Part shown: positions 1 through 64,000 of the stretch, piece by piece
How positions within the stretch are numbered: the first letter of the stretch is position 1
Layout: the number at the start of each line of letters is the position of its first letter
Source of the DNA: Pseudothauera lacus
GTDB taxonomy: Bacteria > Pseudomonadota > Gammaproteobacteria > Burkholderiales > Rhodocyclaceae
Reading direction: 5' to 3'
Assembly (NCBI RefSeq): GCF_003034845.1
Contig: NZ_PZKC01000010.1
Coordinates: 62,001-126,000 of the forward strand
Length of the DNA stretch: 64,000 nt
Program-made: the position numbers and the translations under genes
The notes under the pieces: model-generated
What the model saw: the letters and a program-made list of their open reading frames with translations, nothing else
Told to the model about the DNA's origin: nothing
Database searches by the model: none

Positions 1-785
1 GCCGCCAGGGTCGCCGCGCTGCGCTCCACCGCGCCGTGGTGAAAGCTCATCAGGGTGCCGGGTGGCAGGCACTGCCAGACCTCGTTGTCGGTCAGCGGCA
101 CGGTGGCGATCACCGCCACGCGATCCTCGGCACCGGTCAGTTCGCGGAAATCCACGGTGACATCCTGGTCGGCCAGGTGCGCGGCGGCAAAAGGCGCCTG
201 GCGGATGATGAAGGCGAGGCGGGTGGCGCAATGGGCGAACAGACGTTCGCCATTGCTGAGCAGGAAGTTGAACTCGCCATGCGCGCCAATCTCTGCGCTG
301 AGGGTGCGCAGTTCCTCGAACATCTGCGCTGCGCACGGCGGCGCTTCGGGGTGCCGGCTGGCGAGGGCGTCGAGGAGATGGCAGAAGGCCAGCTCGGAGT
401 CGGTGCTGCCCACCGGCCGGAAGCGTCCCGACAGCTGCGGTGCGAAGCCGGCGAGGTTGCCGTTGTGGGCAAAGAGCCACTGCTGGCCCCACAGCTCGCG
501 CTGAAACGGATGGGTGTTCTCCAGCGCGACCTCGCCCTGGGTGGCCTTGCGGATGTGGGCGATGGCGTTCAGCGAACGGATCGGGTACTGGCGCACCAGT
601 TCGGCCACCGGCGAATCGATGCTGGCGCGCGGATCGAGGAAGACGCGTACCCCCCGCCCTTCGAAAAAGCCGATCCCCCAGCCGTCACGGTGGTGATCGG
701 TGAGTCCGCCGCGGGCCTGGAAGCCGGTGAACGAAAAGCAGATGTCGGTCGGCACATTGCAGTTCATGCCCAGAAGCTGGCACAT
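1..785 (-). CDS. Class II glutamine amidotransferase, YafJ-like (partial, 3' end outside window)
   Basis: The frame starts MCQLLGMN, so Cys2 becomes the N-terminal nucleophile after Met removal, as in the Ntn-hydrolase glutaminases (Gn-AT II). Further family signatures are a GGLTDHHRDGWG stretch, a FAHNGNL motif and an STDSE motif, in the expected order. About 261 residues are visible and the C-terminus runs off the window start. Family members of this type (YafJ/DUG3-like) are cytoplasmic and their physiological substrate is poorly defined, possibly gamma-glutamyl compounds. The next gene (YeeE/YedE) is in the same direction about 40 bp upstream, so co-transcription is possible. Confidence 0.88.
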   Translation of the reverse strand, partial: MCQLLGMNCNVPTDICFSFTGFQARGGLTDHHRDGWGIGFFEGRGVRVFLDPRASIDSPVAELVRQYPIRSLNAIAHIRKATQGEVALENTHPFQRELWGQQWLFAHNGNLAGFAPQLSGRFRPVGSTDSELAFCHLLDALASRHPEAPPCAAQMFEELRTLSAEIGAHGEFNFLLSNGERLFAHCATRLAFIIRQAPFAAAHLADQDVTVDFRELTGAEDRVAVIATVPLTDNEVWQCLPPGTLMSFHHGAVERSAATLA

Positions 786-825
786 GGCGGTCTTCGCAGG
801 TGGGGGAAAGTGCCAAGTATAGCCC

Positions 826-1899
826 TCAGGGGGCGCTGCCCGCGGCCGCCTGGCTGCTGCGGTCGACCAGCCGGTCGGTGAGCGCGGCGCCCGCCCACAT
901 GCTGCACAGGGTCAGCCAGGCGGTGAGCGCGAACACCGCCGCGCCGGATACCCCGGCGCCCACCGCACAGCCGCCGGCGAGCATGCCGCCGAAACCCATC
1001 AGCACGGCCCCGGCGATGTAACGGCGCATCGCTGGCCCGCCCTGGAAACCTTCCAGCTTCAGTTCGCGGAACAGCAGGGCGGCGAGAAAGGAGCCGAGGA
1101 AGACCCCCGGCACCATGCCAAGGTCGAAGTTCAGCGCCTGCCCGGGGGGCGACAGCACGCGCATCAGCATGTCGGCCGAAGGGCCGGTGAAGGACAGGCT
1201 CTGTACTGCGGTGGGTTCGAAGGTGAGCGCCGCCATGCGGCCGGTGAACCACCACGCCAGCGCCACCATGACGCCGCAACCGATGCCGCCGGCCCAGCCC
1301 CAGGGGCCGACGCGGTGGCGTGCGGCAAACCAGGCGCCGGCACCGAACCACAGCAGGCCGAAGAGTACCCCGCCGCTGTTGCCGAAGGTACCGAGGGCGA
1401 GCAGGTCGCGGCTACTGCCGCCGGGGATGGTCCACAGCGCCGCCAGCCACTCGCGCAGCGGCGACAGCGCGCCGTGCAGGGAAGCCTGCGCGGTGACCGC
1501 GAAGACCAGTCCGGAGAGCAGGGCGCGCAGGTTGCCGTTGGCCGCCAGCACCAGCAGGCGGCTGGAACAGCCGCGCGCCAGCACCATGCCGCAGCCGAAC
1601 AGCAGGCCGCCGATCAGCGCGCCCGAGAGGCTGCCCTGGCTGGCAAGCTGGCGCACCGCGACGGTGGAGAAGGCGCCTTCGAGCACCAGCAACTGGGTGG
1701 TGATGAGTGCGGCGGAAAAGGCGAACAGCCACACTGCCAGTTTGGCGCCGAAGCTGCCGCGCGCGACTTCGACCACCGCTGCACGCAGGCAGAAGCGCGA
1801 GCGCTGGGCGAGAAAGCCGAACAGCGCGCCGATGGCGAGTCCGCCAAGGGCAAGGACGCGGTCTTCGCCGAGCGCCTCGATGAGTTCGATAGGGTCCAC
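826..1899 (-). CDS. YeeE/YedE family sulfur-compound membrane transporter
   Basis: This is a hydrophobic polytopic inner-membrane protein with the repeated YeeE/YedE (DUF395) signatures: RSRFCLRAA near the N-terminus, GCGMVLARGCSSR in the middle, and GGMLAGGCAVGAG near the C-terminus. The conserved cysteines in these motifs are thought to relay thiosulfate or another sulfur compound through the channel. I prefer the GTG start at 1899 (MDPIELIEAL...) because a GGAG element sits about 8 nt upstream. The ATG at 1950 lacks a ribosome binding site and lies inside a palindrome that looks like an operator. With this start the protein has about 357 residues. Confidence 0.85.
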   Translation of the reverse strand: MDPIELIEALGEDRVLALGGLAIGALFGFLAQRSRFCLRAAVVEVARGSFGAKLAVWLFAFSAALITTQLLVLEGAFSTVAVRQLASQGSLSGALIGGLLFGCGMVLARGCSSRLLVLAANGNLRALLSGLVFAVTAQASLHGALSPLREWLAALWTIPGGSSRDLLALGTFGNSGGVLFGLLWFGAGAWFAARHRVGPWGWAGGIGCGVMVALAWWFTGRMAALTFEPTAVQSLSFTGPSADMLMRVLSPPGQALNFDLGMVPGVFLGSFLAALLFRELKLEGFQGGPAMRRYIAGAVLMGFGGMLAGGCAVGAGVSGAAVFALTAWLTLCSMWAGAALTDRLVDRSSQAAAGSAP

Positions 1900-1945
1900 C
1901 GCATCCGTCTCCCGCACCAGCCTGTCCGTACCTGCGGACAGGATC

Positions 1946-1969
1946 AGCATTCAAGAATATAAGAATGCT
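1946..1969. promoter_or_regulatory. Palindromic operator-like site upstream of the YeeE/YedE gene
   Basis: AGCATTC and GAATGCT form 7-bp perfect arms around a 10-bp AT-rich centre. Read on the minus strand, the centre contains TATATT, a good -10 box. A repressor bound here would block the promoter. ArsR-type sulfide/persulfide sensors (SqrR/BigR family) use ATTC...GAAT sites and often control YeeE/YedE genes. The regulator assignment is inference, and no regulator gene is adjacent. Confidence 0.5.
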
Positions 1970-2035
1970 TGGTGCTTGTGTGCGGTGTATCGATGCAGCG
2001 TTGCTGCGACCCCGCGCGGCCAGCTGCCGCCTGCC

Positions 2036-3505
2036 TCAGCTGCCGAGCTTGTGGCGCAGGATGTCGTTGACCTGCGCCGGGTTGGCCTTGCCGCGGCTGG
2101 CCTTCATGACCTGGCCGACGAGGGCGTTGAAGGCCTTCTCCTTGCCGGCGCGGAATTCCTCCACCGATTTCGGGTTGGCCGCCAGCACCTCGTCCACGAT
2201 GGCCTCGATGGCGCCGCTGTCGGTGACTTGCTTGAGGCCCTGGGCGTCGATGATGCGGTCGGCGGCATCAGCCCCGGCACCGCCTTCACCGTTCCACAGC
2301 GCTTCGAACACCTTCCTGGCGATGTTGTTGGAGATGGTGTTGTCGGCGATGCGGCGCACCAGGCCGGCCAGTTGCGCGGGGGTGACCGGCGAGTCGGCGA
2401 TCTCCAGCTCGGCCTTGTTGAGGCGGCCGGCGAGGTCGCCCATCACCCAGTTGGCGCAGGGCTTGGCAAGTGCCGCGCCGGCGGCGTCGACCGTGGCCTG
2501 GAAGTAGCCGGCCATCTCCTTGCTGGCGGTCAGCGTGGTGGCGTCGTAGGCGGAGAGACCCAGTTCATCGACAAAGCGCGCCTTCATCGCGCCCGGCAGT
2601 TCGGGCAGTTCGCCCTGCACGCGGGCGATCCACTCGGGCGAGATGACCAACGGCAGCAGGTCGGGGTCGGGGAAGTAGCGGTAGTCGTGCGCGTCTTCCT
2701 TGCTGCGCATCATGCGGGTCTCGCCGCTGTCCGGGTCGAACAGCACGGTGGCCTGCTGGATCCTGCCGCCGTCTTCGAGGGTGTCGATCTGCCACTGCAC
2801 TTCGTAATCGATGGCCTGCTGCAGGAAGCGGAAGGAGTTCAGGTTCTTGATCTCGCGCCGGGTGCCGAGCGGGCCGCCGGGGCGGCGCACCGAGACGTTG
2901 GCGTCGCAGCGGAAGGACCCTTCCTGCATGTTGCCGTCGCAGATGTCGATCCAGCGCACCAGCGCGTGCAGCGCGCGCGCATAGGCCACGGCCTCCGCCG
3001 AAGAGCGCATGTCGGGTTCGGAGACGATCTCCAGCAGCGGCGTGCCGGCACGGTTGAGGTCGATGCCGCTCATGCCGTGGAAGTCCTCGTGGAGGCTTTT
3101 GCCGGCGTCCTCCTCGAGGTGGGCGCGGGTGAGGTTGACGGTCTTCTCGTAGGCTTTCTCACCCTCGCCGACGCGGATGGTGATCGCCCCGCCCTGCACC
3201 ACCGGCAGCTCGAACTGACTGATCTGGTAGCCCTTGGGCAGATCCGGGTAGAAGTAGTTCTTGCGCGCGAACACGCTCTTCGGCGCCACCGTGGCGCCGA
3301 TTGCCAGGCCGAAGCGGATGGCGCGTTCCACTGCGCCGCGGTTCAACACCGGCAGCACGCCGGGCAGGGCGATGTCCACCGCGCTGGCCTGGCGGTTGGG
3401 CTCGGCGCCGAAGGCGGTGCTGGCGCCGGAGAAAATCTTGCTGGCGGTGTTGAGCTGGGCGTGAATCTCCAGCCCGATGACGACTTCCCAATCCGATCTG
3501 CTCAT
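2036..3505 (-). CDS. gatB: Aspartyl/glutamyl-tRNA(Asn/Gln) amidotransferase subunit B
   Basis: The 489-residue product begins with the GatB signature [13 protein letters not shown] and includes [16 protein letters not shown] and the C-terminal GatB/Yqey helical domain (from about residue 340). GatB binds misacylated Glu-tRNA(Gln) or Asp-tRNA(Asn) and activates the carboxylate for transamidation with ammonia from GatA. Length matches the family (about 475-490). It is the last gene of a gatC-gatA-lipoprotein-gatB run on the minus strand, 24 bp after the lipoprotein gene. Confidence 0.97.
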
Positions 3506-3529
3506 GTTCGTATCCGTTGTTGCGTGCGG

Positions 3530-4042
3530 TCAGTGGCAGCGACCGCTGGGCCGGTCCACCAGGATCGGCCATACATAGTCGAAAGTGCCGCGGTCGCAGC
3601 GGCTGGCACAGCCGGCGAAGGCGACGGTGATCTGTTCACCCTGCTCCCAGACGTGGATCGAGCAGCCGTCGGCGGCGCGCAGCTCGACGTGCGGCTGCTT
3701 GCGCACCTGGCGGAAATCGGCCAGTTCGAAGCGGCAGGCGCCGCGCCGCGGCACGCTCACCGTGGCGAAGAAGGCGCGCACGTCGGACTGCTCGATGTCG
3801 AGCTGGGCACTGGCGCTGTAACCGGCGTCGTCGCTGAACTGGCAGTCCGTGCGCAGGTTGAGCGGACGCAGCGGCATCGGCTTCAGGCGCTCGCGTGACG
3901 CCGGCGGCTGGGTGGCCAGGTCGGGCACCGGCTCAGCAGGTGGCGGGGTGACCTGCGGTGTCGCACAGGCGCCCAGCAGCACGGCCGCCACCCCTGCTGC
4001 GAGCAGTCGGCGGTACGCGATGGCAGGGCGTGCCGGGTGCAT
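3530..4042 (-). CDS. Predicted lipoprotein encoded inside the gat operon
   Basis: This 170-residue protein has an N-terminal signal (AIAYRRLLAAGVAAVLLGAC) ending in a lipobox, LGAC, so it should be lipidated and exported. A Pro-rich linker follows, then a roughly 110-residue domain with four cysteines (in DCQFS, RGACRF, DGCSIH and the GCASRCD region). I recognise no family. It lies 5 bp after gatA and 24 bp before gatB on the same strand, which strongly suggests co-transcription. Nothing suggests a role in tRNA amidation, because the product would be extracytoplasmic. Confidence 0.75.
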   Translation of the reverse strand: MHPARPAIAYRRLLAAGVAAVLLGACATPQVTPPPAEPVPDLATQPPASRERLKPMPLRPLNLRTDCQFSDDAGYSASAQLDIEQSDVRAFFATVSVPRRGACRFELADFRQVRKQPHVELRAADGCSIHVWEQGEQITVAFAGCASRCDRGTFDYVWPILVDRPSGRCH

Positions 4043-4047
4043 GGTGT

Positions 4048-5505
4048 TCAGGCAAAGGCCGCCGGGCGGCGGGTGTGCCAGTCGGTGGCCTGCTGGAAGC
4101 GGTGCGCGGCATTGAGCAGGCGGCCTTCGGCGAAGTAGTCGCCGATCAGCTGCAGGCCCACCGGCAGGCCGCCGGCGCCGAAGCCGGCCGGGTGCGAGAG
4201 GCCGGGCAGGCCGGCGAGGTTCACCGCGATGGTGTAGATGTCAGACAGGTACATCTGCACCGGGTCGTCGCTCTTCTCGCCGATCGCCCAGGCCGTGGTC
4301 GGGCTGGTGGGGCCGGCGATCACGTCGCACTGGGTGAAGGCGGCGCGGAAGTCCTCGGCGATCAGGCGGCGCAGCTTCTGCGCCTTCAGGTAGTAGGCGT
4401 CGTAGTAGCCGTGCGACAGCACGTAGGTGCCGACCAGGATGCGGCGCTTGACCTCGGCGCCGAAGCCCTGCGCGCGGCTCTTCTCGTACATGTCGGCGAG
4501 GTCGCCGTATTCGGCCGCGCGGTGGCCGTAGCGCACGCCGTCGAAGCGGCTGAGGTTGCTGGAGGCTTCCGCCGGGGCGATCACGTAATAGGCCGGAATC
4601 GCCAGCTGGGCGTTGGGCAGGCTGACGTCCACCGTGGTGGCGCCGAGCTTGCGGTACTCGGCCAGCGCGGCGTCCACCGCGGCGCGCACGTCGTCGGCCA
4701 TGCCGGGGCCGAAGAACTCCCGCGGCAGGCCGATGCGCAGGCCCGCCAGAGGCTTGTCGAGATCGCGGCTGTAGTCTTCGGCGGGGCGCTCCAGGCTGGT
4801 GGAGTCGCGTTCGTCGAAGCCCGCCATGGCGCTGAGCAGCGCCGCGCAATCGGCCGCCGAGGCGCCAAAGGCGCCGGCCTGATCGAGCGAGGAGGCATAG
4901 GCCACCATGCCGTAGCGCGAGCACACGCCGTAGGTCGGCTTGATGCCGGTGACGCCGGTGAGTGCGGCCGGTTGGCGTACCGAGCCGCCGGTGTCGGTGC
5001 CGGTGGCGATCGGCGCCAGGCGCGCGGCCACCGCCACCGCCGAGCCGCCGGAGGAGCCGCCGGGGATGCGCGTGCTGTCCCAGGGGTTCTTCGCCGGGCC
5101 GTAGTGCGAGTTCTCGTTGGACGAGCCCATGGCGAACTCGTCCATGTTGGTCTTGCCCAGCATCACCGTGCCGGCGTTCTTCAGCAGGGCGACCACGTGG
5201 GCGTCGTAGGGGCTGACGAAGTTGGCCAGCATCTTCGAGCCGCAGGAGGTCAGCACGCCTGCGGTGCAGAACACGTCCTTGTGGGCCAGCGGGATGCCGG
5301 TGAGCGGGCCGGCGTTGCCGGCGGCGATGCGCGCGTCGGCCTCGCGCGCGGCAGCCAGGGCACCGTCGCGGTCAACGGTGATGAAGGCGTTGAGCGCGGG
5401 GTTGGCGGCGTCAATGCGGTCGAGGAAGAGGGTGGCCAGTTCGACGGCGGAAATCTCGCGGGCGTCGAGCGCTCGGCGCAGTTCGGAAAGCGGGGCGTTG
5501 ATCAT
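4048..5505 (-). CDS. gatA: Aspartyl/glutamyl-tRNA amidotransferase subunit A
   Basis: This 485-residue amidase-signature enzyme hydrolyses glutamine and channels ammonia to GatB. The catalytic triad elements are visible: Lys in [10 protein letters not shown], and the Gly/Ser-rich loop [13 protein letters not shown] followed by [12 protein letters not shown]. It also carries the family block [11 protein letters not shown]. Size and motif order match GatA exactly. The gene is 38 bp downstream of gatC and 5 bp upstream of the lipoprotein gene, in one minus-strand operon. Confidence 0.97.
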
Positions 5506-5543
5506 CTTGGCGGGTGCGGAACGGACGGGGGCGCGAAGGCGGC

Positions 5544-5831
5544 TTACTCGATGACCTTGGGCACGAGATAGAGGCCGTTCTCGGTTTGCGGGGCGATGCG
5601 CTGGAAGGCGTCGCGACGGTCGGCTTCGCTCACCGCGTCGGTGCGCAGGCGGGTGGCGAGATCCTGCGGATGGCTCATCGGTTCGATGCCGGTGGTGTCC
5701 ACCGCCTGCATCTGCTCGATGAGGTCGAAGATGCCGTTCAGCTTGGCCTGGGTGGCCGCGGCGTCGGCGTCGGTGAGTTCAATGCGGGCGAGCTGGGCAA
5801 CGCGCCGGACCTGTTCGAGAGAGAGCGACAT
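5544..5831 (-). CDS. gatC: Aspartyl/glutamyl-tRNA amidotransferase subunit C
   Basis: This 95-residue protein begins [20 protein letters not shown] and ends with YLVPKVIE, the typical GatC N-terminal helix and C-terminal belt. GatC wraps around the GatA-GatB interface and stabilises the complex. It is the first gene of the operon and is transcribed divergently from mreB across a 161-bp intergenic region that must carry both promoters. Confidence 0.94.
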
Positions 5832-5869
5832 AAGGAAACAAAACCTGCTTAAGCCACAAAGGTTTGTAG

Positions 5870-7036
<1,167 letters not shown>

Positions 7037-7088
7037 GATGCCCGTGCGCCGGTTTCCCTCCGACGCCGGCACCCTGAACTAGCTGCGC

Positions 7089-7976
7089 ATGTCCCTGGTC
7101 GGTCACCAACCGCCCCCGATCTTCAGGCGCGGACCCGCCCCGCTGGTCCGCCTGATCGTGCTCGTCTCGATTTGCCTGGCGATGCTGGTGGCCGACATCA
7201 AGTTCCGCTATCTCGAAGTGCTGCGCCAGGGCCTCTCGGTGGTCACCTATCCGCTGCAGATGGCCGCTGCGGCGCCCGCCGACGTGGTGCGCAACGCCAC
7301 CCTGTATTTCGCCACCCTCATCGAGGTGCAGCTCGAGAATGCCGAGCTGCGCCGCACCCAGCTCGGCGCAGCGCAGCAGTTGCTGCGCTTCGAACAGCTC
7401 AAGCAGGAGAACGTGCAGTTGCGCGGCCTGCTGGAGATGGCCCAGCGCGTGCAGGTGCGCAGTATCGGCGCCGACGTGCTCTACGACGCTCCGGACCCCT
7501 TTGCCCGCAAGGTCATTCTCGACCGCGGCACCCAGCACGGCATCGAGACCGGACTGGCGGTGGTCGATGCGAGCGGCGTGATCGGCCAGATCACCCGCGT
7601 CTATCCCGCGCAGGCCGAAGTCACCCTGCTCACCGACAAGAACCAGGCCATTCCCGTGCAGGTGGTGCGCAACGGCCTGCGCGGCGTGCTTTTCGGCACC
7701 GGCCAGGGGCGCCTGGAGATGCGTTTCGTGCTCGCCGGGGCCGACATCGTCGAAGGTGACGAACTGGTCACCTCGGGGCTCGACGGCATCTTCCTCCCCG
7801 GCCTGCCGGTGGCCACCGTGAGCAGCGTCGCGCGCGAGCCCAAGGACGCCTTTGCCAGCATCGAATGCGAGCCGGCCGCAGCCGTTGAAGGCAGTACCCA
7901 GGTGCTGGTCATCGGCCGCGCTGCCCTGCCGCCTCCGCCGCCGCAGGCGGCCGAGACTCCGCCTGGAGGGCGCTGA
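7089..7976 (+). CDS. mreC: Rod-shape determining protein MreC
   Basis: The 295-residue product has one N-terminal membrane span (about residues 18-38, LVRLIVLVSICLAMLVAD), then a coiled coil (LIEVQLENAELRRTQLGAAQQLL...) and the beta-rich MreC periplasmic domain with DRGTQHGIETGLAVVDASGV. MreC is a bitopic scaffold linking MreB/MreD with PBP2 and RodA. The gene follows mreB after 52 bp, and mreD starts 3 bp after its stop. Confidence 0.96.
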   Translation: MSLVGHQPPPIFRRGPAPLVRLIVLVSICLAMLVADIKFRYLEVLRQGLSVVTYPLQMAAAAPADVVRNATLYFATLIEVQLENAELRRTQLGAAQQLLRFEQLKQENVQLRGLLEMAQRVQVRSIGADVLYDAPDPFARKVILDRGTQHGIETGLAVVDASGVIGQITRVYPAQAEVTLLTDKNQAIPVQVVRNGLRGVLFGTGQGRLEMRFVLAGADIVEGDELVTSGLDGIFLPGLPVATVSSVAREPKDAFASIECEPAAAVEGSTQVLVIGRAALPPPPPQAAETPPGGR

Positions 7977-7978
7977 GC

Positions 7979-8500
7979 ATGCAGCCGACCAACCGTTCCA
8001 GCCGCATCCTGCTGCCCGCCAGATACTGGTTCGTGCTCTTCAGCCTGATCGCCGCACTGGGGCTGAGCTACATTCCCACCGGCCGCCTCGCCGGAGTGCC
8101 TGACTGGGTGGCGCTGGTACTGGCCTTCTGGTGCATCCGCGAACCGCTCAAGGTCGGCATGGGCACCGCCTTCGTGTTCGGCCTGCTGGTGGATATCGGT
8201 CATGGTGCGGCGATGGGCCAGCACGCCCTGGCCTATGTCGTCCTCGCCTATCTGGCCACCACCGTATCGCGCCGCGTGCTGTGGTTCGGGCCGCTGCAGC
8301 AGGCCCTGCACGTGCTGCCCATCCTGCTGCTGGCGCAGGGCCTGATGGTCGCGTTGCGGCTCATTGCCGGCGCCGAGTTTCCCGGCTGGTGGTACTTCCT
8401 CTCCAGCTTCACCTCGGTGCTGCTGTGGGTGCCGCTGACCTTCCTGCTGCTGCTGCCGCAGTACCAGCCGGTGGACCGCGATGACAACCGGCCCATCTGA
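7979..8500 (+). CDS. mreD: Rod-shape determining protein MreD
   Basis: A 173-residue, very hydrophobic inner-membrane protein with about five predicted spans. It includes the MreD-typical segment FVFGLLVDIGHGAAMGQHALAY. It connects MreC to the rest of the elongasome. It starts 3 bp after the mreC stop and precedes mrdA by 12 bp, so translation is probably coupled. Confidence 0.93.
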   Translation: MQPTNRSSRILLPARYWFVLFSLIAALGLSYIPTGRLAGVPDWVALVLAFWCIREPLKVGMGTAFVFGLLVDIGHGAAMGQHALAYVVLAYLATTVSRRVLWFGPLQQALHVLPILLLAQGLMVALRLIAGAEFPGWWYFLSSFTSVLLWVPLTFLLLLPQYQPVDRDDNRPI

Positions 8501-8512
8501 GGACGCCCGGCG

Positions 8513-10390
8513 ATGACCGAGTTCCGCTCCCCGGACGAGGAAATCGAGGGCTTTCGCGCCCGCGTGCTGGTGGCCCTGCTGTTCATCCTGGCGTGCTTTG
8601 CGGTGCTTGGCGGGCGTTTCTACTACCTCCAGGTCGAGCGCCACGAGTACCTTCACACCCGCGCCGAGGACAACCGTATCGCGCTGCTGCCGGTGGTGCC
8701 CAACCGCGGCCAGATCGTCGATCGCAACGGCGTGCCGCTGGCGCGCAACTACGCCGCGTATACCCTGGAGATCAATCCGTCGCGGGTGCGGCGGGTCGAC
8801 GAGACCATCGATGCGCTGAGCGAGATCATCGACATCCAGCCGCGCGACCGTCGCCGCTTCCGCAAGATCCTCGAAGAGAGCCGCAATTTCGACAGCGTGC
8901 CGATCCGCACCCGTCTCACCGATGAGGAGGTGGCGCGCTTCGTTGGCCAGCGCTACCGCTTCCCCGGCGTCGAGGTGCAGGCGCGGCTGTTCCGCGACTA
9001 CCCGCTTGGCGAAGTCGGCGCCCACCTCATCGGCTACATCGGCCGCATCAACGAGCGCGACCTGCAGCGCATCGAGGAGCGCGGCCAGACAGCCAACTAC
9101 CGTGGCTCCGACTACATCGGCAAGGCCGGCCTGGAACTGACCTACGAAGACGCGCTGCATGGCACCACCGGCTTCGAGCAGGTTGAGGTCAACGCCGGCG
9201 GACGCGCGGTGCGCCTGCTTGCGCGCCAGCCGTCGACGCCGGGCAACGACCTCCAGCTGACCCTCGACATCGAACTGCAGAAGGTTGCCGAAGCAGCCTT
9301 TGGCACCCGTCGCGGCGCCCTCGTCGCCATCGACCCCAACACCGGCGGCGTGCTGGCGCTGGTGTCGATGCCGGGCTACGACCCCAACCTGTTCGTCGAC
9401 GGCATCTCCACCCAGGACTGGCAGGCGCTCAACGATTCGCCCGATCACCCGATGCTCAACCGCGCCATCTACAGCACCTACCCGCCGGGCTCGACCTTCA
9501 AGCCCTTCATGGCGCTTGCCGGCCTGGAGGCCGGCAAGCGCCAGATCAACCAGCGCATGCCCGATCCCGGCTTCTTCATGTTTGGCGGCCACCGCTTCAT
9601 GGATCACCGTGCGCGTGGGACGGTGGACATGCACGAGTCCATCGTGGTGTCGAGCAACACCTACTACTACCAGCTTGCCAACGATCTCGGCATCGACGGC
9701 ATTGCCGGCTTCATGCGTCAGTTCGGCCTCGGTACGCGCACCGGCATCGATCTGCCCGGCGAGGCCGAGGGCGTCCTGCCCTCGCCGGAGTGGAAACGCA
9801 CGCGCTTCCGTCAGCCCGAGCAGCAGCGCTGGTACGGCGGCGAGACCATCTCGGTGGGCATTGGCCAGGGCTACAACGCCTATACCCTGTTGCAACTGGC
9901 CAATGCCACCGCAGCGCTGGCCAATGGCGGCGTGCTCTTCCGTCCGCATCTGGTCGGTCACCTGGTCAATGCCCAGACCGACGAGCGCATTCCGGTGGCC
10001 GCCGAGCCGGTGCGGCAGATTCCCATGCGGGCAGAGAACATCGCCGCGGTGCGCCGCGCCATGGTGGAGGTGAACAAGTCCGGTACTGGCGCGCGGGCTT
10101 TCGCCGGCGCTGCGTATGGAGTGGCGGGCAAGACCGGTACCGCACAGGTCTTTTCCCTGCGCGGCCAGCGTTACGAAGAAGGCAAGGTCGCCGAACGTCT
10201 GCGCGACCACTCGGTGTTCGTTGCCTTCGCCCCCGCCGAGGCGCCCACCATCGCCATGGCCGTGCTGGTCGAAAACGGCGGTTTCGGCTCTCAGGCCGCT
10301 GCCCCCATCGCCCGCCAGGTGCTCGATTTCCATCTCCTCGGCACGCGCCCCAACCAGCCCGCGCCGCAGGACGAAGAGGGCGAAGAATGA
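8513..10390 (+). CDS. mrdA: Penicillin-binding protein 2 (elongasome transpeptidase)
   Basis: The 625-residue class B PBP has an N-terminal membrane anchor (VLVALLFILACFAVLGG) and a PBP dimerisation domain. The transpeptidase active site comprises STFK (in PPGSTFKPF), SSN (in VVSSNTYYY) and KTGT (in AGKTGTAQ). It crosslinks lateral-wall peptidoglycan with RodA as its glycosyltransferase partner. Its stop codon overlaps the rodA start codon (ATGA at 10387-10390). Confidence 0.97.
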   Translation: MTEFRSPDEEIEGFRARVLVALLFILACFAVLGGRFYYLQVERHEYLHTRAEDNRIALLPVVPNRGQIVDRNGVPLARNYAAYTLEINPSRVRRVDETIDALSEIIDIQPRDRRRFRKILEESRNFDSVPIRTRLTDEEVARFVGQRYRFPGVEVQARLFRDYPLGEVGAHLIGYIGRINERDLQRIEERGQTANYRGSDYIGKAGLELTYEDALHGTTGFEQVEVNAGGRAVRLLARQPSTPGNDLQLTLDIELQKVAEAAFGTRRGALVAIDPNTGGVLALVSMPGYDPNLFVDGISTQDWQALNDSPDHPMLNRAIYSTYPPGSTFKPFMALAGLEAGKRQINQRMPDPGFFMFGGHRFMDHRARGTVDMHESIVVSSNTYYYQLANDLGIDGIAGFMRQFGLGTRTGIDLPGEAEGVLPSPEWKRTRFRQPEQQRWYGGETISVGIGQGYNAYTLLQLANATAALANGGVLFRPHLVGHLVNAQTDERIPVAAEPVRQIPMRAENIAAVRRAMVEVNKSGTGARAFAGAAYGVAGKTGTAQVFSLRGQRYEEGKVAERLRDHSVFVAFAPAEAPTIAMAVLVENGGFGSQAAAPIARQVLDFHLLGTRPNQPAPQDEEGEE

Positions 10391-11529
10391 CCGATCAGCG
10401 CTTTCATCCGGTGAACCTGCTGCGTGGCTTCGTCCGCCCTGTCGATCCGGTCCTGCTTGCCATTCTCGCGGTGCTGCTCTCTGCGGGCTATCTGCTGATG
10501 CTGTCGGCCTCGCCCGAGCGTGCCCACAACCAGATGGTCAATACCGGCGTCGCCCTGTGCGCGATGTGGGCGGCGGCGCGGCTGCCGCCGCAGCGCCTGA
10601 TGTCGCTCGCCGTGCCGCTCTATCTGCTCGGCGTGGTGCTGCTGATCGGCGTCGCCGCCTTTGGCGAGACCTCCAAGGGCGCCAAGCGCTGGCTCGACAT
10701 CGGCGTCACCCGCATCCAGCCCTCCGAGCTGATGAAGATCGCCATGCCGCTGATGCTGGCGTGGTACTTCCAGCAGCGCGAAGGTGCCATCAATCTGCGC
10801 ACCTTCATCGTCGCCGCGGCGCTGCTCGCCGTGCCGGTGGCGCTCATCGTCACCCAACCCGACCTTGGCACCAGCCTGCTGGTGGCTGCGGCCGGCATGT
10901 ATGTGATCTTCTTCGCCGGGCTGTCGTGGAAGCTGATCATCCCCGTGGCCCTCCTCGGTGTTGTCGGGCTGGGCTCCATCGTCGTCTTCGGCGACCAACT
11001 GTGCCAGCCGGATACCGAGTGGTACGCCCTGCGCGAGTACCAGAAGCAGCGCGTGTGCACCCTCCTTGACCCCACCCGCGACCCCCTCGGCAAGGGCTTC
11101 CACATCATCCAGTCCACCATCGCCATCGGCTCCGGCGGAGTGTGGGGCAAGGGCTGGATGGAGGGCACCCAGACCCACCTGTCCTTCATCCCCGAACGCC
11201 ACACCGACTTCATCTTTTCCGTGCTTGCCGAAGAGTTCGGCCTTGTCGGCACCCTCGCCCTGCTGGCCGTGTATGTGCTGCTGCTGGTGCGCGGCTTCGT
11301 CATCGCCCTGCGTGCGCCGACGCTGGCCACGCGCCTGCTTGCCGGTGCCATCACCATGGTGTTCTTCACCTATGCCTTCGTGAACATGGGCATGGTCTCC
11401 GGCATCCTGCCGGTAGTAGGGGTGCCCTTGCCCTTCATCAGCTATGGCGGCACCGCGCTGGTGACACTGTGTCTGGGCGTCGGTATCCTGATGAGCATCC
11501 ACCGTCACCGCGGCAATGCCCACGACTGA
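10387..11529 (+). CDS. rodA: Peptidoglycan glycosyltransferase RodA
   Basis: A 380-residue SEDS-family polytopic membrane protein that polymerises lipid II during cell elongation. Family signatures include KGAKRWLDIGVTRIQPSELMKIAMP, QPDLGTSLLVA, PERHTDFIFSVLAEEFGLVG and the C-terminal PLPFISYGGT. I chose the ATG at 10387, which overlaps the mrdA stop by 4 nt and gives the normal SEDS length. A longer open frame upstream is only read-through of the mrdA region. RodA acts with PBP2 from the preceding gene. Confidence 0.97.
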   Translation: MTDQRFHPVNLLRGFVRPVDPVLLAILAVLLSAGYLLMLSASPERAHNQMVNTGVALCAMWAAARLPPQRLMSLAVPLYLLGVVLLIGVAAFGETSKGAKRWLDIGVTRIQPSELMKIAMPLMLAWYFQQREGAINLRTFIVAAALLAVPVALIVTQPDLGTSLLVAAAGMYVIFFAGLSWKLIIPVALLGVVGLGSIVVFGDQLCQPDTEWYALREYQKQRVCTLLDPTRDPLGKGFHIIQSTIAIGSGGVWGKGWMEGTQTHLSFIPERHTDFIFSVLAEEFGLVGTLALLAVYVLLLVRGFVIALRAPTLATRLLAGAITMVFFTYAFVNMGMVSGILPVVGVPLPFISYGGTALVTLCLGVGILMSIHRHRGNAHD

Positions 11530-11536
11530 AGCCGAC

Positions 11537-12433
11537 ATGTCCCGCTTCACCTCTTCCTGCACCCTGCTGACCACCGTCGCGCTGGCGCTGCTGCTCAGCG
11601 CCTGCGGCGGTACGCCGAAGCGCAGCACCCCGTCTGCCCCGCCCGCCGGCGACAGTCGCCCCGCGCCTACCGCGCCCCAGGGTGGCGGCTATTACAAGGA
11701 CGACGGTCCGGATGCCAATCCGCCCGCCAACCTCGACAGCATCCCCGATGCGGTGCCGCGCGACGAGCCCCTGCACCGCTTCGCCAACCGTCCCTACACC
11801 GTCTTCGGTCAGCGCTACGTTCCCGCCACCGCGCTGCAGCCGCACCGCCAACGCGGGGTGGCGAGCTGGTACGGGCGGCGCTTCCACGGCAACCCCACAT
11901 CCAGCGGCGAACCCTACGACATGTATGCGATGACCGCCGCCCACCCCACGCTGCCGATACCCAGCTATGCGCGCGTGACCAACGTCACCAACGGGCGCTC
12001 GGTGGTGGTGCGCATCAACGACCGCGGCCCCTTCCTGCGCGGGCGCATCATCGATCTCTCCTACGCCGCCGCGCACCGGCTCGGCTACATCAACGCCGGC
12101 AGCGCCACGGTCGAGGTCGAAACCATCCTGCCGTCGTCCGCGGTGGTTGCCAGCACCGCGCCCGCGGTCACCCCGGTGCAGCCGGCGGCGGCTGGCGGCG
12201 CCCGCCAGGCCTACCTGCAACTGGGGGTGTTCTCCACCCGCGCCAACGCCGAAGACCTGCGCGGGCGCGTCCATCGCGAGCTCGCAGCCTATGCCGACCG
12301 TGTCCATCTGCTCGCCGACGGTGAGCGCTTCCGTCTTCAGCTCGGGCCGTGGCCCAACGAGAACGACGCCCGCCGCGCGGCTGCCGAGATCGGCCGTACC
12401 CTTGGCCTGCAACCCTTTCTCGTCGTGCGCTGA
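11537..12433 (+). CDS. rlpA: Septal ring lytic transglycosylase RlpA-family lipoprotein
   Basis: The product (298 residues from ATG 11537) has a signal peptide ending in a lipobox (LLLSAC, residues about 18-23). A double-psi beta-barrel domain follows (GVASWYGRRFHGNPTSSG ... RVTNVTNGRSVVVRINDRGPF), then a C-terminal SPOR domain from about residue 225 that binds denuded glycan strands. RlpA cleaves naked glycan strands during daughter-cell separation. An ATG at 11516 would add seven residues before the signal peptide. The gene closes the rod-shape cluster. Confidence 0.93.
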   Translation: MSRFTSSCTLLTTVALALLLSACGGTPKRSTPSAPPAGDSRPAPTAPQGGGYYKDDGPDANPPANLDSIPDAVPRDEPLHRFANRPYTVFGQRYVPATALQPHRQRGVASWYGRRFHGNPTSSGEPYDMYAMTAAHPTLPIPSYARVTNVTNGRSVVVRINDRGPFLRGRIIDLSYAAAHRLGYINAGSATVEVETILPSSAVVASTAPAVTPVQPAAAGGARQAYLQLGVFSTRANAEDLRGRVHRELAAYADRVHLLADGERFRLQLGPWPNENDARRAAAEIGRTLGLQPFLVVR

Positions 12434-12538
12434 GCACTGCGGCCTGCGCGCGCTTCTTACAGCTTGAACCAACTGCCCGTGTACCGGTCTGCTTCGGGAC
12501 GTGTATCCTTTTTGCGCCGCATCATGCGCGTCTTGCCT

Positions 12539-12676
12539 ATTAACCCGGCAACGAAATACGCTATTCCGTTCGCCCTGAGCCCTTCGGCTACGCTCAGGAG
12601 AGCCTTGTCGAAGGGTGTTCGTGCCGACTGGGCTTCGACAGGCTCAGCCCGAACGGTATTTGATTGCCGGGTTAAT
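12539..12676. repeat. 138-bp palindromic repeat element, copy 1 (13-bp terminal inverted repeats)
   Basis: The element begins ATTAACCCGGCAA and ends TTGCCGGGTTAAT, a perfect 13-bp terminal inverted repeat. Internal sub-repeats GTTCGCCCTGAGC and GGCTCAGCCCGAAC pair with each other. The same element, without a 24-bp internal segment, recurs at 46516-46629, and a left-end remnant lies at 47622-47662. It carries no gene. It sits between rlpA and dacC, so it may also act as a transcript hairpin. Confidence 0.85.
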
Positions 12677-12708
12677 AATCTTTGTCATTGACCAGGTCCT
12701 TTTGCCCC

Positions 12709-13836
12709 ATGCGTTTCATTCTGCCCCTGCTGTTCTCCCTGTTCGCCTTCACCGCTTCCGCACAGCCCCTCGGCGGCCCGACGCTGGCCGCGCGCGCCTG
12801 GCTGCTGCTCGACCAGTCCACCGGGCAGGTGCTGGTCGCCAATGAGCCCGATACCCGCATCGAGCCGGCCTCGCTGACCAAGCTGATGACCGCCTATGTG
12901 ACCTTCTCCGCGCTCAAGGCCGGCACCATCGCCCTCGACCAGCAGGTACCGGTGTCGGAGGCGGCATGGCGGCAGGTCGGCTCGCGCATGTTCATCGAGC
13001 CGCGCAAGCCGGTGACCGTGGAGGAGCTCATCCGCGGCATGATCGTGCAGTCCGGCAACGACGCCTGCGTCGCGCTCGCCGAACTGGTCGCCGGCAGCGA
13101 GGAAGCCTTTGCCCAGCTGATGAACCGCGAAGCGCAGCGTCTGGGCATGCATAACAGCAACTTCACCAATTCCACCGGCCTGCCCGACGAGCAGCTGTAC
13201 ACCACCGTTGCCGACCTTGGCGTGCTCGCCTCCGCCATCGTGCGCGACTTCCCCGAGTTCTACGCCCTGTACTCGGAGAAGGAATACACCTACAACGACA
13301 TCCGCCAGCCCAACCGCAACCGCCTGCTGTGGCTCGACGGCACCGTCGACGGCATGAAGACCGGCCATACCAGCAGTGCCGGCTACTGCCTGGTGGCCTC
13401 CGCGCAGCGCGGCCCGCGCCGGCTGATCTCGGTGGTGGTGGGGACCGATTCGGACACCATCCGCGCGCAGGAATCGCTCAAGCTGCTCAACTACGGCTTC
13501 CAGTTCTTCGATACCGTGCAGCTCTACAGCGCCGGGCAGGCGGTGAGCCAGTTCCGCGTCTGGAAGGGCAAGGCGAAGGAGATTCCGGTCGGCTTCACCG
13601 CGGACTTCGTGATGTCGCTGCCGAAGGACCAGAAGGACAAGGTCACCGCCACCCTGACCAGCCAGCAGCCGCTCATCGCCCCGGTACAGCGTGGCCAGCA
13701 GGTCGGCAGCATGACGCTGGCCCTCGACGGCCGCACGCTGGGAGAATATCCTGTGCTGGCCCTGCAGGACGTACCCGTCGCCGGCTTCTTCGGCCGCCTG
13801 TGGGACGCCCTGGTGATGTGGTTCCGCAAGCTCTGA
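12709..13836 (+). CDS. dacC: D-alanyl-D-alanine carboxypeptidase (PBP5/6 type)
   Basis: The 375-residue product has a cleavable signal peptide (MRFILPLLFSLFAFTASA) and class C PBP motifs: SLTK (ASLTKLMTAY), SGN (VQSGNDACVA) and KTG (GMKTGHTSSAGYC). It ends in an amphipathic helix (GRLWDALVMWFRKL) that anchors it to the outer leaflet of the inner membrane. It trims the terminal D-Ala of pentapeptide stems. I use the ATG at 12709 because it gives a clean signal peptide; the frame is open 27 nt further upstream. Confidence 0.95.
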   Translation: MRFILPLLFSLFAFTASAQPLGGPTLAARAWLLLDQSTGQVLVANEPDTRIEPASLTKLMTAYVTFSALKAGTIALDQQVPVSEAAWRQVGSRMFIEPRKPVTVEELIRGMIVQSGNDACVALAELVAGSEEAFAQLMNREAQRLGMHNSNFTNSTGLPDEQLYTTVADLGVLASAIVRDFPEFYALYSEKEYTYNDIRQPNRNRLLWLDGTVDGMKTGHTSSAGYCLVASAQRGPRRLISVVVGTDSDTIRAQESLKLLNYGFQFFDTVQLYSAGQAVSQFRVWKGKAKEIPVGFTADFVMSLPKDQKDKVTATLTSQQPLIAPVQRGQQVGSMTLALDGRTLGEYPVLALQDVPVAGFFGRLWDALVMWFRKL

Positions 13837-13909
13837 GCGCGGCTTGCCGAAGCAGGCCGGGGCGCGGCGCCCCTGGCCGACCCGTACCCGACAACCCGCG
13901 GAGAGCCCC

Positions 13910-14767
13910 ATGAGCATCTGCTATCTCGACGGGCAGTATCTGCCCCTTGCCGAAGCCCGCGTGTCGCCGCTCGACCGCAGTTTCCTGTTTGGCGACGGCG
14001 CCTACGAAGTCATTCCGGTGTATTCGCGGCGCCCCTTCCGCCTCGAAGAGCACATCGCCCGCCTCGGCAACACCCTCGCCGCGCTGCGCCTGCCCGACCC
14101 GCACAGCGCCGTGCAATGGGCCGACATGGTGCGCGAGGTGGTGGCGCGCAACGCCTGGGAAGACCAGTCGGTCTATCTGCAGGTCAGCCGCGGCGCCGAC
14201 GACAAGCGCAACCACGCCTTCCCGGCGGTGATCCGCCCCACCGTGTTCATGATGAGCGATGCGCTGCTCACGCCGCCGGCCGCCCAGCTCGACAGCGGGG
14301 TGGCCGCGGTCAGCGCGGCGGACTTCCGCTGGCTGCGTTGCGACCTCAAGACCGTCGCCCTGCTGGCCAACTGCCTGCTGCGCCAGCACGCGGTCGAGCA
14401 GGGCTGCGCGGAGAGCATCCTCTTCCGCGACGGCTTCCTCACCGAAGGCGCGGCCTCCAACATCTTCATCGTCCGCGACGGCGTCATGCTCACCCCGCCC
14501 AAGAGCCACCTCATGCTCCCCGGCATCACCTACGACGTGGTGCTCGAACTGGCCGCCCGCCATGGCCTGCCCCACGAGGTGCGCGAGATCCTCGAAGACG
14601 AGGTACGCAGTGCCGACGAGATCTGGATGACCTCCTCCACCAAGGAGGTGCTGGCAATCACCACGCTCGACGGTCGCCCGGTCGGCAGCGGTCGGCCCGG
14701 CCCCGTGGGCCGGCAGATGCATGCCTGGTATCAGGACTTCAAGAACACGGTGATGCGCAGTGGCTGA
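13910..14767 (+). CDS. dat: D-amino-acid aminotransferase (PLP fold type IV)
   Basis: The 285-residue product starts MSICYLDGQYLPLAEARVSPLDRS at ATG 13910, preceded by a GGAGAG ribosome site. Fold-type IV motifs include FGDGAYEVIPVY, the PLP-lysine segment RCDLKTVALLANCL and TEGAASNIFIV. Such enzymes interconvert D-alanine and D-glutamate with their keto acids. This fits its place directly after the D-Ala carboxypeptidase gene. A branched-chain or 4-amino-4-deoxychorismate specificity cannot be excluded from sequence alone. Confidence 0.88.
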   Translation: MSICYLDGQYLPLAEARVSPLDRSFLFGDGAYEVIPVYSRRPFRLEEHIARLGNTLAALRLPDPHSAVQWADMVREVVARNAWEDQSVYLQVSRGADDKRNHAFPAVIRPTVFMMSDALLTPPAAQLDSGVAAVSAADFRWLRCDLKTVALLANCLLRQHAVEQGCAESILFRDGFLTEGAASNIFIVRDGVMLTPPKSHLMLPGITYDVVLELAARHGLPHEVREILEDEVRSADEIWMTSSTKEVLAITTLDGRPVGSGRPGPVGRQMHAWYQDFKNTVMRSG

Positions 14768-15050
14768 ACAGACCCCCGCCCCGCAGCAGGGCCGCGAAAC
14801 CCTCATCGAATACCCCTGCGACTTTCCCATCAAGGTCATGGGTGCGCGCGTGGACGGCTTTGCCCAGGCGGTGGTGGGCGTGGTCCAGGAGCACGCCCCC
14901 GGCTTCGACGCCGCCAGTGTCGAGATGCGCCTGTCCGCGAAGGGCAACTACCTCGCCCTCACCTGCACCTTCCGTGCCGTCTCGCAGGCCCAGGTCGACG
15001 CCCTCTACCGCGCCCTCACCGCCCACCCCATGGTCAAGGTGGTGCTGTGA
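14760..15050 (+). CDS. ybeD: YbeD/DUF493 family protein
   Basis: This 96-residue protein uses a GTG start at 14760 that overlaps the end of dat. It contains the YbeD core: [13 protein letters not shown] at the N-terminus and the ACT-like pattern [16 protein letters not shown]. The family is small and cytoplasmic with unclear biochemistry, but it is nearly always found immediately upstream of lipB. Its stop codon overlaps the lipB start by 4 nt. Confidence 0.92.
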
Positions 15051-15709
15051 TCGTGAAACGCCTCGGCCGGGTCGATTACGCCCCGGCCTGGGAAGCGATG
15101 CAGCACTTCACCGCCACCCGCGGCGAGCACAGCGAAGACGAGATCTGGCTGCTCGAACACCCGCCGGTGTACACCCTTGGGCAGGCCGGCAAGCCCGAGC
15201 ACCTGCTGCCCGCCGGGCGCGACTCCGCCATCCCGCTGGTGAAGATCGACCGCGGCGGGCAGATCACCTACCACGGCCCCGGCCAACTCGTTGCCTACCT
15301 GCTCATCGACCTGCCGCGCCGCCGCCTCAAGGTGCGCGAACTGGTCCATCTGATGGAGCAGGCGCTGATCGACTGCCTCGCCGACTACGGCCTCACTGCC
15401 GAGCGCAAGGCCGGAGCGCCCGGGGTGTACATCGCCGGCGCCAAGATCGCCGCCCTCGGCCTGCGCGTGAAGAACGGCTGCAGCTACCACGGCCTCGCGC
15501 TCAACGTCGACGTGGACCTCGCCCCCTTCGGCTGGATCAATCCCTGCGGTTACGAAGGCCTCGCCACCGTGCGCATGAAGGACTTCGGCGTCAGCGACGA
15601 CGTCGCCACCGTGGGCGAACGCCTGCTCGCCCACCTGCAGCGCCTGCTGCCGGCGCTCGATCCGCCCCGCGCACCTGCGGACAGCCCCACTGCCCAGGGC
15701 GCCGCATAA
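15047..15709 (+). CDS. lipB: Octanoyltransferase LipB
   Basis: The 220-residue enzyme transfers octanoate from acyl-ACP to the lipoyl domains of 2-oxoacid dehydrogenases and the glycine cleavage H protein. It has the substrate-binding motif [16 protein letters not shown] and the catalytic Lys ([15 protein letters not shown]) and Cys ([11 protein letters not shown]). The start is GTG at 15047, overlapping ybeD. lipA follows after 46 bp, giving the complete endogenous lipoate pathway. Confidence 0.96.
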
Positions 15710-15755
15710 CAGGGCACAATACGCAACACCCCCGCAGAACCACAGAGAAGCCGAC

Positions 15756-16703
15756 ATGGAAACCCCCGTGCGCAAGCAGCGCGGCGCCGACAAGACCGCC
15801 CGCATCCCGATCAAGATCGTCCCCGCCGAACGCCTCAAGAAGCCCGAGTGGATCCGCATCAAGCTCGGCGCCGGCCAGGAAGCCGAACGCTTCAACGAGA
15901 TCAAGGCCACCCTGCGCGACCACAAGCTGCACACCGTGTGCGAGGAAGCCTCCTGCCCCAACATCCATGAATGCTTCGGCAAGGGCACGGCCACCTTCAT
16001 GATCATGGGCGACATCTGTACCCGGCGCTGCCCCTTCTGCGACGTCGGCCACGGCCGGCCCGAGGCCCTCAACCCCGACGAGCCCGCCGACCTCGCCCGC
16101 ACCATTGCCGCGATGCGCCTGAACTACGTGGTGATCACCTCGGTGGACCGCGACGACCTGCGCGACGGCGGTGCCCAGCACTTCGTCGACTGCATCCGCG
16201 AGACCCGCGCCGCTTCGCCCAGGACCGCCATCGAGGTGCTGGTGCCGGACTTCCGCGGACGCATGGAGATCGCCCTGGAAATCTTCGACCAGGCCCCGCC
16301 GGACGTCATGAACCACAACATGGAAACCGTGCCGCGCCTCTACAAGCAGGCCCGTCCCGGTGCCGACTACGCCTACTCGCTGAAGCTGCTGAAGGAATTC
16401 AAGGCCCGCCACCCCGAGGTGCCGACCAAGTCCGGCCTGATGGTCGGCCTCGGCGAGACCGACGAGGAGATCCTCGCAGTGATGCGCGACCTGCGTGCCC
16501 ACGATGTCGACATGCTCACCATCGGCCAGTACCTGCAACCCTCCGGCGGCCACCTGCCGGTGCTGCGCTACGTGCATCCGGACACCTTCAAGATGTTCGA
16601 GACCGAAGCGCTGAAGATGGGCTTCAGGAACGCCGCCTGCGGACCGATGGTGCGCTCGTCCTACTGGGCCGACCAGCAGGCCCACGGCGCCGGGGTGGTG
16701 TGA
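15756..16703 (+). CDS. lipA: Lipoyl synthase LipA (radical SAM)
   Basis: The 315-residue protein carries both iron-sulfur cluster motifs. [12 protein letters not shown] is the CX4CX5C auxiliary cluster that donates sulfur. CTRRCPFC is the CX3CX2C radical-SAM cluster. The C-terminal RSSYWAD supplies the serine ligand of the auxiliary cluster. It inserts two sulfurs into octanoyl-lysine made by LipB. Confidence 0.98.
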
Positions 16704-16727
16704 CCGGGGCTTGCCGCCCCCGCACCG

Positions 16728-17267
16728 TTACTGCTGCTGTTGCGCCTGCGCCTCGCGTGCGGCGCGTTCCATGTCGCGCACGAAGTAGATGAAATCCATC
16801 TCCGGTGCCGGCGCCCCCAGGCGGGTGGCGGCGGCGGAGACCTGGCCGCGGTGATGGGCGAAGTGGGTCATCAGGTGGGTGAGGAGGTCGCTCATCGCGG
16901 CGTGGTGGACCTCGCCGCCGGCGCGCGTGTAGCGCACCGACAGGTAGAAGCTGCTCTCCGGCTGCAGCTCCAGCCAGTGGCGGAAGGCGCGCAGCTCATG
17001 CTGCAGGGTGTGCTTGAGGGTCTGCCAGTCCGCCTCGGAAATGCGCTGGAAGTCGGCACTGCCCTCTTCGCCGCGCAGGCGTGCCGCCCACAGCCGCAGC
17101 ACCACCAGCAGGTGGTCCATGGTGTGGTGGATGGTGCCGAAGTGCAGCCCCTGTGGCTGTGTGAGGGTGTCCGGGTGCAGGCGCGCGAGGCTGTCGAACA
17201 GCACCTGGTTGGCCCACAGCTGGTAGTCGCATTGACGGATGAAATGCTGGCGCCAGTCGGTGATCAT
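16728..17267 (-). CDS. DinB family protein
   Basis: A 179-residue four-helix DinB/YfiT-like protein starting MITDWRQHFIRQCDYQLWANQ. The three family histidines that bind a divalent metal are visible in TIHHTMDHLL and THFAHHRGQ. Many DinB-superfamily proteins are thiol transferases or hydrolases, but the substrate here is unknown. It converges on lipA and precedes the TlpA-like gene on the same strand. Confidence 0.85.
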   Translation of the reverse strand: MITDWRQHFIRQCDYQLWANQVLFDSLARLHPDTLTQPQGLHFGTIHHTMDHLLVVLRLWAARLRGEEGSADFQRISEADWQTLKHTLQHELRAFRHWLELQPESSFYLSVRYTRAGGEVHHAAMSDLLTHLMTHFAHHRGQVSAAATRLGAPAPEMDFIYFVRDMERAAREAQAQQQQ

Positions 17268-17301
17268 GATCGCCTTTCCTCCGTGGGGGTTGAGCCCGCG
17301 C

Positions 17302-17799
17302 TCAGACGCTTTCGGCCAGCAGGCGCTCCAGCAGTTCGTGCAGGCGGGCGAAATCGGGTTCGCCGAGGTATTTATGGACGATCTGACCGCGCTTGTCGAT
17401 CAGGAAGGTGGTCGGCGTCAGGCGGACCCCGTCGAAGGCGCGTGCCACCTCGCCGCTGCGGTCGAGCGCGACGGTGAAGGGCAGGCCGGCGCGTTCGACG
17501 TAGGCCTGCACCTGCGCCGGCGGATCGTAATCCATCGCCACTGCGATGGTGCGATAGCCGCGCGCGGCGAACTTCTCGTAGGTCTGCGCCAGCATCGGCA
17601 TCTCCTTGATGCAGCTGGCGCAGCTGGTGGCCCAGAAATTGACCAGCACCACCTGGCCACGCAGATCGGCGGTACGGAAGGTCTCGCCCTGCAGGGTGGT
17701 GAAGGCGACTTCGGGGGCGGCCGGCTTCTGGGTGAAAACGAAAAATCCGGCAACGCCGAGAACGACGACCGCGATCGCGGCGATAATCTTGACCTTCAT
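17302..17799 (-). CDS. TlpA/ResA-like thiol:disulfide oxidoreductase
   Basis: The 165-residue product (start ATG 17799, MKVKIIAAIAVVVLGVAGFF) has an N-terminal membrane anchor. A thioredoxin fold follows, with active site WATSCASCIKEMP (CXXC = CASC) and the cis-Pro loop LTPTTFLID. It should act on the periplasmic side, reducing disulfides such as apocytochrome c cysteines. The frame stays open far upstream, but only this start gives a TlpA-type N-terminus. Confidence 0.9.
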   Translation of the reverse strand: MKVKIIAAIAVVVLGVAGFFVFTQKPAAPEVAFTTLQGETFRTADLRGQVVLVNFWATSCASCIKEMPMLAQTYEKFAARGYRTIAVAMDYDPPAQVQAYVERAGLPFTVALDRSGEVARAFDGVRLTPTTFLIDKRGQIVHKYLGEPDFARLHELLERLLAESV

Positions 17800-17826
17800 G
17801 CGACGACCAATGCTAGGGGGTGTGTG

Positions 17827-18519
17827 ATGCGTTCCATTCTGCGGGCTTTCCTGTTGCTTGTCATCTGCGCACCGGCGTGGGCGCAACTCAATCTCTCCGG
17901 CCTTGCCGCCTTCAGCGAGCGCGACACCGCCACCGGCCTGCGCGAAGCGCTCACCCAGGGCGCCGGGCGGGCGGTCGATCTGCTCGGCACCCAGGACGGC
18001 TTTCTGGGCAACCCGAAAGTCCGGATCCCCCTGCCGGAAGTGCTGCAGAAGGCCGAACCGCTGATGCGCATGACCGGCCGCGGCAAGGATTTCGACGCCC
18101 TCGTCACCACCATGAACCGTGCCGCCGAGGCCGCCGTGCCCGAGGCTCGTGCCCTGCTTGCCGACGCTGTCAGACAACTGACCGTCGAAGACGCCAAAAA
18201 GATCCTCGGCGGCGGTGACGATTCGGTCACCCAGTACTTCCGCCAGCACACCGAAGCCGGCCTCACCCAGCGTTTCCTGCCGGTGGTGCGCCAGCACACC
18301 GAGCGCCTCGCGCTGGCCGGTCAGTACAACCGCCTGGCCGGGCAGGCTTCCGGCTTCGGGCTGATGAAAGCCGAGGATGCCCAGATCGAGAGCTACGTCA
18401 CCCGCAAGGCGCTCGACGGCCTCTACCTGATGATCGCCGAGGAAGAACGCGCCATCCGCGCCAACCCGGTGCAGGCCGCCGGCACCTGGGCGCGGCGCAT
18501 CTTCGGCGCGGTCAAGTAA
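17827..18519 (+). CDS. DUF4197 domain-containing exported protein
   Basis: A 230-residue protein with a cleavable signal peptide (MRSILRAFLLLVICAPAWA) followed by the DUF4197 domain. Visible signatures are GLREALTQGAGRAVDLLG, DGFLGNPKVRIPLPEVLQKAE and KILGGGDDSVTQYFRQ. The family is periplasmic or outer-membrane associated and functionally uncharacterised. It is divergent from the TlpA gene with only a 27-bp gap and lies 6 bp upstream of rep. Confidence 0.85.
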   Translation: MRSILRAFLLLVICAPAWAQLNLSGLAAFSERDTATGLREALTQGAGRAVDLLGTQDGFLGNPKVRIPLPEVLQKAEPLMRMTGRGKDFDALVTTMNRAAEAAVPEARALLADAVRQLTVEDAKKILGGGDDSVTQYFRQHTEAGLTQRFLPVVRQHTERLALAGQYNRLAGQASGFGLMKAEDAQIESYVTRKALDGLYLMIAEEERAIRANPVQAAGTWARRIFGAVK

Positions 18520-18525
18520 GGCCGC

Positions 18526-20517
18526 GTGTCGGCACTGCTCAACGCCCCCCAGCGCGAGGCCATCCACTATCTGGACGGCCCCTCGCTGGTGCTCGCCGGC
18601 GCGGGCAGCGGCAAGACCCGGGTGATCACCCACAAGATCGCCTGGCTGATCAATGAATGCGGCATCGGCCCGCTCAACATCGCCGCCATCACCTTCACCA
18701 ACAAGGCCGCCAAGGAAATGCAGGAGCGCGTCGCCCACCTGATGGGCGGACGCAGTCCGAAGGGGCTCACGGTGTGCACCTTCCACGCCCTCGGCGTGCG
18801 CATCATCCGCCAGGAGGCGGTGCATTGCGGGCTCAAGCCGCAGTTCTCCATTCTGGATGCCGCCGACACCGTGCAGATCGTCGCCGATGCCGCCAAGGAC
18901 GCCGACAAGGGCATCGCCAAGCAGATGCAGTGGCAGATCTCCTCATGGAAGAACGCCATGATCACCCCCGCAGAAGCCGCCCAGCTCGCCGACAACGAGC
19001 TCGCCTCGGCGGCGGCCGCGGCCTACGCCGAATACGAGCGCACCCTGCGTGCCTACCAGGCGGTGGATTTCGACGACCTCATCAGCCTGCCGGTGCAGCT
19101 CTTCGAGAACAATCCCGAGGTGCGCGAGCGCTGGCAGCACCGCCTGCGCTACCTGCTGATCGACGAATACCAGGACACCAACCGCGCCCAGTACCGCCTG
19201 CTGCGCCAGCTCTCCGGCGAGCGCGGCATGTTCACCGCAGTGGGCGACGACGACCAGGCCATCTATGCCTGGCGCGGCGCCGACGTCGAGAACCTCAAGC
19301 TGCTGCAGCAGGACTACCCTAAGCTCAAGGTCATCAAGCTGGAGCAGAACTACCGCTCCTCGCGGCGCATCCTCGAAGCGGCCAACACCCTCATCGCCAA
19401 CAACCAGAAACTGTTCGAAAAACGCCTGTGGTCGGAGCACGGCCCCGGCGAGCAGATCGCCGTGCATTGCTGCCGCGACGCCGATGCCGAGGCCGAATGG
19501 GTGGCGATGAAGATCAACGCCCACCGCTTCGAAGCGCGCACCGCCTACAAGGACTACGCCATCCTCTACCGCGGCAACCACCAGGCCCGCATCATCGAGC
19601 AGGCGCTGCGCAACGCCGGCATCCCCTACGTGATCTCCGGCGGGCAGAGCTTCTTCGACAAGGCCGAAATCCGCGACCTGATCTCCTACCTGCGCCTGTT
19701 CCAGAACGAGGACGACGACCTCGCCTTCATCCGCGCCATCACCACGCCGCGCCGCGGCATCGGCCCGGCCACCCTGGAAGCGCTCGGGCGCTACGCCGGC
19801 GAGCGCCACATCAGCCTGTACGCCGCGGTTTTCGAAGAAGGCCTCACCGAACACCTCAACGGCCGCCAGCTCGAAGCGGTGCAGGCCTTCGCCGCCTTCA
19901 TCAACAACCTCAAGTACCGCGTGCCGCGTGAACCCGCCGGCCGCCTGCTCGAAGACCTGCTCACCGCCACCCGCTACGAGGCCTGGCTGTTCGAACACCT
20001 CGACAGCCGCGAGGCCGAGAGCAAGTGGCGCAACGTGCGCGACTTCGTCGACTGGCTCACCCGCAAGGGCGACGAGGACGGCAAGAACCTCATCGAACTC
20101 GCCCAGACCATCGCGCTGATCTCCATGCTCGACAAGGACGACCCCGACTTCGACGGCGTCCAGCTCGCCACCCTGCACGCCTCCAAGGGCCTGGAGTTTC
20201 CCCACGTCTTCCTGATCGGCGTGGAAGAAGGCCTGCTGCCGCACCAGAGCAGCATCGACGAAGACAAGGTGGAGGAAGAACGCCGCCTGATGTACGTCGG
20301 CATCACCCGCGCGCAGCGCACCCTGACCATCAGCTGGTGCGAACGCCGCAAGGCCGGGCGCGACTACCGCCCCTGCGAACTGAGCCGCTTCATCGCCGAG
20401 ATGGGCGGCGACGTCAAACTCACCAACCGGCGCAGCAACGACCCCCTCAGCCGCGATGAAGGCCGCAACCGCGCCGCCGCCCTGCTCGCCATGCTCGACC
20501 GCGGCAAGGGCAGCTGA
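18526..20517 (+). CDS. rep: ATP-dependent DNA helicase Rep
   Basis: The 663-residue SF1A (UvrD/Rep) 3'-5' helicase starts at GTG 18526. It shows the Q motif (LNAPQREAI), Walker A (AGAGSGKTRVI), Walker B (LLIDEYQDTN), motif III (GDDDQAIYAWRGA), motif V (LATLHASKGLEFPHVFLIG) and motif VI (RLMYVGITRAQRTL). Length is close to E. coli Rep (673). It helps replication forks past obstacles. A strong hairpin follows its stop. Confidence 0.95.
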   Translation: MSALLNAPQREAIHYLDGPSLVLAGAGSGKTRVITHKIAWLINECGIGPLNIAAITFTNKAAKEMQERVAHLMGGRSPKGLTVCTFHALGVRIIRQEAVHCGLKPQFSILDAADTVQIVADAAKDADKGIAKQMQWQISSWKNAMITPAEAAQLADNELASAAAAAYAEYERTLRAYQAVDFDDLISLPVQLFENNPEVRERWQHRLRYLLIDEYQDTNRAQYRLLRQLSGERGMFTAVGDDDQAIYAWRGADVENLKLLQQDYPKLKVIKLEQNYRSSRRILEAANTLIANNQKLFEKRLWSEHGPGEQIAVHCCRDADAEAEWVAMKINAHRFEARTAYKDYAILYRGNHQARIIEQALRNAGIPYVISGGQSFFDKAEIRDLISYLRLFQNEDDDLAFIRAITTPRRGIGPATLEALGRYAGERHISLYAAVFEEGLTEHLNGRQLEAVQAFAAFINNLKYRVPREPAGRLLEDLLTATRYEAWLFEHLDSREAESKWRNVRDFVDWLTRKGDEDGKNLIELAQTIALISMLDKDDPDFDGVQLATLHASKGLEFPHVFLIGVEEGLLPHQSSIDEDKVEEERRLMYVGITRAQRTLTISWCERRKAGRDYRPCELSRFIAEMGGDVKLTNRRSNDPLSRDEGRNRAAALLAMLDRGKGS

Positions 20518-20535
20518 GCGCGGCCACAAAACAAC

Positions 20536-20561
20536 GGGGGCGCGACTTGCGTCGCGCCCCC
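20536..20561. terminator. Hairpin between rep and the convergent cytochrome gene
   Basis: GGGGGCGCGAC and GTCGCGCCCCC form an 11-bp perfect GC-rich stem with a TTGC loop. It sits just after the rep stop and about 65 bp from the stop of the convergent cytochrome gene, so it probably terminates transcription from both sides. There is no T-run, so it may not be an intrinsic terminator of the classic kind. Confidence 0.6.
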
Positions 20562-20625
20562 GCGTACGGCTCAGCCACCACTTGTGCCCTCACCGGGCCG
20601 CCAGCGGCGGATCGTCAGTGCAGGC

Positions 20626-21084
20626 TCAGTCCTGAGCCGGCTCCGGGAAACCGGCGCCGGCGGTGTTGGCCAGATACACCGTGGCGCGCAGCACCTCGGC
20701 ATCGGTCAGGTCGGAACCACCGCCGCGCGGCGGCATCGCGCCCAGGCCGTTGATGACCGAGGCGTTCAGCGCATCCAGGCCCTTGCCCAGGCGCGGCGCC
20801 CACTGCCCGGCGTCGCCGGTGGTCGGCGCGCCCAGCACGCCGGAGGCGTGGCAGGTGGTACACACCGCCTTGTACACTTCCTCGCCGGTGCGGGCACCGG
20901 CGGCCACCTTCTGCATCACCACTTCAACCTTGGCAACCGGCAGAATCGCCGCGGCGGTTACTTCTTCATCCACCTGGGCCTGCTGGCCACAGCCGGCCAG
21001 CACGGCGGCCGAAACCACGGCCACTGCAGGCAGGGCAAAGCGGAGAGAGCGCTTGGCGGCGCGGGGGGCGCGATGTTCCGACAT
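20626..21084 (-). CDS. Cytochrome c5-like lipoprotein (class I cytochrome c)
   Basis: The 152-residue product has an N-terminal signal ending in a lipobox (VLAGC, residues about 28-32). A single haem domain has the attachment motif CTTCHA and an axial Met in GAMPPRGG. The pattern is typical of cytochrome c5-type electron carriers in betaproteobacteria. It should sit in the periplasm, tethered to a membrane, and pass electrons between respiratory complexes. Confidence 0.9.
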   Translation of the reverse strand: MSEHRAPRAAKRSLRFALPAVAVVSAAVLAGCGQQAQVDEEVTAAAILPVAKVEVVMQKVAAGARTGEEVYKAVCTTCHASGVLGAPTTGDAGQWAPRLGKGLDALNASVINGLGAMPPRGGGSDLTDAEVLRATVYLANTAGAGFPEPAQD

Positions 21085-21224
21085 GCTGGATCCTTTGACT
21101 GGAAGAATGTAAAGCGCTGATTATAGCGGCCAAGTCCGCCCTTGTGGCACTGCGGCATGGACTTCCCCCGACAACCGGTATATGCTTGCCCGCCTTGTCG
21201 GCAAGGCTGCACACCGACAACCCC

Positions 21225-21301
21225 GCGCCCGTAGCTCAGCTGGATAGAGTACTGCCCTCCGAAGGCAGGGGTCGTGCGTTCGAATCGCGCCGGGCGCGCC
21301 A
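21225..21301 (+). tRNA. tRNA-Arg (anticodon CCG)
   Basis: A 77-nt cloverleaf with CCA encoded: acceptor arms GCGCCCG/CGGGCGC, D-loop AGCTCAGCTGGATAGAGT, anticodon stem CTGCC/GGCAG with loop CTCCGAA (anticodon CCG, reading CGG), and T-arm with GTTCGAATC. Its 3' 48 nt are repeated at 41376-41423. The gene is the integration site of the 20-kb island and was regenerated intact by it. Confidence 0.97.
21254..21301. repeat. attL: left direct repeat of the island (3' half of tRNA-Arg)
   Basis: The 48 nt from GCCCTCCGAAGG to the terminal CCA are identical to 41376-41423. The identity starts at the anticodon stem and stops exactly after CCA. The flanks differ (ACT before this copy and CCG before the other), so the repeat limits are sharp. 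This is the expected product of tyrosine-integrase insertion into a tRNA 3' end. Confidence 0.95.
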
Positions 21302-21335
21302 TAAAATCAAGAGCTTAGCGGAGACGTTGAGATCT

Positions 21336-21355
21336 GTACGGAATCCGTACGGAAA
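21336..21355 (+). repeat. Island left-end arm-type repeat
   Basis: GTACGGAATCCGTACGGAAA lies 34 bp inside the left att core. It differs at one position from 41262-41281 near the right end and has the same orientation. Each copy holds two GTACGGAA units 11 bp apart, about one helical turn, as expected for paired arm-type integrase or excisionase sites. Confidence 0.65.
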
Positions 21356-21392
21356 CCCGCTCCAGAAATCGGGCCCCGCAACTCTGCAAAAC

Positions 21393-21416
21393 AACCGGTC
21401 TTGAGCCGGTTTTTTT
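21393..21416 (+). terminator. Intrinsic terminator downstream of tRNA-Arg, inside the island
   Basis: AACCGG and CCGGTT form a 6-bp stem with a 7-nt loop and are followed by a run of six T. It lies about 90 bp after the tRNA and can end the tRNA transcript before hsdR (which is convergent). It belongs to the island, not to the original chromosome. Confidence 0.75.
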
Positions 21417-21502
21417 GCGCCTGCGTTTTTCGGTCTGCTGCAAGCGCCTTAGGCCAGGAACTCGCGCAAGCGTGCCTCGCACCCCGCTCTGTCAATCCGC
21501 GA

Positions 21503-24500
21503 TCAGGTCATCCACATCTCGCCCAGTGCCTTGGCTTGCTGCAACACGAGTTCCACGGCGGCTTCCTGCTGATCGGGAGGGTACTTGTACTTGCGCAGAA
21601 TGCGCTTGACCATGATGCGCAGCTTGGCCCGTACGCTCTCGCGCGCTGACCAGTCGACGCTCAGGTTCTGGCGCAGATTCTCGGTCAGTTCATGGGCGAT
21701 CTTCTTCAGCGTCTCGTCGGATAGCTCGCGCACGGCGGATTCGTTGTCGGCCAGGGCGTCATAGAAGCGGATTTCATCTTCGGTCAGACCCAGTTGCTCG
21801 CCACGGCTGGCAGCGGCGCGGAATTTCTTCGCCATCCCGATCAACTCTTCGATCACCTGGGCCGTCTCAATCGCGCGGTTCTGGTAACGCTTGATCACGT
21901 TGGCGAGCAGTTCGGAGAACTTCTTCTCCTGCACCAGATTGCCGCCAAAGCGGCTCTTGATCTCGCCCTCCAGTAGGCGCTCCAGCAGTTCCACCGCCAG
22001 ATTGCGCTCGGGCAGGTTTCTCACCTCGGCCAGGAAGGCGTCATCCAGAATGCCAATGTTGGGCTTGTCGAGCCCCACCGCATCAAACACATCCACCACG
22101 TCTTCCGACACCACCGCCGCACCGATGATCTGGCGGATGGCCAACTCCCGTTGCTCGTCGGTCTTCTTCTGCTGGCTGAGATCGCGCTTGGTCAGGATCA
22201 CCTTTACCGCCTGCATGAAGGCTACTTCCTCACGCAGGGCTTTGGCTTCATCCAGGGTGCAGCACAGGGTAAAGGCCTTGCTCATGGCCAGCGCCGTATC
22301 GGCAAAGCGCTTCTTGCCGTCTTTTTGCCCCAGCACATGGTTGGCTGCCCCGGCCAGGCGCTTGTGGCTGGCGGTGAGGAAGTCGCTGTAGTCGTAGCCG
22401 TGCAGCAGGGCACGCAGGATGTCGAGTTTTTCCTCCAATACCGCATAGGCCTCGGCCGCGTCCACGGTCGGGCGGCCCCGGCCCTTGCTGGCGGTGTACT
22501 CCTTCAGTGCGCTCTTCAGCTCATTGGCGATGCCGATGTAGTCCACCACCAGCCCGCCCTGCTTGTCCTTGAACACGCGGTTCACCCGGGCGATGGCCTG
22601 CATCAGGTTGTGGCCCTTCATGGGCTTGTCCACGTACAGGGTATGGACGCACGGGGCGTCGAAGCCGGTCAGCCACATGTCGCGCACGATCACCAGACGC
22701 AGCGGATCGGCGGGGTCCTTGAACCGCTTTTCCAGCCGCTTCTTCACCTGGGCGCTGTAGATGTGCGGGCGGAGCAGTGCCTTGTCGCTGGCCGAGCCGG
22801 TCATGACGATCTTGATGGCGCCTTGCTCCGGGTCCGGGCTGTGCCACTCGGGGCGCAGCTTGATGATCTCGTTGTAGAGATGCACGCAGATGTCCCGGCT
22901 CATGGCCACCACCATGGCCTTGCCGCTCTGGGCTTGGTTGCGCTCCTCGAAATGGGCCACCAGATCGGCGGCGACGCTGGCGATGCGCGGTTCGGCACCC
23001 ACCACCTTTTCCAGGGCCGCCCATTTGCTCTTCAACCGGGCCTGCTGGCTTTCTTCCTCGTCCTCGGCTAGTTCATCGACCTCGTCGTCGATGGCCGGCA
23101 GGTCTTCCTGTTTCAGCGACAACTTGGCCAGGCGGGACTCGAAGTAGATGGCCACCGTGGCGCCATCCTCCTTGGCCTGCTGCATGTCGTAGACGTGGAT
23201 GTAGTCACCGAACACGGCCCGGGTGTCGCGGTCCTCGCTGGACACCGGCGTGCCGGTAAAGGCGACGAAGGTGGCATGGGGCAGGGCATCGCGCAGATGC
23301 TGAGCGTAGCCTACCTGATAACGGGCCACCGGTTCTGCCGCCAGCAGCGCTTGGGTATCATTGGCGGCAGCCGCCGCAATGGCGCGGGGTTTCACGATCT
23401 TGAGTTTGGCCTCGAAGCCGTACTGGGTACGGTGCGCCTCGTCGGCGATGACCACGATGTTGTGCCGGTCCGACAGCAGCGGGAAGACATCCTCATCCTC
23501 CCCCGGCATGAACTTCTGGATGGTGGCAAAGACGATGCCGCCGGACGGGCGGTTGCCCAGCAGCGCGCGCAGCTCCTGCCGCGTCGTCGCCTGTACCGGC
23601 TGCTCTCGCAGCAGGTCCTGCGCCAGGCTGAACACGCCAAAAAGCTGACCGTCCAGGTCGTTGCGGTCGGTGATGACCACGATGGTGGGGTTCTCCATCG
23701 CCGCCTCCCGCATCACCCGGGCGGCAAAGCAGGTCATGGTGATGCTCTTGCCGCTGCCCTGGGTGTGCCACACCACGCCGCCCTTGTGGCTGCCGCCGGG
23801 GCGGGACGCATCCACCACCTGCTGGATCGCCGCCCGTACCGCATGGAACTGGTGATACCCCGCCACTTTCTTAACCAGGGTGCCGTCGTCCTCAAAGAGC
23901 ACGAAATAGCGCAGGTAATCGAGCAGACAGGCCGGCGCCAGCACGCCCCGCACCAGGGTTTCCAGCTCATTGAACTGGCCCAGCGGGTCGAGTGTCACCC
24001 CGTCGATGGTGCGCCACTGCATGAAGCGCTCGGCACTGGCGGAAAGGGAACCCAGTCGCGCCTCGCTGCCGTCGGAGATCACCAGCAACTCGTTGTACTG
24101 GAAGACGTCGGCAATCTGTTCCTTGTAGGTCTGAATCTGGTCGAAAGCCTTCCAGATGTCCGCATTCGCGTCCGCCGGGTTCTTCAGCTCGATCAGCACC
24201 AGCGGCAGGCCGTTGATGAAGAGGATGATGTCCGGCCGGCGGGTGTGGTGCGGCCCCTTGATGGAGAACTGGTTGATCGCCAGCCACTCGTTACGGTCGG
24301 GTCTCTCCCAGTCGATCAGGCGCACGAAGTCGCCCCGGGTTTCGCCGTCCACCTCGTACTGCACCGGCACCCCATTGACCAGCAACTTGTGGAATTGCCG
24401 GTTGGCCGCCAGCAGAGCGGGCACGCCCAGCTCCATAACTTGCTTGAGGGCGTCTTCCCGTGCGGAGGTGGGTATCTGCGGATTCAGGCGGTGGATTGCT

Positions 24501-24649
24501 TCACGCAGGCGGAAAGGCAGCAGCGTCTGAGTGTAGGCCGCCCGCTCGGGCGCGTCGCCGTCGGGAGCAATGTCCAGGCCATAGCGATGGGTATAGCCGA
24601 CATCCGCCAGCCAGCCCAGGGCTTCCTGCTCAAGTTGGTCTTCGGTCAT
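21503..24649 (-). CDS. hsdR: Type I restriction enzyme, R (endonuclease/translocase) subunit
   Basis: The 1048-residue protein has an N-terminal PD-(D/E)XK nuclease (D140 in RRPDIILF, E154-x-K156 in VLIELKN). An SF2 translocase follows, with Walker A GSGKS (residues 298-302), DEAH box ([13 protein letters not shown]), TGTP motif and a C-terminal helical domain. With HsdM and HsdS it forms the complex that translocates and cuts unmodified DNA. It is the last gene of a minus-strand series, separated from hsdS by four other genes. Confidence 0.96.
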
Positions 24650-24707
24650 GCTTTCCCCGCCCTAAACTTTTCAACCACGGCAACCTGCTTTGCTCTAAAA
24701 TCAAGAC

Positions 24708-25613
24708 CTAAGTGGATTGGGGGTTCCCGGTCGGCGCTATGGCCTCGGTGGGTTCATCGGGGCCTTTCGCTTTTCTGGGCGGGTAAATCATCAGCCCCAC
24801 ATTCTCATAGCCACATCCCACGTTGTTCCTCCCCCCATCGCAGAAAAATTTCTGCTTCAGCGTCTCGAACGCCTTGTTGTCCTGCTGCGGGCGGATGTAG
24901 TTGATGCCTACGGGGCGAGCCACCAAGTCGGCTAGTTGCAGCCCGGCCAAATTGGTTTTCTTGTCGGCGAAGACCACATCGAAGGGCAGTATCCGGTTGC
25001 CGGCGTTGTCACCATCGCAGATGCGGCGAAACTCTAGCTCGAGCTCGGCATCCTCCTTCTTGCCACGGCACTCCACCAGGACGTGCGTCTTGAATTCGTC
25101 CTGCCTCTTCTCGGCCAGAAACGCGCGCAGGGCCTCAAGGCAGACCCCGAGCGCAATGTGGTACGGATTGGAACTGGCGCCTTCACTGCGACTCAGGCGC
25201 ACCTTGTCAACGACGCAAGCGATGAGAATGAAATTACTGGCATCCATCACTGACGACAGGCGATCCATGAACTCCTCGCGCGTTGGCCGATGGCTCAGGA
25301 AGGCGAAATCCCCCTTCTGCTTACGGATTTCGTTCTCATGCAAGACCACGCTATCGTGACCAAAGTAGTTGAACTTCAGCTTCTGCACGGCAGGGGCGAT
25401 CTTCTCCGCATAGTGCCGCTTGTGGAAGACGCACAGTGCCAGCACAAACACGGGATAGTCGCGGTCGATGCTGGCCAGGGAATGGTCGCCGCTTTCATCC
25501 ACGTAGACGATGTAGTCGCTGAAACGCCTGTCCACAGGTTCCGAGGCTGGTTGCTCAACCGGAATGGCTTCGACGGACTCGAATAGAGAGTACTGGGTGC
25601 CTGGACTGGTCAT
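24708..25613 (-). CDS. DUF3800 domain-containing protein
   Basis: This 301-residue protein has the DUF3800 hallmark DYIVYVDESGDHS near residue 35 and a later acidic LADLVARP segment. Acidic motifs in this fold resemble RNase H-type metal sites, so a nuclease role has been proposed for the family, though I cannot show activity. It lies between hsdR and the DUF2971 gene in the restriction-modification series. DUF3800 genes are common in defence islands. Confidence 0.82.
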   Translation of the reverse strand: MTSPGTQYSLFESVEAIPVEQPASEPVDRRFSDYIVYVDESGDHSLASIDRDYPVFVLALCVFHKRHYAEKIAPAVQKLKFNYFGHDSVVLHENEIRKQKGDFAFLSHRPTREEFMDRLSSVMDASNFILIACVVDKVRLSRSEGASSNPYHIALGVCLEALRAFLAEKRQDEFKTHVLVECRGKKEDAELELEFRRICDGDNAGNRILPFDVVFADKKTNLAGLQLADLVARPVGINYIRPQQDNKAFETLKQKFFCDGGRNNVGCGYENVGLMIYPPRKAKGPDEPTEAIAPTGNPQST

Positions 25614-25655
25614 GCAGTTATTGCCCCACCGAAGACATAAAGTCGGGGTACGTGC

Positions 25656-26465
25656 TCATGCCAAGGGCTCCATGTGAAAACGTCCGTGGGCATGAGTATT
25701 CACCCCCAAAGCCGTAACCCCCAAGCGTGCCGCCGTTTCCTTCAGATGCGCCCGTAACGGTTCCGGCATCGCATGGCCGGCGATCAGGCCGGTCATGCGC
25801 ACGAAGTTCGGGTTTAGCTTCACGCTCTGTGCCTTGCCGGTCAGGCAAACCAGTCGGACCTCCTGCTCGTAGGCCCAGTCGGAATGCTTGGTCGCCAGAA
25901 CCCGATACAAAAACTGATGGGGCGTGAACATGGCCTCGGACAGGCATAGCTCGGGGATTTCCGAGGTGTACTGAACGGGCACATAGCGGACATCCTGGTT
26001 ATTCAATGTCCAATCAACCTCGTACTCGATGCAAAACCCCTGGCCCTGGTCCGCGTAGTGCGCCCACATCAAGCGGCTGTCCCACTGTGGTGTCAGACAA
26101 ACCACGCCAAACTGTGAGATACGTTTCTCGATGGCGTACTGCAGGCGTGCGTCCCAAGCCTTCTCATGCCCTGCATCATCCGCCGTCCACTCTCGGAATT
26201 CATTAGCCAGGGCCGGATCAATGAACAGCGCACCTTGGTATATGGCCGGGTCGGCCAGCAATTCCGACAGCGCCCGGCGCATGGCAGCATCGAACCCTGG
26301 AGCATCGCACCAGCGGTCCAGCATCAGATTACTGATGCGCGGCTTCAGGTCAAAAGGATCGTTGAACTTGGCCGGGTCGGAAAACCAAACCTCCCCATTC
26401 TGCAACAGGCTCAGGCGGTCATCGCCCGGTGTGAGGGTGGGCTGGTAGCGGTAGAGTTTCCTCAT
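25656..26465 (-). CDS. DUF2971 domain-containing protein
   Basis: A 269-residue protein beginning MRKLYRYQPTL. It has the DUF2971 signatures LLQNGEVWFSDPAKFNDPFD and VVCLTPQWDSRLMWAHYADQGQGFCIEYE. The family is frequent in accessory regions and its function is unknown. I chose the ATG at 26465 because a GAGGAG element precedes it; an ATG at 26483 would add six residues but has no ribosome site. It lies in the hsdS-hsdR gap. Confidence 0.82.
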   Translation of the reverse strand: MRKLYRYQPTLTPGDDRLSLLQNGEVWFSDPAKFNDPFDLKPRISNLMLDRWCDAPGFDAAMRRALSELLADPAIYQGALFIDPALANEFREWTADDAGHEKAWDARLQYAIEKRISQFGVVCLTPQWDSRLMWAHYADQGQGFCIEYEVDWTLNNQDVRYVPVQYTSEIPELCLSEAMFTPHQFLYRVLATKHSDWAYEQEVRLVCLTGKAQSVKLNPNFVRMTGLIAGHAMPEPLRAHLKETAARLGVTALGVNTHAHGRFHMEPLA

Positions 26466-26499
26466 TCCGAACTTGCTCCTCATTCACTTGTCTCGGTCA

Positions 26500-27030
26500 T
26501 CAAACAACCTCTACCTTCCCGACGAACCTCCCAGCGATCTTGCGCTGCTCATCAACGAAACGGAGTACATGAGCCTCTTCAGCTGCGCAGTCATCCGGCA
26601 TCCACTCACCATGGCTTGCTTTTGACGCATCAAAAGCAGCAGAGGATTGCTGCAGGTAATCATCAAAAAGCGCCTGGTTGCGCTGATTCAGATATGGACG
26701 GATGCGATGCCCGTCGCTGTGCAGATCGGTGATGACCTTGACGATTTCTGCCTCGGTTTCATTAAAGCCCAGCCTTGAAAGCGAAACTTTCTCACCGACT
26801 TCTGAGTGGACGAGATGCTTTCCCATGAACTCGACCCGCGACAAGGATTCGAGGAACTGTTCCGTAGCCCACTGTTCCTTCTCCCACTTCCACGCATGCT
26901 TCTTGAGGCGCATCGGAAAGGAAATCTGTGCCATCCATGCTGCGCCAAAATTTCCCAATCCGACCAAAAGAAGTATCAAAATCGAAGGGACTCCGTAGAG
27001 GCCAAGCACATGCTTTATCTCGTCAAACAT
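26500..27030 (-). CDS. Hypothetical single-pass membrane protein in the hsd locus
   Basis: A 176-residue protein with one N-terminal transmembrane segment (about residues 14-36, PSILILLLVGLGNFGAAWM). A soluble, probably helical, cytoplasmic part rich in charged residues follows. No family is recognised. Base composition looks more A+T rich than the surrounding chromosome. It sits 34 bp before the DUF2971 gene and 45 bp after the 254-residue gene, all on the minus strand. Confidence 0.7.
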   Translation of the reverse strand: MFDEIKHVLGLYGVPSILILLLVGLGNFGAAWMAQISFPMRLKKHAWKWEKEQWATEQFLESLSRVEFMGKHLVHSEVGEKVSLSRLGFNETEAEIVKVITDLHSDGHRIRPYLNQRNQALFDDYLQQSSAAFDASKASHGEWMPDDCAAEEAHVLRFVDEQRKIAGRFVGKVEVV

Positions 27031-27075
27031 TTCAGGATCGCCCCCGATGTATTCTCTGCAAGCCCAGCCAAACGG

Positions 27076-27840
27076 TTAATCATTCTTCATATCAAATGTC
27101 TCGATGATCTTTTGAGCAGGAATCGGTTTTCCGCCCCCTATGAATGTGCAGGGATAGTGGCTACCCAGTGGCATTGGCTCTCTTTGATGCGCCCTGTAAA
27201 TGTACTGCCAGAGATTGTTGATATACGCGTCGGGGTCGCTGGGGCTGGCTGAAAACTTGACGATCACGGGCTTGAGAAATATTTGTAGCTGCTCTCGTAG
27301 CTCTTGTGCATGTGAAACCCCGTATTTCGCCTGCCATACAGTCCCGACTAAAAACTCGGGAAGGGAATAGTCCAGCCCCGTGCATTCGGCAGATTTCGCA
27401 TCGTCAAAGGTATCAAACGCGTAGGGGCCTCCAGAAGACATTCCCTCAAAAGCATTACGTTCTTCGATATTTTTGATTGCCAGGGCGACATCGCTCTCGG
27501 CAATGCAAACAAGCCTTGCCGCCTTGGTTAGAAAAGTCCGGGCACCAGAAAGCGAGTCAAGTAATCCGTCCTCAAACCATACAGGAGTCCCGTCGTAAGC
27601 AGCACGGTGGTAGTAGGTGACTTCGCCAAAATCCCGGTTCGGCGAGGCTTTTAGATGTGTGGCCATCAACGATGGCAAATACGGCGAGCCAAAAATTTCC
27701 CGATAACAACTATCAGGTGCACTGAGAAAATCAGGCCAGTCTCCATTTGCCACATTTTCAATCATGCCAACGCCGACTTGATAGATTGCCGCGAGCGTTT
27801 TGATCGCATGAGTGATGTCGTCACAACCAAGAGGAGTCAT
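27076..27840 (-). CDS. Hypothetical protein translationally coupled to hsdS
   Basis: A 254-residue soluble protein without recognised domains. Its ATG overlaps the hsdS stop (ATGA at 27837-27840), so translation is probably coupled to hsdS. It is rich in aromatic residues and has no signal or membrane segment. Codon use looks A+T richer than the core genes. The tight coupling argues that it is an accessory of the restriction-modification locus rather than a random insertion. Confidence 0.7.
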   Translation of the reverse strand: MTPLGCDDITHAIKTLAAIYQVGVGMIENVANGDWPDFLSAPDSCYREIFGSPYLPSLMATHLKASPNRDFGEVTYYHRAAYDGTPVWFEDGLLDSLSGARTFLTKAARLVCIAESDVALAIKNIEERNAFEGMSSGGPYAFDTFDDAKSAECTGLDYSLPEFLVGTVWQAKYGVSHAQELREQLQIFLKPVIVKFSASPSDPDAYINNLWQYIYRAHQREPMPLGSHYPCTFIGGGKPIPAQKIIETFDMKND

Positions 27841-29174
27841 GAAGCAAAGTCCGCAGGTTGAGCTTGATCTTCACCCAATCGCAACTGCCCGGAGATCAGG
27901 CGGGGCAGCAGGGTATCGCGGAGGGTGGCGAGGGTTTGAGCATGTTCAATGTTTTCGTTTGCACGCTCGACAAACGAGGTAACCACCTCGCTGAACGCTA
28001 TCTGCACTGACTCCGGTGGCAAGATGATTGGCATGTACTCAAGCGACTTGCCCCATTTGGCGTAGGGAATCGTTGAGCCTTCCGAGTGCTGTGTCGCGTA
28101 CTCAATCGTGGCTTCTTGAAATGCCAGAAAAAGTGCGAAGCCAGAAGCGTTAAGATTGTTCGATTTCAGCGTAAAGACCGTCGTTCGCGTAACGCCGTCA
28201 AACGGCGCAATGCAAACTTTATGAAAATACGGGCGCATTGCGCCAAACAAAATATCCCCCCTGCGGAACAGAATCAGGCTGCTATTGGCTTCTTCACCTG
28301 ATTTGTATTCCTGAAGAAACGGCATCTTGGCGCTGATGCTCTCGATTGGTACATACGGGAGCGCCCTCGTTTCGTCGGATGGTTTTGTTCGCTCGTTACG
28401 GAGCGCAAGGACATCACCTAGCGTCCCAACCCGCCACCCCCTCGGCACAGGCCCCAGTTCCGATTCCTCGAACCCATCCGGGAACAGGGCAGCGGTGGCT
28501 TCATCCATGCCTTCCGGGGCCAGGCCCTGCTGTTTGGCGCGGACGGGGTCGAAGTCCACGAACCAGGACTTGAACAGGGCCTGGGCGATGGCTTTGAGGG
28601 TGGCGTTGGTTTCGCGCAGGAGGGTGATGCGGTCGTCGAGGGCGCCAAGAATGCTTGCGATTTCGTTCTGGAGGTCAATGGGGGGAAGGACAACAGGGAG
28701 TTTTCTTTGGGCGGTTATCCCAATATATGCACGTGTTGAGCCTGCTCCAGCCCAAGCGCCCAAGGTTTGTTGAAAAGGAGCAGAGTCGAAGTAATACTTC
28801 AGGTATCGGCTATTTAGTCGCTTGGCGTCCAGCACTCTGTAATACGTCACCTGAGGCGTTAATACCAAGTATTCGGTTTCGATTTTGCCGACCAATGCCG
28901 TGCGACCAATGGTCGCTTTGTGCGACAACAGAACATCCCCCGTTTTTGCAAACCCTTTACGCAGTGCAGCAGCCTGTTGCTTCGTGATGAACGCACAGTT
29001 AATGGTGTCGACAAGGCCATCTTTCATGTCCGAGGCCATGATGAACGGTATGCCTGCGGGAACGAAGTCAGAGGCCTTGGGGTGAATGGCGCCATGATTT
29101 CCATCAAGGGGTGGCCCCAATACCTTCTGAGTGACCAGTTCGTCAACGGAGTATGTTTGCCACTCAGAACTCAT
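27837..29174 (-). CDS. hsdS: Type I restriction enzyme, S (specificity) subunit
   Basis: The 445-residue protein has the two-repeat HsdS layout. Target-recognition domain 1 spans about residues 5-165. A conserved helical spacer follows ([49 protein letters not shown]). Target-recognition domain 2 and a C-terminal helical repeat ending LISGQLRLG complete it. It determines the bipartite DNA target. Its start overlaps the end of hsdM by 11 bp. Confidence 0.95.
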
Positions 29175-30723
29175 ACCCCAGCCCCCCCAACTTCTGCCGG
29201 ATCAAGGCATCCAGCTCCGCCCCCTTGGCCATCTGCTCCCCCAGCTTTTCGGTGAGGGCCTGCATCTTGTCCGCAAAGGCTTCGTCGTCGTCTTCAACGG
29301 CTTCGGCGCCGACGTAGCGGCCCGGGGTCAGCACATGGCCGTGTTCGGCGATTTCGGCGAGGGGCACGCTGCGGCAGTAGCCGGGCTGGTCGGCGTAGGG
29401 CTCGGTGTTGTCGCCCGCCTCCCCGCGCCAGGCGGCGACGGTGGCGGCGATACGTTCGATGACGGCATCGGTCAGTTCCGCCTGCACCCGGCTGATCATG
29501 CGGCCCAGCTTGCGAGCATCAATGAACAGCACTTCGCCCTTCCTTGCCGTCTTTTGCTTGGCGAGGAACCACAGGCAAGCAGGAACTGGGGTGTTAAAAA
29601 AGAGTTGGCTAGGTAAGGCAACCATCAATTCCACCACGTCGGCTTCCAGCATGGCACGGCGGATGCCGTCCTCGCCGTTCTGGCTGGAGCTCATGCTGCC
29701 GTTGGCGAGTACTACACCGGCGCGGCCCTGTGCCCCCAGATGGTGGAGTATGTGTTGAAGCCAGGCGTAGTTGGCGTTGGCGGCGGGTGGAGTTCCATAG
29801 ACCCAGCGCGGGTCGCCTTCCAGGCTACCGTGCCACCAGTCGCTATCGTTGAAATGCGGGTTGGCTAGTATGAAGTCCGCTCGCAGGTCCGGGTGCTGGT
29901 TGCGGGTGAAGGTGTCGCCGTATTCCTTGCCCAGGTTGAAGTCGATGCCGCGAATGGCCAGGTTCATGGCCGCCAGCCGCCAGGTGGTGGGGTTGGATTC
30001 TTGGCCGTAGATGGAGACATCGCCCAGCTTGCCGCCGTGGGCTTCGATGAACTTTTCGGACTGCACGAACATGCCGCCGGAGCCGCAGCAGGGGTCATAC
30101 ACCTTGCCGTGGTGGGGGGCGAGCACGGCCACCAGGGTCTTGACGATGGAAGCCGGGGTGTAGAACTGGCCGCCCTTCTTGCCTTCGGCGCTGGCGAACT
30201 GACCCAGGAAGTATTCATAGACCTGACCCAGTACGTCGCGGGCGATGTTGGCATCTTCGCCAAAGCCGATGCTGGAGATCAGATCCACCAGTTCGCCCAG
30301 CTTGCCGTCCGGTAGCTCAGCGCGGGCGTAGCGTTTGTCCAGGATGCCCTTGAGGCGGGGGTTTTCCTGCTCGATGACGGTCAGCGCCTCGTCAATGCGC
30401 TTGCCGATGTCCGGCTGCTTGGCGGCGGCGCGGATGCTTTCCCAGCGGGCGGCTTCGGGCACCCAGAAGACGTTGACCTCCTTGTAGTAGTCCCGGTCTT
30501 CCAGTTCCTCGGCGAGGAGTTCGTCGTCGCAGTCGTGCAGGAAGTAGTCGTCGGCCTCGTCGGCAAAGCGGCGGGTGAGTTCGACGCGGCGGGCGGCAAA
30601 GGTGTCGGAGATGTACTTGAGGAAGATCAGGCCAAGCACCAGGTGCTTGTATTCGGCCGCGTCCATGTTGGCGCGCAGCTTGTCGGCCGTGGCCCAGAGG
30701 GTCTTCTTGATGTCGTCGAGCAT
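29164..30723 (-). CDS. hsdM: Type I restriction enzyme, M (N6-adenine methyltransferase) subunit
   Basis: The product (519 residues from ATG 30723, [19 protein letters not shown]) has the HsdM N-terminal helical domain and SAM motif I ([13 protein letters not shown]). The catalytic motif IV reads NPHF instead of the usual NPPF ([13 protein letters not shown]). The frame is open for 16 more codons upstream, but they do not look like HsdM. It methylates the adenines specified by HsdS and forms the core of the restriction complex. Confidence 0.95.
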
Positions 30724-30897
30724 AGATGGGTACTGTTGCGCCAAGCAGTGATGAGCCAGGCGGGATGACATGCCACTAGATTGAGAGGTGAGTAGACTAC
30801 AACGGCAGGCGCAGCGTTGGCGGTGTTCGATAACGAGGGTAGTACCGCTTTCTGCGGGCCTGTTAGTCTCCGGGGAGGGTTGGGCGCTATCGCGCTT

Positions 30898-31389
30898 TCA
30901 GTCTCGTTCAATCACGATTACGTGCTCACCTCTTGGCGCGACCACTGCGTCCAGCCCCCAGGCCTTACGCTCGAGATCCTGAACGGTCTTCAGTGAGTCT
31001 GCGATGACCTTTGCCAGCTTCGCCTTCTCAACGTCGCCACTTTGAAGCGCCTGATAGACGATCTTGCGCGGGCCGTCGACCTCTCTTCGGTGCCGCTCAA
31101 GAATCGCAGCGCGCCGGGCAGCGGCTTCATCGACACCGGACTCCCTGATTGACGCAAGCCTTGCAGCGTCAACTTCACCGTCAACCAGGTGATCAGCCTT
31201 TGTCTGCGCGCGGGCGGCCAACTCCGCAAGGCTGACCACGCGCTCCCATTTCTCGGCCGTTGCACGCTTGTGGACCGCTTGCTTGGAAACACCAAACTGC
31301 GAGGCGAGATCCGAGAACGATAGCCGCGGATCAGTTTCGTACTTCTGGCGGACAATCGTCCATTGCTCGGAGGTGAGACGCTGGGCCAT
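30898..31389 (-). CDS. Helix-turn-helix protein, terminase small subunit-like
   Basis: A 163-residue protein with an N-terminal helix-turn-helix (FSDLASQFGVSKQAVHKRATAEKW). The rest is long and helical and ends in basic and hydrophobic residues. This layout resembles the DNA-binding N-terminus of phage terminase small subunits, but no large subunit is present in the island. It could instead be a regulator of the restriction locus that starts 174 bp downstream. Assignment is by pattern only. Confidence 0.65.
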   Translation of the reverse strand: MAQRLTSEQWTIVRQKYETDPRLSFSDLASQFGVSKQAVHKRATAEKWERVVSLAELAARAQTKADHLVDGEVDAARLASIRESGVDEAAARRAAILERHRREVDGPRKIVYQALQSGDVEKAKLAKVIADSLKTVQDLERKAWGLDAVVAPRGEHVIVIERD

Positions 31390-31469
31390 GTCGATACCGC
31401 TCTAAATGAGAACAGGGAGCAGTTTGGCGTCACGTCGGACGAAGCGCAGTAGTGCTGTGGTGGAGCAAT

Positions 31470-31826
31470 TCAGGGCAGCGGATCGGCTTTTGTCCGGCGA
31501 CCGTGTAGGTGCTGCTCCAGCCTGGCAAATTGCGAGCTCAAGCATGAGCACGGCCCGGGCATTGCGGCCCCGCAGTAGCCGTTCTCGTCGAGTGGTCCGC
31601 TAACCGCTGCGTCACTCCCAAACAGGGTTTCGACCGCTCGATTTACGACTCTGATCAGGGCCTGGCGCTCCGCGAGAAACTCCGGCTTACCAACGATCTC
31701 GGTAAGTCGATCCAGCGCCCGCCGGAGAATGTCGAGTTCGGCCCGTTCAACGTCCTCGGCTAGTGCTGCCAGACTGGAGAAGGTTTTAGCGATCGGTGCC
31801 GCTTTGTCAGATTTGTCGATGCTCAT
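31470..31826 (-). CDS. Hypothetical island protein
   Basis: A 118-residue protein from ATG 31826 (MSIDKSDKAAPIAKTFSSL). The N-terminal two thirds are predicted to be helical and charged. The C-terminus holds several cysteines (CGAAMPGPCSC). No family is recognised. It lies 80 bp upstream of the helix-turn-helix gene on the same strand. The 246 bp between it and the XRE gene hold nothing I can identify. Confidence 0.5.
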   Translation of the reverse strand: MSIDKSDKAAPIAKTFSSLAALAEDVERAELDILRRALDRLTEIVGKPEFLAERQALIRVVNRAVETLFGSDAAVSGPLDENGYCGAAMPGPCSCLSSQFARLEQHLHGRRTKADPLP

Positions 31827-32072
31827 TGCGTAGCGAAGGTTTGCCCAGGGCAATGAGATTAGCAGAGCGGTGCGCCTTACCGTTGTCGCCTACGCTTCCC
31901 TCCGCTGTTCTACCTTGGTCACCACGCAGTGCAACGATCACGTAGCCGCTGAGCAAGGCGACGCAGTCCTGGCCGAAAGTTCGCCGCTAGTCTGGTCTGA
32001 ATCTTCGAACCCGCCTGTTGCGACCGCCAGAGACTGTAGCGCAGCACTCTCCTACCGCTCGAACGTAGCCCC

Positions 32073-32405
32073 CTACTTCACGTCGTTCGTCAGATCCCCG
32101 AGAAGTTTCACAAGCGTCGCCTTCTGCTCCGGCGGCAAGGATCCGAACACACGGACAAACTCTGCCAGGTCGTCGTCTGGCGAGTAGAAGAATGGGGGTG
32201 GAACTCCAAGCACAGCGGCCAGTTTCTCCGCGATAGCGAAGGGGGGCTCGTGTGTGCCGTTTTCGTATCGGCTGATACGCGCACTGCTTGAAAGCTCGTC
32301 GATGCCAATCAACACACCGAGCTTGTCCTGAGGGATGCCCGCCCTCAAGCGCGCCTCGCGCAGGCGGCGGCCAAACAGGGTCCGGGGCGTTGTGTACTTC
32401 GGCAT
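32073..32405 (-). CDS. XRE-family transcriptional regulator
   Basis: A 110-residue protein with an N-terminal Cro/CI-type helix-turn-helix (FGRRLREARLRAGIPQDKLGVLIGI...SARISRYENG, about residues 10-52) and a short C-terminal helical tail. It is divergent from the nuclease-NUDIX cassette. Two 15-bp palindromes lie in the 100-bp intergenic region, so it probably represses itself and the divergent cassette. Confidence 0.88.
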   Translation of the reverse strand: MPKYTTPRTLFGRRLREARLRAGIPQDKLGVLIGIDELSSSARISRYENGTHEPPFAIAEKLAAVLGVPPPFFYSPDDDLAEFVRVFGSLPPEQKATLVKLLGDLTNDVK

Positions 32406-32406
32406 C

Positions 32407-32454
32407 CTTCGATAGTCGAAGAACGCTCTTGTGGCGATTCTACGTAAAACGTAG
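32407..32454. promoter_or_regulatory. Two 15-bp palindromic operators between XRE regulator and nuclease gene
   Basis: CTTCGATAGTCGAAG (32407-32421) and CTACGTAAAACGTAG (32440-32454) are both perfect palindromes with a 3-bp centre. Their half-sites share the pattern CTWCGW. The centres are 33 bp apart, about three helical turns, so two dimers would bind the same DNA face. The left site touches the regulator's start codon region. Confidence 0.65.
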
Positions 32455-32505
32455 GATTAACCGGATTTGCATAATCGTTTCCCGCAATCTGCTCCCCCTT
32501 CAACA

Positions 32506-33465
32506 ATGCCTACACCCTCACCTCTTAGCGTCACCTCCAGCCTCGGGGATCTGGTCGTTACGATCCTTAGCGACACCCCCGGAATGCAACTCAGCTCCGC
32601 GGAGCTCGCGGGGCTCATCGTTCAGAACTTCCCTGACTGGTGCGCGAAGAAACAGCAGAACAGCAAGCCGGGCGTGAAGATTGAGGCCCAGATCGCCAAC
32701 GAGATAAGCAGCCGCCGACCCCAGTGGCTGAAAAAATACGCGGCGCTAAAGTGCTCGGACACCTCACCGCGGAAGTATTCGTGGGGAGACATGGAACCTC
32801 TCGCAGAGGCGAACCCCGACAGCGAACCGACGCTTGAGTTGCCTCAGCAGAAGCTGAAGGAGTCAGACCTCTATCCGCTCCTCGCACACTTCCTTTGGGT
32901 TGGTCCTATGCAAAATCGGGTCTATCCCAAGCGAATCGACGAGAAGACGTCATCGAACAACCTCGGCCCCAAGGCAAACGAGTGGCTCCATCCGGACGTC
33001 GTTGGCCTAGAGGATCTGATGGCCGACTGGCAGCCACAGATCCAAGACTGCGCCGAAAAGGCAGGTGATCAACGAGCCCGTTTGTGGTCCTTCGAGGTCA
33101 AACTTCGGGTATCGCGCTCGTCGGTCCGCCGAGACTATTTCCAAGCTGTCTCGAACTCGTCATGGGCGAACTTCGGGTATCTCGTGGCAGCTGAGATCGA
33201 TCCAGACACTGATGCCGAGCTAATGATGCTGCATGGCCTGCATGGCATTGGATTAATCGAACTCAACGTCGATAATCCTGCGGAAAGCGCCATCCGCATC
33301 CCCGCACGAGAGCGCGATGCGGTCGACTGGACGACCAGCAACCGACTGGCCAAGGAAAACAAGGATTTCAGGCAGTTCGCCAAGCTTGTTGCCGCCTTCT
33401 ACAAGACGCGCGAAACGTCCGAGAAGGAGTGGGACAAGCCGCTCACGATTCCGGAAGGCGAATAG
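32506..33465 (+). CDS. Putative nuclease with winged-helix N-terminus and PD-(D/E)XK-like domain (HrgA/COG2958-like)
   Basis: The 319-residue product (ATG 32506) has an N-terminal winged-helix-like domain (residues about 10-100), reminiscent of the HARE-HTH domains of restriction-associated proteins. The C-terminal domain shows a possible PD-(D/E)XK site: D164 in LHPDVVG and E197-x-K199 in LWSFEVKLRV, followed by FQAVSNSSWANFGYLVA. HrgA-like proteins replace or accompany restriction genes in other bacteria. A TTG at 32467 would add 13 residues. It is the first gene of a three-gene plus-strand cassette. Confidence 0.68.
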   Translation: MPTPSPLSVTSSLGDLVVTILSDTPGMQLSSAELAGLIVQNFPDWCAKKQQNSKPGVKIEAQIANEISSRRPQWLKKYAALKCSDTSPRKYSWGDMEPLAEANPDSEPTLELPQQKLKESDLYPLLAHFLWVGPMQNRVYPKRIDEKTSSNNLGPKANEWLHPDVVGLEDLMADWQPQIQDCAEKAGDQRARLWSFEVKLRVSRSSVRRDYFQAVSNSSWANFGYLVAAEIDPDTDAELMMLHGLHGIGLIELNVDNPAESAIRIPARERDAVDWTTSNRLAKENKDFRQFAKLVAAFYKTRETSEKEWDKPLTIPEGE

Positions 33466-33566
33466 GGCAAACCGCAACCCAAGCGTTCCGTTGGCCATCT
33501 GCTACGACCTGCCGCCAGCAACGCCACCGAAATGCCGATCACGTAGTACCGAACTAGGCAATCCCG

Positions 33567-35177
33567 ATGCGAGCAGCAACTGAACGCGACTGGAACAACC
33601 TCCAACCCATGCCGCGCGACCACGAGCGCATCTCGCTCGACCTCGCCTTCACCGCGCAGCAAATGTGCAGTCTGCGGCTGGGCTTCATCCCTGTCGACCA
33701 GGGCCAGAAGTGGTTTCTCTACTTCGAGGACGACACCCTGCATATCCACCGCAGCTGGACCGGCTACAAGATGTTCGAGGTGGTATTCGCGACGGATGGC
33801 GACCCTGCACGGGCGCGCTTCGCACGGGTGAATCTCGACCCCGAGTGCTACTCCGGCACGCTGGACGAAGCGCGAGAAACGCTGCTCGAGCTGCTGCAGT
33901 ATTACGCCTCGGACGAGGCCCACGAACCCTACGAGCCGAGCTTCGTGAGCGCGCTGCAGGAAGCGACACAGCCCAACTATCTGGGCTCGCCTCAGGTGGT
34001 CGGGGAACTGCTGCTGCCGTTTTTCAAAGGCGCGCTGTGCAAGGAACTCCCCCGTCATGTATCCGGGCTGGAAGTCATGCCAGAGTTTGAGGAAACCAGC
34101 TACAGCGATCTGCTGGCCATCAATCAGCGCATCACCTCGGTGCTGTGCGGCGAGGATGAGGCATTTCACGGGCTGGAAGCCTGGCGAACCGAGAAGGGTC
34201 TCGGCCAGGCGATCATCCACCAACTCGGCCTCGACGCAGGCTGGTACGCGGACGAGAACCTCGGCTGCATCGTCAGCGAAGGTCTGGCGGGGGTGTCTTC
34301 CCAGATCACCGGGATCGTCGATGACTGGGCGAAGGAAGACGCCCCCCTCGATTTCGATGATCTGATGCACTACGTTGCGGTGCTCCAGCAGTTCACCACC
34401 AGCGTCGTGCTGGGCACGCACACGGTGCTCTTCCCCGGCATCACGCTTAGCGACTTCACCTGGGAGAGTCGAACGCGCTTCGTGCGCCTTGACGATGAAG
34501 TGGGGCAGGAGGCTCGCGAGGAGGAGGATCTCCTCCCCGGCCCGCCGGTGCATCCACGGCCGGACGACAAGGGCAAGCCGGTGAAGCTGACCGCACCCAG
34601 CACGCCGACCGCATTGTGGACCTGGCAGGACGCCGCCAGCACGGCGGTGGTGATCCCGGACGGCCCCATGCCGACGGAGCTGGCGGGCATCGGATTCGAC
34701 TCCTGGCGAGGAGCCCCCATGGACAACGCCGGCTGGGAGCAGCTGGCGGCACAGAGTCTGATCGACGAACCGCCCTTTGCTCCGCCCCCAGGCAAGAAGG
34801 CGGCGGCCGGGGTGGTAGTCGTGGAGCGTGACGGACGCGTGTGGGTCGTGGCGCCCAGCAATGCCTTCGGGAACTATCCGGCAACCTTCCCCAAGGGCAC
34901 CCGCGACGCCGGCATGAGCCTGCAGGGTACGGCGCTGCGAGAGGCGTTCGAGGAGGCGGGGCTGCGGGTTGAACTCACCGGGTTCCTCGTCGATGTTGCC
35001 CGCTCCACCAGCCACACGCGCTACTACCTGGCCCGCCGCCTAAGTGGCAACCCGGCGGACATGGGCTGGGAGAGCCAGTGCGTAATGTTGACGCCGGTCT
35101 CCGAGCTTGCCGCACTGCTGACGAGCAAGAACGACGCCCCCATCATCCAGGCCATCAAGGCGCTCGCATCACAATGA
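33567..35177 (+). CDS. NUDIX hydrolase with large N-terminal region
   Basis: The 536-residue protein ends in a NUDIX fold (about residues 408-535). Its box reads G444-x5-M450-x7-REAFEEAGL (458-466). The metal-binding REXXEE core is intact, but the first Glu of the classical box is Met. NUDIX enzymes cleave nucleoside diphosphates linked to another group. The first 400 residues hold an unrecognised domain (KWFLYFEDDTLHIHRSWTGYKMFEV near 48-72) and a helical middle. ATG 33567 is used, and ATG 33609 is possible. It precedes the 107-residue gene by 22 bp. Confidence 0.8.
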   Translation: MRAATERDWNNLQPMPRDHERISLDLAFTAQQMCSLRLGFIPVDQGQKWFLYFEDDTLHIHRSWTGYKMFEVVFATDGDPARARFARVNLDPECYSGTLDEARETLLELLQYYASDEAHEPYEPSFVSALQEATQPNYLGSPQVVGELLLPFFKGALCKELPRHVSGLEVMPEFEETSYSDLLAINQRITSVLCGEDEAFHGLEAWRTEKGLGQAIIHQLGLDAGWYADENLGCIVSEGLAGVSSQITGIVDDWAKEDAPLDFDDLMHYVAVLQQFTTSVVLGTHTVLFPGITLSDFTWESRTRFVRLDDEVGQEAREEEDLLPGPPVHPRPDDKGKPVKLTAPSTPTALWTWQDAASTAVVIPDGPMPTELAGIGFDSWRGAPMDNAGWEQLAAQSLIDEPPFAPPPGKKAAAGVVVVERDGRVWVVAPSNAFGNYPATFPKGTRDAGMSLQGTALREAFEEAGLRVELTGFLVDVARSTSHTRYYLARRLSGNPADMGWESQCVMLTPVSELAALLTSKNDAPIIQAIKALASQ

Positions 35178-35199
35178 ACCGTTTCCGGAGGAATGCCTG

Positions 35200-35523
35200 A
35201 TGTGGATCTTTCTGAGCGACTCGTTCCTGAGCATCGTCGACAAGGGCGACCCCAGCGGCGCCACGCTGCTCGTGCGTGCCAGGCGCCGCGGCGACATCGA
35301 GGCGGTGTTCCCTGATGCCCCCGTCGTTGAAAACGCCGGCACGGACTACCGCTATCGTGCTCGTATCGACCGCGAGCAGGTCGCTCTGGCGATGGCCGAG
35401 CAAGTCCGGGCGATCCGGTATCCGAACTACAAGGGGGCTGTTCGCGACGAAGCCCTGCACAACGCGTGCACGAGCGTCTGGGGCGTCATGGCGCGTCTTC
35501 AGGATGACAAATCTCACCGTTGA
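35200..35523 (+). CDS. Small conserved-looking protein, NUDIX gene partner
   Basis: A 107-residue soluble protein starting MWIFLSDSFLSIVDKGDPSG. It has a compact, charged alpha/beta-type sequence (TDYRYRARIDREQVALAMAEQVRAI). I do not recognise a characterised family. A GGAGG ribosome site precedes the ATG. The gene is 22 bp after the NUDIX gene and should be co-expressed with it. Confidence 0.75.
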   Translation: MWIFLSDSFLSIVDKGDPSGATLLVRARRRGDIEAVFPDAPVVENAGTDYRYRARIDREQVALAMAEQVRAIRYPNYKGAVRDEALHNACTSVWGVMARLQDDKSHR

Positions 35524-36104
35524 TCCGCCGCGCAGCGCAGGAGCGCGCCAGACGACCGAACGCCCCACCGGTGATGCCCCCCGTAGGCCACAGGTCGGAT
35601 CGGGCCGCGTTGAGCCTGTATCGCAGCCGTGGGCGGCTCGGTGCGCGCTGGTCAGCCTGCAGGCGAGGCCAGCGGGCCGGCAGGGATGGCAGCGCACACC
35701 ACCACACCCGCCTCCACATCGGTCCGGTCTCGACAGCAGCGAGTGCCGGCATCCGATAGCCGAACTCCCGGTTTGTGCCACCTGTATCGCCTGCGATTTG
35801 ACTAGGCGGCACAGTGAATCCAGCGTCGCTATTGAGTGTGCCGCTGGTGCCGCTTGTGCCGTCTACAAATAGGGGTCGCGTGAGAGAACCCGAGCCACCA
35901 GGAGGGCTTGAAGCCGCAGTGCCCGACCTTGCTCGTACCTTGTCGAAATTGAGCCGTACAGGCGGCACAGACGGCACATTCAGTGCTGGAGCGAGTTCTG
36001 CCGTACCGCCGGCACGTCTCACGCCCGGCACAGAATGCACAGCATGACGGAAAAAGCCGGGACAAGACCGGCTTCGTGGTTCGTTCATCCGACGGCACAA
36101 GAGA
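35524..36104. other. 581-bp gap between cassettes, no convincing gene
   Basis: The region lies between convergent genes. A minus-strand open frame of 212 codons (35486-36124) crosses it and overlaps the primase stop. It has low-complexity, Gly/Thr/Pro-rich content produced by repeated GGCACA/TGTGCC units around 35820-35870 and 35960-36020. I see no domain and no good ribosome site. Similar repeat-rich tails follow primase genes in related islands, so it may be a non-coding or decayed tail. Confidence 0.45.
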
Positions 36105-38930
36105 TCACACAACGTCGAAACCACCCTGCAGAGCGGAGTAATTCACCTCGTAGACCTTGGCGGTCACGCCGCGAATCCGCACAGACCGCCGGCGCTCGCC
36201 AGTCCCCGCAGCCTTGGGGATAACACCGCACGCCTCCAATACATCGAGCGCGCGCTTGAAGTCGTAGCCCTTCAGCGCCTCGCGCAGTCCATCGCCGGTG
36301 AACAGGTACAGCCGCCCGCCCGTATCGTCTGCCTTCCACCAGCCCGCACGATCACGCACCACGGTCGAGTCCACCGTCCAGGCCGAAAAGCGGCTGTCGC
36401 CATGTCGTTCGATGAACGACGTGAGACGATCAAGGATCTGTCTACGCTCGTCGTTGCCCTTTCCGCGCATCGATCGCCACAGTTCAAAACCGGTCACGGC
36501 TGCAGCCGTGGCAGCACCCTTGTTCCACCCGGTGATGCCGTACTCGGTCGCCAGTTCTCCAGCCAACGCGAGCAGAGCGAAGCGGCCCGCAGCCCGTCTA
36601 TCTTGACCCTCTCCGTCACTCGGGTTCAACTCCGGCAGCAACTTGATCTTCTCAAGCTGTGCCGCGAGATCTCGCGCGTCCCCTGTCAGTCGCTCAAGGA
36701 ATGCACGCCCAGCGTTTCCGTGGTGCTGGCGTGCTGCCCGCTTGATGGCATCAGACAAGGCAGTCCCGGACGAGAGCCCGTGGAGTTCGTCAAAACATCC
36801 GAAGCGCCGCACCACGGGAATGTCGAGCAGGCGCACCGCCTGCCCAGCCTTGGTTCTGTGCCCGCCATCCGCCATCGTCGTGCCGATGCTGCGCTCGCCG
36901 GTTGAGACAACAACAGCCTGCCAGCGCGTCACAGCCCTCGCTGACCCGGTTCTGTTCGCGCGCTGCTTGCCGGTGCCGTTGCCGAGCGAATACACAATCG
37001 CGCCGACTTCTCGCGGGTCACACTCGCTGATTTCGTCTAGAGCGAGCAAGCAGTCGTTGAACATCGCCGCCGCGCCCTCCATGCCGTTGGCGGTCGCACG
37101 CCAACTGCGCTTGTAGCCCGGACCACCCCATACAGAGCACGCGGCTTCCAAGATGGTGGTCTTTCCGGTGGAACTGTCACCGACGAAGTGTAGCCCGCCG
37201 CCCTCCGTGTTCGTTCGCTTTAGCAGCGGACCAGCAAATGCTGCTGAAAGTGCAAGGATGAACATCGGGTTGCCCTGCGCCCGCGCCGCTATCTCTTTTC
37301 GCCACCCTTCGAGCGTACCAGCTTGCCCGTGCTCTTCATGTGCGCGTTCCCCGGACTGAAAGATTACACCGGACGCATCAGGGCCTATAACGGCATCGGG
37401 AAGCACAAACGCGGCGCCGCACCATCCGACCTGAAGGGCGCAGCGGATCCGCTTTACCGGAGGCCGGTCCTGCAGGTAACGCGAGAGCGTCTGACGCGCA
37501 CACGGGTCGATATCAAGGCCCATCGCAAGCAGCTCGCCGCGCAGGTCCGCACCGTCACCTTTTAGCAGTTCCATGGGCATTGCCCACGTGCGCCACCGGC
37601 CCGCCGTGGTCCGAAAACGAAGCAGTCGGCCGAAGTTGCTCTCGGTGCCATCGAACGTCTGGGCCAGCACATAAAGCGGGCCGCACACAAACGAATCGAC
37701 GGGCGAGGGTTCGCCGCTCTTCGGGGTGGACATGGTGTGATGCCACACGCCGGGTCGAAGCCTGCGGCCAGTGTCCAGAACCACCCAGTCATCGTAGACA
37801 CGGAAGCATGGGCGCTCGCTTTCAGGCACTGAAGGGGTAGCTTCATGCTGCTTGGCCGTGCCCGCCGGATCGAGGGCTGAATTGGGCTCGGCCAGCAGCG
37901 CATCGCCCGCTGGAGCGTCTTCGACCTCCGGCGCCACCGGATTGCCATGCAGCACGCCGAGCAACTGCCGTCCGGCCTCGTTTGGGCCGAGTTGAGACCA
38001 AACATCCCAAAAATCGACGCCGTCGCCTTCGACGCCCTCCGGGACCGCGACATACCCGCCAACTGCCGCGGCAGCTTGGCGCGCTTCGCGCTCAGCGCCG
38101 ACGTCCGCAGCGATGACGATCTTGATGTCCGGACGGATCGCCCGTACTGCCTCAGCGGCCGCCCGCAGGTTCCCCTTGCAGAACGCCGCCACCGCCGGTT
38201 TGCCGGTCGCGTCGGCACATGCGGCTGCCGTGGCGACGCCTTCCGCGACGATAACCTCCTTCACCGCGCCATCCGAGAACTTTCCGATCGCGCAGAAACC
38301 GCCGCTTTTCTGGCCGCCCCGGAGCGATCGCTTCTCGCCGCCCGGGCTAATCGCCTCAATCGACATGAGGTTCTGATTCCGATCGAAGATCGGCGCCAGC
38401 AGTGCGTCAGACCAGCCGTCCTGCGGCCAAGGACCGCGGCGCACCAGCGAGCCGAAGCCGAGACCGCCCTTCCGCTCGACATACGGGTGATCGGTGAGGT
38501 TGGCGGAGGCTGCGTTCCAGATCGCACACGCACGCTCGGCGGCCTCCGCGCGCTCGGCTTCCAACTCTGCGGCTGCCCGCGAGGCACGTTCGGCCCGCTC
38601 GACACGGCGGCGCTCGGCCTCGGCGGGATCGATCGCGATCGGGCGAGAGTCGTCGCGCCAGCCGCGCTGGCGTGCCTCGAAGTACAGCGACCCAGCCGTG
38701 ACAGGACCACCCGCCTTGGCAGACTTCCAAGTTGCCGCTGCGGCACGCTCGTCGAAGTTTATGGCCGTGCTCGACCAATCGAGCCACACATCGCGGCCTG
38801 CTTCGCCGAGGGCGTCCTTCGTCGCAAAGGCCATCTTGACCCATAGCTCCCGGTCACTCGCATCGAGGACGCTCAGTGCGCTCGCGACCCGCTCGGGCGT
38901 GTCCTGCTGATATGTAGCGGCAGTCATCAC
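36105..38930 (-). CDS. Island replication primase-helicase (PriCT-2/Toprim/DUF927)
   Basis: The 941-residue protein has an N-terminal PriCT-2 domain (residues about 10-90) and a charged coiled region (100-135). A Toprim fold follows, with E230 in VAEGVATA and the acidic AADVGAE motif near 275. A DUF927 helicase-like ATPase comes next, with Walker A GDSSTGKTT (584-592) and Walker B LLALDEIS (about 633-640). Such fused primase-helicases start replication of P4-like satellites and integrative elements. It is translationally coupled to the preceding 134-residue gene (4-nt overlap). Confidence 0.88.
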   Translation of the reverse strand: MMTAATYQQDTPERVASALSVLDASDRELWVKMAFATKDALGEAGRDVWLDWSSTAINFDERAAAATWKSAKAGGPVTAGSLYFEARQRGWRDDSRPIAIDPAEAERRRVERAERASRAAAELEAERAEAAERACAIWNAASANLTDHPYVERKGGLGFGSLVRRGPWPQDGWSDALLAPIFDRNQNLMSIEAISPGGEKRSLRGGQKSGGFCAIGKFSDGAVKEVIVAEGVATAAACADATGKPAVAAFCKGNLRAAAEAVRAIRPDIKIVIAADVGAEREARQAAAAVGGYVAVPEGVEGDGVDFWDVWSQLGPNEAGRQLLGVLHGNPVAPEVEDAPAGDALLAEPNSALDPAGTAKQHEATPSVPESERPCFRVYDDWVVLDTGRRLRPGVWHHTMSTPKSGEPSPVDSFVCGPLYVLAQTFDGTESNFGRLLRFRTTAGRWRTWAMPMELLKGDGADLRGELLAMGLDIDPCARQTLSRYLQDRPPVKRIRCALQVGWCGAAFVLPDAVIGPDASGVIFQSGERAHEEHGQAGTLEGWRKEIAARAQGNPMFILALSAAFAGPLLKRTNTEGGGLHFVGDSSTGKTTILEAACSVWGGPGYKRSWRATANGMEGAAAMFNDCLLALDEISECDPREVGAIVYSLGNGTGKQRANRTGSARAVTRWQAVVVSTGERSIGTTMADGGHRTKAGQAVRLLDIPVVRRFGCFDELHGLSSGTALSDAIKRAARQHHGNAGRAFLERLTGDARDLAAQLEKIKLLPELNPSDGEGQDRRAAGRFALLALAGELATEYGITGWNKGAATAAAVTGFELWRSMRGKGNDERRQILDRLTSFIERHGDSRFSAWTVDSTVVRDRAGWWKADDTGGRLYLFTGDGLREALKGYDFKRALDVLEACGVIPKAAGTGERRRSVRIRGVTAKVYEVNYSALQGGFDVV

Positions 38931-39331
38931 GTGCCCCTTCGCGCAGTCTGCTGCCTGGCAAGCTCAGCTGCCAACTCGCAAATTTGCCACATCTCCACCG
39001 GATGCAGTCTCCAGCCGCGCGAGTTACGCCAGCCGATACGCATCGCCTCACGACGGTAGGTGCAGGCAGGAATTATGCGTTGCCAGCCGCGAGGTAGCGG
39101 GCCATAAACTTCGATATGCGCTCGGCCTACCGAGAGGTAGCGTGCGACCGAGACTAGACGGCCGGCGCCGAAAAGCGCGATAACGTCGCGTGTAAACTCA
39201 AGTTCATCAACACTCGGCTGGGGGGGCGTCGAGAATGTTGGGGCGTAAGGAGGCGGATGCCCGCTTTCCAAGCTGATCGCGCACCCGCGAGAGCCCACCT
39301 GCATGGGAGCATTCTTATGTGAGGCTGTCAT
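38927..39331 (-). CDS. Hypothetical island protein upstream of primase
   Basis: A 134-residue protein with a conserved-looking core, YLSVGRAHIEVYGPLPRGWQRI, and a C-terminal helix (HPVEMWQICELAAELARQQ). Its stop overlaps the primase start by 4 nt, and the AlpA-like gene is 13 bp upstream. Position suggests a small regulator or replication accessory, but no family is recognised. Confidence 0.65.
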   Translation of the reverse strand: MTASHKNAPMQVGSRGCAISLESGHPPPYAPTFSTPPQPSVDELEFTRDVIALFGAGRLVSVARYLSVGRAHIEVYGPLPRGWQRIIPACTYRREAMRIGWRNSRGWRLHPVEMWQICELAAELARQQTARRGT

Positions 39332-39344
39332 TCCGCAGCCTCTA

Positions 39345-39590
39345 TCAGTGCTTGCTGCGACGCGACGGCATTAGAGCGGCGCAATCTTCCATCTGGCGAC
39401 GCCAGTCGGCAGCGGCCTCGATGGAGATCAAGGTCCGGGAGCCGACTTTCATGATCCTCGGACCTCTACCTTCTTTGATGAGCTTGTAGAACAGGACCTT
39501 CGTGAAGCTGTGCGCCTTGCAAAACTCAGCAACGGTAAAGGCGCCTCGCGGGGTAGTGGTGCTCGGGGTTTCCATCTGGGCTGTCTCCAT
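39345..39590 (-). CDS. AlpA-like excisionase/regulator (MerR-type HTH_17)
   Basis: An 81-residue protein with a winged-helix of the excisionase type: FTVAEFCKAHSFTKVLFYKLIKEGRGPRIMKVGSRTLISIEAAADWRRQM. AlpA-like proteins regulate integrase expression or act as recombination directionality factors. It sits in the integrase-primase operon. An internal ATG five codons in is an alternative start. Confidence 0.85.
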   Translation of the reverse strand: METAQMETPSTTTPRGAFTVAEFCKAHSFTKVLFYKLIKEGRGPRIMKVGSRTLISIEAAADWRRQMEDCAALMPSRRSKH

Positions 39591-39657
39591 AAATTGAAGT
39601 CAGCAGGGATATTCACCCACAAGACAAAGCACTACCGAATGGTCAATTCGGAATTGA

Positions 39658-40122
39658 TCACTCTCTCTGGTAGGCCGTCGGGTTGATTGGAAATATATCA
39701 GTGGGCTGTGGAAGTTCGCTGTCCGCGGTAACGCCTTTGCAGATCTCCTTGATCCTCTCGGCCTTCAGCGGGACCTCGCCGTCACAATCGCTCGAAACGT
39801 TTTCGCAGGCCACGGTCTTCGACTCGCCGGTTTCCCGCATGCGGTCGCGGACCGCCATCTTGATCTCCCAGTCTCTCAATGCGTGGTTGCCTGCGGAGTT
39901 GCCCCGGCGGCTCTGCGACCAACCGAAGGCCTGATTCGGCTCCTTGCCCGCTGCGATCGCAGCCAACGCAGCTTCAAGCCAATCGAGCGCATCGTCATGA
40001 CGCACCTGTGCGGTTCGGCGATCCTCTGAGATCGACCGAAGCGCGTACTTGGCCATCGTGCGTACAGCCAGTTTGTTGCCGGGCTCCAGCAGCCCGCCGT
40101 CGACAAAGAACTCGCGGCTCAT
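39658..40122 (-). CDS. Hypothetical protein coupled to the integrase
   Basis: A 154-residue, mainly helical, soluble protein (MSREFFVDGGLLEPGNKLAV...). Its ATG overlaps the integrase stop (40119-40122), so both are probably translated together. No domain is recognised. It may be an accessory to integration or replication control. Confidence 0.65.
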   Translation of the reverse strand: MSREFFVDGGLLEPGNKLAVRTMAKYALRSISEDRRTAQVRHDDALDWLEAALAAIAAGKEPNQAFGWSQSRRGNSAGNHALRDWEIKMAVRDRMRETGESKTVACENVSSDCDGEVPLKAERIKEICKGVTADSELPQPTDIFPINPTAYQRE

Positions 40123-41249
40123 ATCGCCTGTACCTTCGCGAGCTGGGCGAGCACGCGCTCGCGGATCAGATGGCCGTAGTGCCTAGAAATCATCTCGATA
40201 CTGGTGCCGCAAATCTTCGAGACGGTCATCGGATCCATGCCGCTCACCAGCATCTCCGAGATCGCGACATGGCGCAGCGAATACATCACTACGGTCTCGG
40301 GCAGTCCTGCGGCCTTTCGCGCCTCTTGGAAGGCGTCGCGCCACTCGAAACGCGTCCAGGCGACTCCGGAGCGCGTCAGCAGCGGTTCATCAACATCGCG
40401 CTGTCCTGAGGCAGACTTGAGCAGCGCAAGCGCCTTCGGTGAAACAGGGATGGTGCGACGTCCGGTTTTGCCGCTAACAGTCAGCAGGCCGGCCGGATCG
40501 AGATCGCCCACGGTGCAACTCGCCAATTCGCCCGGGCGACAGCCGGTCAACAACATAACCTGGAGGAACACAGTCAAATCGGGCGTGGCGGCAGCGATTA
40601 GCTTCTTCCGATCGGCCATCGTCAACGATACGTCGCGGCGCTTGCTCGCGCCCTTGAAGGCCTCGACGCGGTCCCATTGCGCAGTGCTTCCAGCCAGGCC
40701 CATGCGGTAGGCCAGGTTCAGCGCAGCCTTCAGTGTGGCGAGATTCCTGTTCGCGGAGTCCTTCGCGCGGCGAGCTGCATCCGGGTCCTCGTCCTCGTCG
40801 TCCTCGCGGTCGACCTGGGAGTTTCGCCAGTCGGTAATGTGTGCTGTACGCAGCGCGGGTAGCTTGATACGGCCGAACTTCGTTCCGTATACCAGTCGCT
40901 TGAATCGACCCTCGGCGTCTTTGGCAGTGGCGTCGCCCTTCGCGCTGCGCCGGTCAGCAACGTAGCGCCTGCAGGCTTCCTCGACGTCGACGACTTCGGT
41001 GCTGCCACCATGGCACAGCTCGAACCATTGGCGAGCCGCCTTCGCGGCGTCGTCATAGGTGGCGAGACTGCCCAGCGCTCTGTATTTCTGCCCGCCGTCC
41101 TCGGCGCGCCAGCGTGCGATCCAGGTGCCGGTGCCGTCTGCCAGCTTGCGGTAGCCGAGATAGCAGCCGGCCTCGATGCGGTTCCAGTAAGGCTCGCGGC
41201 GGGCCTTAAGCTTCTTGCGGTCGCCGACTGTACTGATCGCGGTTGCCAT
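40119..41249 (-). CDS. int: Tyrosine-type site-specific integrase of the island
   Basis: The 376-residue protein has an N-terminal arm-binding domain (GTWIARWRAEDGGQKYRALG), a core-binding domain (about 85-190) and a C-terminal catalytic domain. The catalytic domain shows R238 (TGCRPGELA), the YSLRH box (R326) and the nucleophile Tyr358 in SRHYGHL. The first His of the usual HxLRH box is Tyr and the LGH His is Thr, a variant seen in related tRNA-targeting integrases. The gene's 5' end points toward attR, 127 bp away. Confidence 0.95.
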   Translation of the reverse strand: MATAISTVGDRKKLKARREPYWNRIEAGCYLGYRKLADGTGTWIARWRAEDGGQKYRALGSLATYDDAAKAARQWFELCHGGSTEVVDVEEACRRYVADRRSAKGDATAKDAEGRFKRLVYGTKFGRIKLPALRTAHITDWRNSQVDREDDEDEDPDAARRAKDSANRNLATLKAALNLAYRMGLAGSTAQWDRVEAFKGASKRRDVSLTMADRKKLIAAATPDLTVFLQVMLLTGCRPGELASCTVGDLDPAGLLTVSGKTGRRTIPVSPKALALLKSASGQRDVDEPLLTRSGVAWTRFEWRDAFQEARKAAGLPETVVMYSLRHVAISEMLVSGMDPMTVSKICGTSIEMISRHYGHLIRERVLAQLAKVQAI

Positions 41250-41261
41250 GCGTTTCTCCGA

Positions 41262-41281
41262 GTACGGAATTCGTACGGAAA
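41262..41281 (+). repeat. Island right-end arm-type repeat
   Basis: GTACGGAATTCGTACGGAAA matches 21336-21355 at 19 of 20 positions in the same orientation. It lies 12 bp upstream of the integrase start and 95 bp from the attR core. Bound integrase or excisionase here could also regulate the int promoter. Confidence 0.65.
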
Positions 41282-41375
41282 ACTAACATGAACTTAAGCG
41301 AACTTCAATTATATAAAAATGCGAAAAAACAGAACGTTAAGAACTTGCCTGAACACCAATTTACTTGACTCCCCG

Positions 41376-41423
41376 GCCCTCCGAAGGCAGGGGTCGTGCG
41401 TTCGAATCGCGCCGGGCGCGCCA
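41376..41423. repeat. attR: right direct repeat of the island (tRNA-Arg 3' fragment)
   Basis: Identical over 48 nt to the 3' end of tRNA-Arg at 21254-21301, including the terminal CCA. The 5' half of a tRNA is absent, so this is not a second tRNA gene. It marks the right border of the island. Confidence 0.95.
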
Positions 41424-41434
41424 GATACATCAAT

Positions 41435-41470
41435 GGGTCAGATCCTCACGGGTCTGGCCCGTTTTCTTTT
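41435..41470 (+). terminator. Original terminator of tRNA-Arg, displaced by the island
   Basis: GGGTCAGA and TCTGGCCC pair (one G-T) around a 10-nt loop and are followed by GTTTTCTTTT. It lies 11 bp after the attR copy of the tRNA 3' end. Before island insertion it would have been the natural intrinsic terminator directly behind the tRNA. Confidence 0.7.
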
Positions 41471-41644
41471 GTGCCCACGCTTGGCCCAAGCCGGCGTGAC
41501 GTCAGTCTGGCCCTGGCCCCGTTTGACCCTTGCTCGCCCTGACCGGGTTGTCGGGAATGTGCTCGACCAACTGCTTGAGCCTGCAGCCAAAGTAGTTGCG
41601 CAGCCGATCCAGTACGCCGGTGGTTGCGTTGTATCCGCGGCATC

Positions 41645-44600
41645 TCACTCCACTTCAAGTACGACGCTGATTGGTGCGCTGCCGCTGTGGCTCCTGTATC
41701 GGGCCTTCCCGCAATACACGAACGGCGCGGCCTTCCCATTCGTTAGCTTCGTTTCTCGTACGAAGAGATGCAGGGCGATTCCCAGTTTTTCGTGCTCGAT
41801 GATCTCCCGTCCGCGCTTGCTCTCGGGGGTGGTCGAGTTCTGGCTTGACCATTGAAAGGTGCGATCGTCGATCCAGCGGTCGAGATAGCGATGATCTTGG
41901 GATTTGCCTTGCTTGTTCAAGGTAACCAACAACACCTGGGCATTGCGCTCCGGGATCGCTACGTGCCCGCTGTTCCAGTTCCCCGGATTGAACTCGACAC
42001 CGAACAGCGGCGGGATCTCTTCACGCATGAAGGATTCGCCGATTGCGAGTTCGAGCGGGTCGATGACTGCTTTCAGGCGGGCGAGTGTGCGCAGTTCGTC
42101 CGCCATTTCAGGCGTGACGTGGATGTCTTCATAGTCTGGGTTGTTGGCGACGAGCACGTAGCTGCCATCGCGTTGTTTGGTGACGGCCCGCAGCAGATAC
42201 TGATCATCCCCCGTACGATCCTGGCGCTCGATTGCCATGATGGTGCCGGTAATCGAGCCGGCGTTGGTTGGGGTGACGAGTTCGAGTAGCAGATAGTCCC
42301 CATCACGGATTGGGTTTTTGCCGCCGTTCATGGAGTTGCCCGAAGCACGGGCAATGAAGTGGCGGGCGGGATCAAGGCGACCATAGTCTGCACCCACGCG
42401 GCGGTGTTCCTCGATATCGGCGCGGGCGGTGCGGAAATGGCCACAGGCGATGCGCAGATTGGGAAAGTAGGGGAGCTCCGTCCCCTCCGGACGCTGTCGC
42501 TGGATAGGAATCACGTTGTCGGCACTGTGCGTCGCGGTGCGCCTGGCTTCATAGGCGGCGAGGCGATAGTCGATCAGTTCTTGGACTAGATTCGTGAGCG
42601 CATCCTGATGCTCGGGTGGCACTCCGAGAACGGGCTCGAAGCAATCGCTGCGCACACGGAACAGGCGGTCCTTCTCTGCCGTTTGATTACCGCCGATCCA
42701 GGCGTTTACTGGATTGTCCCGCCAGTAGCGCTGCCAACTGGCCGTTGTGCCGTCTTCAGTATTTCTGACGATGTCGGGGAGATCGGCGAGAAGCGGCCGG
42801 CGGCGCTGCAGAACTTGCCATGAGCGTTCCGCGAGTTGTCCGAGGCTGGGTGCAGTGTGCCAGCCGTCGAGTTCCTGGAAGGCTTCGAGAAGTACCATCT
42901 TGAAGCTCTTGGTCATCGCGGTGGTCTCGAGTTCGCGCAGCAGTATCTGGTGCGTTTCGAGAATGATCGACTCGGTCTCACCTAGATCACCCTGCGTTTT
43001 CACTAACCCGAACCAGCTCACGTACTCCCGACGCATCCGTCCCAGGTTAGCGCCGCTGCGGTAGAACTCGGCCAGCGTCGGGCGGCGTCCCAGGCCGTCG
43101 CGCAGCGCCTCGTAATCGCGGGCTACGCCGTCGCCATCGAGTGATTTGAGGAAGTCGATCAACTCCAGGTCGAAGTTGATGTAGCAGCCGGAGGGGAGTT
43201 CGAGCCTGCGCGTCTCTACCCTGCGCGCGAACTCCGCCAATTGCTTGTATCCGCTGCCGAACTGCCCAAGTGCCTGTGGTTTGTGCAGGAAACTGTGATG
43301 GTTGCCGATGAAGTCGAGTACCACCAGACGTTCCTTGCCCTCGGCGCGGCGAAGTCCGCGGCCGAGTTGCTGCAGGAAGAGGATTTTCGATTCGGTTGGC
43401 CGCAACATCAGCACTGTGTCGATGGTGGGCAAGTCGACGCCCTCGTTGAAGAGGTCGACCGAGAAAACCACCGCCAGTCGCCCGTCAGCGAGTTGCTCCA
43501 GTGCCTCGCCGCGTGCCAGCCCCGAGCCGGCATACACGGCTGCTGCTGGGATGCCTTGCAGGCTGAACTGTGTCGCCATGAACTCGGCGTGTCGTACTGA
43601 TACGCAAAAGGCGAGCGTGCGTTTTTGTGCGCGCTTGCGCCATTCCTTCAGTGCGTGGCGGGCGCGAGCGAGGGTGGCGAGCTTGTTCGACAGCTTGTCG
43701 GGGTCGAAGCGGCCATTTCGCCAGGGAATCTCCTTGTAGTTGACCGAAGCATCCCAGACCCCGTAGTAGTGGAAGGGAGCGAGCAGGCCAGCGTCGATGC
43801 CCGCAAAAAGGTTCCGGTCGAAGACTAGGTTGTCGTCACAGAGGGACAGGATGTCTGATTGGTCGGTGCGATCCGGTGTAGCGGTGAGGCCGAGCAGGAA
43901 CTGCGGCGCGAAGTGGGTGAGCAGTCGGCGGTAGGTCGGCGCTGCAGCGTGGTGGAATTCGTCGATCACGACGTAATCGAAATGCTGCGGTGCGAACCGT
44001 TCGAGGTGTGCATTGCGACCGAGTGTCTGTACCGAGGCGCATAGCACGTCGACCTGTGTGTCGCGAATCTGGCCCATGTAGTAACCGACACGCGCGCGTG
44101 GGCGGATGCGGACAAAGGTGTCCGCAGCCTGTTTGAGGATCTCTTCGCGATGGGCGACGAAGAGCACGCGACGGGCGCCGAGCTGCTCGGCATCGAAGGC
44201 CGCGAGCCAGGTTTTTCCGAGGCCTGTGGCGAGGACGACCAGACCCCGCCGATAACCTTCGTGCCGTGTGCGGGCGAGCGCGGCCATTGCTTCCTGCTGG
44301 ATCGACGTTGGCGTCGGGGGCTTCTCATTCTCCTCTGCGCTCGGTTCGAGCGGCCGTGGCGGTATAACGCGGCGCGCTTCGTAGCGCTCAATCCACGCGT
44401 CGTTGAGTTCCACCGTACGTGAATCCCGGAACAATTCTTCGAAGCGGGCGCGCGCTTCCAGGAAACCATCGTCACCCGGGTAGTCGATGCGGTAGTTCCA
44501 TTCCAGCCCGTCGGTGAGCGCGGGTCGGCTGATATTGCTGGAACCGATGAAGACGGTGCCGTGCTGCGCGCTTGGGTTGGGTAAGTGGGTAAACAGGTAG

Positions 44601-45508
44601 GCCTTCAGATGAAAGCTGCGGTCACCAGCCTCGAAGATTCGCACCTGTGCGCCTTGCTCTTGCAGCAAGATCAGCAAGCGCAGCGCCTTGGGGTCGGTGA
44701 TGTCGAGATAGTCGCTGGTGAGGATACGGACGCGCGCCGGCGATCGAGACTCGGGAGCTCGTCGGCCGAGCGCGTCATAAAGGTCGGGCAGCAGCAGACG
44801 CAGGCCACTCGCCTGCACGAACGATACTGCTAGATCAATCTCGTCCGCGCGGGCGATCGATTGACAAAGCTGAGAGAGCAGTGGGTGTTGCGGCTCACCA
44901 GTGAAGAGGCGCCGGGTCGGCACGGTCTTGCGCCGCAGTAATCCATTAAGCCAGTCTTCGCTGCGCCCAGGGCGTTGGTCCCCCGTAACCCAGCACTCCA
45001 GCGATTCCATTTCGGGCAGCCCCGCGACCCATTCGCCGAGCCGTGTCTCGGTCGCATCGGTAAAGCAGCGTTCGCCTGTGCAGCGTTCGCCCTCGCCGTG
45101 TTTGAAGCTGAGATAGAAGACGCCACCCGGTTTGAGGCTGGCCCACAAGCGGCCAATGGTCGCGGGCAAGTCGGCCTCGGGAACGTGTAGCAGGCTCGCG
45201 CAAGCCCAGATCCCGTCATAACAGTTGCGTTCATCGACGTCCTCGAAGCGGCGCAGTTCGACTGCCTGACCCGCGTTCTCTTGCGCGAGGCGAACGAGTT
45301 CGGCAGAAGCATCGAAGGCGCGTACTCGAAATCCGGCTCGAACGAAGGCCTTGACGTCGCGCCCGGCGCCGCAGCCAGCGTCGAGGATCAACCCGCCTGC
45401 GGGGATGTTGGCGAGGAAACGGCTGTGCAGCGCGGACATATCTACGTCCAGCGTGCCCTTGGCGAATTCGGTGGCGTTGATGTCGTAGTAGCGGATGGTC
45501 GGGGACAT
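41645..45508 (-). CDS. Multidomain methyltransferase-PLD nuclease-SF2 helicase-S24-DUF3427 protein
   Basis: A single 1287-residue frame. Residues 1-190 are a class I SAM methyltransferase with motif I LILDAGCGAGRD; there is no NPPY-type motif, so it is not an obvious N6-adenine DNA methylase. Residues 205-345 are a phospholipase-D-type nuclease domain with HLK (300-302) and GSSN (322-325). Residues 395-745 are an SF2 helicase with GLGKT (429-433), DEFHH (516-520), TATP (542-545) and QQLGRGLRR (713-721). Residues about 1015-1135 resemble a LexA/S24 domain (SGNSM at 1056-1060, Ser1059). Residues about 1145-1287 match DUF3427. A role in DNA defence is inferred from the domain set and its place beside the island. 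Confidence 0.85.
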   Translation of the reverse strand: MSPTIRYYDINATEFAKGTLDVDMSALHSRFLANIPAGGLILDAGCGAGRDVKAFVRAGFRVRAFDASAELVRLAQENAGQAVELRRFEDVDERNCYDGIWACASLLHVPEADLPATIGRLWASLKPGGVFYLSFKHGEGERCTGERCFTDATETRLGEWVAGLPEMESLECWVTGDQRPGRSEDWLNGLLRRKTVPTRRLFTGEPQHPLLSQLCQSIARADEIDLAVSFVQASGLRLLLPDLYDALGRRAPESRSPARVRILTSDYLDITDPKALRLLILLQEQGAQVRIFEAGDRSFHLKAYLFTHLPNPSAQHGTVFIGSSNISRPALTDGLEWNYRIDYPGDDGFLEARARFEELFRDSRTVELNDAWIERYEARRVIPPRPLEPSAEENEKPPTPTSIQQEAMAALARTRHEGYRRGLVVLATGLGKTWLAAFDAEQLGARRVLFVAHREEILKQAADTFVRIRPRARVGYYMGQIRDTQVDVLCASVQTLGRNAHLERFAPQHFDYVVIDEFHHAAAPTYRRLLTHFAPQFLLGLTATPDRTDQSDILSLCDDNLVFDRNLFAGIDAGLLAPFHYYGVWDASVNYKEIPWRNGRFDPDKLSNKLATLARARHALKEWRKRAQKRTLAFCVSVRHAEFMATQFSLQGIPAAAVYAGSGLARGEALEQLADGRLAVVFSVDLFNEGVDLPTIDTVLMLRPTESKILFLQQLGRGLRRAEGKERLVVLDFIGNHHSFLHKPQALGQFGSGYKQLAEFARRVETRRLELPSGCYINFDLELIDFLKSLDGDGVARDYEALRDGLGRRPTLAEFYRSGANLGRMRREYVSWFGLVKTQGDLGETESIILETHQILLRELETTAMTKSFKMVLLEAFQELDGWHTAPSLGQLAERSWQVLQRRRPLLADLPDIVRNTEDGTTASWQRYWRDNPVNAWIGGNQTAEKDRLFRVRSDCFEPVLGVPPEHQDALTNLVQELIDYRLAAYEARRTATHSADNVIPIQRQRPEGTELPYFPNLRIACGHFRTARADIEEHRRVGADYGRLDPARHFIARASGNSMNGGKNPIRDGDYLLLELVTPTNAGSITGTIMAIERQDRTGDDQYLLRAVTKQRDGSYVLVANNPDYEDIHVTPEMADELRTLARLKAVIDPLELAIGESFMREEIPPLFGVEFNPGNWNSGHVAIPERNAQVLLVTLNKQGKSQDHRYLDRWIDDRTFQWSSQNSTTPESKRGREIIEHEKLGIALHLFVRETKLTNGKAAPFVYCGKARYRSHSGSAPISVVLEVE

Positions 45509-45760
45509 TCGGCTAGTTGCCTCAATGCACAGTGAGGCGGGGTCGTGGATCAGGCTTCCTGCACATGCCGGGAGACTACCAGGTTCCCGCGAGCGCGCGC
45601 ATTCAAGAAGGTGGCGTGTCCGATTCTGCGCTGGTCGCCCGCTTCGAGATCAATCTGGATGCGGAGGCTCCGATGTTGCCATCGATGCGCATTCATGATG
45701 TTCCAAACCAGGCGCATGCATAGTACGCTCTTGCCCATACCTCATCAGAAGGCCCGAACC

Positions 45761-46006
45761 ATGTCCATTGATCAGTACGCAACGGCGCCAAAAAAGGCCA
45801 CCAACGTCTCGTTGGCTGAACCCCTCCTTGCAGAAGCAAAGGCATTGCGGATCAATGTTTCACAAGCGGCAGAGGCCGGTTTGGCCAGAGCCGTGGCAGA
45901 AAAGCGCGCAGCGCTTTGGGTTGCCGAAAACGCGGAAGCGTTCGAGTGCTGGAATGCCTACGTCGAAAAGAACGGCTTGCCCTTGGCCAAGTACAGGACC
46001 TTCTGA
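45761..46006 (+). CDS. ccdA: CcdA-family antitoxin
   Basis: An 81-residue protein with an N-terminal ribbon-helix-helix part (TNVSLAEPLLAEAKALRINVSQAAEAGLARAV). Its C-terminal toxin-binding tail ends NAYVEKNGLPLAKYRTF, the typical CcdA ending. It neutralises CcdB and with it represses the operon. The start at 45761 is preceded by AGAAGG. Its stop overlaps the ccdB start (ATGA). Confidence 0.93.
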   Translation: MSIDQYATAPKKATNVSLAEPLLAEAKALRINVSQAAEAGLARAVAEKRAALWVAENAEAFECWNAYVEKNGLPLAKYRTF

Positions 46007-46305
46007 TGGCGCAATTCACGGTCTACCGAAACCCTGGTCACCTTGGGTATCTGCTCAATGTGCAGGCGGACGTGAATGGCCATTTCGCAACACGCGTGGT
46101 GGTTCCACTGTTCCCCGAAGGGGAAATTCCTCACTTCGCGAAAACGCTCAACCCGGTGTTTGAAGTTGAGGGGCATCGCGTGGTGATGATGACCCAAGGC
46201 TTGGCCGCTGTTCCGAACCAGTTGCTCAAGCAGCCAGTGGTATCACTTGAATCCAGGCGCCCGGAAATCGTTGCGGCTTTGGATCTCTTGTTCCAGGGCT
46301 TCTGA
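46006..46305 (+). CDS. ccdB: CcdB-family toxin
   Basis: A 99-residue protein starting MAQFTVYRNPG and containing RVVVPLFPEGEIP and VVMMTQGLAAVP, the CcdB framework. Known CcdB proteins poison DNA gyrase. The F-plasmid toxin ends in Trp-Gly-Ile, whereas this one ends QGF, as chromosomal homologues often vary there. Gyrase targeting is therefore probable but not certain. Overlap with ccdA indicates coupled translation. Confidence 0.92.
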   Translation: MAQFTVYRNPGHLGYLLNVQADVNGHFATRVVVPLFPEGEIPHFAKTLNPVFEVEGHRVVMMTQGLAAVPNQLLKQPVVSLESRRPEIVAALDLLFQGF

Positions 46306-46515
46306 TCCGTCACTGCGCAGGCAACAACGTGTTTGCCTCAAGGCTCGTGTGTCTGGAAGAACGGGCAAGGATTCCAACTCAGCTCCTCATCCCAAAGGTG
46401 CCAGCCCGCCGCCGCCGTGCCCTCAGTTGGGGGCCTGTTTCGCTTCGTTGCCGCTAAGGTCATCAAGCCATGCAGATATGGCACCGCCCATTCTCATTCG
46501 GCGGCCAAGCCGCTT

Positions 46516-46629
46516 ATTCACCCGGCAACGAAATACGCTATTCCGTTCGCCCTGAGCTTGTCGAAGGGCGTTCGTGCCGACTGGGCTTCGACAGGCTCAG
46601 CCCGAACGGTATTTGATTGCCGGGTTAAT
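46516..46629. repeat. 114-bp palindromic repeat element, copy 2
   Basis: Same element as 12539-12676 but lacking 24 internal bp. The left end reads ATTCACCCGGCAA (one mismatch) and the right end is the intact TTGCCGGGTTAAT. Its right end provides the TAA stop codon of the esterase gene that reads into it from the right. The 210 bp between ccdB and this element hold nothing recognisable. Confidence 0.85.
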
Positions 46630-47392
46630 AGCTCACCACTCCGCCCTCGACACCGGGCCCGTCCATTCCGCACACACGCCGCAGCCAGGCGCCGATATCG
46701 GCGATCTCCTCAAGGTTCACCGAATGCGGCAGCTCATAGCTTCGCCACTCCGGCGCCATGCCCAGTTGCCTGAGCAGCTCGGCCGCCTGCAGTCCGAGTG
46801 TGGGCGAGACGACATCGTCGTCGGTGCCGTGGGCGGCGAAGACCGGGGTGTCGCGGCGTGCCGCCTCGAAGCCTTCGATCAGCAACCGGGGGCTGGGGAT
46901 GTAGGTCGACAGGGCGACAATGCCGGCCAGCGGGGCGGGGTGGGTGAGTCCGGTCATGTAGGCCACCGCGCCTCCTTGCGAGAAGCCCGCCAGGATGACG
47001 CGTTCGCTGGGTATGCCGCGCGCGGCTTCGCGCTCGATCAGCTGGCGGATCAGCGCACGCGATTCGAGCAACCCGGCTTCGTCGATCTGCCGGCTGTCGG
47101 GGGCCAGCGAGACGATGTCGTACCAGGCGCGCATGACGTAGCCGCCGTTGCAGGTCACCGCGCGGTAGGGTGCGTGCGGGAAGACGAAGCGCAGCGCCGG
47201 GGTGCGGGGCAGGCCCAGTTCGGCGACAATCGGTTCGAAATCGCTGCCATCTGCGCCCAGACCGTGCATCCAGATCACGCTGAAGCGCGGATCGGGGCCG
47301 GTTTCCAGCTCGATGGGCGGGGTGTCGAAGAGGGGGAGGTTCAAGCGGCTCACCTTGCAGAAACCGAGCGCCAGGGTGGGGGCGCTCGTCAT
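46625..47392 (-). CDS. Carboxylesterase/lysophospholipase-like serine hydrolase
   Basis: The 255-residue alpha/beta hydrolase (ATG 47392, MTSAPTLALGF) belongs to the phospholipase/carboxylesterase family. It has the oxyanion segment VIWMHGLGADGSDF, nucleophile Ser in GFSQGG, Asp in HGTDDDVV and His in ELPHSVN. It should hydrolyse short-chain or lyso esters in the cytoplasm. The last residues (GVVSY) and stop are encoded at or in a repeat element, so the C-terminus may have been altered. The frame is open 25 codons further upstream, overlapping the divergent gene. Confidence 0.9.
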   Translation of the reverse strand: MTSAPTLALGFCKVSRLNLPLFDTPPIELETGPDPRFSVIWMHGLGADGSDFEPIVAELGLPRTPALRFVFPHAPYRAVTCNGGYVMRAWYDIVSLAPDSRQIDEAGLLESRALIRQLIEREAARGIPSERVILAGFSQGGAVAYMTGLTHPAPLAGIVALSTYIPSPRLLIEGFEAARRDTPVFAAHGTDDDVVSPTLGLQAAELLRQLGMAPEWRSYELPHSVNLEEIADIGAWLRRVCGMDGPGVEGGVVSY

Positions 47393-47408
47393 GGAGGACG
47401 GAAAACGG

Positions 47409-47627
47409 ATGAATCCAGAACACCTCGAATTGCTGCTGACCCGCGCGATGCCCTTCGGCAAGTACAAGGGCCGGGTGATCGCGGACCTGCCCGGATCTTA
47501 CCTCGCCTGGTTTGCGCGCAACGGCTTTCCGCCCGGGCAGCTGGGCCAGTTGCTGGCGCTGATGCACGAACTCGACCACAACAACCTGAGTGGGTTGCTC
47601 GATCCGCTGCGCCGGCGAAGTTATTAG
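47409..47627 (+). CDS. DUF3820 family protein
   Basis: A 72-residue protein with the DUF3820 signature MPFGKYKGRVIADLPGSYLAWFARNGFPPGQLG. The ATG at 47409 has GGAGGA about 9 nt upstream. The family is widespread and small, and has been annotated as possibly quorum-related without firm biochemistry. It is divergent from the esterase gene. Its stop codon lies at the edge of a decayed repeat copy. Confidence 0.85.
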   Translation: MNPEHLELLLTRAMPFGKYKGRVIADLPGSYLAWFARNGFPPGQLGQLLALMHELDHNNLSGLLDPLRRRSY

Positions 47628-47662
47628 CCCGGCAACGAAAGACGTCACACGGTTCGCCCTGA
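47622..47662. repeat. Decayed left end of the palindromic repeat, copy 3
   Basis: GCCCGGCAACGAAA and GGTTCGCCCTGA match the left part of the repeats at 12539 and 46516 with several substitutions. The right half is missing. It directly abuts the stop codon of the DUF3820 gene. Confidence 0.55.
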
Positions 47663-47849
47663 TTCTGGAAATCTTGGCATTGGAGGTGGCTATCAACAAG
47701 TCTTCTCAGAAAGCGACTCACAGGTTCAGCCTGATGAGCTCGACAACGAAATTTTTGTATGAAGCCGCTGGCATTCCACGCCAGAGTTCATGAGCAAACC
47801 TGACACGGCTGATTTCGCCTCGCATGACCATCCTATGCAAATCCTCGTA

Positions 47850-48075
47850 CCCCTGCGCACCCGTGCGCGCAGCCCGTCGAAGTAGGCCTCGGTCACCGGC
47901 GCGGTGGGGCAGATGCCGCACCGGCAAGCAGCAGGTCGCGCAGCTGTTGGCGGTCCTGACCCTTGCGGATCAGTTAGCCCACGTACTCGCTGCTGGTGCC
48001 GTAGCCACCCTGGCAGACCAGCCCGTCGACGAAGGCCCTGACGCTGGCAGCCAGCGAGATGTTCATCGTGCTCAT
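47850..48075 (-). pseudogene. parD: ParD-family antitoxin pseudogene
   Basis: From ATG 48075 the frame reads MSTMNISLAASVRAFVDGLV followed by GYGTSSEYVG, an in-frame TAA, then LIRKGQDRQQLRDLLLAGAASA. This is the ParD/CopG ribbon-helix-helix pattern. A one-base loss near 47914-47920 then shifts the frame; correcting it gives PTAPVTEAYFDGLRARVR, the normal ParD tail. So the gene carries a nonsense mutation and a frameshift. No parE toxin is found beside it. Confidence 0.8.
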
Positions 48076-48234
48076 GGGTTCAGCTTGGGCTTCTTGGCAA
48101 AAGCAGGCAATAAGCGTGAGCAGAAGCGCGGGCGGAAGTCGCGCAAGTCGTCGCGACCGGCAAGTTCGGGGAGTGCGGTGCAGGGGCCGGGGAATAAGGG
48201 TGAGAACCGGGTCGGTGCGCCGCCGTTTATATAG

Positions 48235-48275
48235 AGATTAGCGAAGTTACTAGGAAACGATAACTTCGCTAATCT
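48235..48275. repeat. 15-bp inverted repeat with 11-bp spacer
   Basis: AGATTAGCGAAGTTA (48235-48249) and TAACTTCGCTAATCT (48261-48275) are perfect inverted repeats. The spacer is CTAGGAAACGA, and there are AT-rich TATA flanks. The geometry resembles a recombinase site or operator more than a terminator, since no T-run follows. No recombinase gene is adjacent. Confidence 0.6.
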
Positions 48276-48359
48276 AGCTATAAATGGCCGCTGGATGCGG
48301 TCGAAGGGGCGTCTTGCGCGGCCTGTTTGCCGAATGCTGCGCGGCGGGCCAGGGGTTTG

Positions 48360-48431
48360 GTAGGAGCGGGCTTGCCCGCGATGCGGCGGTCGTTTTCCCG
48401 CGGGCCGTATCGCGGGCAAGCCCGCTCCTAC
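48360..48431. repeat. REP-like palindrome downstream of gpmI
   Basis: GTAGGAGCGGGCTTGCCCGC and its complement form about 23-bp arms (GTAGGAGC...GCGAT / ATCGC...GCTCCTAC). They enclose about 26 bp that can fold further. This GC-rich sequence is a known type of repetitive extragenic palindrome in proteobacteria. It sits 7 bp after the gpmI stop and may protect or terminate that transcript. Confidence 0.75.
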
Positions 48432-48437
48432 AGGGGG

Positions 48438-50081
<1,644 letters not shown>

Positions 50082-50149
50082 GCGGGGTTCCTGCGTCAGG
50101 GAATGCGGAGAATCCGCCATTTTAGCGGATCCGCCGGGTGCGTCCGCGC

Positions 50150-50779
50150 CTACTCCGGCTTGCGCGCCACCATGCCGATCAGCGCGGACTGGCCGACGTG
50201 GCCGCTGCCTTCGCTGATATGGTCTTCGTACTCGACCAGCTCTTCGATCTGCCAGTCGCCGAAGGCGGCCTGGAGGAGTTCGGCGGTGTACAGGTTCTCC
50301 ACCGCCGACGGGCCGCCGGTGCGGTATTCGAGCTGGCGGGGGGTGTAGCCCTGCAGGAGGATGCGGCCGCCCGGGCGGGTGAGCTGCTTCATGGCTTCGA
50401 ACTGGCGTTCGCGCCATTCGGGGCCGACGAACTGGATGAAGATGCCGACGGTCCAGTCGAAGGCATCGTGGAGCGCTGCGGGCGGCCAGCCGGGGGCGAG
50501 GATGTCGGCCTGCACGAAGTCCACTGCGACCTTGCGCGCGGCGGCGAGGTGGCGGGCCTTCTCGATGGCGACCGCGGAGATCTCGATGGCGGTGACCTCC
50601 AGCCCCAGTTCGGCCAGCCACACCGAGTTGCGCCCTTCGCCGTCGGCAATGGAGACGGCGTTGCGGCCGCTTTGCAGCAGATTCTCGCGGCGGGCCAGGA
50701 AGCGGTTGGGTTCGGTGCCGAAGAGATAGTCGGTGCCGGCGTCGCGGTAGCGTTTGCTCCAGATGCTGTCCTGGTCCAT
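50150..50779 (-). CDS. SAM-dependent methyltransferase, TehB-like
   Basis: A 209-residue class I methyltransferase beginning MDQDSIWSKRYRDAGTDYLFG. It has a SAM motif of the form AVSIADGEGRNSVWLAELGLEVTAIEIS and an acidic DILAPGWPP segment. The family methylates small molecules, in some cases tellurite or thiols, and the substrate here is unknown. It lies 68 bp upstream of gpmI on the same strand. Confidence 0.85.
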   Translation of the reverse strand: MDQDSIWSKRYRDAGTDYLFGTEPNRFLARRENLLQSGRNAVSIADGEGRNSVWLAELGLEVTAIEISAVAIEKARHLAAARKVAVDFVQADILAPGWPPAALHDAFDWTVGIFIQFVGPEWRERQFEAMKQLTRPGGRILLQGYTPRQLEYRTGGPSAVENLYTAELLQAAFGDWQIEELVEYEDHISEGSGHVGQSALIGMVARKPE

Positions 50780-50958
50780 GAGGGCTCCTTGTGAGTGGGT
50801 GCAGGCGTATGTCAGCGCGGCGGGGCAGACGTTCCCGCGCTGCTGCGCTTTTCCTTTGTTGCCATGCGGCGCAGCGGTGGCGGCAGCAAGAAATGCGGGC
50901 TGGCCACCGAATGATGCGAAAATCGGCCGCTGATGAACAGTGTGGTGGAGGACGACCG

Positions 50959-51540
50959 ATGACTGCCTTGATCGTGGGCCTGATGCTTTTTCTCAGCACT
51001 CATTCTGCGCGCATTTTTGCCGATGCCAACCGCAGCCAGTACATCGCCCATTACGGCCTGATGAAGTGGAAGCTGGCGTATTCGCTGGTCTCCGTCGTCG
51101 GTCTGGGGCTGATCGTGTGGGGCTACGGGCAGGCACGGCTCGATCCGCTGTATCTGTGGTTCGCGCCGGTGTGGACGCGCCATCTGGCCGTGCTGTTGAT
51201 GCTGCCGGCGATGGTGCTGCTGGTGGCGGCCTATGTGCCGGGCACGTGGATGAAGGCGCGCCTGGGGCATCCGATGTATGCCGGGGTGAAGCTGTGGGCG
51301 CTCGCCCACCTGCTCTCCAACGGCACGCTTGCCGACGTGCTGCTGTTCGGCAGCTTCCTGGCCTGGGCGATTGCCGGTTTCGTCAGCGCGCGCCGGCGCG
51401 ATCGTGCCGCCGGGCTGGCGCCGGCGCGCGCGGCGTGGTCGCGCGATGCCATTGCCGCGGTGGCCGGCGGTGCGCTGTGGTTTGCCTTTGCGCGCTATCT
51501 GCACGTGCCGCTGTTCGGCGTCGCGCCGCTGGGCGTTTGA
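50959..51540 (+). CDS. nnrU: NnrU family membrane protein
   Basis: A 193-residue polytopic inner-membrane protein starting MTALIVGLMLFLSTHSARIF. It has the NnrU pattern LMKWKLAYSLVSVVGLGLIVWGYG and GHPMYAGVKLWALAHLLSNG, with about five to six membrane spans. NnrU is linked to denitrification and nitric-oxide metabolism in alpha- and betaproteobacteria. It is divergent from the TehB-like gene and 13 bp upstream of a small gene. Confidence 0.88.
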   Translation: MTALIVGLMLFLSTHSARIFADANRSQYIAHYGLMKWKLAYSLVSVVGLGLIVWGYGQARLDPLYLWFAPVWTRHLAVLLMLPAMVLLVAAYVPGTWMKARLGHPMYAGVKLWALAHLLSNGTLADVLLFGSFLAWAIAGFVSARRRDRAAGLAPARAAWSRDAIAAVAGGALWFAFARYLHVPLFGVAPLGV

Positions 51541-51553
51541 GGAGGGCGGCGCG

Positions 51554-51793
51554 ATGACGATGAGCTACGAGCAGCACCTCGACGAGGTCACCACGCTGAT
51601 CACCGAGAAGTACGACGTTGCCGACGACGACGCCATTGCGATGGTGATGCGCGCGCAGGCCGACGACTTCTTCAGCGGTCATGACGACGATCCGTCGATC
51701 TGTACGCTGGACCGTGCCCACGCCGATGCCCGCACGGTGTTCCGCCAGTACGGCAAGGCCGGCGGGCGGCTCAGCGCGCCGGGGGCAGGCTGA
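51554..51793 (+). CDS. Small acidic hypothetical protein
   Basis: A 79-residue acidic, probably helical protein (MTMSYEQHLDEVTTLITEKYDV...). It starts 13 bp after nnrU behind a GGAGGG ribosome site, so it is probably co-transcribed. No family is recognised. Its last 23 bp overlap the 3' end of the convergent kinase gene. Confidence 0.7.
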   Translation: MTMSYEQHLDEVTTLITEKYDVADDDAIAMVMRAQADDFFSGHDDDPSICTLDRAHADARTVFRQYGKAGGRLSAPGAG

Positions 51794-53561
51794 CGGTGAA
51801 GCAGCAGCCGCCGTCGGCGCGCTCGGCGACGTCCACGGTGCCGCCGTGGAGGCGGACGATGTGGTCGACGAGGTAGAGGCCAAGCCCGTAACCGGCGACC
51901 TCCTGGCCTTCGCGGCGGTAGTACTTGCTGAAGATCCACGGCCTGTCGGCGGCCGGGATGCCGGGGCCGCGGTCGCAGACGCGCACCGCCACGTTGCCGG
52001 CGGCGCTGCGTTCGGCGTGCAGGGTGATGGGGCTGCCCGGCGGTGAGTACTTGAGGGCGTTGTCGACGAGGTTGTGGACACAGATGTCGAGCAGCTCGCG
52101 GTCGCCGTGCACGACGGCAGGTTCGGCCCAGACCTCGATGTGATGGCCGCGGGTGTCGGTGCGGCGGGCGTAGTCGGCGACCTTCTCGAGGAGGGCGGCG
52201 ATGTCCAGGGGTTCGGCGTTGGCGCGCCATTTGGCCCCTTCGAAGCGGTCGAGCCTGAGGGCGTTGTCGATCAGCCCGGCAATGCGGCCGACGGCCTCCT
52301 GGTGGCGCTCGCGGATGCGCTGGCCGTCCTCGCCGTCGAGCTTGCCGGCCAGTTCGAGCAGGTCCATGGTCGATTGCACCACCGACAGCGGGGTGCGGAA
52401 TTCGTGACCGATCATGCGCAGGAACTGGTGCTGGGCGACGTTGGCCTTCTTCTCTTCCTGCAGCGCCTGCAGCAGGCGCTCGCTGGTCAGTTCGAGATCG
52501 TGGGCGAGGCGGGTGCGTTCGGCGATCTCGGCCTGCAGGCGGCTCTGGCTTTCGCTGAGCACGGTGTTGATGCGCCGCAGGCGGTAACTCCAGTAGTAGG
52601 ACAGCGCGGTGAGCAGCAGCAGCACGCCGGCAATGCGCAGCAGCGGGCCGTAATCCACCGGCTGGACGATGCGGATATTGACGTGGCGGTTGATGATTTC
52701 CTCACGCTCGCGCGCGCTGATGCTGGCAATGGCCTTGTCGAGGATGTCGCGCAGCATGGGTTCGCCGTGCAGCACACCCATGCGCAGGTGGTTGGTGTAG
52801 TCGGCGGGGGCCTGGCCGGCGATCTTGAGGGTGAACAGGCCCTCCTTGCGGATGGTGTAGGCGGCGACGGTGAGCGAGCGCAGGGTCATGTCCGCCTCGC
52901 GCCGCGAGACGGCATGGAAGACCTCGTTCTCGGTGGGCACGGTGAGTACGCGCAGGTTGGGAAAGTCGCGCCGCACGCGCTCTTCCATCGAGGTGCCGGT
53001 GGGCAGCACGATGCTGCGCTCGCTCAACTGCGCGGCGGCGGTGATGTAGGGGTGTTCCTCGCGGGTGATGAAGACGTTGGGCTCGATCAGCAGGGCGTCG
53101 GTGAACACCAGCCACTGCTCGCGCTCCGGGGTCTGGTTGAGGAAGGGCAGGATGAGCACCTCGCCGGCGCGCGACATCGCCAGCGCCTCCTCCCAGTCGC
53201 GCGGCACGACGTAGGAAAAACGGATGTCGAGGCGGGCGGCGATGAGATCGAGGAGATCGGCGGTGATGCCGCTGAAGTTGCCGTGCTCGTCGAAGTACTC
53301 GAAGGGCAGCCAGTCCGGGTCGGGGGCTACGGTGAGCGGACCCAGTCCTTCCAGGTAGCGGCGTTCCTCCGCGCTCAGGGCAATGCGCAGGGTGGAGGTC
53401 GCGGGCGTTGCGGGCGACTCGGCGGAGCTGCCCCCGCGTTGCGCCTGCAGGGCGTATGCAGCGACGGCTGCCGCCAGTGTGACGGTCGCTACGATGGCCA
53501 CCCGGCGCCAGCCGTGGAGGCGCCGGGGCGAGCTATGTGGGGCGGGCGGCTGGGGCTTCAT
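51771..53561 (-). CDS. BvgS-like sensor histidine kinase with periplasmic solute-binding domain
   Basis: A 596-residue membrane kinase. It has a first transmembrane helix (about 20-38), a periplasmic SBP_bac_3-type (Venus flytrap) domain (about 60-300, with DPDWLPFEYFDEHGNFSGITADLL) and a second transmembrane helix (about 305-326). A coiled coil leads to a HisKA domain with His386 in IGHEFRTPL, followed by a HATPase with N box (HNLVDNALKYS) and G boxes (DRGPGIP, GYGLGLYL). There is a single sensor domain and no receiver or HPt, unlike BvgS. No cognate regulator is adjacent. Confidence 0.92.
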   Translation of the reverse strand: MKPQPPAPHSSPRRLHGWRRVAIVATVTLAAAVAAYALQAQRGGSSAESPATPATSTLRIALSAEERRYLEGLGPLTVAPDPDWLPFEYFDEHGNFSGITADLLDLIAARLDIRFSYVVPRDWEEALAMSRAGEVLILPFLNQTPEREQWLVFTDALLIEPNVFITREEHPYITAAAQLSERSIVLPTGTSMEERVRRDFPNLRVLTVPTENEVFHAVSRREADMTLRSLTVAAYTIRKEGLFTLKIAGQAPADYTNHLRMGVLHGEPMLRDILDKAIASISAREREEIINRHVNIRIVQPVDYGPLLRIAGVLLLLTALSYYWSYRLRRINTVLSESQSRLQAEIAERTRLAHDLELTSERLLQALQEEKKANVAQHQFLRMIGHEFRTPLSVVQSTMDLLELAGKLDGEDGQRIRERHQEAVGRIAGLIDNALRLDRFEGAKWRANAEPLDIAALLEKVADYARRTDTRGHHIEVWAEPAVVHGDRELLDICVHNLVDNALKYSPPGSPITLHAERSAAGNVAVRVCDRGPGIPAADRPWIFSKYYRREGQEVAGYGLGLYLVDHIVRLHGGTVDVAERADGGCCFTVSLPPAR

Positions 53562-53596
53562 GGCGCCCCGAATTTAGCACAGCCGCCCGGCGCGCC

Positions 53597-54346
53597 TCAG
53601 GCCTGGGCGCGCATGCGGGTGGCGCGTTCGCGCGGGCTGGGGTGGGTGGACAGCCACGATGCACCGGCACCGCCGCTCAGTTCGTCGAGCTTGTCGAGTG
53701 CGCTGGCACAGGCTGCAGGCGGATAGCCGTTGGCTTTCATGAAGCGCATGGCGTAATCGTCGGCCTCGTTCTCGTTGGCCTGCGAGTGACGGGCGAGGAT
53801 GACCTGCTCGAACAGCGCGCCGAGCTCGGAGTCGGCCAGGGCCGCGGCCTTGTCGCCGGAGGCTGCCACCGCGCCTTTCAGCGCTTCGGTGCGCAGCGCG
53901 GCCTGGATGCGCGAGCGCGTATGGCCGGCCTGCACGTGGCCGATTTCGTGGCCGATGACGTAGCGCACTTCGTCGTCGCTGAAGCGGTCCATCAGTCCGC
54001 TGTAGACGCGGATGGTGCCGTTGGCCATCGCGAAGGCGTTGACCTCCGGGGTCAGGTAGGCCTTGATGTCGAGCTTGAGGCCGTCGTACTGCTCAAGGCC
54101 GCTGGCGAGCTTCTGCAGGCGCTGGCCGTAGGGGTCGCGGGGGCCGGCGACGCGGTTTTCCGCATCCATGCGCACCGCCATCTGGTCGAAGTAGGCCTTC
54201 AGGTCGGCGTCGGAGAGGGTCTCGGCCTGCACCAGGGTCTTGCCGGCGTCGAGCATGCGGCCGAGGTTGAACTGCGCCCAGGCCGGATTGACCGCACTGA
54301 CGCCCGAGGCCAGGGCGGAAAGGAGCAGGAATTGGCGACGTTTCAT
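53597..54346 (-). CDS. M48 family periplasmic metalloprotease
   Basis: The 249-residue product (ATG 54346, MKRRQFLLLSALASGVSAVNPAWA) has a signal peptide with a twin-basic start. The M48 zinc motif is HEIGH (YVIGHEIGHVQAGH), with the third ligand Glu in NENEADDYA. A C-terminal THPSPRERATRM is typical of BepA/LoiP-like proteases. These degrade or assist outer-membrane proteins. The signal also suggests periplasmic localisation. Confidence 0.9.
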   Translation of the reverse strand: MKRRQFLLLSALASGVSAVNPAWAQFNLGRMLDAGKTLVQAETLSDADLKAYFDQMAVRMDAENRVAGPRDPYGQRLQKLASGLEQYDGLKLDIKAYLTPEVNAFAMANGTIRVYSGLMDRFSDDEVRYVIGHEIGHVQAGHTRSRIQAALRTEALKGAVAASGDKAAALADSELGALFEQVILARHSQANENEADDYAMRFMKANGYPPAACASALDKLDELSGGAGASWLSTHPSPRERATRMRAQA

Positions 54347-54545
54347 GGGGGAGACTCCAGAGTGGGGTGAGGCCCTGCAGGGCGATGCGGACGGCATTGT
54401 ACATCTGTCATCAAAACGATGACGACGGCAATTGAAGGTCAACGTATAATTCCGTGCAGATACCCCAACGTGTCTTGGATGCCGGGCGAAACCACAACAG
54501 AAGCCGCCACGCAGCGGCCGGTCGCCCACAACAGGGAAGCTGCTC

Positions 54546-55148
54546 GTGGGTCTGTTCGACAAGTTCCTTGCCGTGTTCGGCAAGTCCTCCGCCCCTGCTG
54601 CGCCGGCTGCGCCGGTCGCCGTGCCCCCCTCTTCTGCCGAGGTCATCGTTGCGGTCAGCAACCGGGTAGACCGGCGTGTGCGTCCGCGGCGAAATCCGTC
54701 ACCGGGCACGCGGGTGCTGCTCATCGATGATTCCCCCACCATCCTCGCCGCGCTGCGCAAGACCCTTGTCTCGGCCGGTTGTGCGACGGTGGAGGCGGCG
54801 GACGCCGAAAGCGGGCTCGAACATGCCCGCACCCAGCGCCCCGACCTGATCTTCCTCGACATCGTGCTGCCCGGCATGAACGGCTTTGCCGCCCTGCGCC
54901 AGTTGCGCCGCGATCCGGCCACGCGCGACATTCCGGTGATCATGATCAGCGGCAACGAACAGGCCGCCGAGCAGTTCTTCGGCAGCCGCATCGGTGCCGA
55001 CGACTTCATGAAGAAGCCCTTCGCCCGCCACGAGATCTTCGCCCGCATCGAACGCCTGCTCGACGCCGAAGGTGTGCCGCGCCGCCGGGTCGAGGCGGTG
55101 CCGCCGCTGCAGGTGGTCGCTCCCGTGACGGCTGCTGCGCGCGCCTGA
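54546..55148 (+). CDS. Single-domain response regulator with N-terminal extension
   Basis: A 200-residue protein from GTG 54546. Residues about 1-54 form an unusual Ala/Pro-rich extension starting MGLFDKFLAVFGKS. A CheY-like receiver follows (VLLIDDSPTILAALRKTL, phospho-Asp in LIFLDIVLPGMNG, Lys in FMKKPFARHE), then a short Pro/Ala tail. It resembles PilG/PilH-type regulators. No output domain is present, so it should act by protein contacts. Confidence 0.85.
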   Translation: MGLFDKFLAVFGKSSAPAAPAAPVAVPPSSAEVIVAVSNRVDRRVRPRRNPSPGTRVLLIDDSPTILAALRKTLVSAGCATVEAADAESGLEHARTQRPDLIFLDIVLPGMNGFAALRQLRRDPATRDIPVIMISGNEQAAEQFFGSRIGADDFMKKPFARHEIFARIERLLDAEGVPRRRVEAVPPLQVVAPVTAAARA

Positions 55149-55191
55149 ACACTTCCCGGGGGTGTCAGGGATGGCCGGGGTGGATATTTCG

Positions 55192-55204
55192 AGACGGCCG
55201 GTCT
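55192..55204. promoter_or_regulatory. TetR operator O1 (upstream of its own gene)
   Basis: AGACGGCCGGTCT is an AGAC-N5-GTCT palindrome lying 11 bp before the tetR start. The same pattern, in the same flanking context (GAGAC...GGTCTAA), recurs before acuI at 55869. It is the likely autoregulatory site. Confidence 0.7.
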
Positions 55205-55215
55205 AATATCTCCCC

Positions 55216-55851
55216 ATGAGTTCCCCGACCCCTGTCCGCCGCGGTCCCGGACGCCCGCCGCGGCGTGCCGCCGACGGCCTTGAGACCCGCTCTGCGCTGA
55301 TCCGCTGCGGCACTGCGGTGCTCACCGAAAAGGGCTTTGCCGCTGCCGGCATCGACGAGGTGCTGCGCAGCGTCGGGGTCCCCAAGGGCTCGTTCTACCA
55401 CTACTTCGACAGCAAGGAAGCCTTCGGTCAGGCGGTCATCGATCACTACGCGGCCTATTTCGCCCGCAAGCTGGCGCGCTGCTTCGAGGACCGCACGCTG
55501 ACCCCGCTGGCGCGGGTGCAGGCCTTTGTCGACGATGCCTGCGCGGGCATGGCGCGGCACGATTTCCGCCGTGGCTGCCTGATCGGCAACCTCGGCCAGG
55601 AGATGGCCGTGCTGCCGGAATCCTTCCGCGCCCGCCTGGAAGCGGTGTTCGCAGACTGGCAGCAGCGCCTCGCCGCCTGCCTGGCGGAGGCCGTCGCTGC
55701 CGGGGAGCTGCGCGCGGGAGCCGATTGCGATGCCCTTGCGGCGTTCTTCTGGATTGGCTGGGAAGGCGCCGTGCTGCGTGCCAAGCTGGTGCGCAGCGCC
55801 GCGCCGCTGCGCTGCTTCGCCGCCGGTTTCATGGCCGGCCTGCCGCGCTGA
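55216..55851 (+). CDS. acuR: TetR/AcrR family repressor, AcuR-like
   Basis: A 211-residue protein. The N-terminal helix-turn-helix (TRSALIRCGTAVLTEKGFAAAGIDEVLRSVGVPKGSFYHYFDSKEAF) is a textbook TetR domain, and the C-terminal domain includes RRGCLIGNLGQEM. It lies upstream of acuI in the same direction, and both share an AGAC-N5-GTCT operator. In other bacteria AcuR represses acuI and responds to acrylate. The symbol is inferred from synteny. Confidence 0.82.
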   Translation: MSSPTPVRRGPGRPPRRAADGLETRSALIRCGTAVLTEKGFAAAGIDEVLRSVGVPKGSFYHYFDSKEAFGQAVIDHYAAYFARKLARCFEDRTLTPLARVQAFVDDACAGMARHDFRRGCLIGNLGQEMAVLPESFRARLEAVFADWQQRLAACLAEAVAAGELRAGADCDALAAFFWIGWEGAVLRAKLVRSAAPLRCFAAGFMAGLPR

Positions 55852-55868
55852 TTTTTTTGTTCGATTTG

Positions 55869-55881
55869 AGACGATCGGTCT
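55869..55881. promoter_or_regulatory. TetR operator O2 (upstream of acuI)
   Basis: AGACGATCGGTCT repeats the AGAC-N5-GTCT palindrome found before the tetR gene, and lies 15 bp before the acuI start. It overlaps the likely acuI leader, so the adjacent TetR protein probably represses acuI directly. Confidence 0.7.
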
Positions 55882-55896
55882 AAAAAGGAGGAGACG

Positions 55897-56880
55897 ATGT
55901 TCAAGGCTGTATTGATCAACAAGGATGAGGCCGGCTACCGTGCCGCGCTTGCCGAGCTCGACGAGGGCGCGTTGCCGGCCGGCGACGTCAGCATCAAGGT
56001 GGCTTATTCCACCCTCAACTACAAGGACGGTCTGGCGATTACCGGCAAGGGTCCGGTGGTGCGCAGCTTTCCGATGGTGCCGGGGATAGACCTTGCCGGC
56101 ACCGTCGAGGAGAGCACCCACCCGGCGTTCGCGGTGGGCGATGCGGTGGTGCTCAATGGCTGGGGGGTGGGCGAGACCCACTGGGGCGGGCTGGCACAGA
56201 AGGCCCGCCTGCGGGGCGACTGGCTGGTCCCCCTGCCGGCGGCGTTCTCTGCCCGCCAGGCGATGGCCATTGGCACTGCGGGCTATACCGCGATGCTGTG
56301 CGTGATGGCGCTTGAACAGCACGGCGTGCGCCCCGGCGATGGCGAGGTGCTGGTGACCGGCGCCAATGGCGGCGTCGGCAGCGTGGCGGTGGCTGTGCTG
56401 GCCCGCCTCGGCTACCGCGTCGTCGCCGCCACCGGGCGACCCCAGGAGGCCGACTACCTGAAGGCCCTTGGTGCTGCGGAGATCATCGAACGCAGCACCC
56501 TCAACGCCCCGGGCAAGCCGCTTGCCCGCGAACGCTGGGCGGGGGCGGTGGATACGGTGGGCAGCCACACGCTGGCCAACGTCTGCGCGTCGATGCGCTA
56601 CCGCGGCACCGTGGCGGCCTGCGGTCTGGCCCAGGGGATGGATTTCCCGGCGACGGTGGCGCCCTTCATCCTGCGCGGGGTGACGCTTGCCGGGGTGGAC
56701 AGCGTGATGGCGCCTTACGCGCTGCGCATGGAAGCCTGGCAGCGCCTGGCGCGCGATCTCGACCCCGCCGTGCTGGAGATGATGGTCGAGGAGATCGCCC
56801 TCGGCGAGGTCATCGACACCGCCGCCCGCCTGATGGCGGGGCAGGTGCGTGGGCGCGTGGTGGTGGATGTGAACCGCTGA
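55897..56880 (+). CDS. acuI: Acrylyl-CoA reductase AcuI/YhdH-type oxidoreductase
   Basis: A 327-residue medium-chain dehydrogenase/reductase of the YhdH/AcuI branch. It has N-terminal [33 protein letters not shown], the NADPH-binding [19 protein letters not shown] and the C-terminal [16 protein letters not shown]. It lacks the zinc-binding cysteines of alcohol dehydrogenases. It reduces acryloyl-CoA to propionyl-CoA with NADPH and detoxifies acrylate. A GGAGGAG ribosome site precedes the start. Confidence 0.9.
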
Positions 56881-56919
56881 GTGCGGGTGGATAGCGCAGC
56901 ACTGACAAGGAGAGACCGC

Positions 56920-57498
56920 ATGACTGACCGTATCAGCCGCTTTGCCGTACCGGAACTCGCCGAGCTGCCGGAGGATGTGCGCGCGCGCATCCTCGCCGTG
57001 CAGGAGAAGGCCGGTTTCGTGCCCAATGTCTTTCTCATGCTGGCGCATCGGCCGGCGGAGTTCCGGGCCTTCTTTGACTACCACGATGCCCTGATGGAGA
57101 AGGATGTCGGGCTCAGCAAGGCCGAGCGCGAGATGATCGTCGTTGCCACCTCGGGCGCCGGCAACTGCCTGTACTGCGTCGTCGCCCATGGCGCGGTGCT
57201 GCGCATCCGCGCCAGGCACCCGCGGGTGGCCGACCAGCTGGCGACCAATTACCGCAAGGCGGAGATCACGCCGCGCCAGCGTGCCATGCTCGACTTTGCG
57301 ATCAAGCTGTCCACTCGTGGCGGCGAGGTCGAGGATGCCGATTTCGATGCCTTGCGTGCCCACGGTTTCGACGACGAGGCGATCTGGGACATCGGCGCCA
57401 TCACTGCCTTCTTCAGCATGAGCAACCGCCTCGTGCACCTCACCGGCACGCCCCCGAACGAGGCCTTCTACCTGATGGGACGGCTGCCGAAGCAGTGA
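56920..57498 (+). CDS. AhpD-like peroxidase-related protein
   Basis: A 192-residue carboxymuconolactone decarboxylase/AhpD-fold protein (ATG 56920, MTDRISRFAVPELAELP, with AAGGAGAG upstream). The redox motif is CLYCVVAHG (CXXC and a nearby His). The N-terminal sequence GFVPNVFLMLAHRPAEFRAFF is typical of the peroxidase-related subfamily. It may act in antioxidant defence. It lies 39 bp after acuI and is probably in its operon. Confidence 0.85.
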   Translation: MTDRISRFAVPELAELPEDVRARILAVQEKAGFVPNVFLMLAHRPAEFRAFFDYHDALMEKDVGLSKAEREMIVVATSGAGNCLYCVVAHGAVLRIRARHPRVADQLATNYRKAEITPRQRAMLDFAIKLSTRGGEVEDADFDALRAHGFDDEAIWDIGAITAFFSMSNRLVHLTGTPPNEAFYLMGRLPKQ

Positions 57499-57649
57499 GG
57501 CAGATGGACACAGTTGGCCGGCATGGAACGGGTACAGTGTTCTGTGTCAGCCATCTGTGCCCTGCACAATAATTGATTTCTGAGGCTGTATCCGTAGATG
57601 CCGGCGGCCTATCCTGTCATGACCTCAAACGCTTCTGGAGGACAGGAAG

Positions 57650-57820
57650 ATGCTGATCATCGAATTGCTGCGCAGGACGCGCCTCCATCTGCTCTACGGC
57701 CTGCGGCGCCAGCGTACCCGCAAGGAACTGCTCGACCTCGACGCCCGCGCGCTGCGCGACATCGGCCTGAGCCGCGAACAAGCCATCCAGGAAGGACGCA
57801 AGCACTTCTGGCAGCGCTGA
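57650..57820 (+). CDS. DUF1127 (YjiS-like) microprotein
   Basis: A 56-residue basic protein: MLIIELLRRTRLHLLYG, then a core RTRKELLDLDARALRDIGLSREQA, the exact DUF1127 pattern. A GGAGGACAGGAAG stretch precedes the ATG. Small DUF1127 proteins bind RNA or influence phosphate, nitrogen and RNA metabolism in alphaproteobacteria; their role here is unknown. The 150 bp upstream probably contain its own promoter. Confidence 0.85.
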   Translation: MLIIELLRRTRLHLLYGLRRQRTRKELLDLDARALRDIGLSREQAIQEGRKHFWQR

Positions 57821-57878
57821 GGCGGGCGGGGGCGTGCGCGTCCCCGGCCGGTCCTGCACCCGCAGGACGGGTGACAGC

Positions 57879-58748
57879 CTACAGCGTCTCGAAGAACACC
57901 AGGTCGCGCTCGACCTCGTTGGCCGAGAAGCCACAGCCGATGCGCCCGGGGCCGGTGAGGAGCATCTCTTCGCGCTTGACACACTTTTCGCTGCGCCCTT
58001 CAAGGGCTACGAAGGTGCCGTTGGTGCTCTGATCGACCAGGAAGAAGCCGCCGGCGCGCCGCTCGATGCGGGCGTGCTGGCGCGAGGCGCGCGGGTCGAT
58101 GATGACCACGTCGTTGCCGTGTTCGCGCCCCATCAGCAGCATCGGGCGCTGGTCGTCGACGATGATCTCGGCCTGCTGGTGGCGGATGCGCAGCTGTTGC
58201 GACACCCGTACCGGTGGCGGCAGCGAGTTCACCACCCCGGTCTTGTGGCTGAGTTCGTACACCGGCCACTCGAAACCATTCACCGTATGACCGGAGAAAC
58301 CGTCCGCGCCGGCAAAGTGCCGGGCCGGGGCGGAGAGCTGGGCGACTGCCGGGGCGCTGGCCAGGGCCTGCCCGGGGGTGGCCGCGGTGGCCAGCTTGCG
58401 GGCCTGGGTGAGGCCGATGCCGCGCGGCGGCACGGTCGCTTCAAGGGGGCCGTAATGGACGCCGATGCGGGTGGCCAGTTGCACGCCGCTGGTCGGCGGC
58501 AGGCTCATCACCCGCTCGAGCATCTCGCAGGCGGCGAGCACCGCCGCGTCGCAGCGCGGGAAGACCGAGGCGACCCAGGCCGGGTGGCGCTCGATGGGGG
58601 TGCCGCTGTTGGACTCCATCACCCGATCGATGCGGTTCAGGCAGCGTTCCACCGCATGACGGGCCTCGTCGGCCCCCAGGCGTTCGGAAAGTCTTTCGCC
58701 GCCGGTGACTTCGGCTACGAGGATGCAGGCGTTGTTTCGCTCGCTCAT
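57879..58748 (-). CDS. FHA-domain protein with degenerate nucleotide-cyclase-like N-terminus
   Basis: A 289-residue cytoplasmic protein. Residues about 5-125 resemble a class III cyclase fold (ACILVAEVTGGERLSERLG ... RIGVHYGPLE), but the metal-binding Asp of the first motif is replaced by Glu-Val and catalytic residues are not evident. Residues about 195-285 form an FHA domain with MLLMGREHGNDVVI, ASRQHARIE and DQSTNGTFV, which binds phosphothreonine peptides. It may sense phosphorylation, but partners are unknown. Confidence 0.85.
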   Translation of the reverse strand: MSERNNACILVAEVTGGERLSERLGADEARHAVERCLNRIDRVMESNSGTPIERHPAWVASVFPRCDAAVLAACEMLERVMSLPPTSGVQLATRIGVHYGPLEATVPPRGIGLTQARKLATAATPGQALASAPAVAQLSAPARHFAGADGFSGHTVNGFEWPVYELSHKTGVVNSLPPPVRVSQQLRIRHQQAEIIVDDQRPMLLMGREHGNDVVIIDPRASRQHARIERRAGGFFLVDQSTNGTFVALEGRSEKCVKREEMLLTGPGRIGCGFSANEVERDLVFFETL

Positions 58749-58858
58749 GATCGGAATGCAGTGGGTCCGGTTGCTGTCGGTATTGTTATTGCTGCGGGAG
58801 TCGGGGCTGCAAGGGGATCATGATGAGCAAATGCTGCGGTGCGCGCAAGTGCCGCACG

Positions 58859-59788
58859 TCACGTTGATGTGCCGACGGACGGCGCGCGGGGGCTGCCGAC
58901 ATGGATGATCTCTGCCGCCGGGGCGGGCAGTTCGGGCGGGTCGAAGGCGGTGTCGCCCTCGCTTACCACGGTGTCGCGGGTGAGGCCCTGGAAGTCGAAC
59001 AGGCGCTGGTCGGCGAGGTGCGAGGGCACCACGTTCTGCAGCGCGGTGGCAAGCGATTCGATGCGCCCCGGGTAGTCGCGCGCCCAGCCGTTGAGCATGG
59101 CCTTGATCTGCTTGCGCTGGGCGTTTTCCTGCGAGCCGCAGAGGTTGCAGGGGATGATGGGGTACTCCATCGCGCGGGCGAAGCGCGCGATGTCGTTCTC
59201 GGTGCAGTAGGCCAGCGGGCGGATGACCACGTGCTGACCGTCGTCGCTGACCAGCTTGGGGGGCATGGCCTTGATCTTGCCGCCGAAGAACATGTTGAGG
59301 AACAGGGTCTCCAGCATGTCGTCGCGGTGGTGGCCGAGGGCGATCCTGGTGGCGCCGATCTCGCGCGCCACGCGGTAGATGATGCCGCGGCGCAGGCGCG
59401 AGCACAGCGAGCAGGTGGTCTTGCCCGCGGGGATCTTGTCCCGGACGATGGAGTAGGTGTCTTCGGTGACGATGCGGTATTCCACGCCGATCGACTCGAA
59501 GTAGGCCGGCAGCACGTCTGCGGGGAAGCCGGGCTGCTTCTGGTCGAGGTTCATCGCCACGATGCGGAAGTCCACCGGCGCGCGCTCGCGCAGGGCGAGG
59601 AGGATGGAGAGCAGCGAGAAGGAATCCTTGCCGCCGGACACGCACACCATCACCGTGTCGCCGTCGGCGATCATGTTGAAGTCGGCGATGGCTTCGCCGA
59701 CGCCGCGTTCGAGCTTCTTCTTGAGGCGCAGGAAGGTGTTGGAGAAGCGGTTGTCCGCGTTCTCGGCGGTCTGGGGGGAGAGGCTCAC
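58859..59788 (-). CDS. ttcA: tRNA 2-thiocytidine(32) synthetase TtcA
   Basis: A 309-residue PP-loop ATPase with SGGKDS ([13 protein letters not shown]). Two Cys pairs hold an iron-sulfur cluster ([12 protein letters not shown] and [13 protein letters not shown]), and [14 protein letters not shown] is the family motif. It thiolates C32 of several tRNAs. The C-terminal tail is slightly longer than in E. coli. It is a single gene divergent from nothing obvious and followed upstream by pteridine reductase in the same direction. Confidence 0.96.
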
Positions 59789-59871
59789 GGCGTCGTCCGG
59801 GAAGGGAAAAAGGCCGCAATATTATACGCTTGGCTGCGGCCTTCGACCGCTTCGGCGTCGCCGCGGGGCGC

Positions 59872-60612
59872 TCACAGGCGGGCGCTGCGGCCGCCGTCAA
59901 CGGCCAGGATCTGCCCGGTTACGTAGGGCGCGTCGAGCAGCAGGAAGCGCACCGCACCGGCGACGTCGGCGGCACTGCCTTCGCGGCCGAGCAGGGTGTG
60001 GCGGACGATGTCGGCACGCTCGGCGGTGGAGAACTGGCCGTCCTCGGGCCATTCCACCGGTCCCGGGGCCACTGCGTTGACGCGCACCGCAGGGGCCAGT
60101 TCGAGGGCCAGCGCACGGGTCAGCCCGAGCAGCCCGGCCTTGGCCGCGCAGTACAGCGGATAGTGGCGCAGCGGACGCTCGGCATGGATGTCGACGATGT
60201 TGACGATGGCCCCGCCGGCCGCCTGCAGGTGAGGCGCTGCGGCCTGGGAGAGGAACAGCGGGCCCTTGAGGTTGGAGCCGATGAGGTCGTCCCAGGCCGC
60301 GGCGTCGATCTGTCCGAGGGGGGTGGGAAAGAAGCTGGAGGCGTTGTTCACCAGCCCGTCGAGGCGGCCGGCCCGGGCCAGGGCCTGCTCGACGACCGCT
60401 TCAGGTGCGCCGTCGGCGGCCAGGTCACCGGCCGCCAGCCAGGCCGAGTGCGGGCGGGCGGCGTTGAGCGTGTCGGCCAGCGCCTGCGCCGCGTCGGCCG
60501 AGTTGCGGTAGTGCAGCACCACGCTGGCACCGGCGGCATGCAGGTGGCGGGCGATTTCCGCGCCGACGCGGCGCGCGGCACCGGTTACCAGGATCACGGG
60601 GGCAGTACTCAT
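59872..60612 (-). CDS. Pteridine reductase-like short-chain dehydrogenase
   Basis: A 246-residue SDR starting MSTAPVILVTGAARRVGAEIARHL at 60612. The cofactor motif TGAARRVG with an extra Arg, the NNAS motif (LVNNASSFF), and YxxxK (YPLYCAAKAGLLG) fit bacterial pteridine reductases (PTR1/FolM-like). It probably reduces dihydropterins with NADPH. The longer frame to 60693 adds 27 residues that do not fit the fold. It is divergent from the MidA gene. Confidence 0.87.
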   Translation of the reverse strand: MSTAPVILVTGAARRVGAEIARHLHAAGASVVLHYRNSADAAQALADTLNAARPHSAWLAAGDLAADGAPEAVVEQALARAGRLDGLVNNASSFFPTPLGQIDAAAWDDLIGSNLKGPLFLSQAAAPHLQAAGGAIVNIVDIHAERPLRHYPLYCAAKAGLLGLTRALALELAPAVRVNAVAPGPVEWPEDGQFSTAERADIVRHTLLGREGSAADVAGAVRFLLLDAPYVTGQILAVDGGRSARL

Positions 60613-60729
60613 CGGTTTCGCCAGGAAATGCTGATCAGGATGTCCAACTTGCCGGTCAATGATGCCCGCTCGCGCGGGGCACCGCCAGCGCACGGGTAGA
60701 ATGCGGGCTTTTCACCGCGGACGGCCGCC

Positions 60730-61887
60730 ATGAATCTGCCCCAACCCTCCGCCGACGCGCTCGACCAGAGCGCGCGCCTGCTCGCGCTGGTGCATGCCGA
60801 AGTGGCTGCGGCGGGCGGTTGGCTGCCGTTCTCGCGCTACATGGAGCTGGCCCTCTACGCCCCCGGACTGGGGTATTACAGCGGCGGGGCGCGAAAGTTC
60901 GGCCCCGGCGGCGATTTCATCACCGCACCGGAGCTCACCCCGCTGTTCGGCCAGGCGCTCGCCGCCCAGGTCGAGCAGGTGATGCGGGCCAGTGCCGCTC
61001 ACGTCATCGAGGCCGGCGCCGGCACCGGCCTGCTGGCCGCCGATCTGCTGCTCGACCTGGAGCGTCGCGGCTGCCTGCCGGAGCGCTACGACATTCTGGA
61101 GCTTTCCGGCGAGCTGCGTGCGCGTCAGGGTGAAACCCTGGCGCGCAAGGTGCCCCATCTGGCGGCGCGGGTGCGCTGGCTGGACGCGCTGCCGGAGCAC
61201 TTCAGCGGTGTGCTGGTGGCCAACGAGGTGCTCGACGTGATGCCGGTGCATGTGGTGGTCAGCCGTGCCGAGGGGCTCTTCGAGCGCGGCGTGGCCGTGG
61301 CCGGCGAGGCGCTGTGCTGGGCCGACCGCCCGGCGCACGGCGAGGTGCTGGCGGTGGCGCGCGCGCTCGATCTGCCGGTGCCGCAGGACGGCGAGTACGT
61401 CAGCGAGATCTGTCCGGCGGCACGTGCCTGGGTGGCGGAATGGGGGCGCCGCCTGCAGGCCGGCGCCCTGCTGCTGATCGATTACGGTTACCCGCGCGGG
61501 GAGTACTACCTGCCGGCGCGCGCCGGCGGCACGCTGCTGTGCTACTACCGCCACCACGCCCATGGCGATCCCTTCCTGTGGCCGGGGCTCAACGACATCA
61601 CCGCCTTCGTCGATTTCACCGCGGTGGCGGAGGCCGGCTTCGATGCCGGGCTGGAGGTCTACGGTTACACCAACCAGGCGCATTTTCTCTACAACTGCGG
61701 GGTGCTGGCCTGTCTGGAGGGGCGCGGCGAGCGCGAGAGTGCGGACTACATCCGCGCCGCGCGTGCGGTGCAGCGCCTCACGGCGCCGCAGGAGATGGGG
61801 GAGTTGTTCAAGGTGCTGGCCCTCGGCCGCGGCCTCTCCGGGGGGCTGCTGGGCTTTGCCCGCGGCGACCGCGTGCATGCCCTGTAG
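60730..61887 (+). CDS. MidA/NDUFAF7-family SAM-dependent methyltransferase
   Basis: A 385-residue protein of PF02636 (DUF185). It has FSRYMELALYAPGLGYYSGGARKFGPGGDFITAPELTPLFG at the N-terminus, SAM motif VIEAGAGTGLLAADLLL and the VLVANEVLDVMPVHV block. Mitochondrial NDUFAF7 methylates an Arg of the complex I subunit NDUFS2; bacterial homologues are conserved but less studied. It has its own promoter region shared with pteridine reductase. Confidence 0.9.
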   Translation: MNLPQPSADALDQSARLLALVHAEVAAAGGWLPFSRYMELALYAPGLGYYSGGARKFGPGGDFITAPELTPLFGQALAAQVEQVMRASAAHVIEAGAGTGLLAADLLLDLERRGCLPERYDILELSGELRARQGETLARKVPHLAARVRWLDALPEHFSGVLVANEVLDVMPVHVVVSRAEGLFERGVAVAGEALCWADRPAHGEVLAVARALDLPVPQDGEYVSEICPAARAWVAEWGRRLQAGALLLIDYGYPRGEYYLPARAGGTLLCYYRHHAHGDPFLWPGLNDITAFVDFTAVAEAGFDAGLEVYGYTNQAHFLYNCGVLACLEGRGERESADYIRAARAVQRLTAPQEMGELFKVLALGRGLSGGLLGFARGDRVHAL

Positions 61888-61893
61888 TTGCGC

Positions 61894-62181
61894 TCAGGCG
61901 GCGGCGGAGCTGCCCAGGCTGCATTCGCGCTGACTGCACTTGGCGACACCGAAGGGGGTGCGCACCAGCAGCGGGTAGCTGGCGCCGCTGAAGGGGCCGT
62001 AGCTGCCGATGTTGTAGCCCACCACCTGGCCGCTGACATGGCCGATGCAGACGCTGCGGCCGATGCGGTAGCCGGCGTGGATGGCGCTGTTGATGGCTGC
62101 GCGCACGGCGCCCGGCCAGGGTTGGGCGGGGGTGTCGACACTGCGGGCGCCGTCGACGAGAGCGAGATCCTTCCTGTCCAT
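61894..62181 (-). CDS. Small hypothetical protein
   Basis: A 95-residue protein from ATG 62181 (MDRKDLALVDGARSVDTPAQ), with GGAGG five nt upstream. It has a Gly/Ser-rich, beta-type core (GYRIGRSVCIGHVSGQVVGYNIG) and ends with two cysteines and SLGSSAAA. No family is recognised. Its leader GGAGGCCATCATGG is identical to that of the next gene upstream at 62524. Confidence 0.65.
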   Translation of the reverse strand: MDRKDLALVDGARSVDTPAQPWPGAVRAAINSAIHAGYRIGRSVCIGHVSGQVVGYNIGSYGPFSGASYPLLVRTPFGVAKCSQRECSLGSSAAA

Positions 62182-62320
62182 GATGGCCTCCATTCGGTGG
62201 CAGGCGCCCCGCGCCTTCCGGCACGGGCCGTCCTGAGTCCATCTTCCCACCGTGGGTGCCGCGGGCGAGGGCGGAACAGCGGCCGAAAAGGCCCGGTTAT
62301 CCGCGCCGCCGGGCGGCGCC

Positions 62321-62524
62321 CTATTCCTGGTTGCGGTACATCGCCGCGAGGAAGGCGTCGATGTCCTCGGGGGGCGGCAGGTGGCGTTCCGGCGTGCGAC
62401 AGTGTTCGACCTGCTGCAATCCGGGCTCGGGGCGGGGGAGCCAGCCGGCGTCGAGAATCTCGTCGTCGTAGGCGGGTTCGGGGTCGGCGACTCTGCCCGT
62501 GCTCATTTCCATGACGATCACCAT
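62321..62524 (-). CDS. Small acidic hypothetical protein
   Basis: A 67-residue acidic protein from ATG 62524 (MVIVMEMSTGRVADPEP), with GGAGG five nt upstream. It is Pro/Glu/Asp rich and ends DIDAFLAAMYRNQE. No family is recognised. The shared leader with the 62181 gene suggests that the two belong together. The 195 bp on its other side hold no recognisable gene. Confidence 0.6.
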   Translation of the reverse strand: MVIVMEMSTGRVADPEPAYDDEILDAGWLPRPEPGLQQVEHCRTPERHLPPPEDIDAFLAAMYRNQE

Positions 62525-62719
62525 GATGGCCTCCGCAACGCTTGCCACAATCACTTGCCGTTCAGCTGTGTTAACGGCTTTGCTGGCTATAACTTGAGTA
62601 GCAGGCGTTGGCAGCGGGCAGCACCCAGGTGGCTGCCCTCGCTTCGATCATGGAGGTAAATCCGTCGTCTTGCCAGTACGGATCAACCCTGACTGCGGTA
62701 ATAATTCACGCCAATGGCA

Positions 62720-63526
62720 TCAGAGCTGGCGTTCGTCCAGCCAGCCGGCGATGAAGGCGGCTACTTTCTCCCAGTCGCGCTCGAGCATCATGCCGTGCCC
62801 CATGTCGGCGAAGATCTCCGCCTGGCGGCCGTAGACGGTGGCGGTCATCAGCACCTGGTCGGGGGGGATGAGGTGGTCGTGCTCGGCGCCGAGGATGAGC
62901 ATCGGCGGGCGGTGCATGAGCGCCGGACGCGGCAGGTTGAACAGCGTCATGTCCCAGATCGCGCGGTGCGATTCGGGCTGGCTGAGGCGGTAGTAGCGCA
63001 GCAGCGTGGCGTCGTCGATGGGCTGGTGGAAGAGGGCGTCGCGCAGGCTGTCGAGCTGAGGCTGGCCGCCGCCCATGATGCGGTTGAGGTCGGCGAGCAG
63101 GCTGGGCTTCTTGAACATCAGCCCCATCGCCGAACCCATCAGGCCCTGCGGAGGTACCGAGGACATCAGCACCACTGCGGGGACGTCGCTGCGTTCGAGG
63201 TATTTCTGCACCACCATGCCACCCATCGAATGGCCGATCAGCACCGGCGTCTCGGGCAGCGCGGCAACGACTTCGCCGAGGTCGGCGACGTAGTCGTCGA
63301 GGGAGAAGGCGTCGAGCGGCGTGCTCGCACGGCTGCCGCCGTGGCCGGAGAGCGAGAGCGCGTAGCTGGTCCAGCCGCGGGCGGCGAACCAGGGCAGGAA
63401 GTGCTCATCCCAGCACCACGCCGCAGTGTAGGCGCCGTGCACGAAGAGCAGCGGGGTGGGGCGCGCGGGCTGGCCGGCAGGGGTGTGACAGAGGACTTCG
63501 AGTTCGCCGAAGCGGGAGGTGTTCAT
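62720..63526 (-). CDS. Alpha/beta hydrolase
   Basis: A 268-residue hydrolase starting MNTSRFGELEVLCHTPAG at 63526. It has the oxyanion region LLFVHGAYTAAWCWDEHFL, the nucleophile elbow GHSMGG, the acid in LGAEHDHLIPP and His in MGHGMMLE. The substrate is unknown. The start overlaps the stop of the glutathione transferase gene by 4 nt, so both are co-translated. The frame continues to 63643 but that part overlaps the transferase. Confidence 0.9.
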   Translation of the reverse strand: MNTSRFGELEVLCHTPAGQPARPTPLLFVHGAYTAAWCWDEHFLPWFAARGWTSYALSLSGHGGSRASTPLDAFSLDDYVADLGEVVAALPETPVLIGHSMGGMVVQKYLERSDVPAVVLMSSVPPQGLMGSAMGLMFKKPSLLADLNRIMGGGQPQLDSLRDALFHQPIDDATLLRYYRLSQPESHRAIWDMTLFNLPRPALMHRPPMLILGAEHDHLIPPDQVLMTATVYGRQAEIFADMGHGMMLERDWEKVAAFIAGWLDERQL

Positions 63527-64000
63527 CGGGGGATCTCCATGCCGCGCTGGACGGCAGGGCGCGAGGCGATCTTGTCGAACCAGCGCCGCAGGTTGGGGTA
63601 GTCGGCAAGGCTGATGCCCTGCCATTCGTGCCGGGCGATCCACGGGTAAGTGGCGATGTCGGCAATCGAATAGGTGTCGCCGCCCAGCCAGCTGTGGGCG
63701 GCCAGGCGTTTGTCGAGCACGCCGTAGAGGCGTGCTGCTTCGTCAGTGTAACGCTGGATGGCGTAGGGAATGCGCTCGGCGGCGAAGCGGCGGAAGTGGT
63801 GGGCCTGGCCGAGCATGGGGCCGACGCCGCCAACCTGCAGCATCAGCCACTGCAGCACTTCGCTGCGCGCGCGCGGCTCGGCGGGCAGCAGGCGGGCGCA
63901 TTTTTCCGCCAGGTAGATGAGGATGGCGCCGGATTCGAACACCGTCAGTGCGGTGCCGCCAGGGCCGTCGGCGTCCACGATGACGGGGATCTTGTTGTTC
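63523..64000 (-). CDS. Glutathione S-transferase (YfcG/YghU-like, partial)
   Basis: The visible 158 residues cover the C-terminal part of an Nu-class-like GST. They include the end of the thioredoxin fold (NNKIPVIVD, ALTVFESGAILIYLAEK, the glutathione-binding ESGAIL motif) and the helical C-terminal domain (DTYSIADIATYPWIARHEWQG, PNLRRWFDKIASRPAV). The N-terminus lies beyond the window end. It is followed immediately by the alpha/beta hydrolase. Confidence 0.92.
   Translation of the reverse strand, partial: NNKIPVIVDADGPGGTALTVFESGAILIYLAEKCARLLPAEPRARSEVLQWLMLQVGGVGPMLGQAHHFRRFAAERIPYAIQRYTDEAARLYGVLDKRLAAHSWLGGDTYSIADIATYPWIARHEWQGISLADYPNLRRWFDKIASRPAVQRGMEIPR

Follow-up and report, generated by a model that had tools for sequence, protein, structure and literature searches.

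The gene considered here occupies positions 41645..45508 of the window, that is, of the whole 64,000-nucleotide stretch of Pseudothauera lacus DNA that was analysed; it lies on the reverse strand, as do all of its features given below, and encodes 1287 amino acids in a single ATG-to-stop frame, arranged as methyltransferase, PLD nuclease, SF2 motor, a segment in the position of a coupler, an S24 module of the LexA/UmuD fold and an SRA-fold DUF3427. The Pfam families scoring over threshold are Methyltransf_25 (residues 41-129), PLDc_2 (residues 223-347), ResIII (residues 400-547), Helicase_C (residues 624-720), Peptidase_S24 (residues 1019-1143) and DUF3427 (residues 1153-1274, profile positions 126-245 of 280). 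The first-pass annotation had described five modules in one uninterrupted 1287-residue frame, which is borne out by the open reading frame and by Pfam, and the domain parsing is further supported by PDB matches and by an AlphaFold model of residues 770-1287; the key residues that it had named (H300, K302, K432 and S1059) were correctly chosen, each being invariant in 52/52 aligned S24-bearing homologues. Other genomes hold homologues spanning the query in one frame, with best-segment identities of 55-87%, and the search for an identical domain order recovered all five modules in a single frame in 45 rows (44 distinct cores) of a core tree with 128 rows, from which L062, L058, rows with <420 core residues and rows that do not combine PLD and motor in a single frame were excluded. 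Since many genomes carry the same fused frame, a fusion created by sequencing or assembly error is rejected.

The central and C-terminal parts of the protein point to the SauUSI type. The PLD-family, SauUSI nuclease-like domain (44354..44908, residues 201-385) superposes on the SauUSI structure 7clg with a Z of 22.5 (168 aligned residues, rmsd 1.9), and its HxK catalytic motif, H300-K302 (44603..44611), is conserved in 52/52 homologues. This nuclease domain precedes the motor, as SauUSI-type membership requires; the latter (43229..44326, residues 395-760) is of the SF2 class, with ResIII and Helicase_C regions and the Walker A lysine K432, and its Walker A and motif VI residues are conserved in the 52 aligned S24-bearing homologues. 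The top PADLOC model is the Type IV mREase (mREase_IV, E 2.6e-112), the next class being PbeA at 4e-24, and the PDB match to SauUSI aligns query residues 197-817 with residues 27-645 of 7clg (E 8e-86). The mostly helical segment at 42494..43201 (residues 770-1005, by predicted secondary structure) was assigned to the SauUSI coupler by position and helicity only, the alignment of 7clg with the AlphaFold model of 770-1287 running across several domains with an rmsd of 13.3. The structure alignments drew on 44/52 stretches for A1, 36/44 for A2, 20/52 plus L058 for A3 and 18/52 plus L058 for A5.

The SRA-fold reader is the C-terminal part of DUF3427 (41648..42073, residues 1146-1287). When the alignment profile of this domain was compared with the PDB, 7clg was the only match at E<=0.1 (E 1.7e-10), and in the AlphaFold model the SRA domains of SUVH6, SUVH5, LpnPI and MspJI fit model residues 381-518 (Z 9.0-10.3), while LexA fits model residues 242-382; the pTM of 0.49 means that the relative placement of these domains is not fixed by the model. 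According to the SauUSI study, Asp858 contacts the base and Trp868 sits in the pocket (PMC7913695), and their counterparts D1210 and W1220 are invariant in 19/19 rows. Four of the six placeable SauUSI reader residues are changed (M829->S1180, Y831->H1182, F841->L1194 and I842->V1195), so the target base, as judged from sequence, may be other than 5mC. The reader also appears to be dispensable in some relatives, since L236 and L338 lack an SRA domain and end at the S24 module.

The S24 module (42080..42469, residues 1014-1143) has the LexA/UmuD fold, with 1jhe as the best match (Z 16.4, 123 aligned residues, rmsd 2.1) and the LexA-RecA complexes 8s7g, 8gms and 8trg at most one Z unit below it in the comparison with the AlphaFold model; a single-sequence PDB search with the S24 stretch returned nothing at E<=1, whereas the alignment profile did match. 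Sequence alignment places Cys1022-Gly1023 (42440..42445) at the scissile bond of UmuD and LexA, the alignment of homologues places Ser1059 (42332..42334) at the catalytic serine, 36 residues from Gly1023, and Arg1107 (42188..42190) aligns with LexA Lys156. Among the 68 distinct S24 rows, the scissile position reads Ala-Cys-Gly in 67 and the serine is kept in all, but the catalytic lysine position holds Arg in 63, Lys in 4 and Cys in 1. The four Lys-retaining rows all belong to the sister group in the core tree, in which a HIT domain (Pfam) replaces the methyltransferase, all modules downstream of the first are shared and the Ser-Lys pair is retained; these HIT-PLD-motor-S24-SRA proteins (L194, L216, L217 and L218) are from the phylum to which an Ilumatobacteraceae genome belongs. 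Outside this group every row has Arg except the Cys row, which is a broken gene; the split between Lys and Arg is better stated by the core tree, as a test of the two residues ignores kinship.

The earlier proposal that a LexA-like module implies self-cleavage is thus only partly upheld: the fold, the Cys/Ala-Gly dipeptide upstream of the serine and the serine itself are present, but the Ser-Lys dyad of a self-cleaving protease is not, the lysine being replaced by Arg1107. We take the module to descend from a self-cleaving one, and the replacement of the catalytic lysine outside the HIT group makes ordinary self-cleavage doubtful. With Arg at the general-base position and the scissile Cys-Gly and serine kept, free self-cleavage would have been lost, and most likely the module has been disabled or made conditional. 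A specific form of the latter, which we consider rather unlikely, is a working conditional self-protease in which a RecA filament or DNA engagement triggers the cut at Cys1022-Gly1023, separating the methyltransferase-nuclease-motor part from the SRA reader and leaving the enzyme off or unspecific. The near-invariant cleavage site and serine, the same site with an intact Ser-Lys pair in the HIT group, the fit of the model to LexA across the cleavage-site region, with the LexA-RecA complexes close behind, and the relatives that terminate directly after S24 are consistent with it; the prevalence of Arg is against it, arginine being a poor general base. LexA with the K156R substitution still cleaves itself slowly or in a RecA-dependent way, a behaviour of which no description was recognised in the literature search.

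The N-terminal module (44924..45508, residues 1-195) is a class I SAM methyltransferase of small-molecule-like type. Its closest solved relative is 3e23 (RPA2492; Z 29.7, 193 aligned residues, rmsd 1.7), with 35% identity over the 193 residues; the module's fold is nearest to those of small-molecule and tRNA methyltransferases, and the SAM motif is conserved. No N6_N4, N6 or C5 methylase family matches this protein in Pfam at E<=1, and the motif IV region reads DGIWACAS, which is not that of a DNA amino or C5 methyltransferase, in agreement with the first-pass description of a methylase lacking the amino-methyltransferase motif. Some relatives encode the methyltransferase in a gene of its own immediately upstream. 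Stand-alone relatives on plasmids have nuclease genes alongside in 17/18 records, with an HNH nuclease gene in 14/18 (adjacent in 11), and some of these methyltransferase-HNH pairs have BREX, Cas or McrBC genes as neighbours. Of four stand-alone copies in an independent genome sample, two adjoin a SauUSI-like or Hachiman-type gene, the partner of one being recognised with our own profiles and that of the other (L340) by a Pfam scan of downstream genes; L340 is a chromosomal methyltransferase directly before HamA and a helicase gene, and L337 and L339 show no recognisable nuclease partner in the fetched flanks. Methyltransferases of a second subfamily, distantly related to the first, are encoded ahead of the same S24 enzymes in Alteromonas-type genomes; in L178 and L182, members of this second subfamily form fusions with HNH-like regions.

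These associations bear on the possibility that the methyltransferase makes the protein a one-chain restriction-modification enzyme, marking host DNA at an unusual atom, with the nuclease attacking DNA that lacks that mark or bears another. The pairing with HNH genes on plasmids, some near BREX, Cas or McrBC, the L340 arrangement, and the position and HNH-like fusions of the second subfamily speak for it. Nevertheless, the missing N6/N4 or C5 family match, the small-molecule and tRNA methyltransferase folds, the HIT domain standing in the methyltransferase's place in the sister group and the fact that a modification-dependent reader needs no protecting mark lead us to regard it as unlikely. 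The methyltransferase is a member of a subfamily found time and again alongside nucleases; its substrate would most likely be a nucleic acid or nucleotide linked to the nuclease reaction. This subfamily travels with several unrelated nucleases and may represent a nuclease partner of uncharacterised chemistry.

Regarding the genomic setting, the neighbouring tRNA-Arg island, a 20-kb element with a perfect 48-bp repeat at its boundaries, carries a type I R-M system, and a CcdA/CcdB pair is found nearby. The gene had been placed beside an island and a toxin-antitoxin pair, and both neighbours are indeed present, but the gene is not within the element, from whose end it is 222 bp away. The attachment repeat at 41376-41423 separates the two, and for this reason the gene is rejected as cargo of the island. 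As to a possible older insertion at the same tRNA gene, an exact 28-base piece of the tRNA 3' end occurs in 3/331 loci (two belonging to the window, one to a control stretch), and 9/38 homologue loci have tRNA genes in their fetched flanks, including a tRNA-Arg(CCG) at L059. The neighbours of 20 homologues match 55 PADLOC families (E<=1e-20) in 145 ORFs, as against 3 in 138 control ORFs, a comparison in which the controls come from the window's own family and the targets from several taxa, and which rests on family counts, a rough count of members giving 11-12 versus 2 with 25 of the 55 families listed. Two of 140 control ORFs were left out by the size limit, and a separate scan of 8 of the 153 target ORFs yielded one helicase match, the other seven matching nothing. 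Together with the mREase_IV match, these defence-gene neighbours sustain the earlier assignment to a defence-type enzyme.

A role as a DNA-repair or housekeeping helicase-nuclease is, by comparison, highly improbable: the motor is detectably related to RadD and further repair helicases, and the UmuD-like module hints at damage control, but the distribution is scattered (start-to-end matches in 10/199 genomes of the own-family sample, the own genome counted), several genomes carry broken copies, the neighbours are of defence type and an SRA reader is present. The broken homologues (L006, L047, L053 and L064) are interrupted between the motor and the S24 module; their longest single-base runs are just 5-8, so phase variation is rejected and they are taken as decaying copies. 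A direct scan of viral contigs found no relative, and a tblastn search of the phage collection found no record with 80% query coverage in one place, although some unannotated faecal 'Bacteriophage sp.' contigs align in two pieces with the methyltransferase, PLD and motor regions (H41, 63% covered; H49, 42%).

In summary, the protein is most likely a modification-dependent (Type IV) restriction enzyme of the SauUSI kind that carries two additional modules, and it probably recognises chemically modified foreign DNA. By homology with SauUSI, which uses ATP to cleave 5mC- or 5hmC-bearing DNA with two sites, the C-terminal SRA domain would read a modified cytosine in incoming DNA, this reading would switch on the SF2 motor and its translocation along DNA, and, where two sites are present, paired PLD nuclease domains would cut both strands. 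The LexA/UmuD-fold domain between coupler and reader would act as a structural or dimerisation clip, or cleave only when activated. An enzyme that restricts modified DNA can put its own chromosome at risk, and a LexA-type module within such an enzyme, with Ser-Lys retained in one branch and a fixed catalytic substitution in the other, is a directly testable candidate for a self-limiting switch that would link restriction to the DNA-damage response. More tentatively, the family could be a restriction-enzyme lineage with a built-in LexA/UmuD-type switch between motor and reader and a front enzyme, either HIT or methyltransferase, that can be exchanged. In such a family the intact Ser-Lys protease of the HIT lineage would split the enzyme into two parts when damage is signalled, while in the methyltransferase lineage Arg would render cleavage strictly dependent on a co-protease or leave the loop as a permanently bound pseudo-substrate. 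If so, a single polypeptide would directly couple restriction with the SOS/RecA system.

Among known systems, DISARM, in which Drm proteins are encoded together, and Mokosh, which combines an SF1 helicase with PLD, share helicase and PLD activities with this protein, and DISARM also a methyltransferase, but their helicases, gene sets and methylases differ. The first-pass comparison with these two systems did not hold, the matches being to mREase_IV (E 2.6e-112) and SauUSI (E 8e-86) and the helicase being SF2/ResIII: neither a Drm nor an Mko model is among the best 25 of the 26 PADLOC matches of the protein, and no Drm model was found for five nearby ORFs (PADLOC, E<=1), so that membership of either system is ruled out by the PADLOC, Pfam and PDB results, although in relatives the PLD regions match DrmC and MkoB weakly (L217, E 2e-5 and 1e-4). 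With LexA and UmuD the protein shares the fold, the scissile-site position, with Cys-Gly as in UmuD, and the catalytic serine; it differs in having Arg for the catalytic Lys and in embedding the module in a restriction enzyme. RPA2492, an uncharacterised class I methyltransferase solved as a single-domain protein, matches the whole methyltransferase module. SauUSI, the Staphylococcus aureus Type IV enzyme, shares the PLD nuclease, the SF2 motor and the C-terminal SRA-fold DUF3427, including the invariant counterparts of Asp858 and Trp868, but differs at M829, Y831, F841 and I842 and is without the methyltransferase and S24 modules, its description giving four domains only, nuclease, ATPase, coupler and TRD (PMC7913695). 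The initial view that no described system has this architecture therefore applies in part: the PLD-motor-coupler-SRA core is that of SauUSI as described (PMC7913695), whereas the methyltransferase and S24 additions, for which the literature searched gave no description, are the new part of the architecture.

The gene at 41645-45508 (minus strand) encodes 1287 residues in an uninterrupted frame, and the Pfam matches above cut-off belong to six families in all (Methyltransf_25, PLDc_2, ResIII, Helicase_C, Peptidase_S24, and DUF3427), which bears out the unbroken multi-module polypeptide proposed in the first-pass annotation; the catalytic residues named there, H300, K302, K432, and S1059, are correctly positioned and invariant in 52 of 52 aligned S24-bearing homologues. 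Of these 52 rows, 41 have letters at the glycines of methyltransferase motif I (G45, G47, G49) and at D66, and all four residues are invariant among them. Thauera is the source of the nearest homologues, with a best segment of 87% in T. aminoaromatica. Type IV mREase is the best defence model for the protein (E 2.6e-112; next class 4e-24), and the best solved-structure match is SauUSI, the modification-dependent restriction enzyme from Staphylococcus aureus (PDB 7clg; residues 197-817, E 8e-86). The predicted model of residues 1-400 (mean pLDDT 88.9) matches the SauUSI nuclease (Z 22.5), and the C-terminus of the model of residues 770-1287 (mean pLDDT 80.9, pTM 0.49) matches the SRA domains of SUVH6 (Z 10.3), SUVH5 (Z 10.1), LpnPI (Z 9.5), and MspJI (Z 9.0); with the C-terminal domain profile, 7clg is the sole PDB match at E<=0.1 (E 1.7e-10). 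In this profile alignment, SauUSI Asp858 and Trp868 have as counterparts D1210 and W1220, both unchanged across all 19 rows, whereas Met829, Tyr831, Phe841, and Ile842 correspond to S1180, H1182, L1194, and V1195; the SauUSI paper (PMC7913695) describes all six SauUSI residues as touching or surrounding the flipped 5mC in its model. The core is therefore SauUSI-like, and the base preference of its reader is possibly altered relative to SauUSI.

In profile alignments of the S24 module, the invariant Ala-Cys-Gly aligns with the Cys-Gly scissile bond of UmuD and the Ala-Gly bond of LexA (C24-G25 and A84-G85, respectively), Ser1059 with the catalytic serine of S24 proteins, and Arg1107 with the lysine of LexA VTVKRL (Lys156). 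Profile matches to UmuD (8gmt, E 0.0058) and LexA (7b5g, E 0.43) score weakly, but the predicted structure aligns with LexA 1jhe over 123 residues (Z 16.4, rmsd 2.1), and complexes of RecA with LexA and with the lambda repressor come next. Among the S24 rows of the family (74 in total, 68 distinct), the scissile site reads Ala-Cys-Gly in 67 of the distinct rows and the catalytic serine is present in all 68, while the lysine position is occupied by Arg in 63, Lys in four, and Cys in one, the last being a broken gene (L077). The four Lys rows derive from four genomes, and in each of these proteins a HIT domain stands where the others have the methyltransferase; the HIT domain was confirmed by Pfam in six of six N-termini scanned.

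The 62 S24-bearing rows of a tree built from 128 PLD-motor cores all belong to one 73-row group (SH-aLRT 98). This group splits into a HIT group of six rows (support 95), two of which have no S24 module that could be detected, and a second group of 67 rows (support 97), 45 of which have the five modules in one frame. A separate methyltransferase gene of the same subfamily lies just upstream at L020/L070, L236, L257, and L338, and one of a distant subfamily at L046 and at L185 (24% identity in the alignment); the local identity of the distant upstream methyltransferases is 27-31% (L046, L049, L056, L059, L060). Immediately upstream of L051 lies a divergent methyltransferase gene, though the tree label of L051 is 'none'; L042, whose frame is broken, has an uncertain label, and no recognisable methyltransferase gene is present at the L037 locus. 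The proteins of L236 and L338 lack an SRA domain and terminate after the S24 module. At L020 (13436-16570) and L070 (4939-6267), the two being identical in the core, the S24-bearing gene is adjoined by another SauUSI-like gene of the plain type, lacking S24; at L057 (16544-19687) such a gene lies about 5 kb away. Because the tree was built by a quick method and midpoint-rooted, we infer the direction from Lys to Arg at the S24 dyad from the canonical dyad and not from the root. Since this replacement extends, one broken copy apart, throughout the second branch, though the serine and the scissile bond are kept, we think that free self-cleavage was lost in this branch, the loop serving as a clip or, which we consider rather unlikely, being cut only with help. 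The HIT-PLD-motor-S24-SRA proteins of L216, L217, L218, and L194 retain the Ser-Lys pair and are the better candidates for real self-cleavage.

The closest solved relative of the methyltransferase is 3e23 (RPA2492), at Z 29.7 and 35% identity; small-molecule and tRNA methyltransferases rank next. No DNA-methylase family is among the Pfam matches listed for this module; a protecting DNA mark is a possible role that its family does not support. The 18 best-ranked records of a plasmid search with the methyltransferase alone (H81-H98, 41-61% identity) were all inspected; they are not independent, being mostly from Pseudoalteromonas and Acinetobacter, and partial matches of similar identity (H101, H122) lie outside the set. 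In three of the 18 (H81, H86, H87) a SauUSI-like gene is either fused with the methyltransferase or follows it immediately, and in 11 an HNH endonuclease gene adjoins it (H83, H84, H88, H89, H90, H91, H93, H94, H96, H97, H98), downstream in ten and upstream in one, the methyltransferase itself being in pieces in H83 and H91; in three more (H82, H85, H95) the HNH gene is one or two annotated genes away, and in one (H92) no nuclease partner was found. The subfamily (E<=1e-45) occurs in five of the 219 genomes that make up an independent sample of the class, the own genome included. In one of the other four it precedes a SauUSI-like S24 gene (L338); at L340 (4643-8667) the genes that immediately follow it encode HamA and a DEAD-box helicase, a Hachiman-type pair, HamA being the nuclease component of Hachiman; at L337 and L339 no partner was recognised by PLD, motor, or HNH profiles. 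Four more distant plasmid relatives (34-37%) include one beside a DNA/RNA endonuclease gene and three that are not; a fifth such relative is on an unannotated record. The methyltransferase-nuclease link is therefore strong on plasmids; elsewhere it exists but holds less generally.

The plasmid two-gene module, in which an HNH endonuclease (about 335-382 aa) comes after a class I methyltransferase, is found at L237 4995-6579, L240 4989-6676, L244 4001-5640, and L245 3995-5624; some such modules adjoin Cas (L244), BREX (L250, L252), or McrBC-like (L247) genes, and the HNH partners form at least two sequence groups. Methyltransferase-HNH-like fusions of 567-641 aa (L178 3-1928, L180 5134-6837, L182 8593-10320) carry another methyltransferase subfamily and lie about 5 kb from (L178) or adjacent to (L180, L182) plain SauUSI-like genes; the HNH part of L180 is just under the Pfam cut-off.

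DUF3427 was detected in 20 of 398 genomes of the window's own phylum sample, and in 34 of 346 and 48 of 344 genomes in the phylum samples of G595 (Ilumatobacteraceae) and G596 (Erysipelotrichaceae), respectively; start-to-end matches occur in 10 of 199 own-family genomes, the own genome included and one of the ten broken. Of the 153 ORFs lying no more than about 4 kb from 20 homologues, 145 were scanned as one set, and at E<=1e-20 they hit 55 PADLOC families; the control, 138 of 140 ORFs taken from 20 8-kb stretches chosen arbitrarily in genomes of the window's family, hits three. These figures count families and not genes because several models can match one ORF. The 55 include HNH, AbiEi/AbiEii, SoFic, Drt, and mREase_IV, the last being a second SauUSI-like gene. 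Fic and HNH_2 are the commonest Pfam neighbours, in three ORFs each; the families present in two ORFs include GmrSD_N and AbiEi_4. None of these four is among the control families listed (25 of 131); one of the eight longest neighbour ORFs matches helicase models such as GajB. Two unannotated faecal phage-collection contigs, H41 (MT836554.1) and H49 (MT836124.1), have matches, each split into two pieces, to the methyltransferase, PLD, and motor regions.

The adjoining island and toxin-antitoxin pair reported in the first-pass annotation are both there, but the gene is outside the island, 222 bp beyond its right attachment repeat; the island is a 20.1-kb integrative element inserted in tRNA-Arg. 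The element is bounded by a perfect 48-bp direct repeat (21254-21301 and 41376-41423), the tRNA-Arg(CCG) 3' end and its copy, and carries an integrase (40119-41249), a DUF927/PriCT-2 primase (36105-38930), a NUDIX protein (33567-35177), and a type I R-M system (HsdM 29164-30771, HsdS 27837-29174, HsdR 21503-24649). The CcdA/CcdB pair (45761-46305) lies on the opposite strand beyond the other end of the gene; the ORFs as listed start too early, the domains beginning at about 45761 (CcdA) and 46006 (CcdB). A repeat of roughly 120 bp (about 46514-46632) occurs in dozens of copies in the own genome and G174, where the query stretch has 62 and 67 matches, counting that in the window; of the six genomes in the genus sample, two have none.

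The SauUSI-type core is already known; among the papers listed from a largely open-access literature on SauUSI-like/DUF3427, S24, LexA-like, HIT, and methyltransferase fusions, none was seen to describe the S24 or the methyltransferase addition. In SauUSI, the motor is reported to translocate on DNA, the coupler to link motor and reader, and the enzyme to dimerise via its nuclease domains (PMC7913695); efficient cleavage requires two sites (PMC3874153). By analogy, the SRA domain would read a modified base, the motor would translocate using ATP, and the paired PLD domains would cut both strands, with the S24 module presumably acting between motor and reader and the methyltransferase on something connected with the nuclease. 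MutT-like genes adjoin SauUSI homologues according to a figure legend (PMC7641849), and such neighbours would fit an exchangeable accessory enzyme. Compared with SauUSI, the gene keeps two reader positions and replaces four; with UmuD it shares the Cys-Gly dipeptide, and with LexA the fold, the position of the scissile site, and the serine, but with arginine instead of the lysine.
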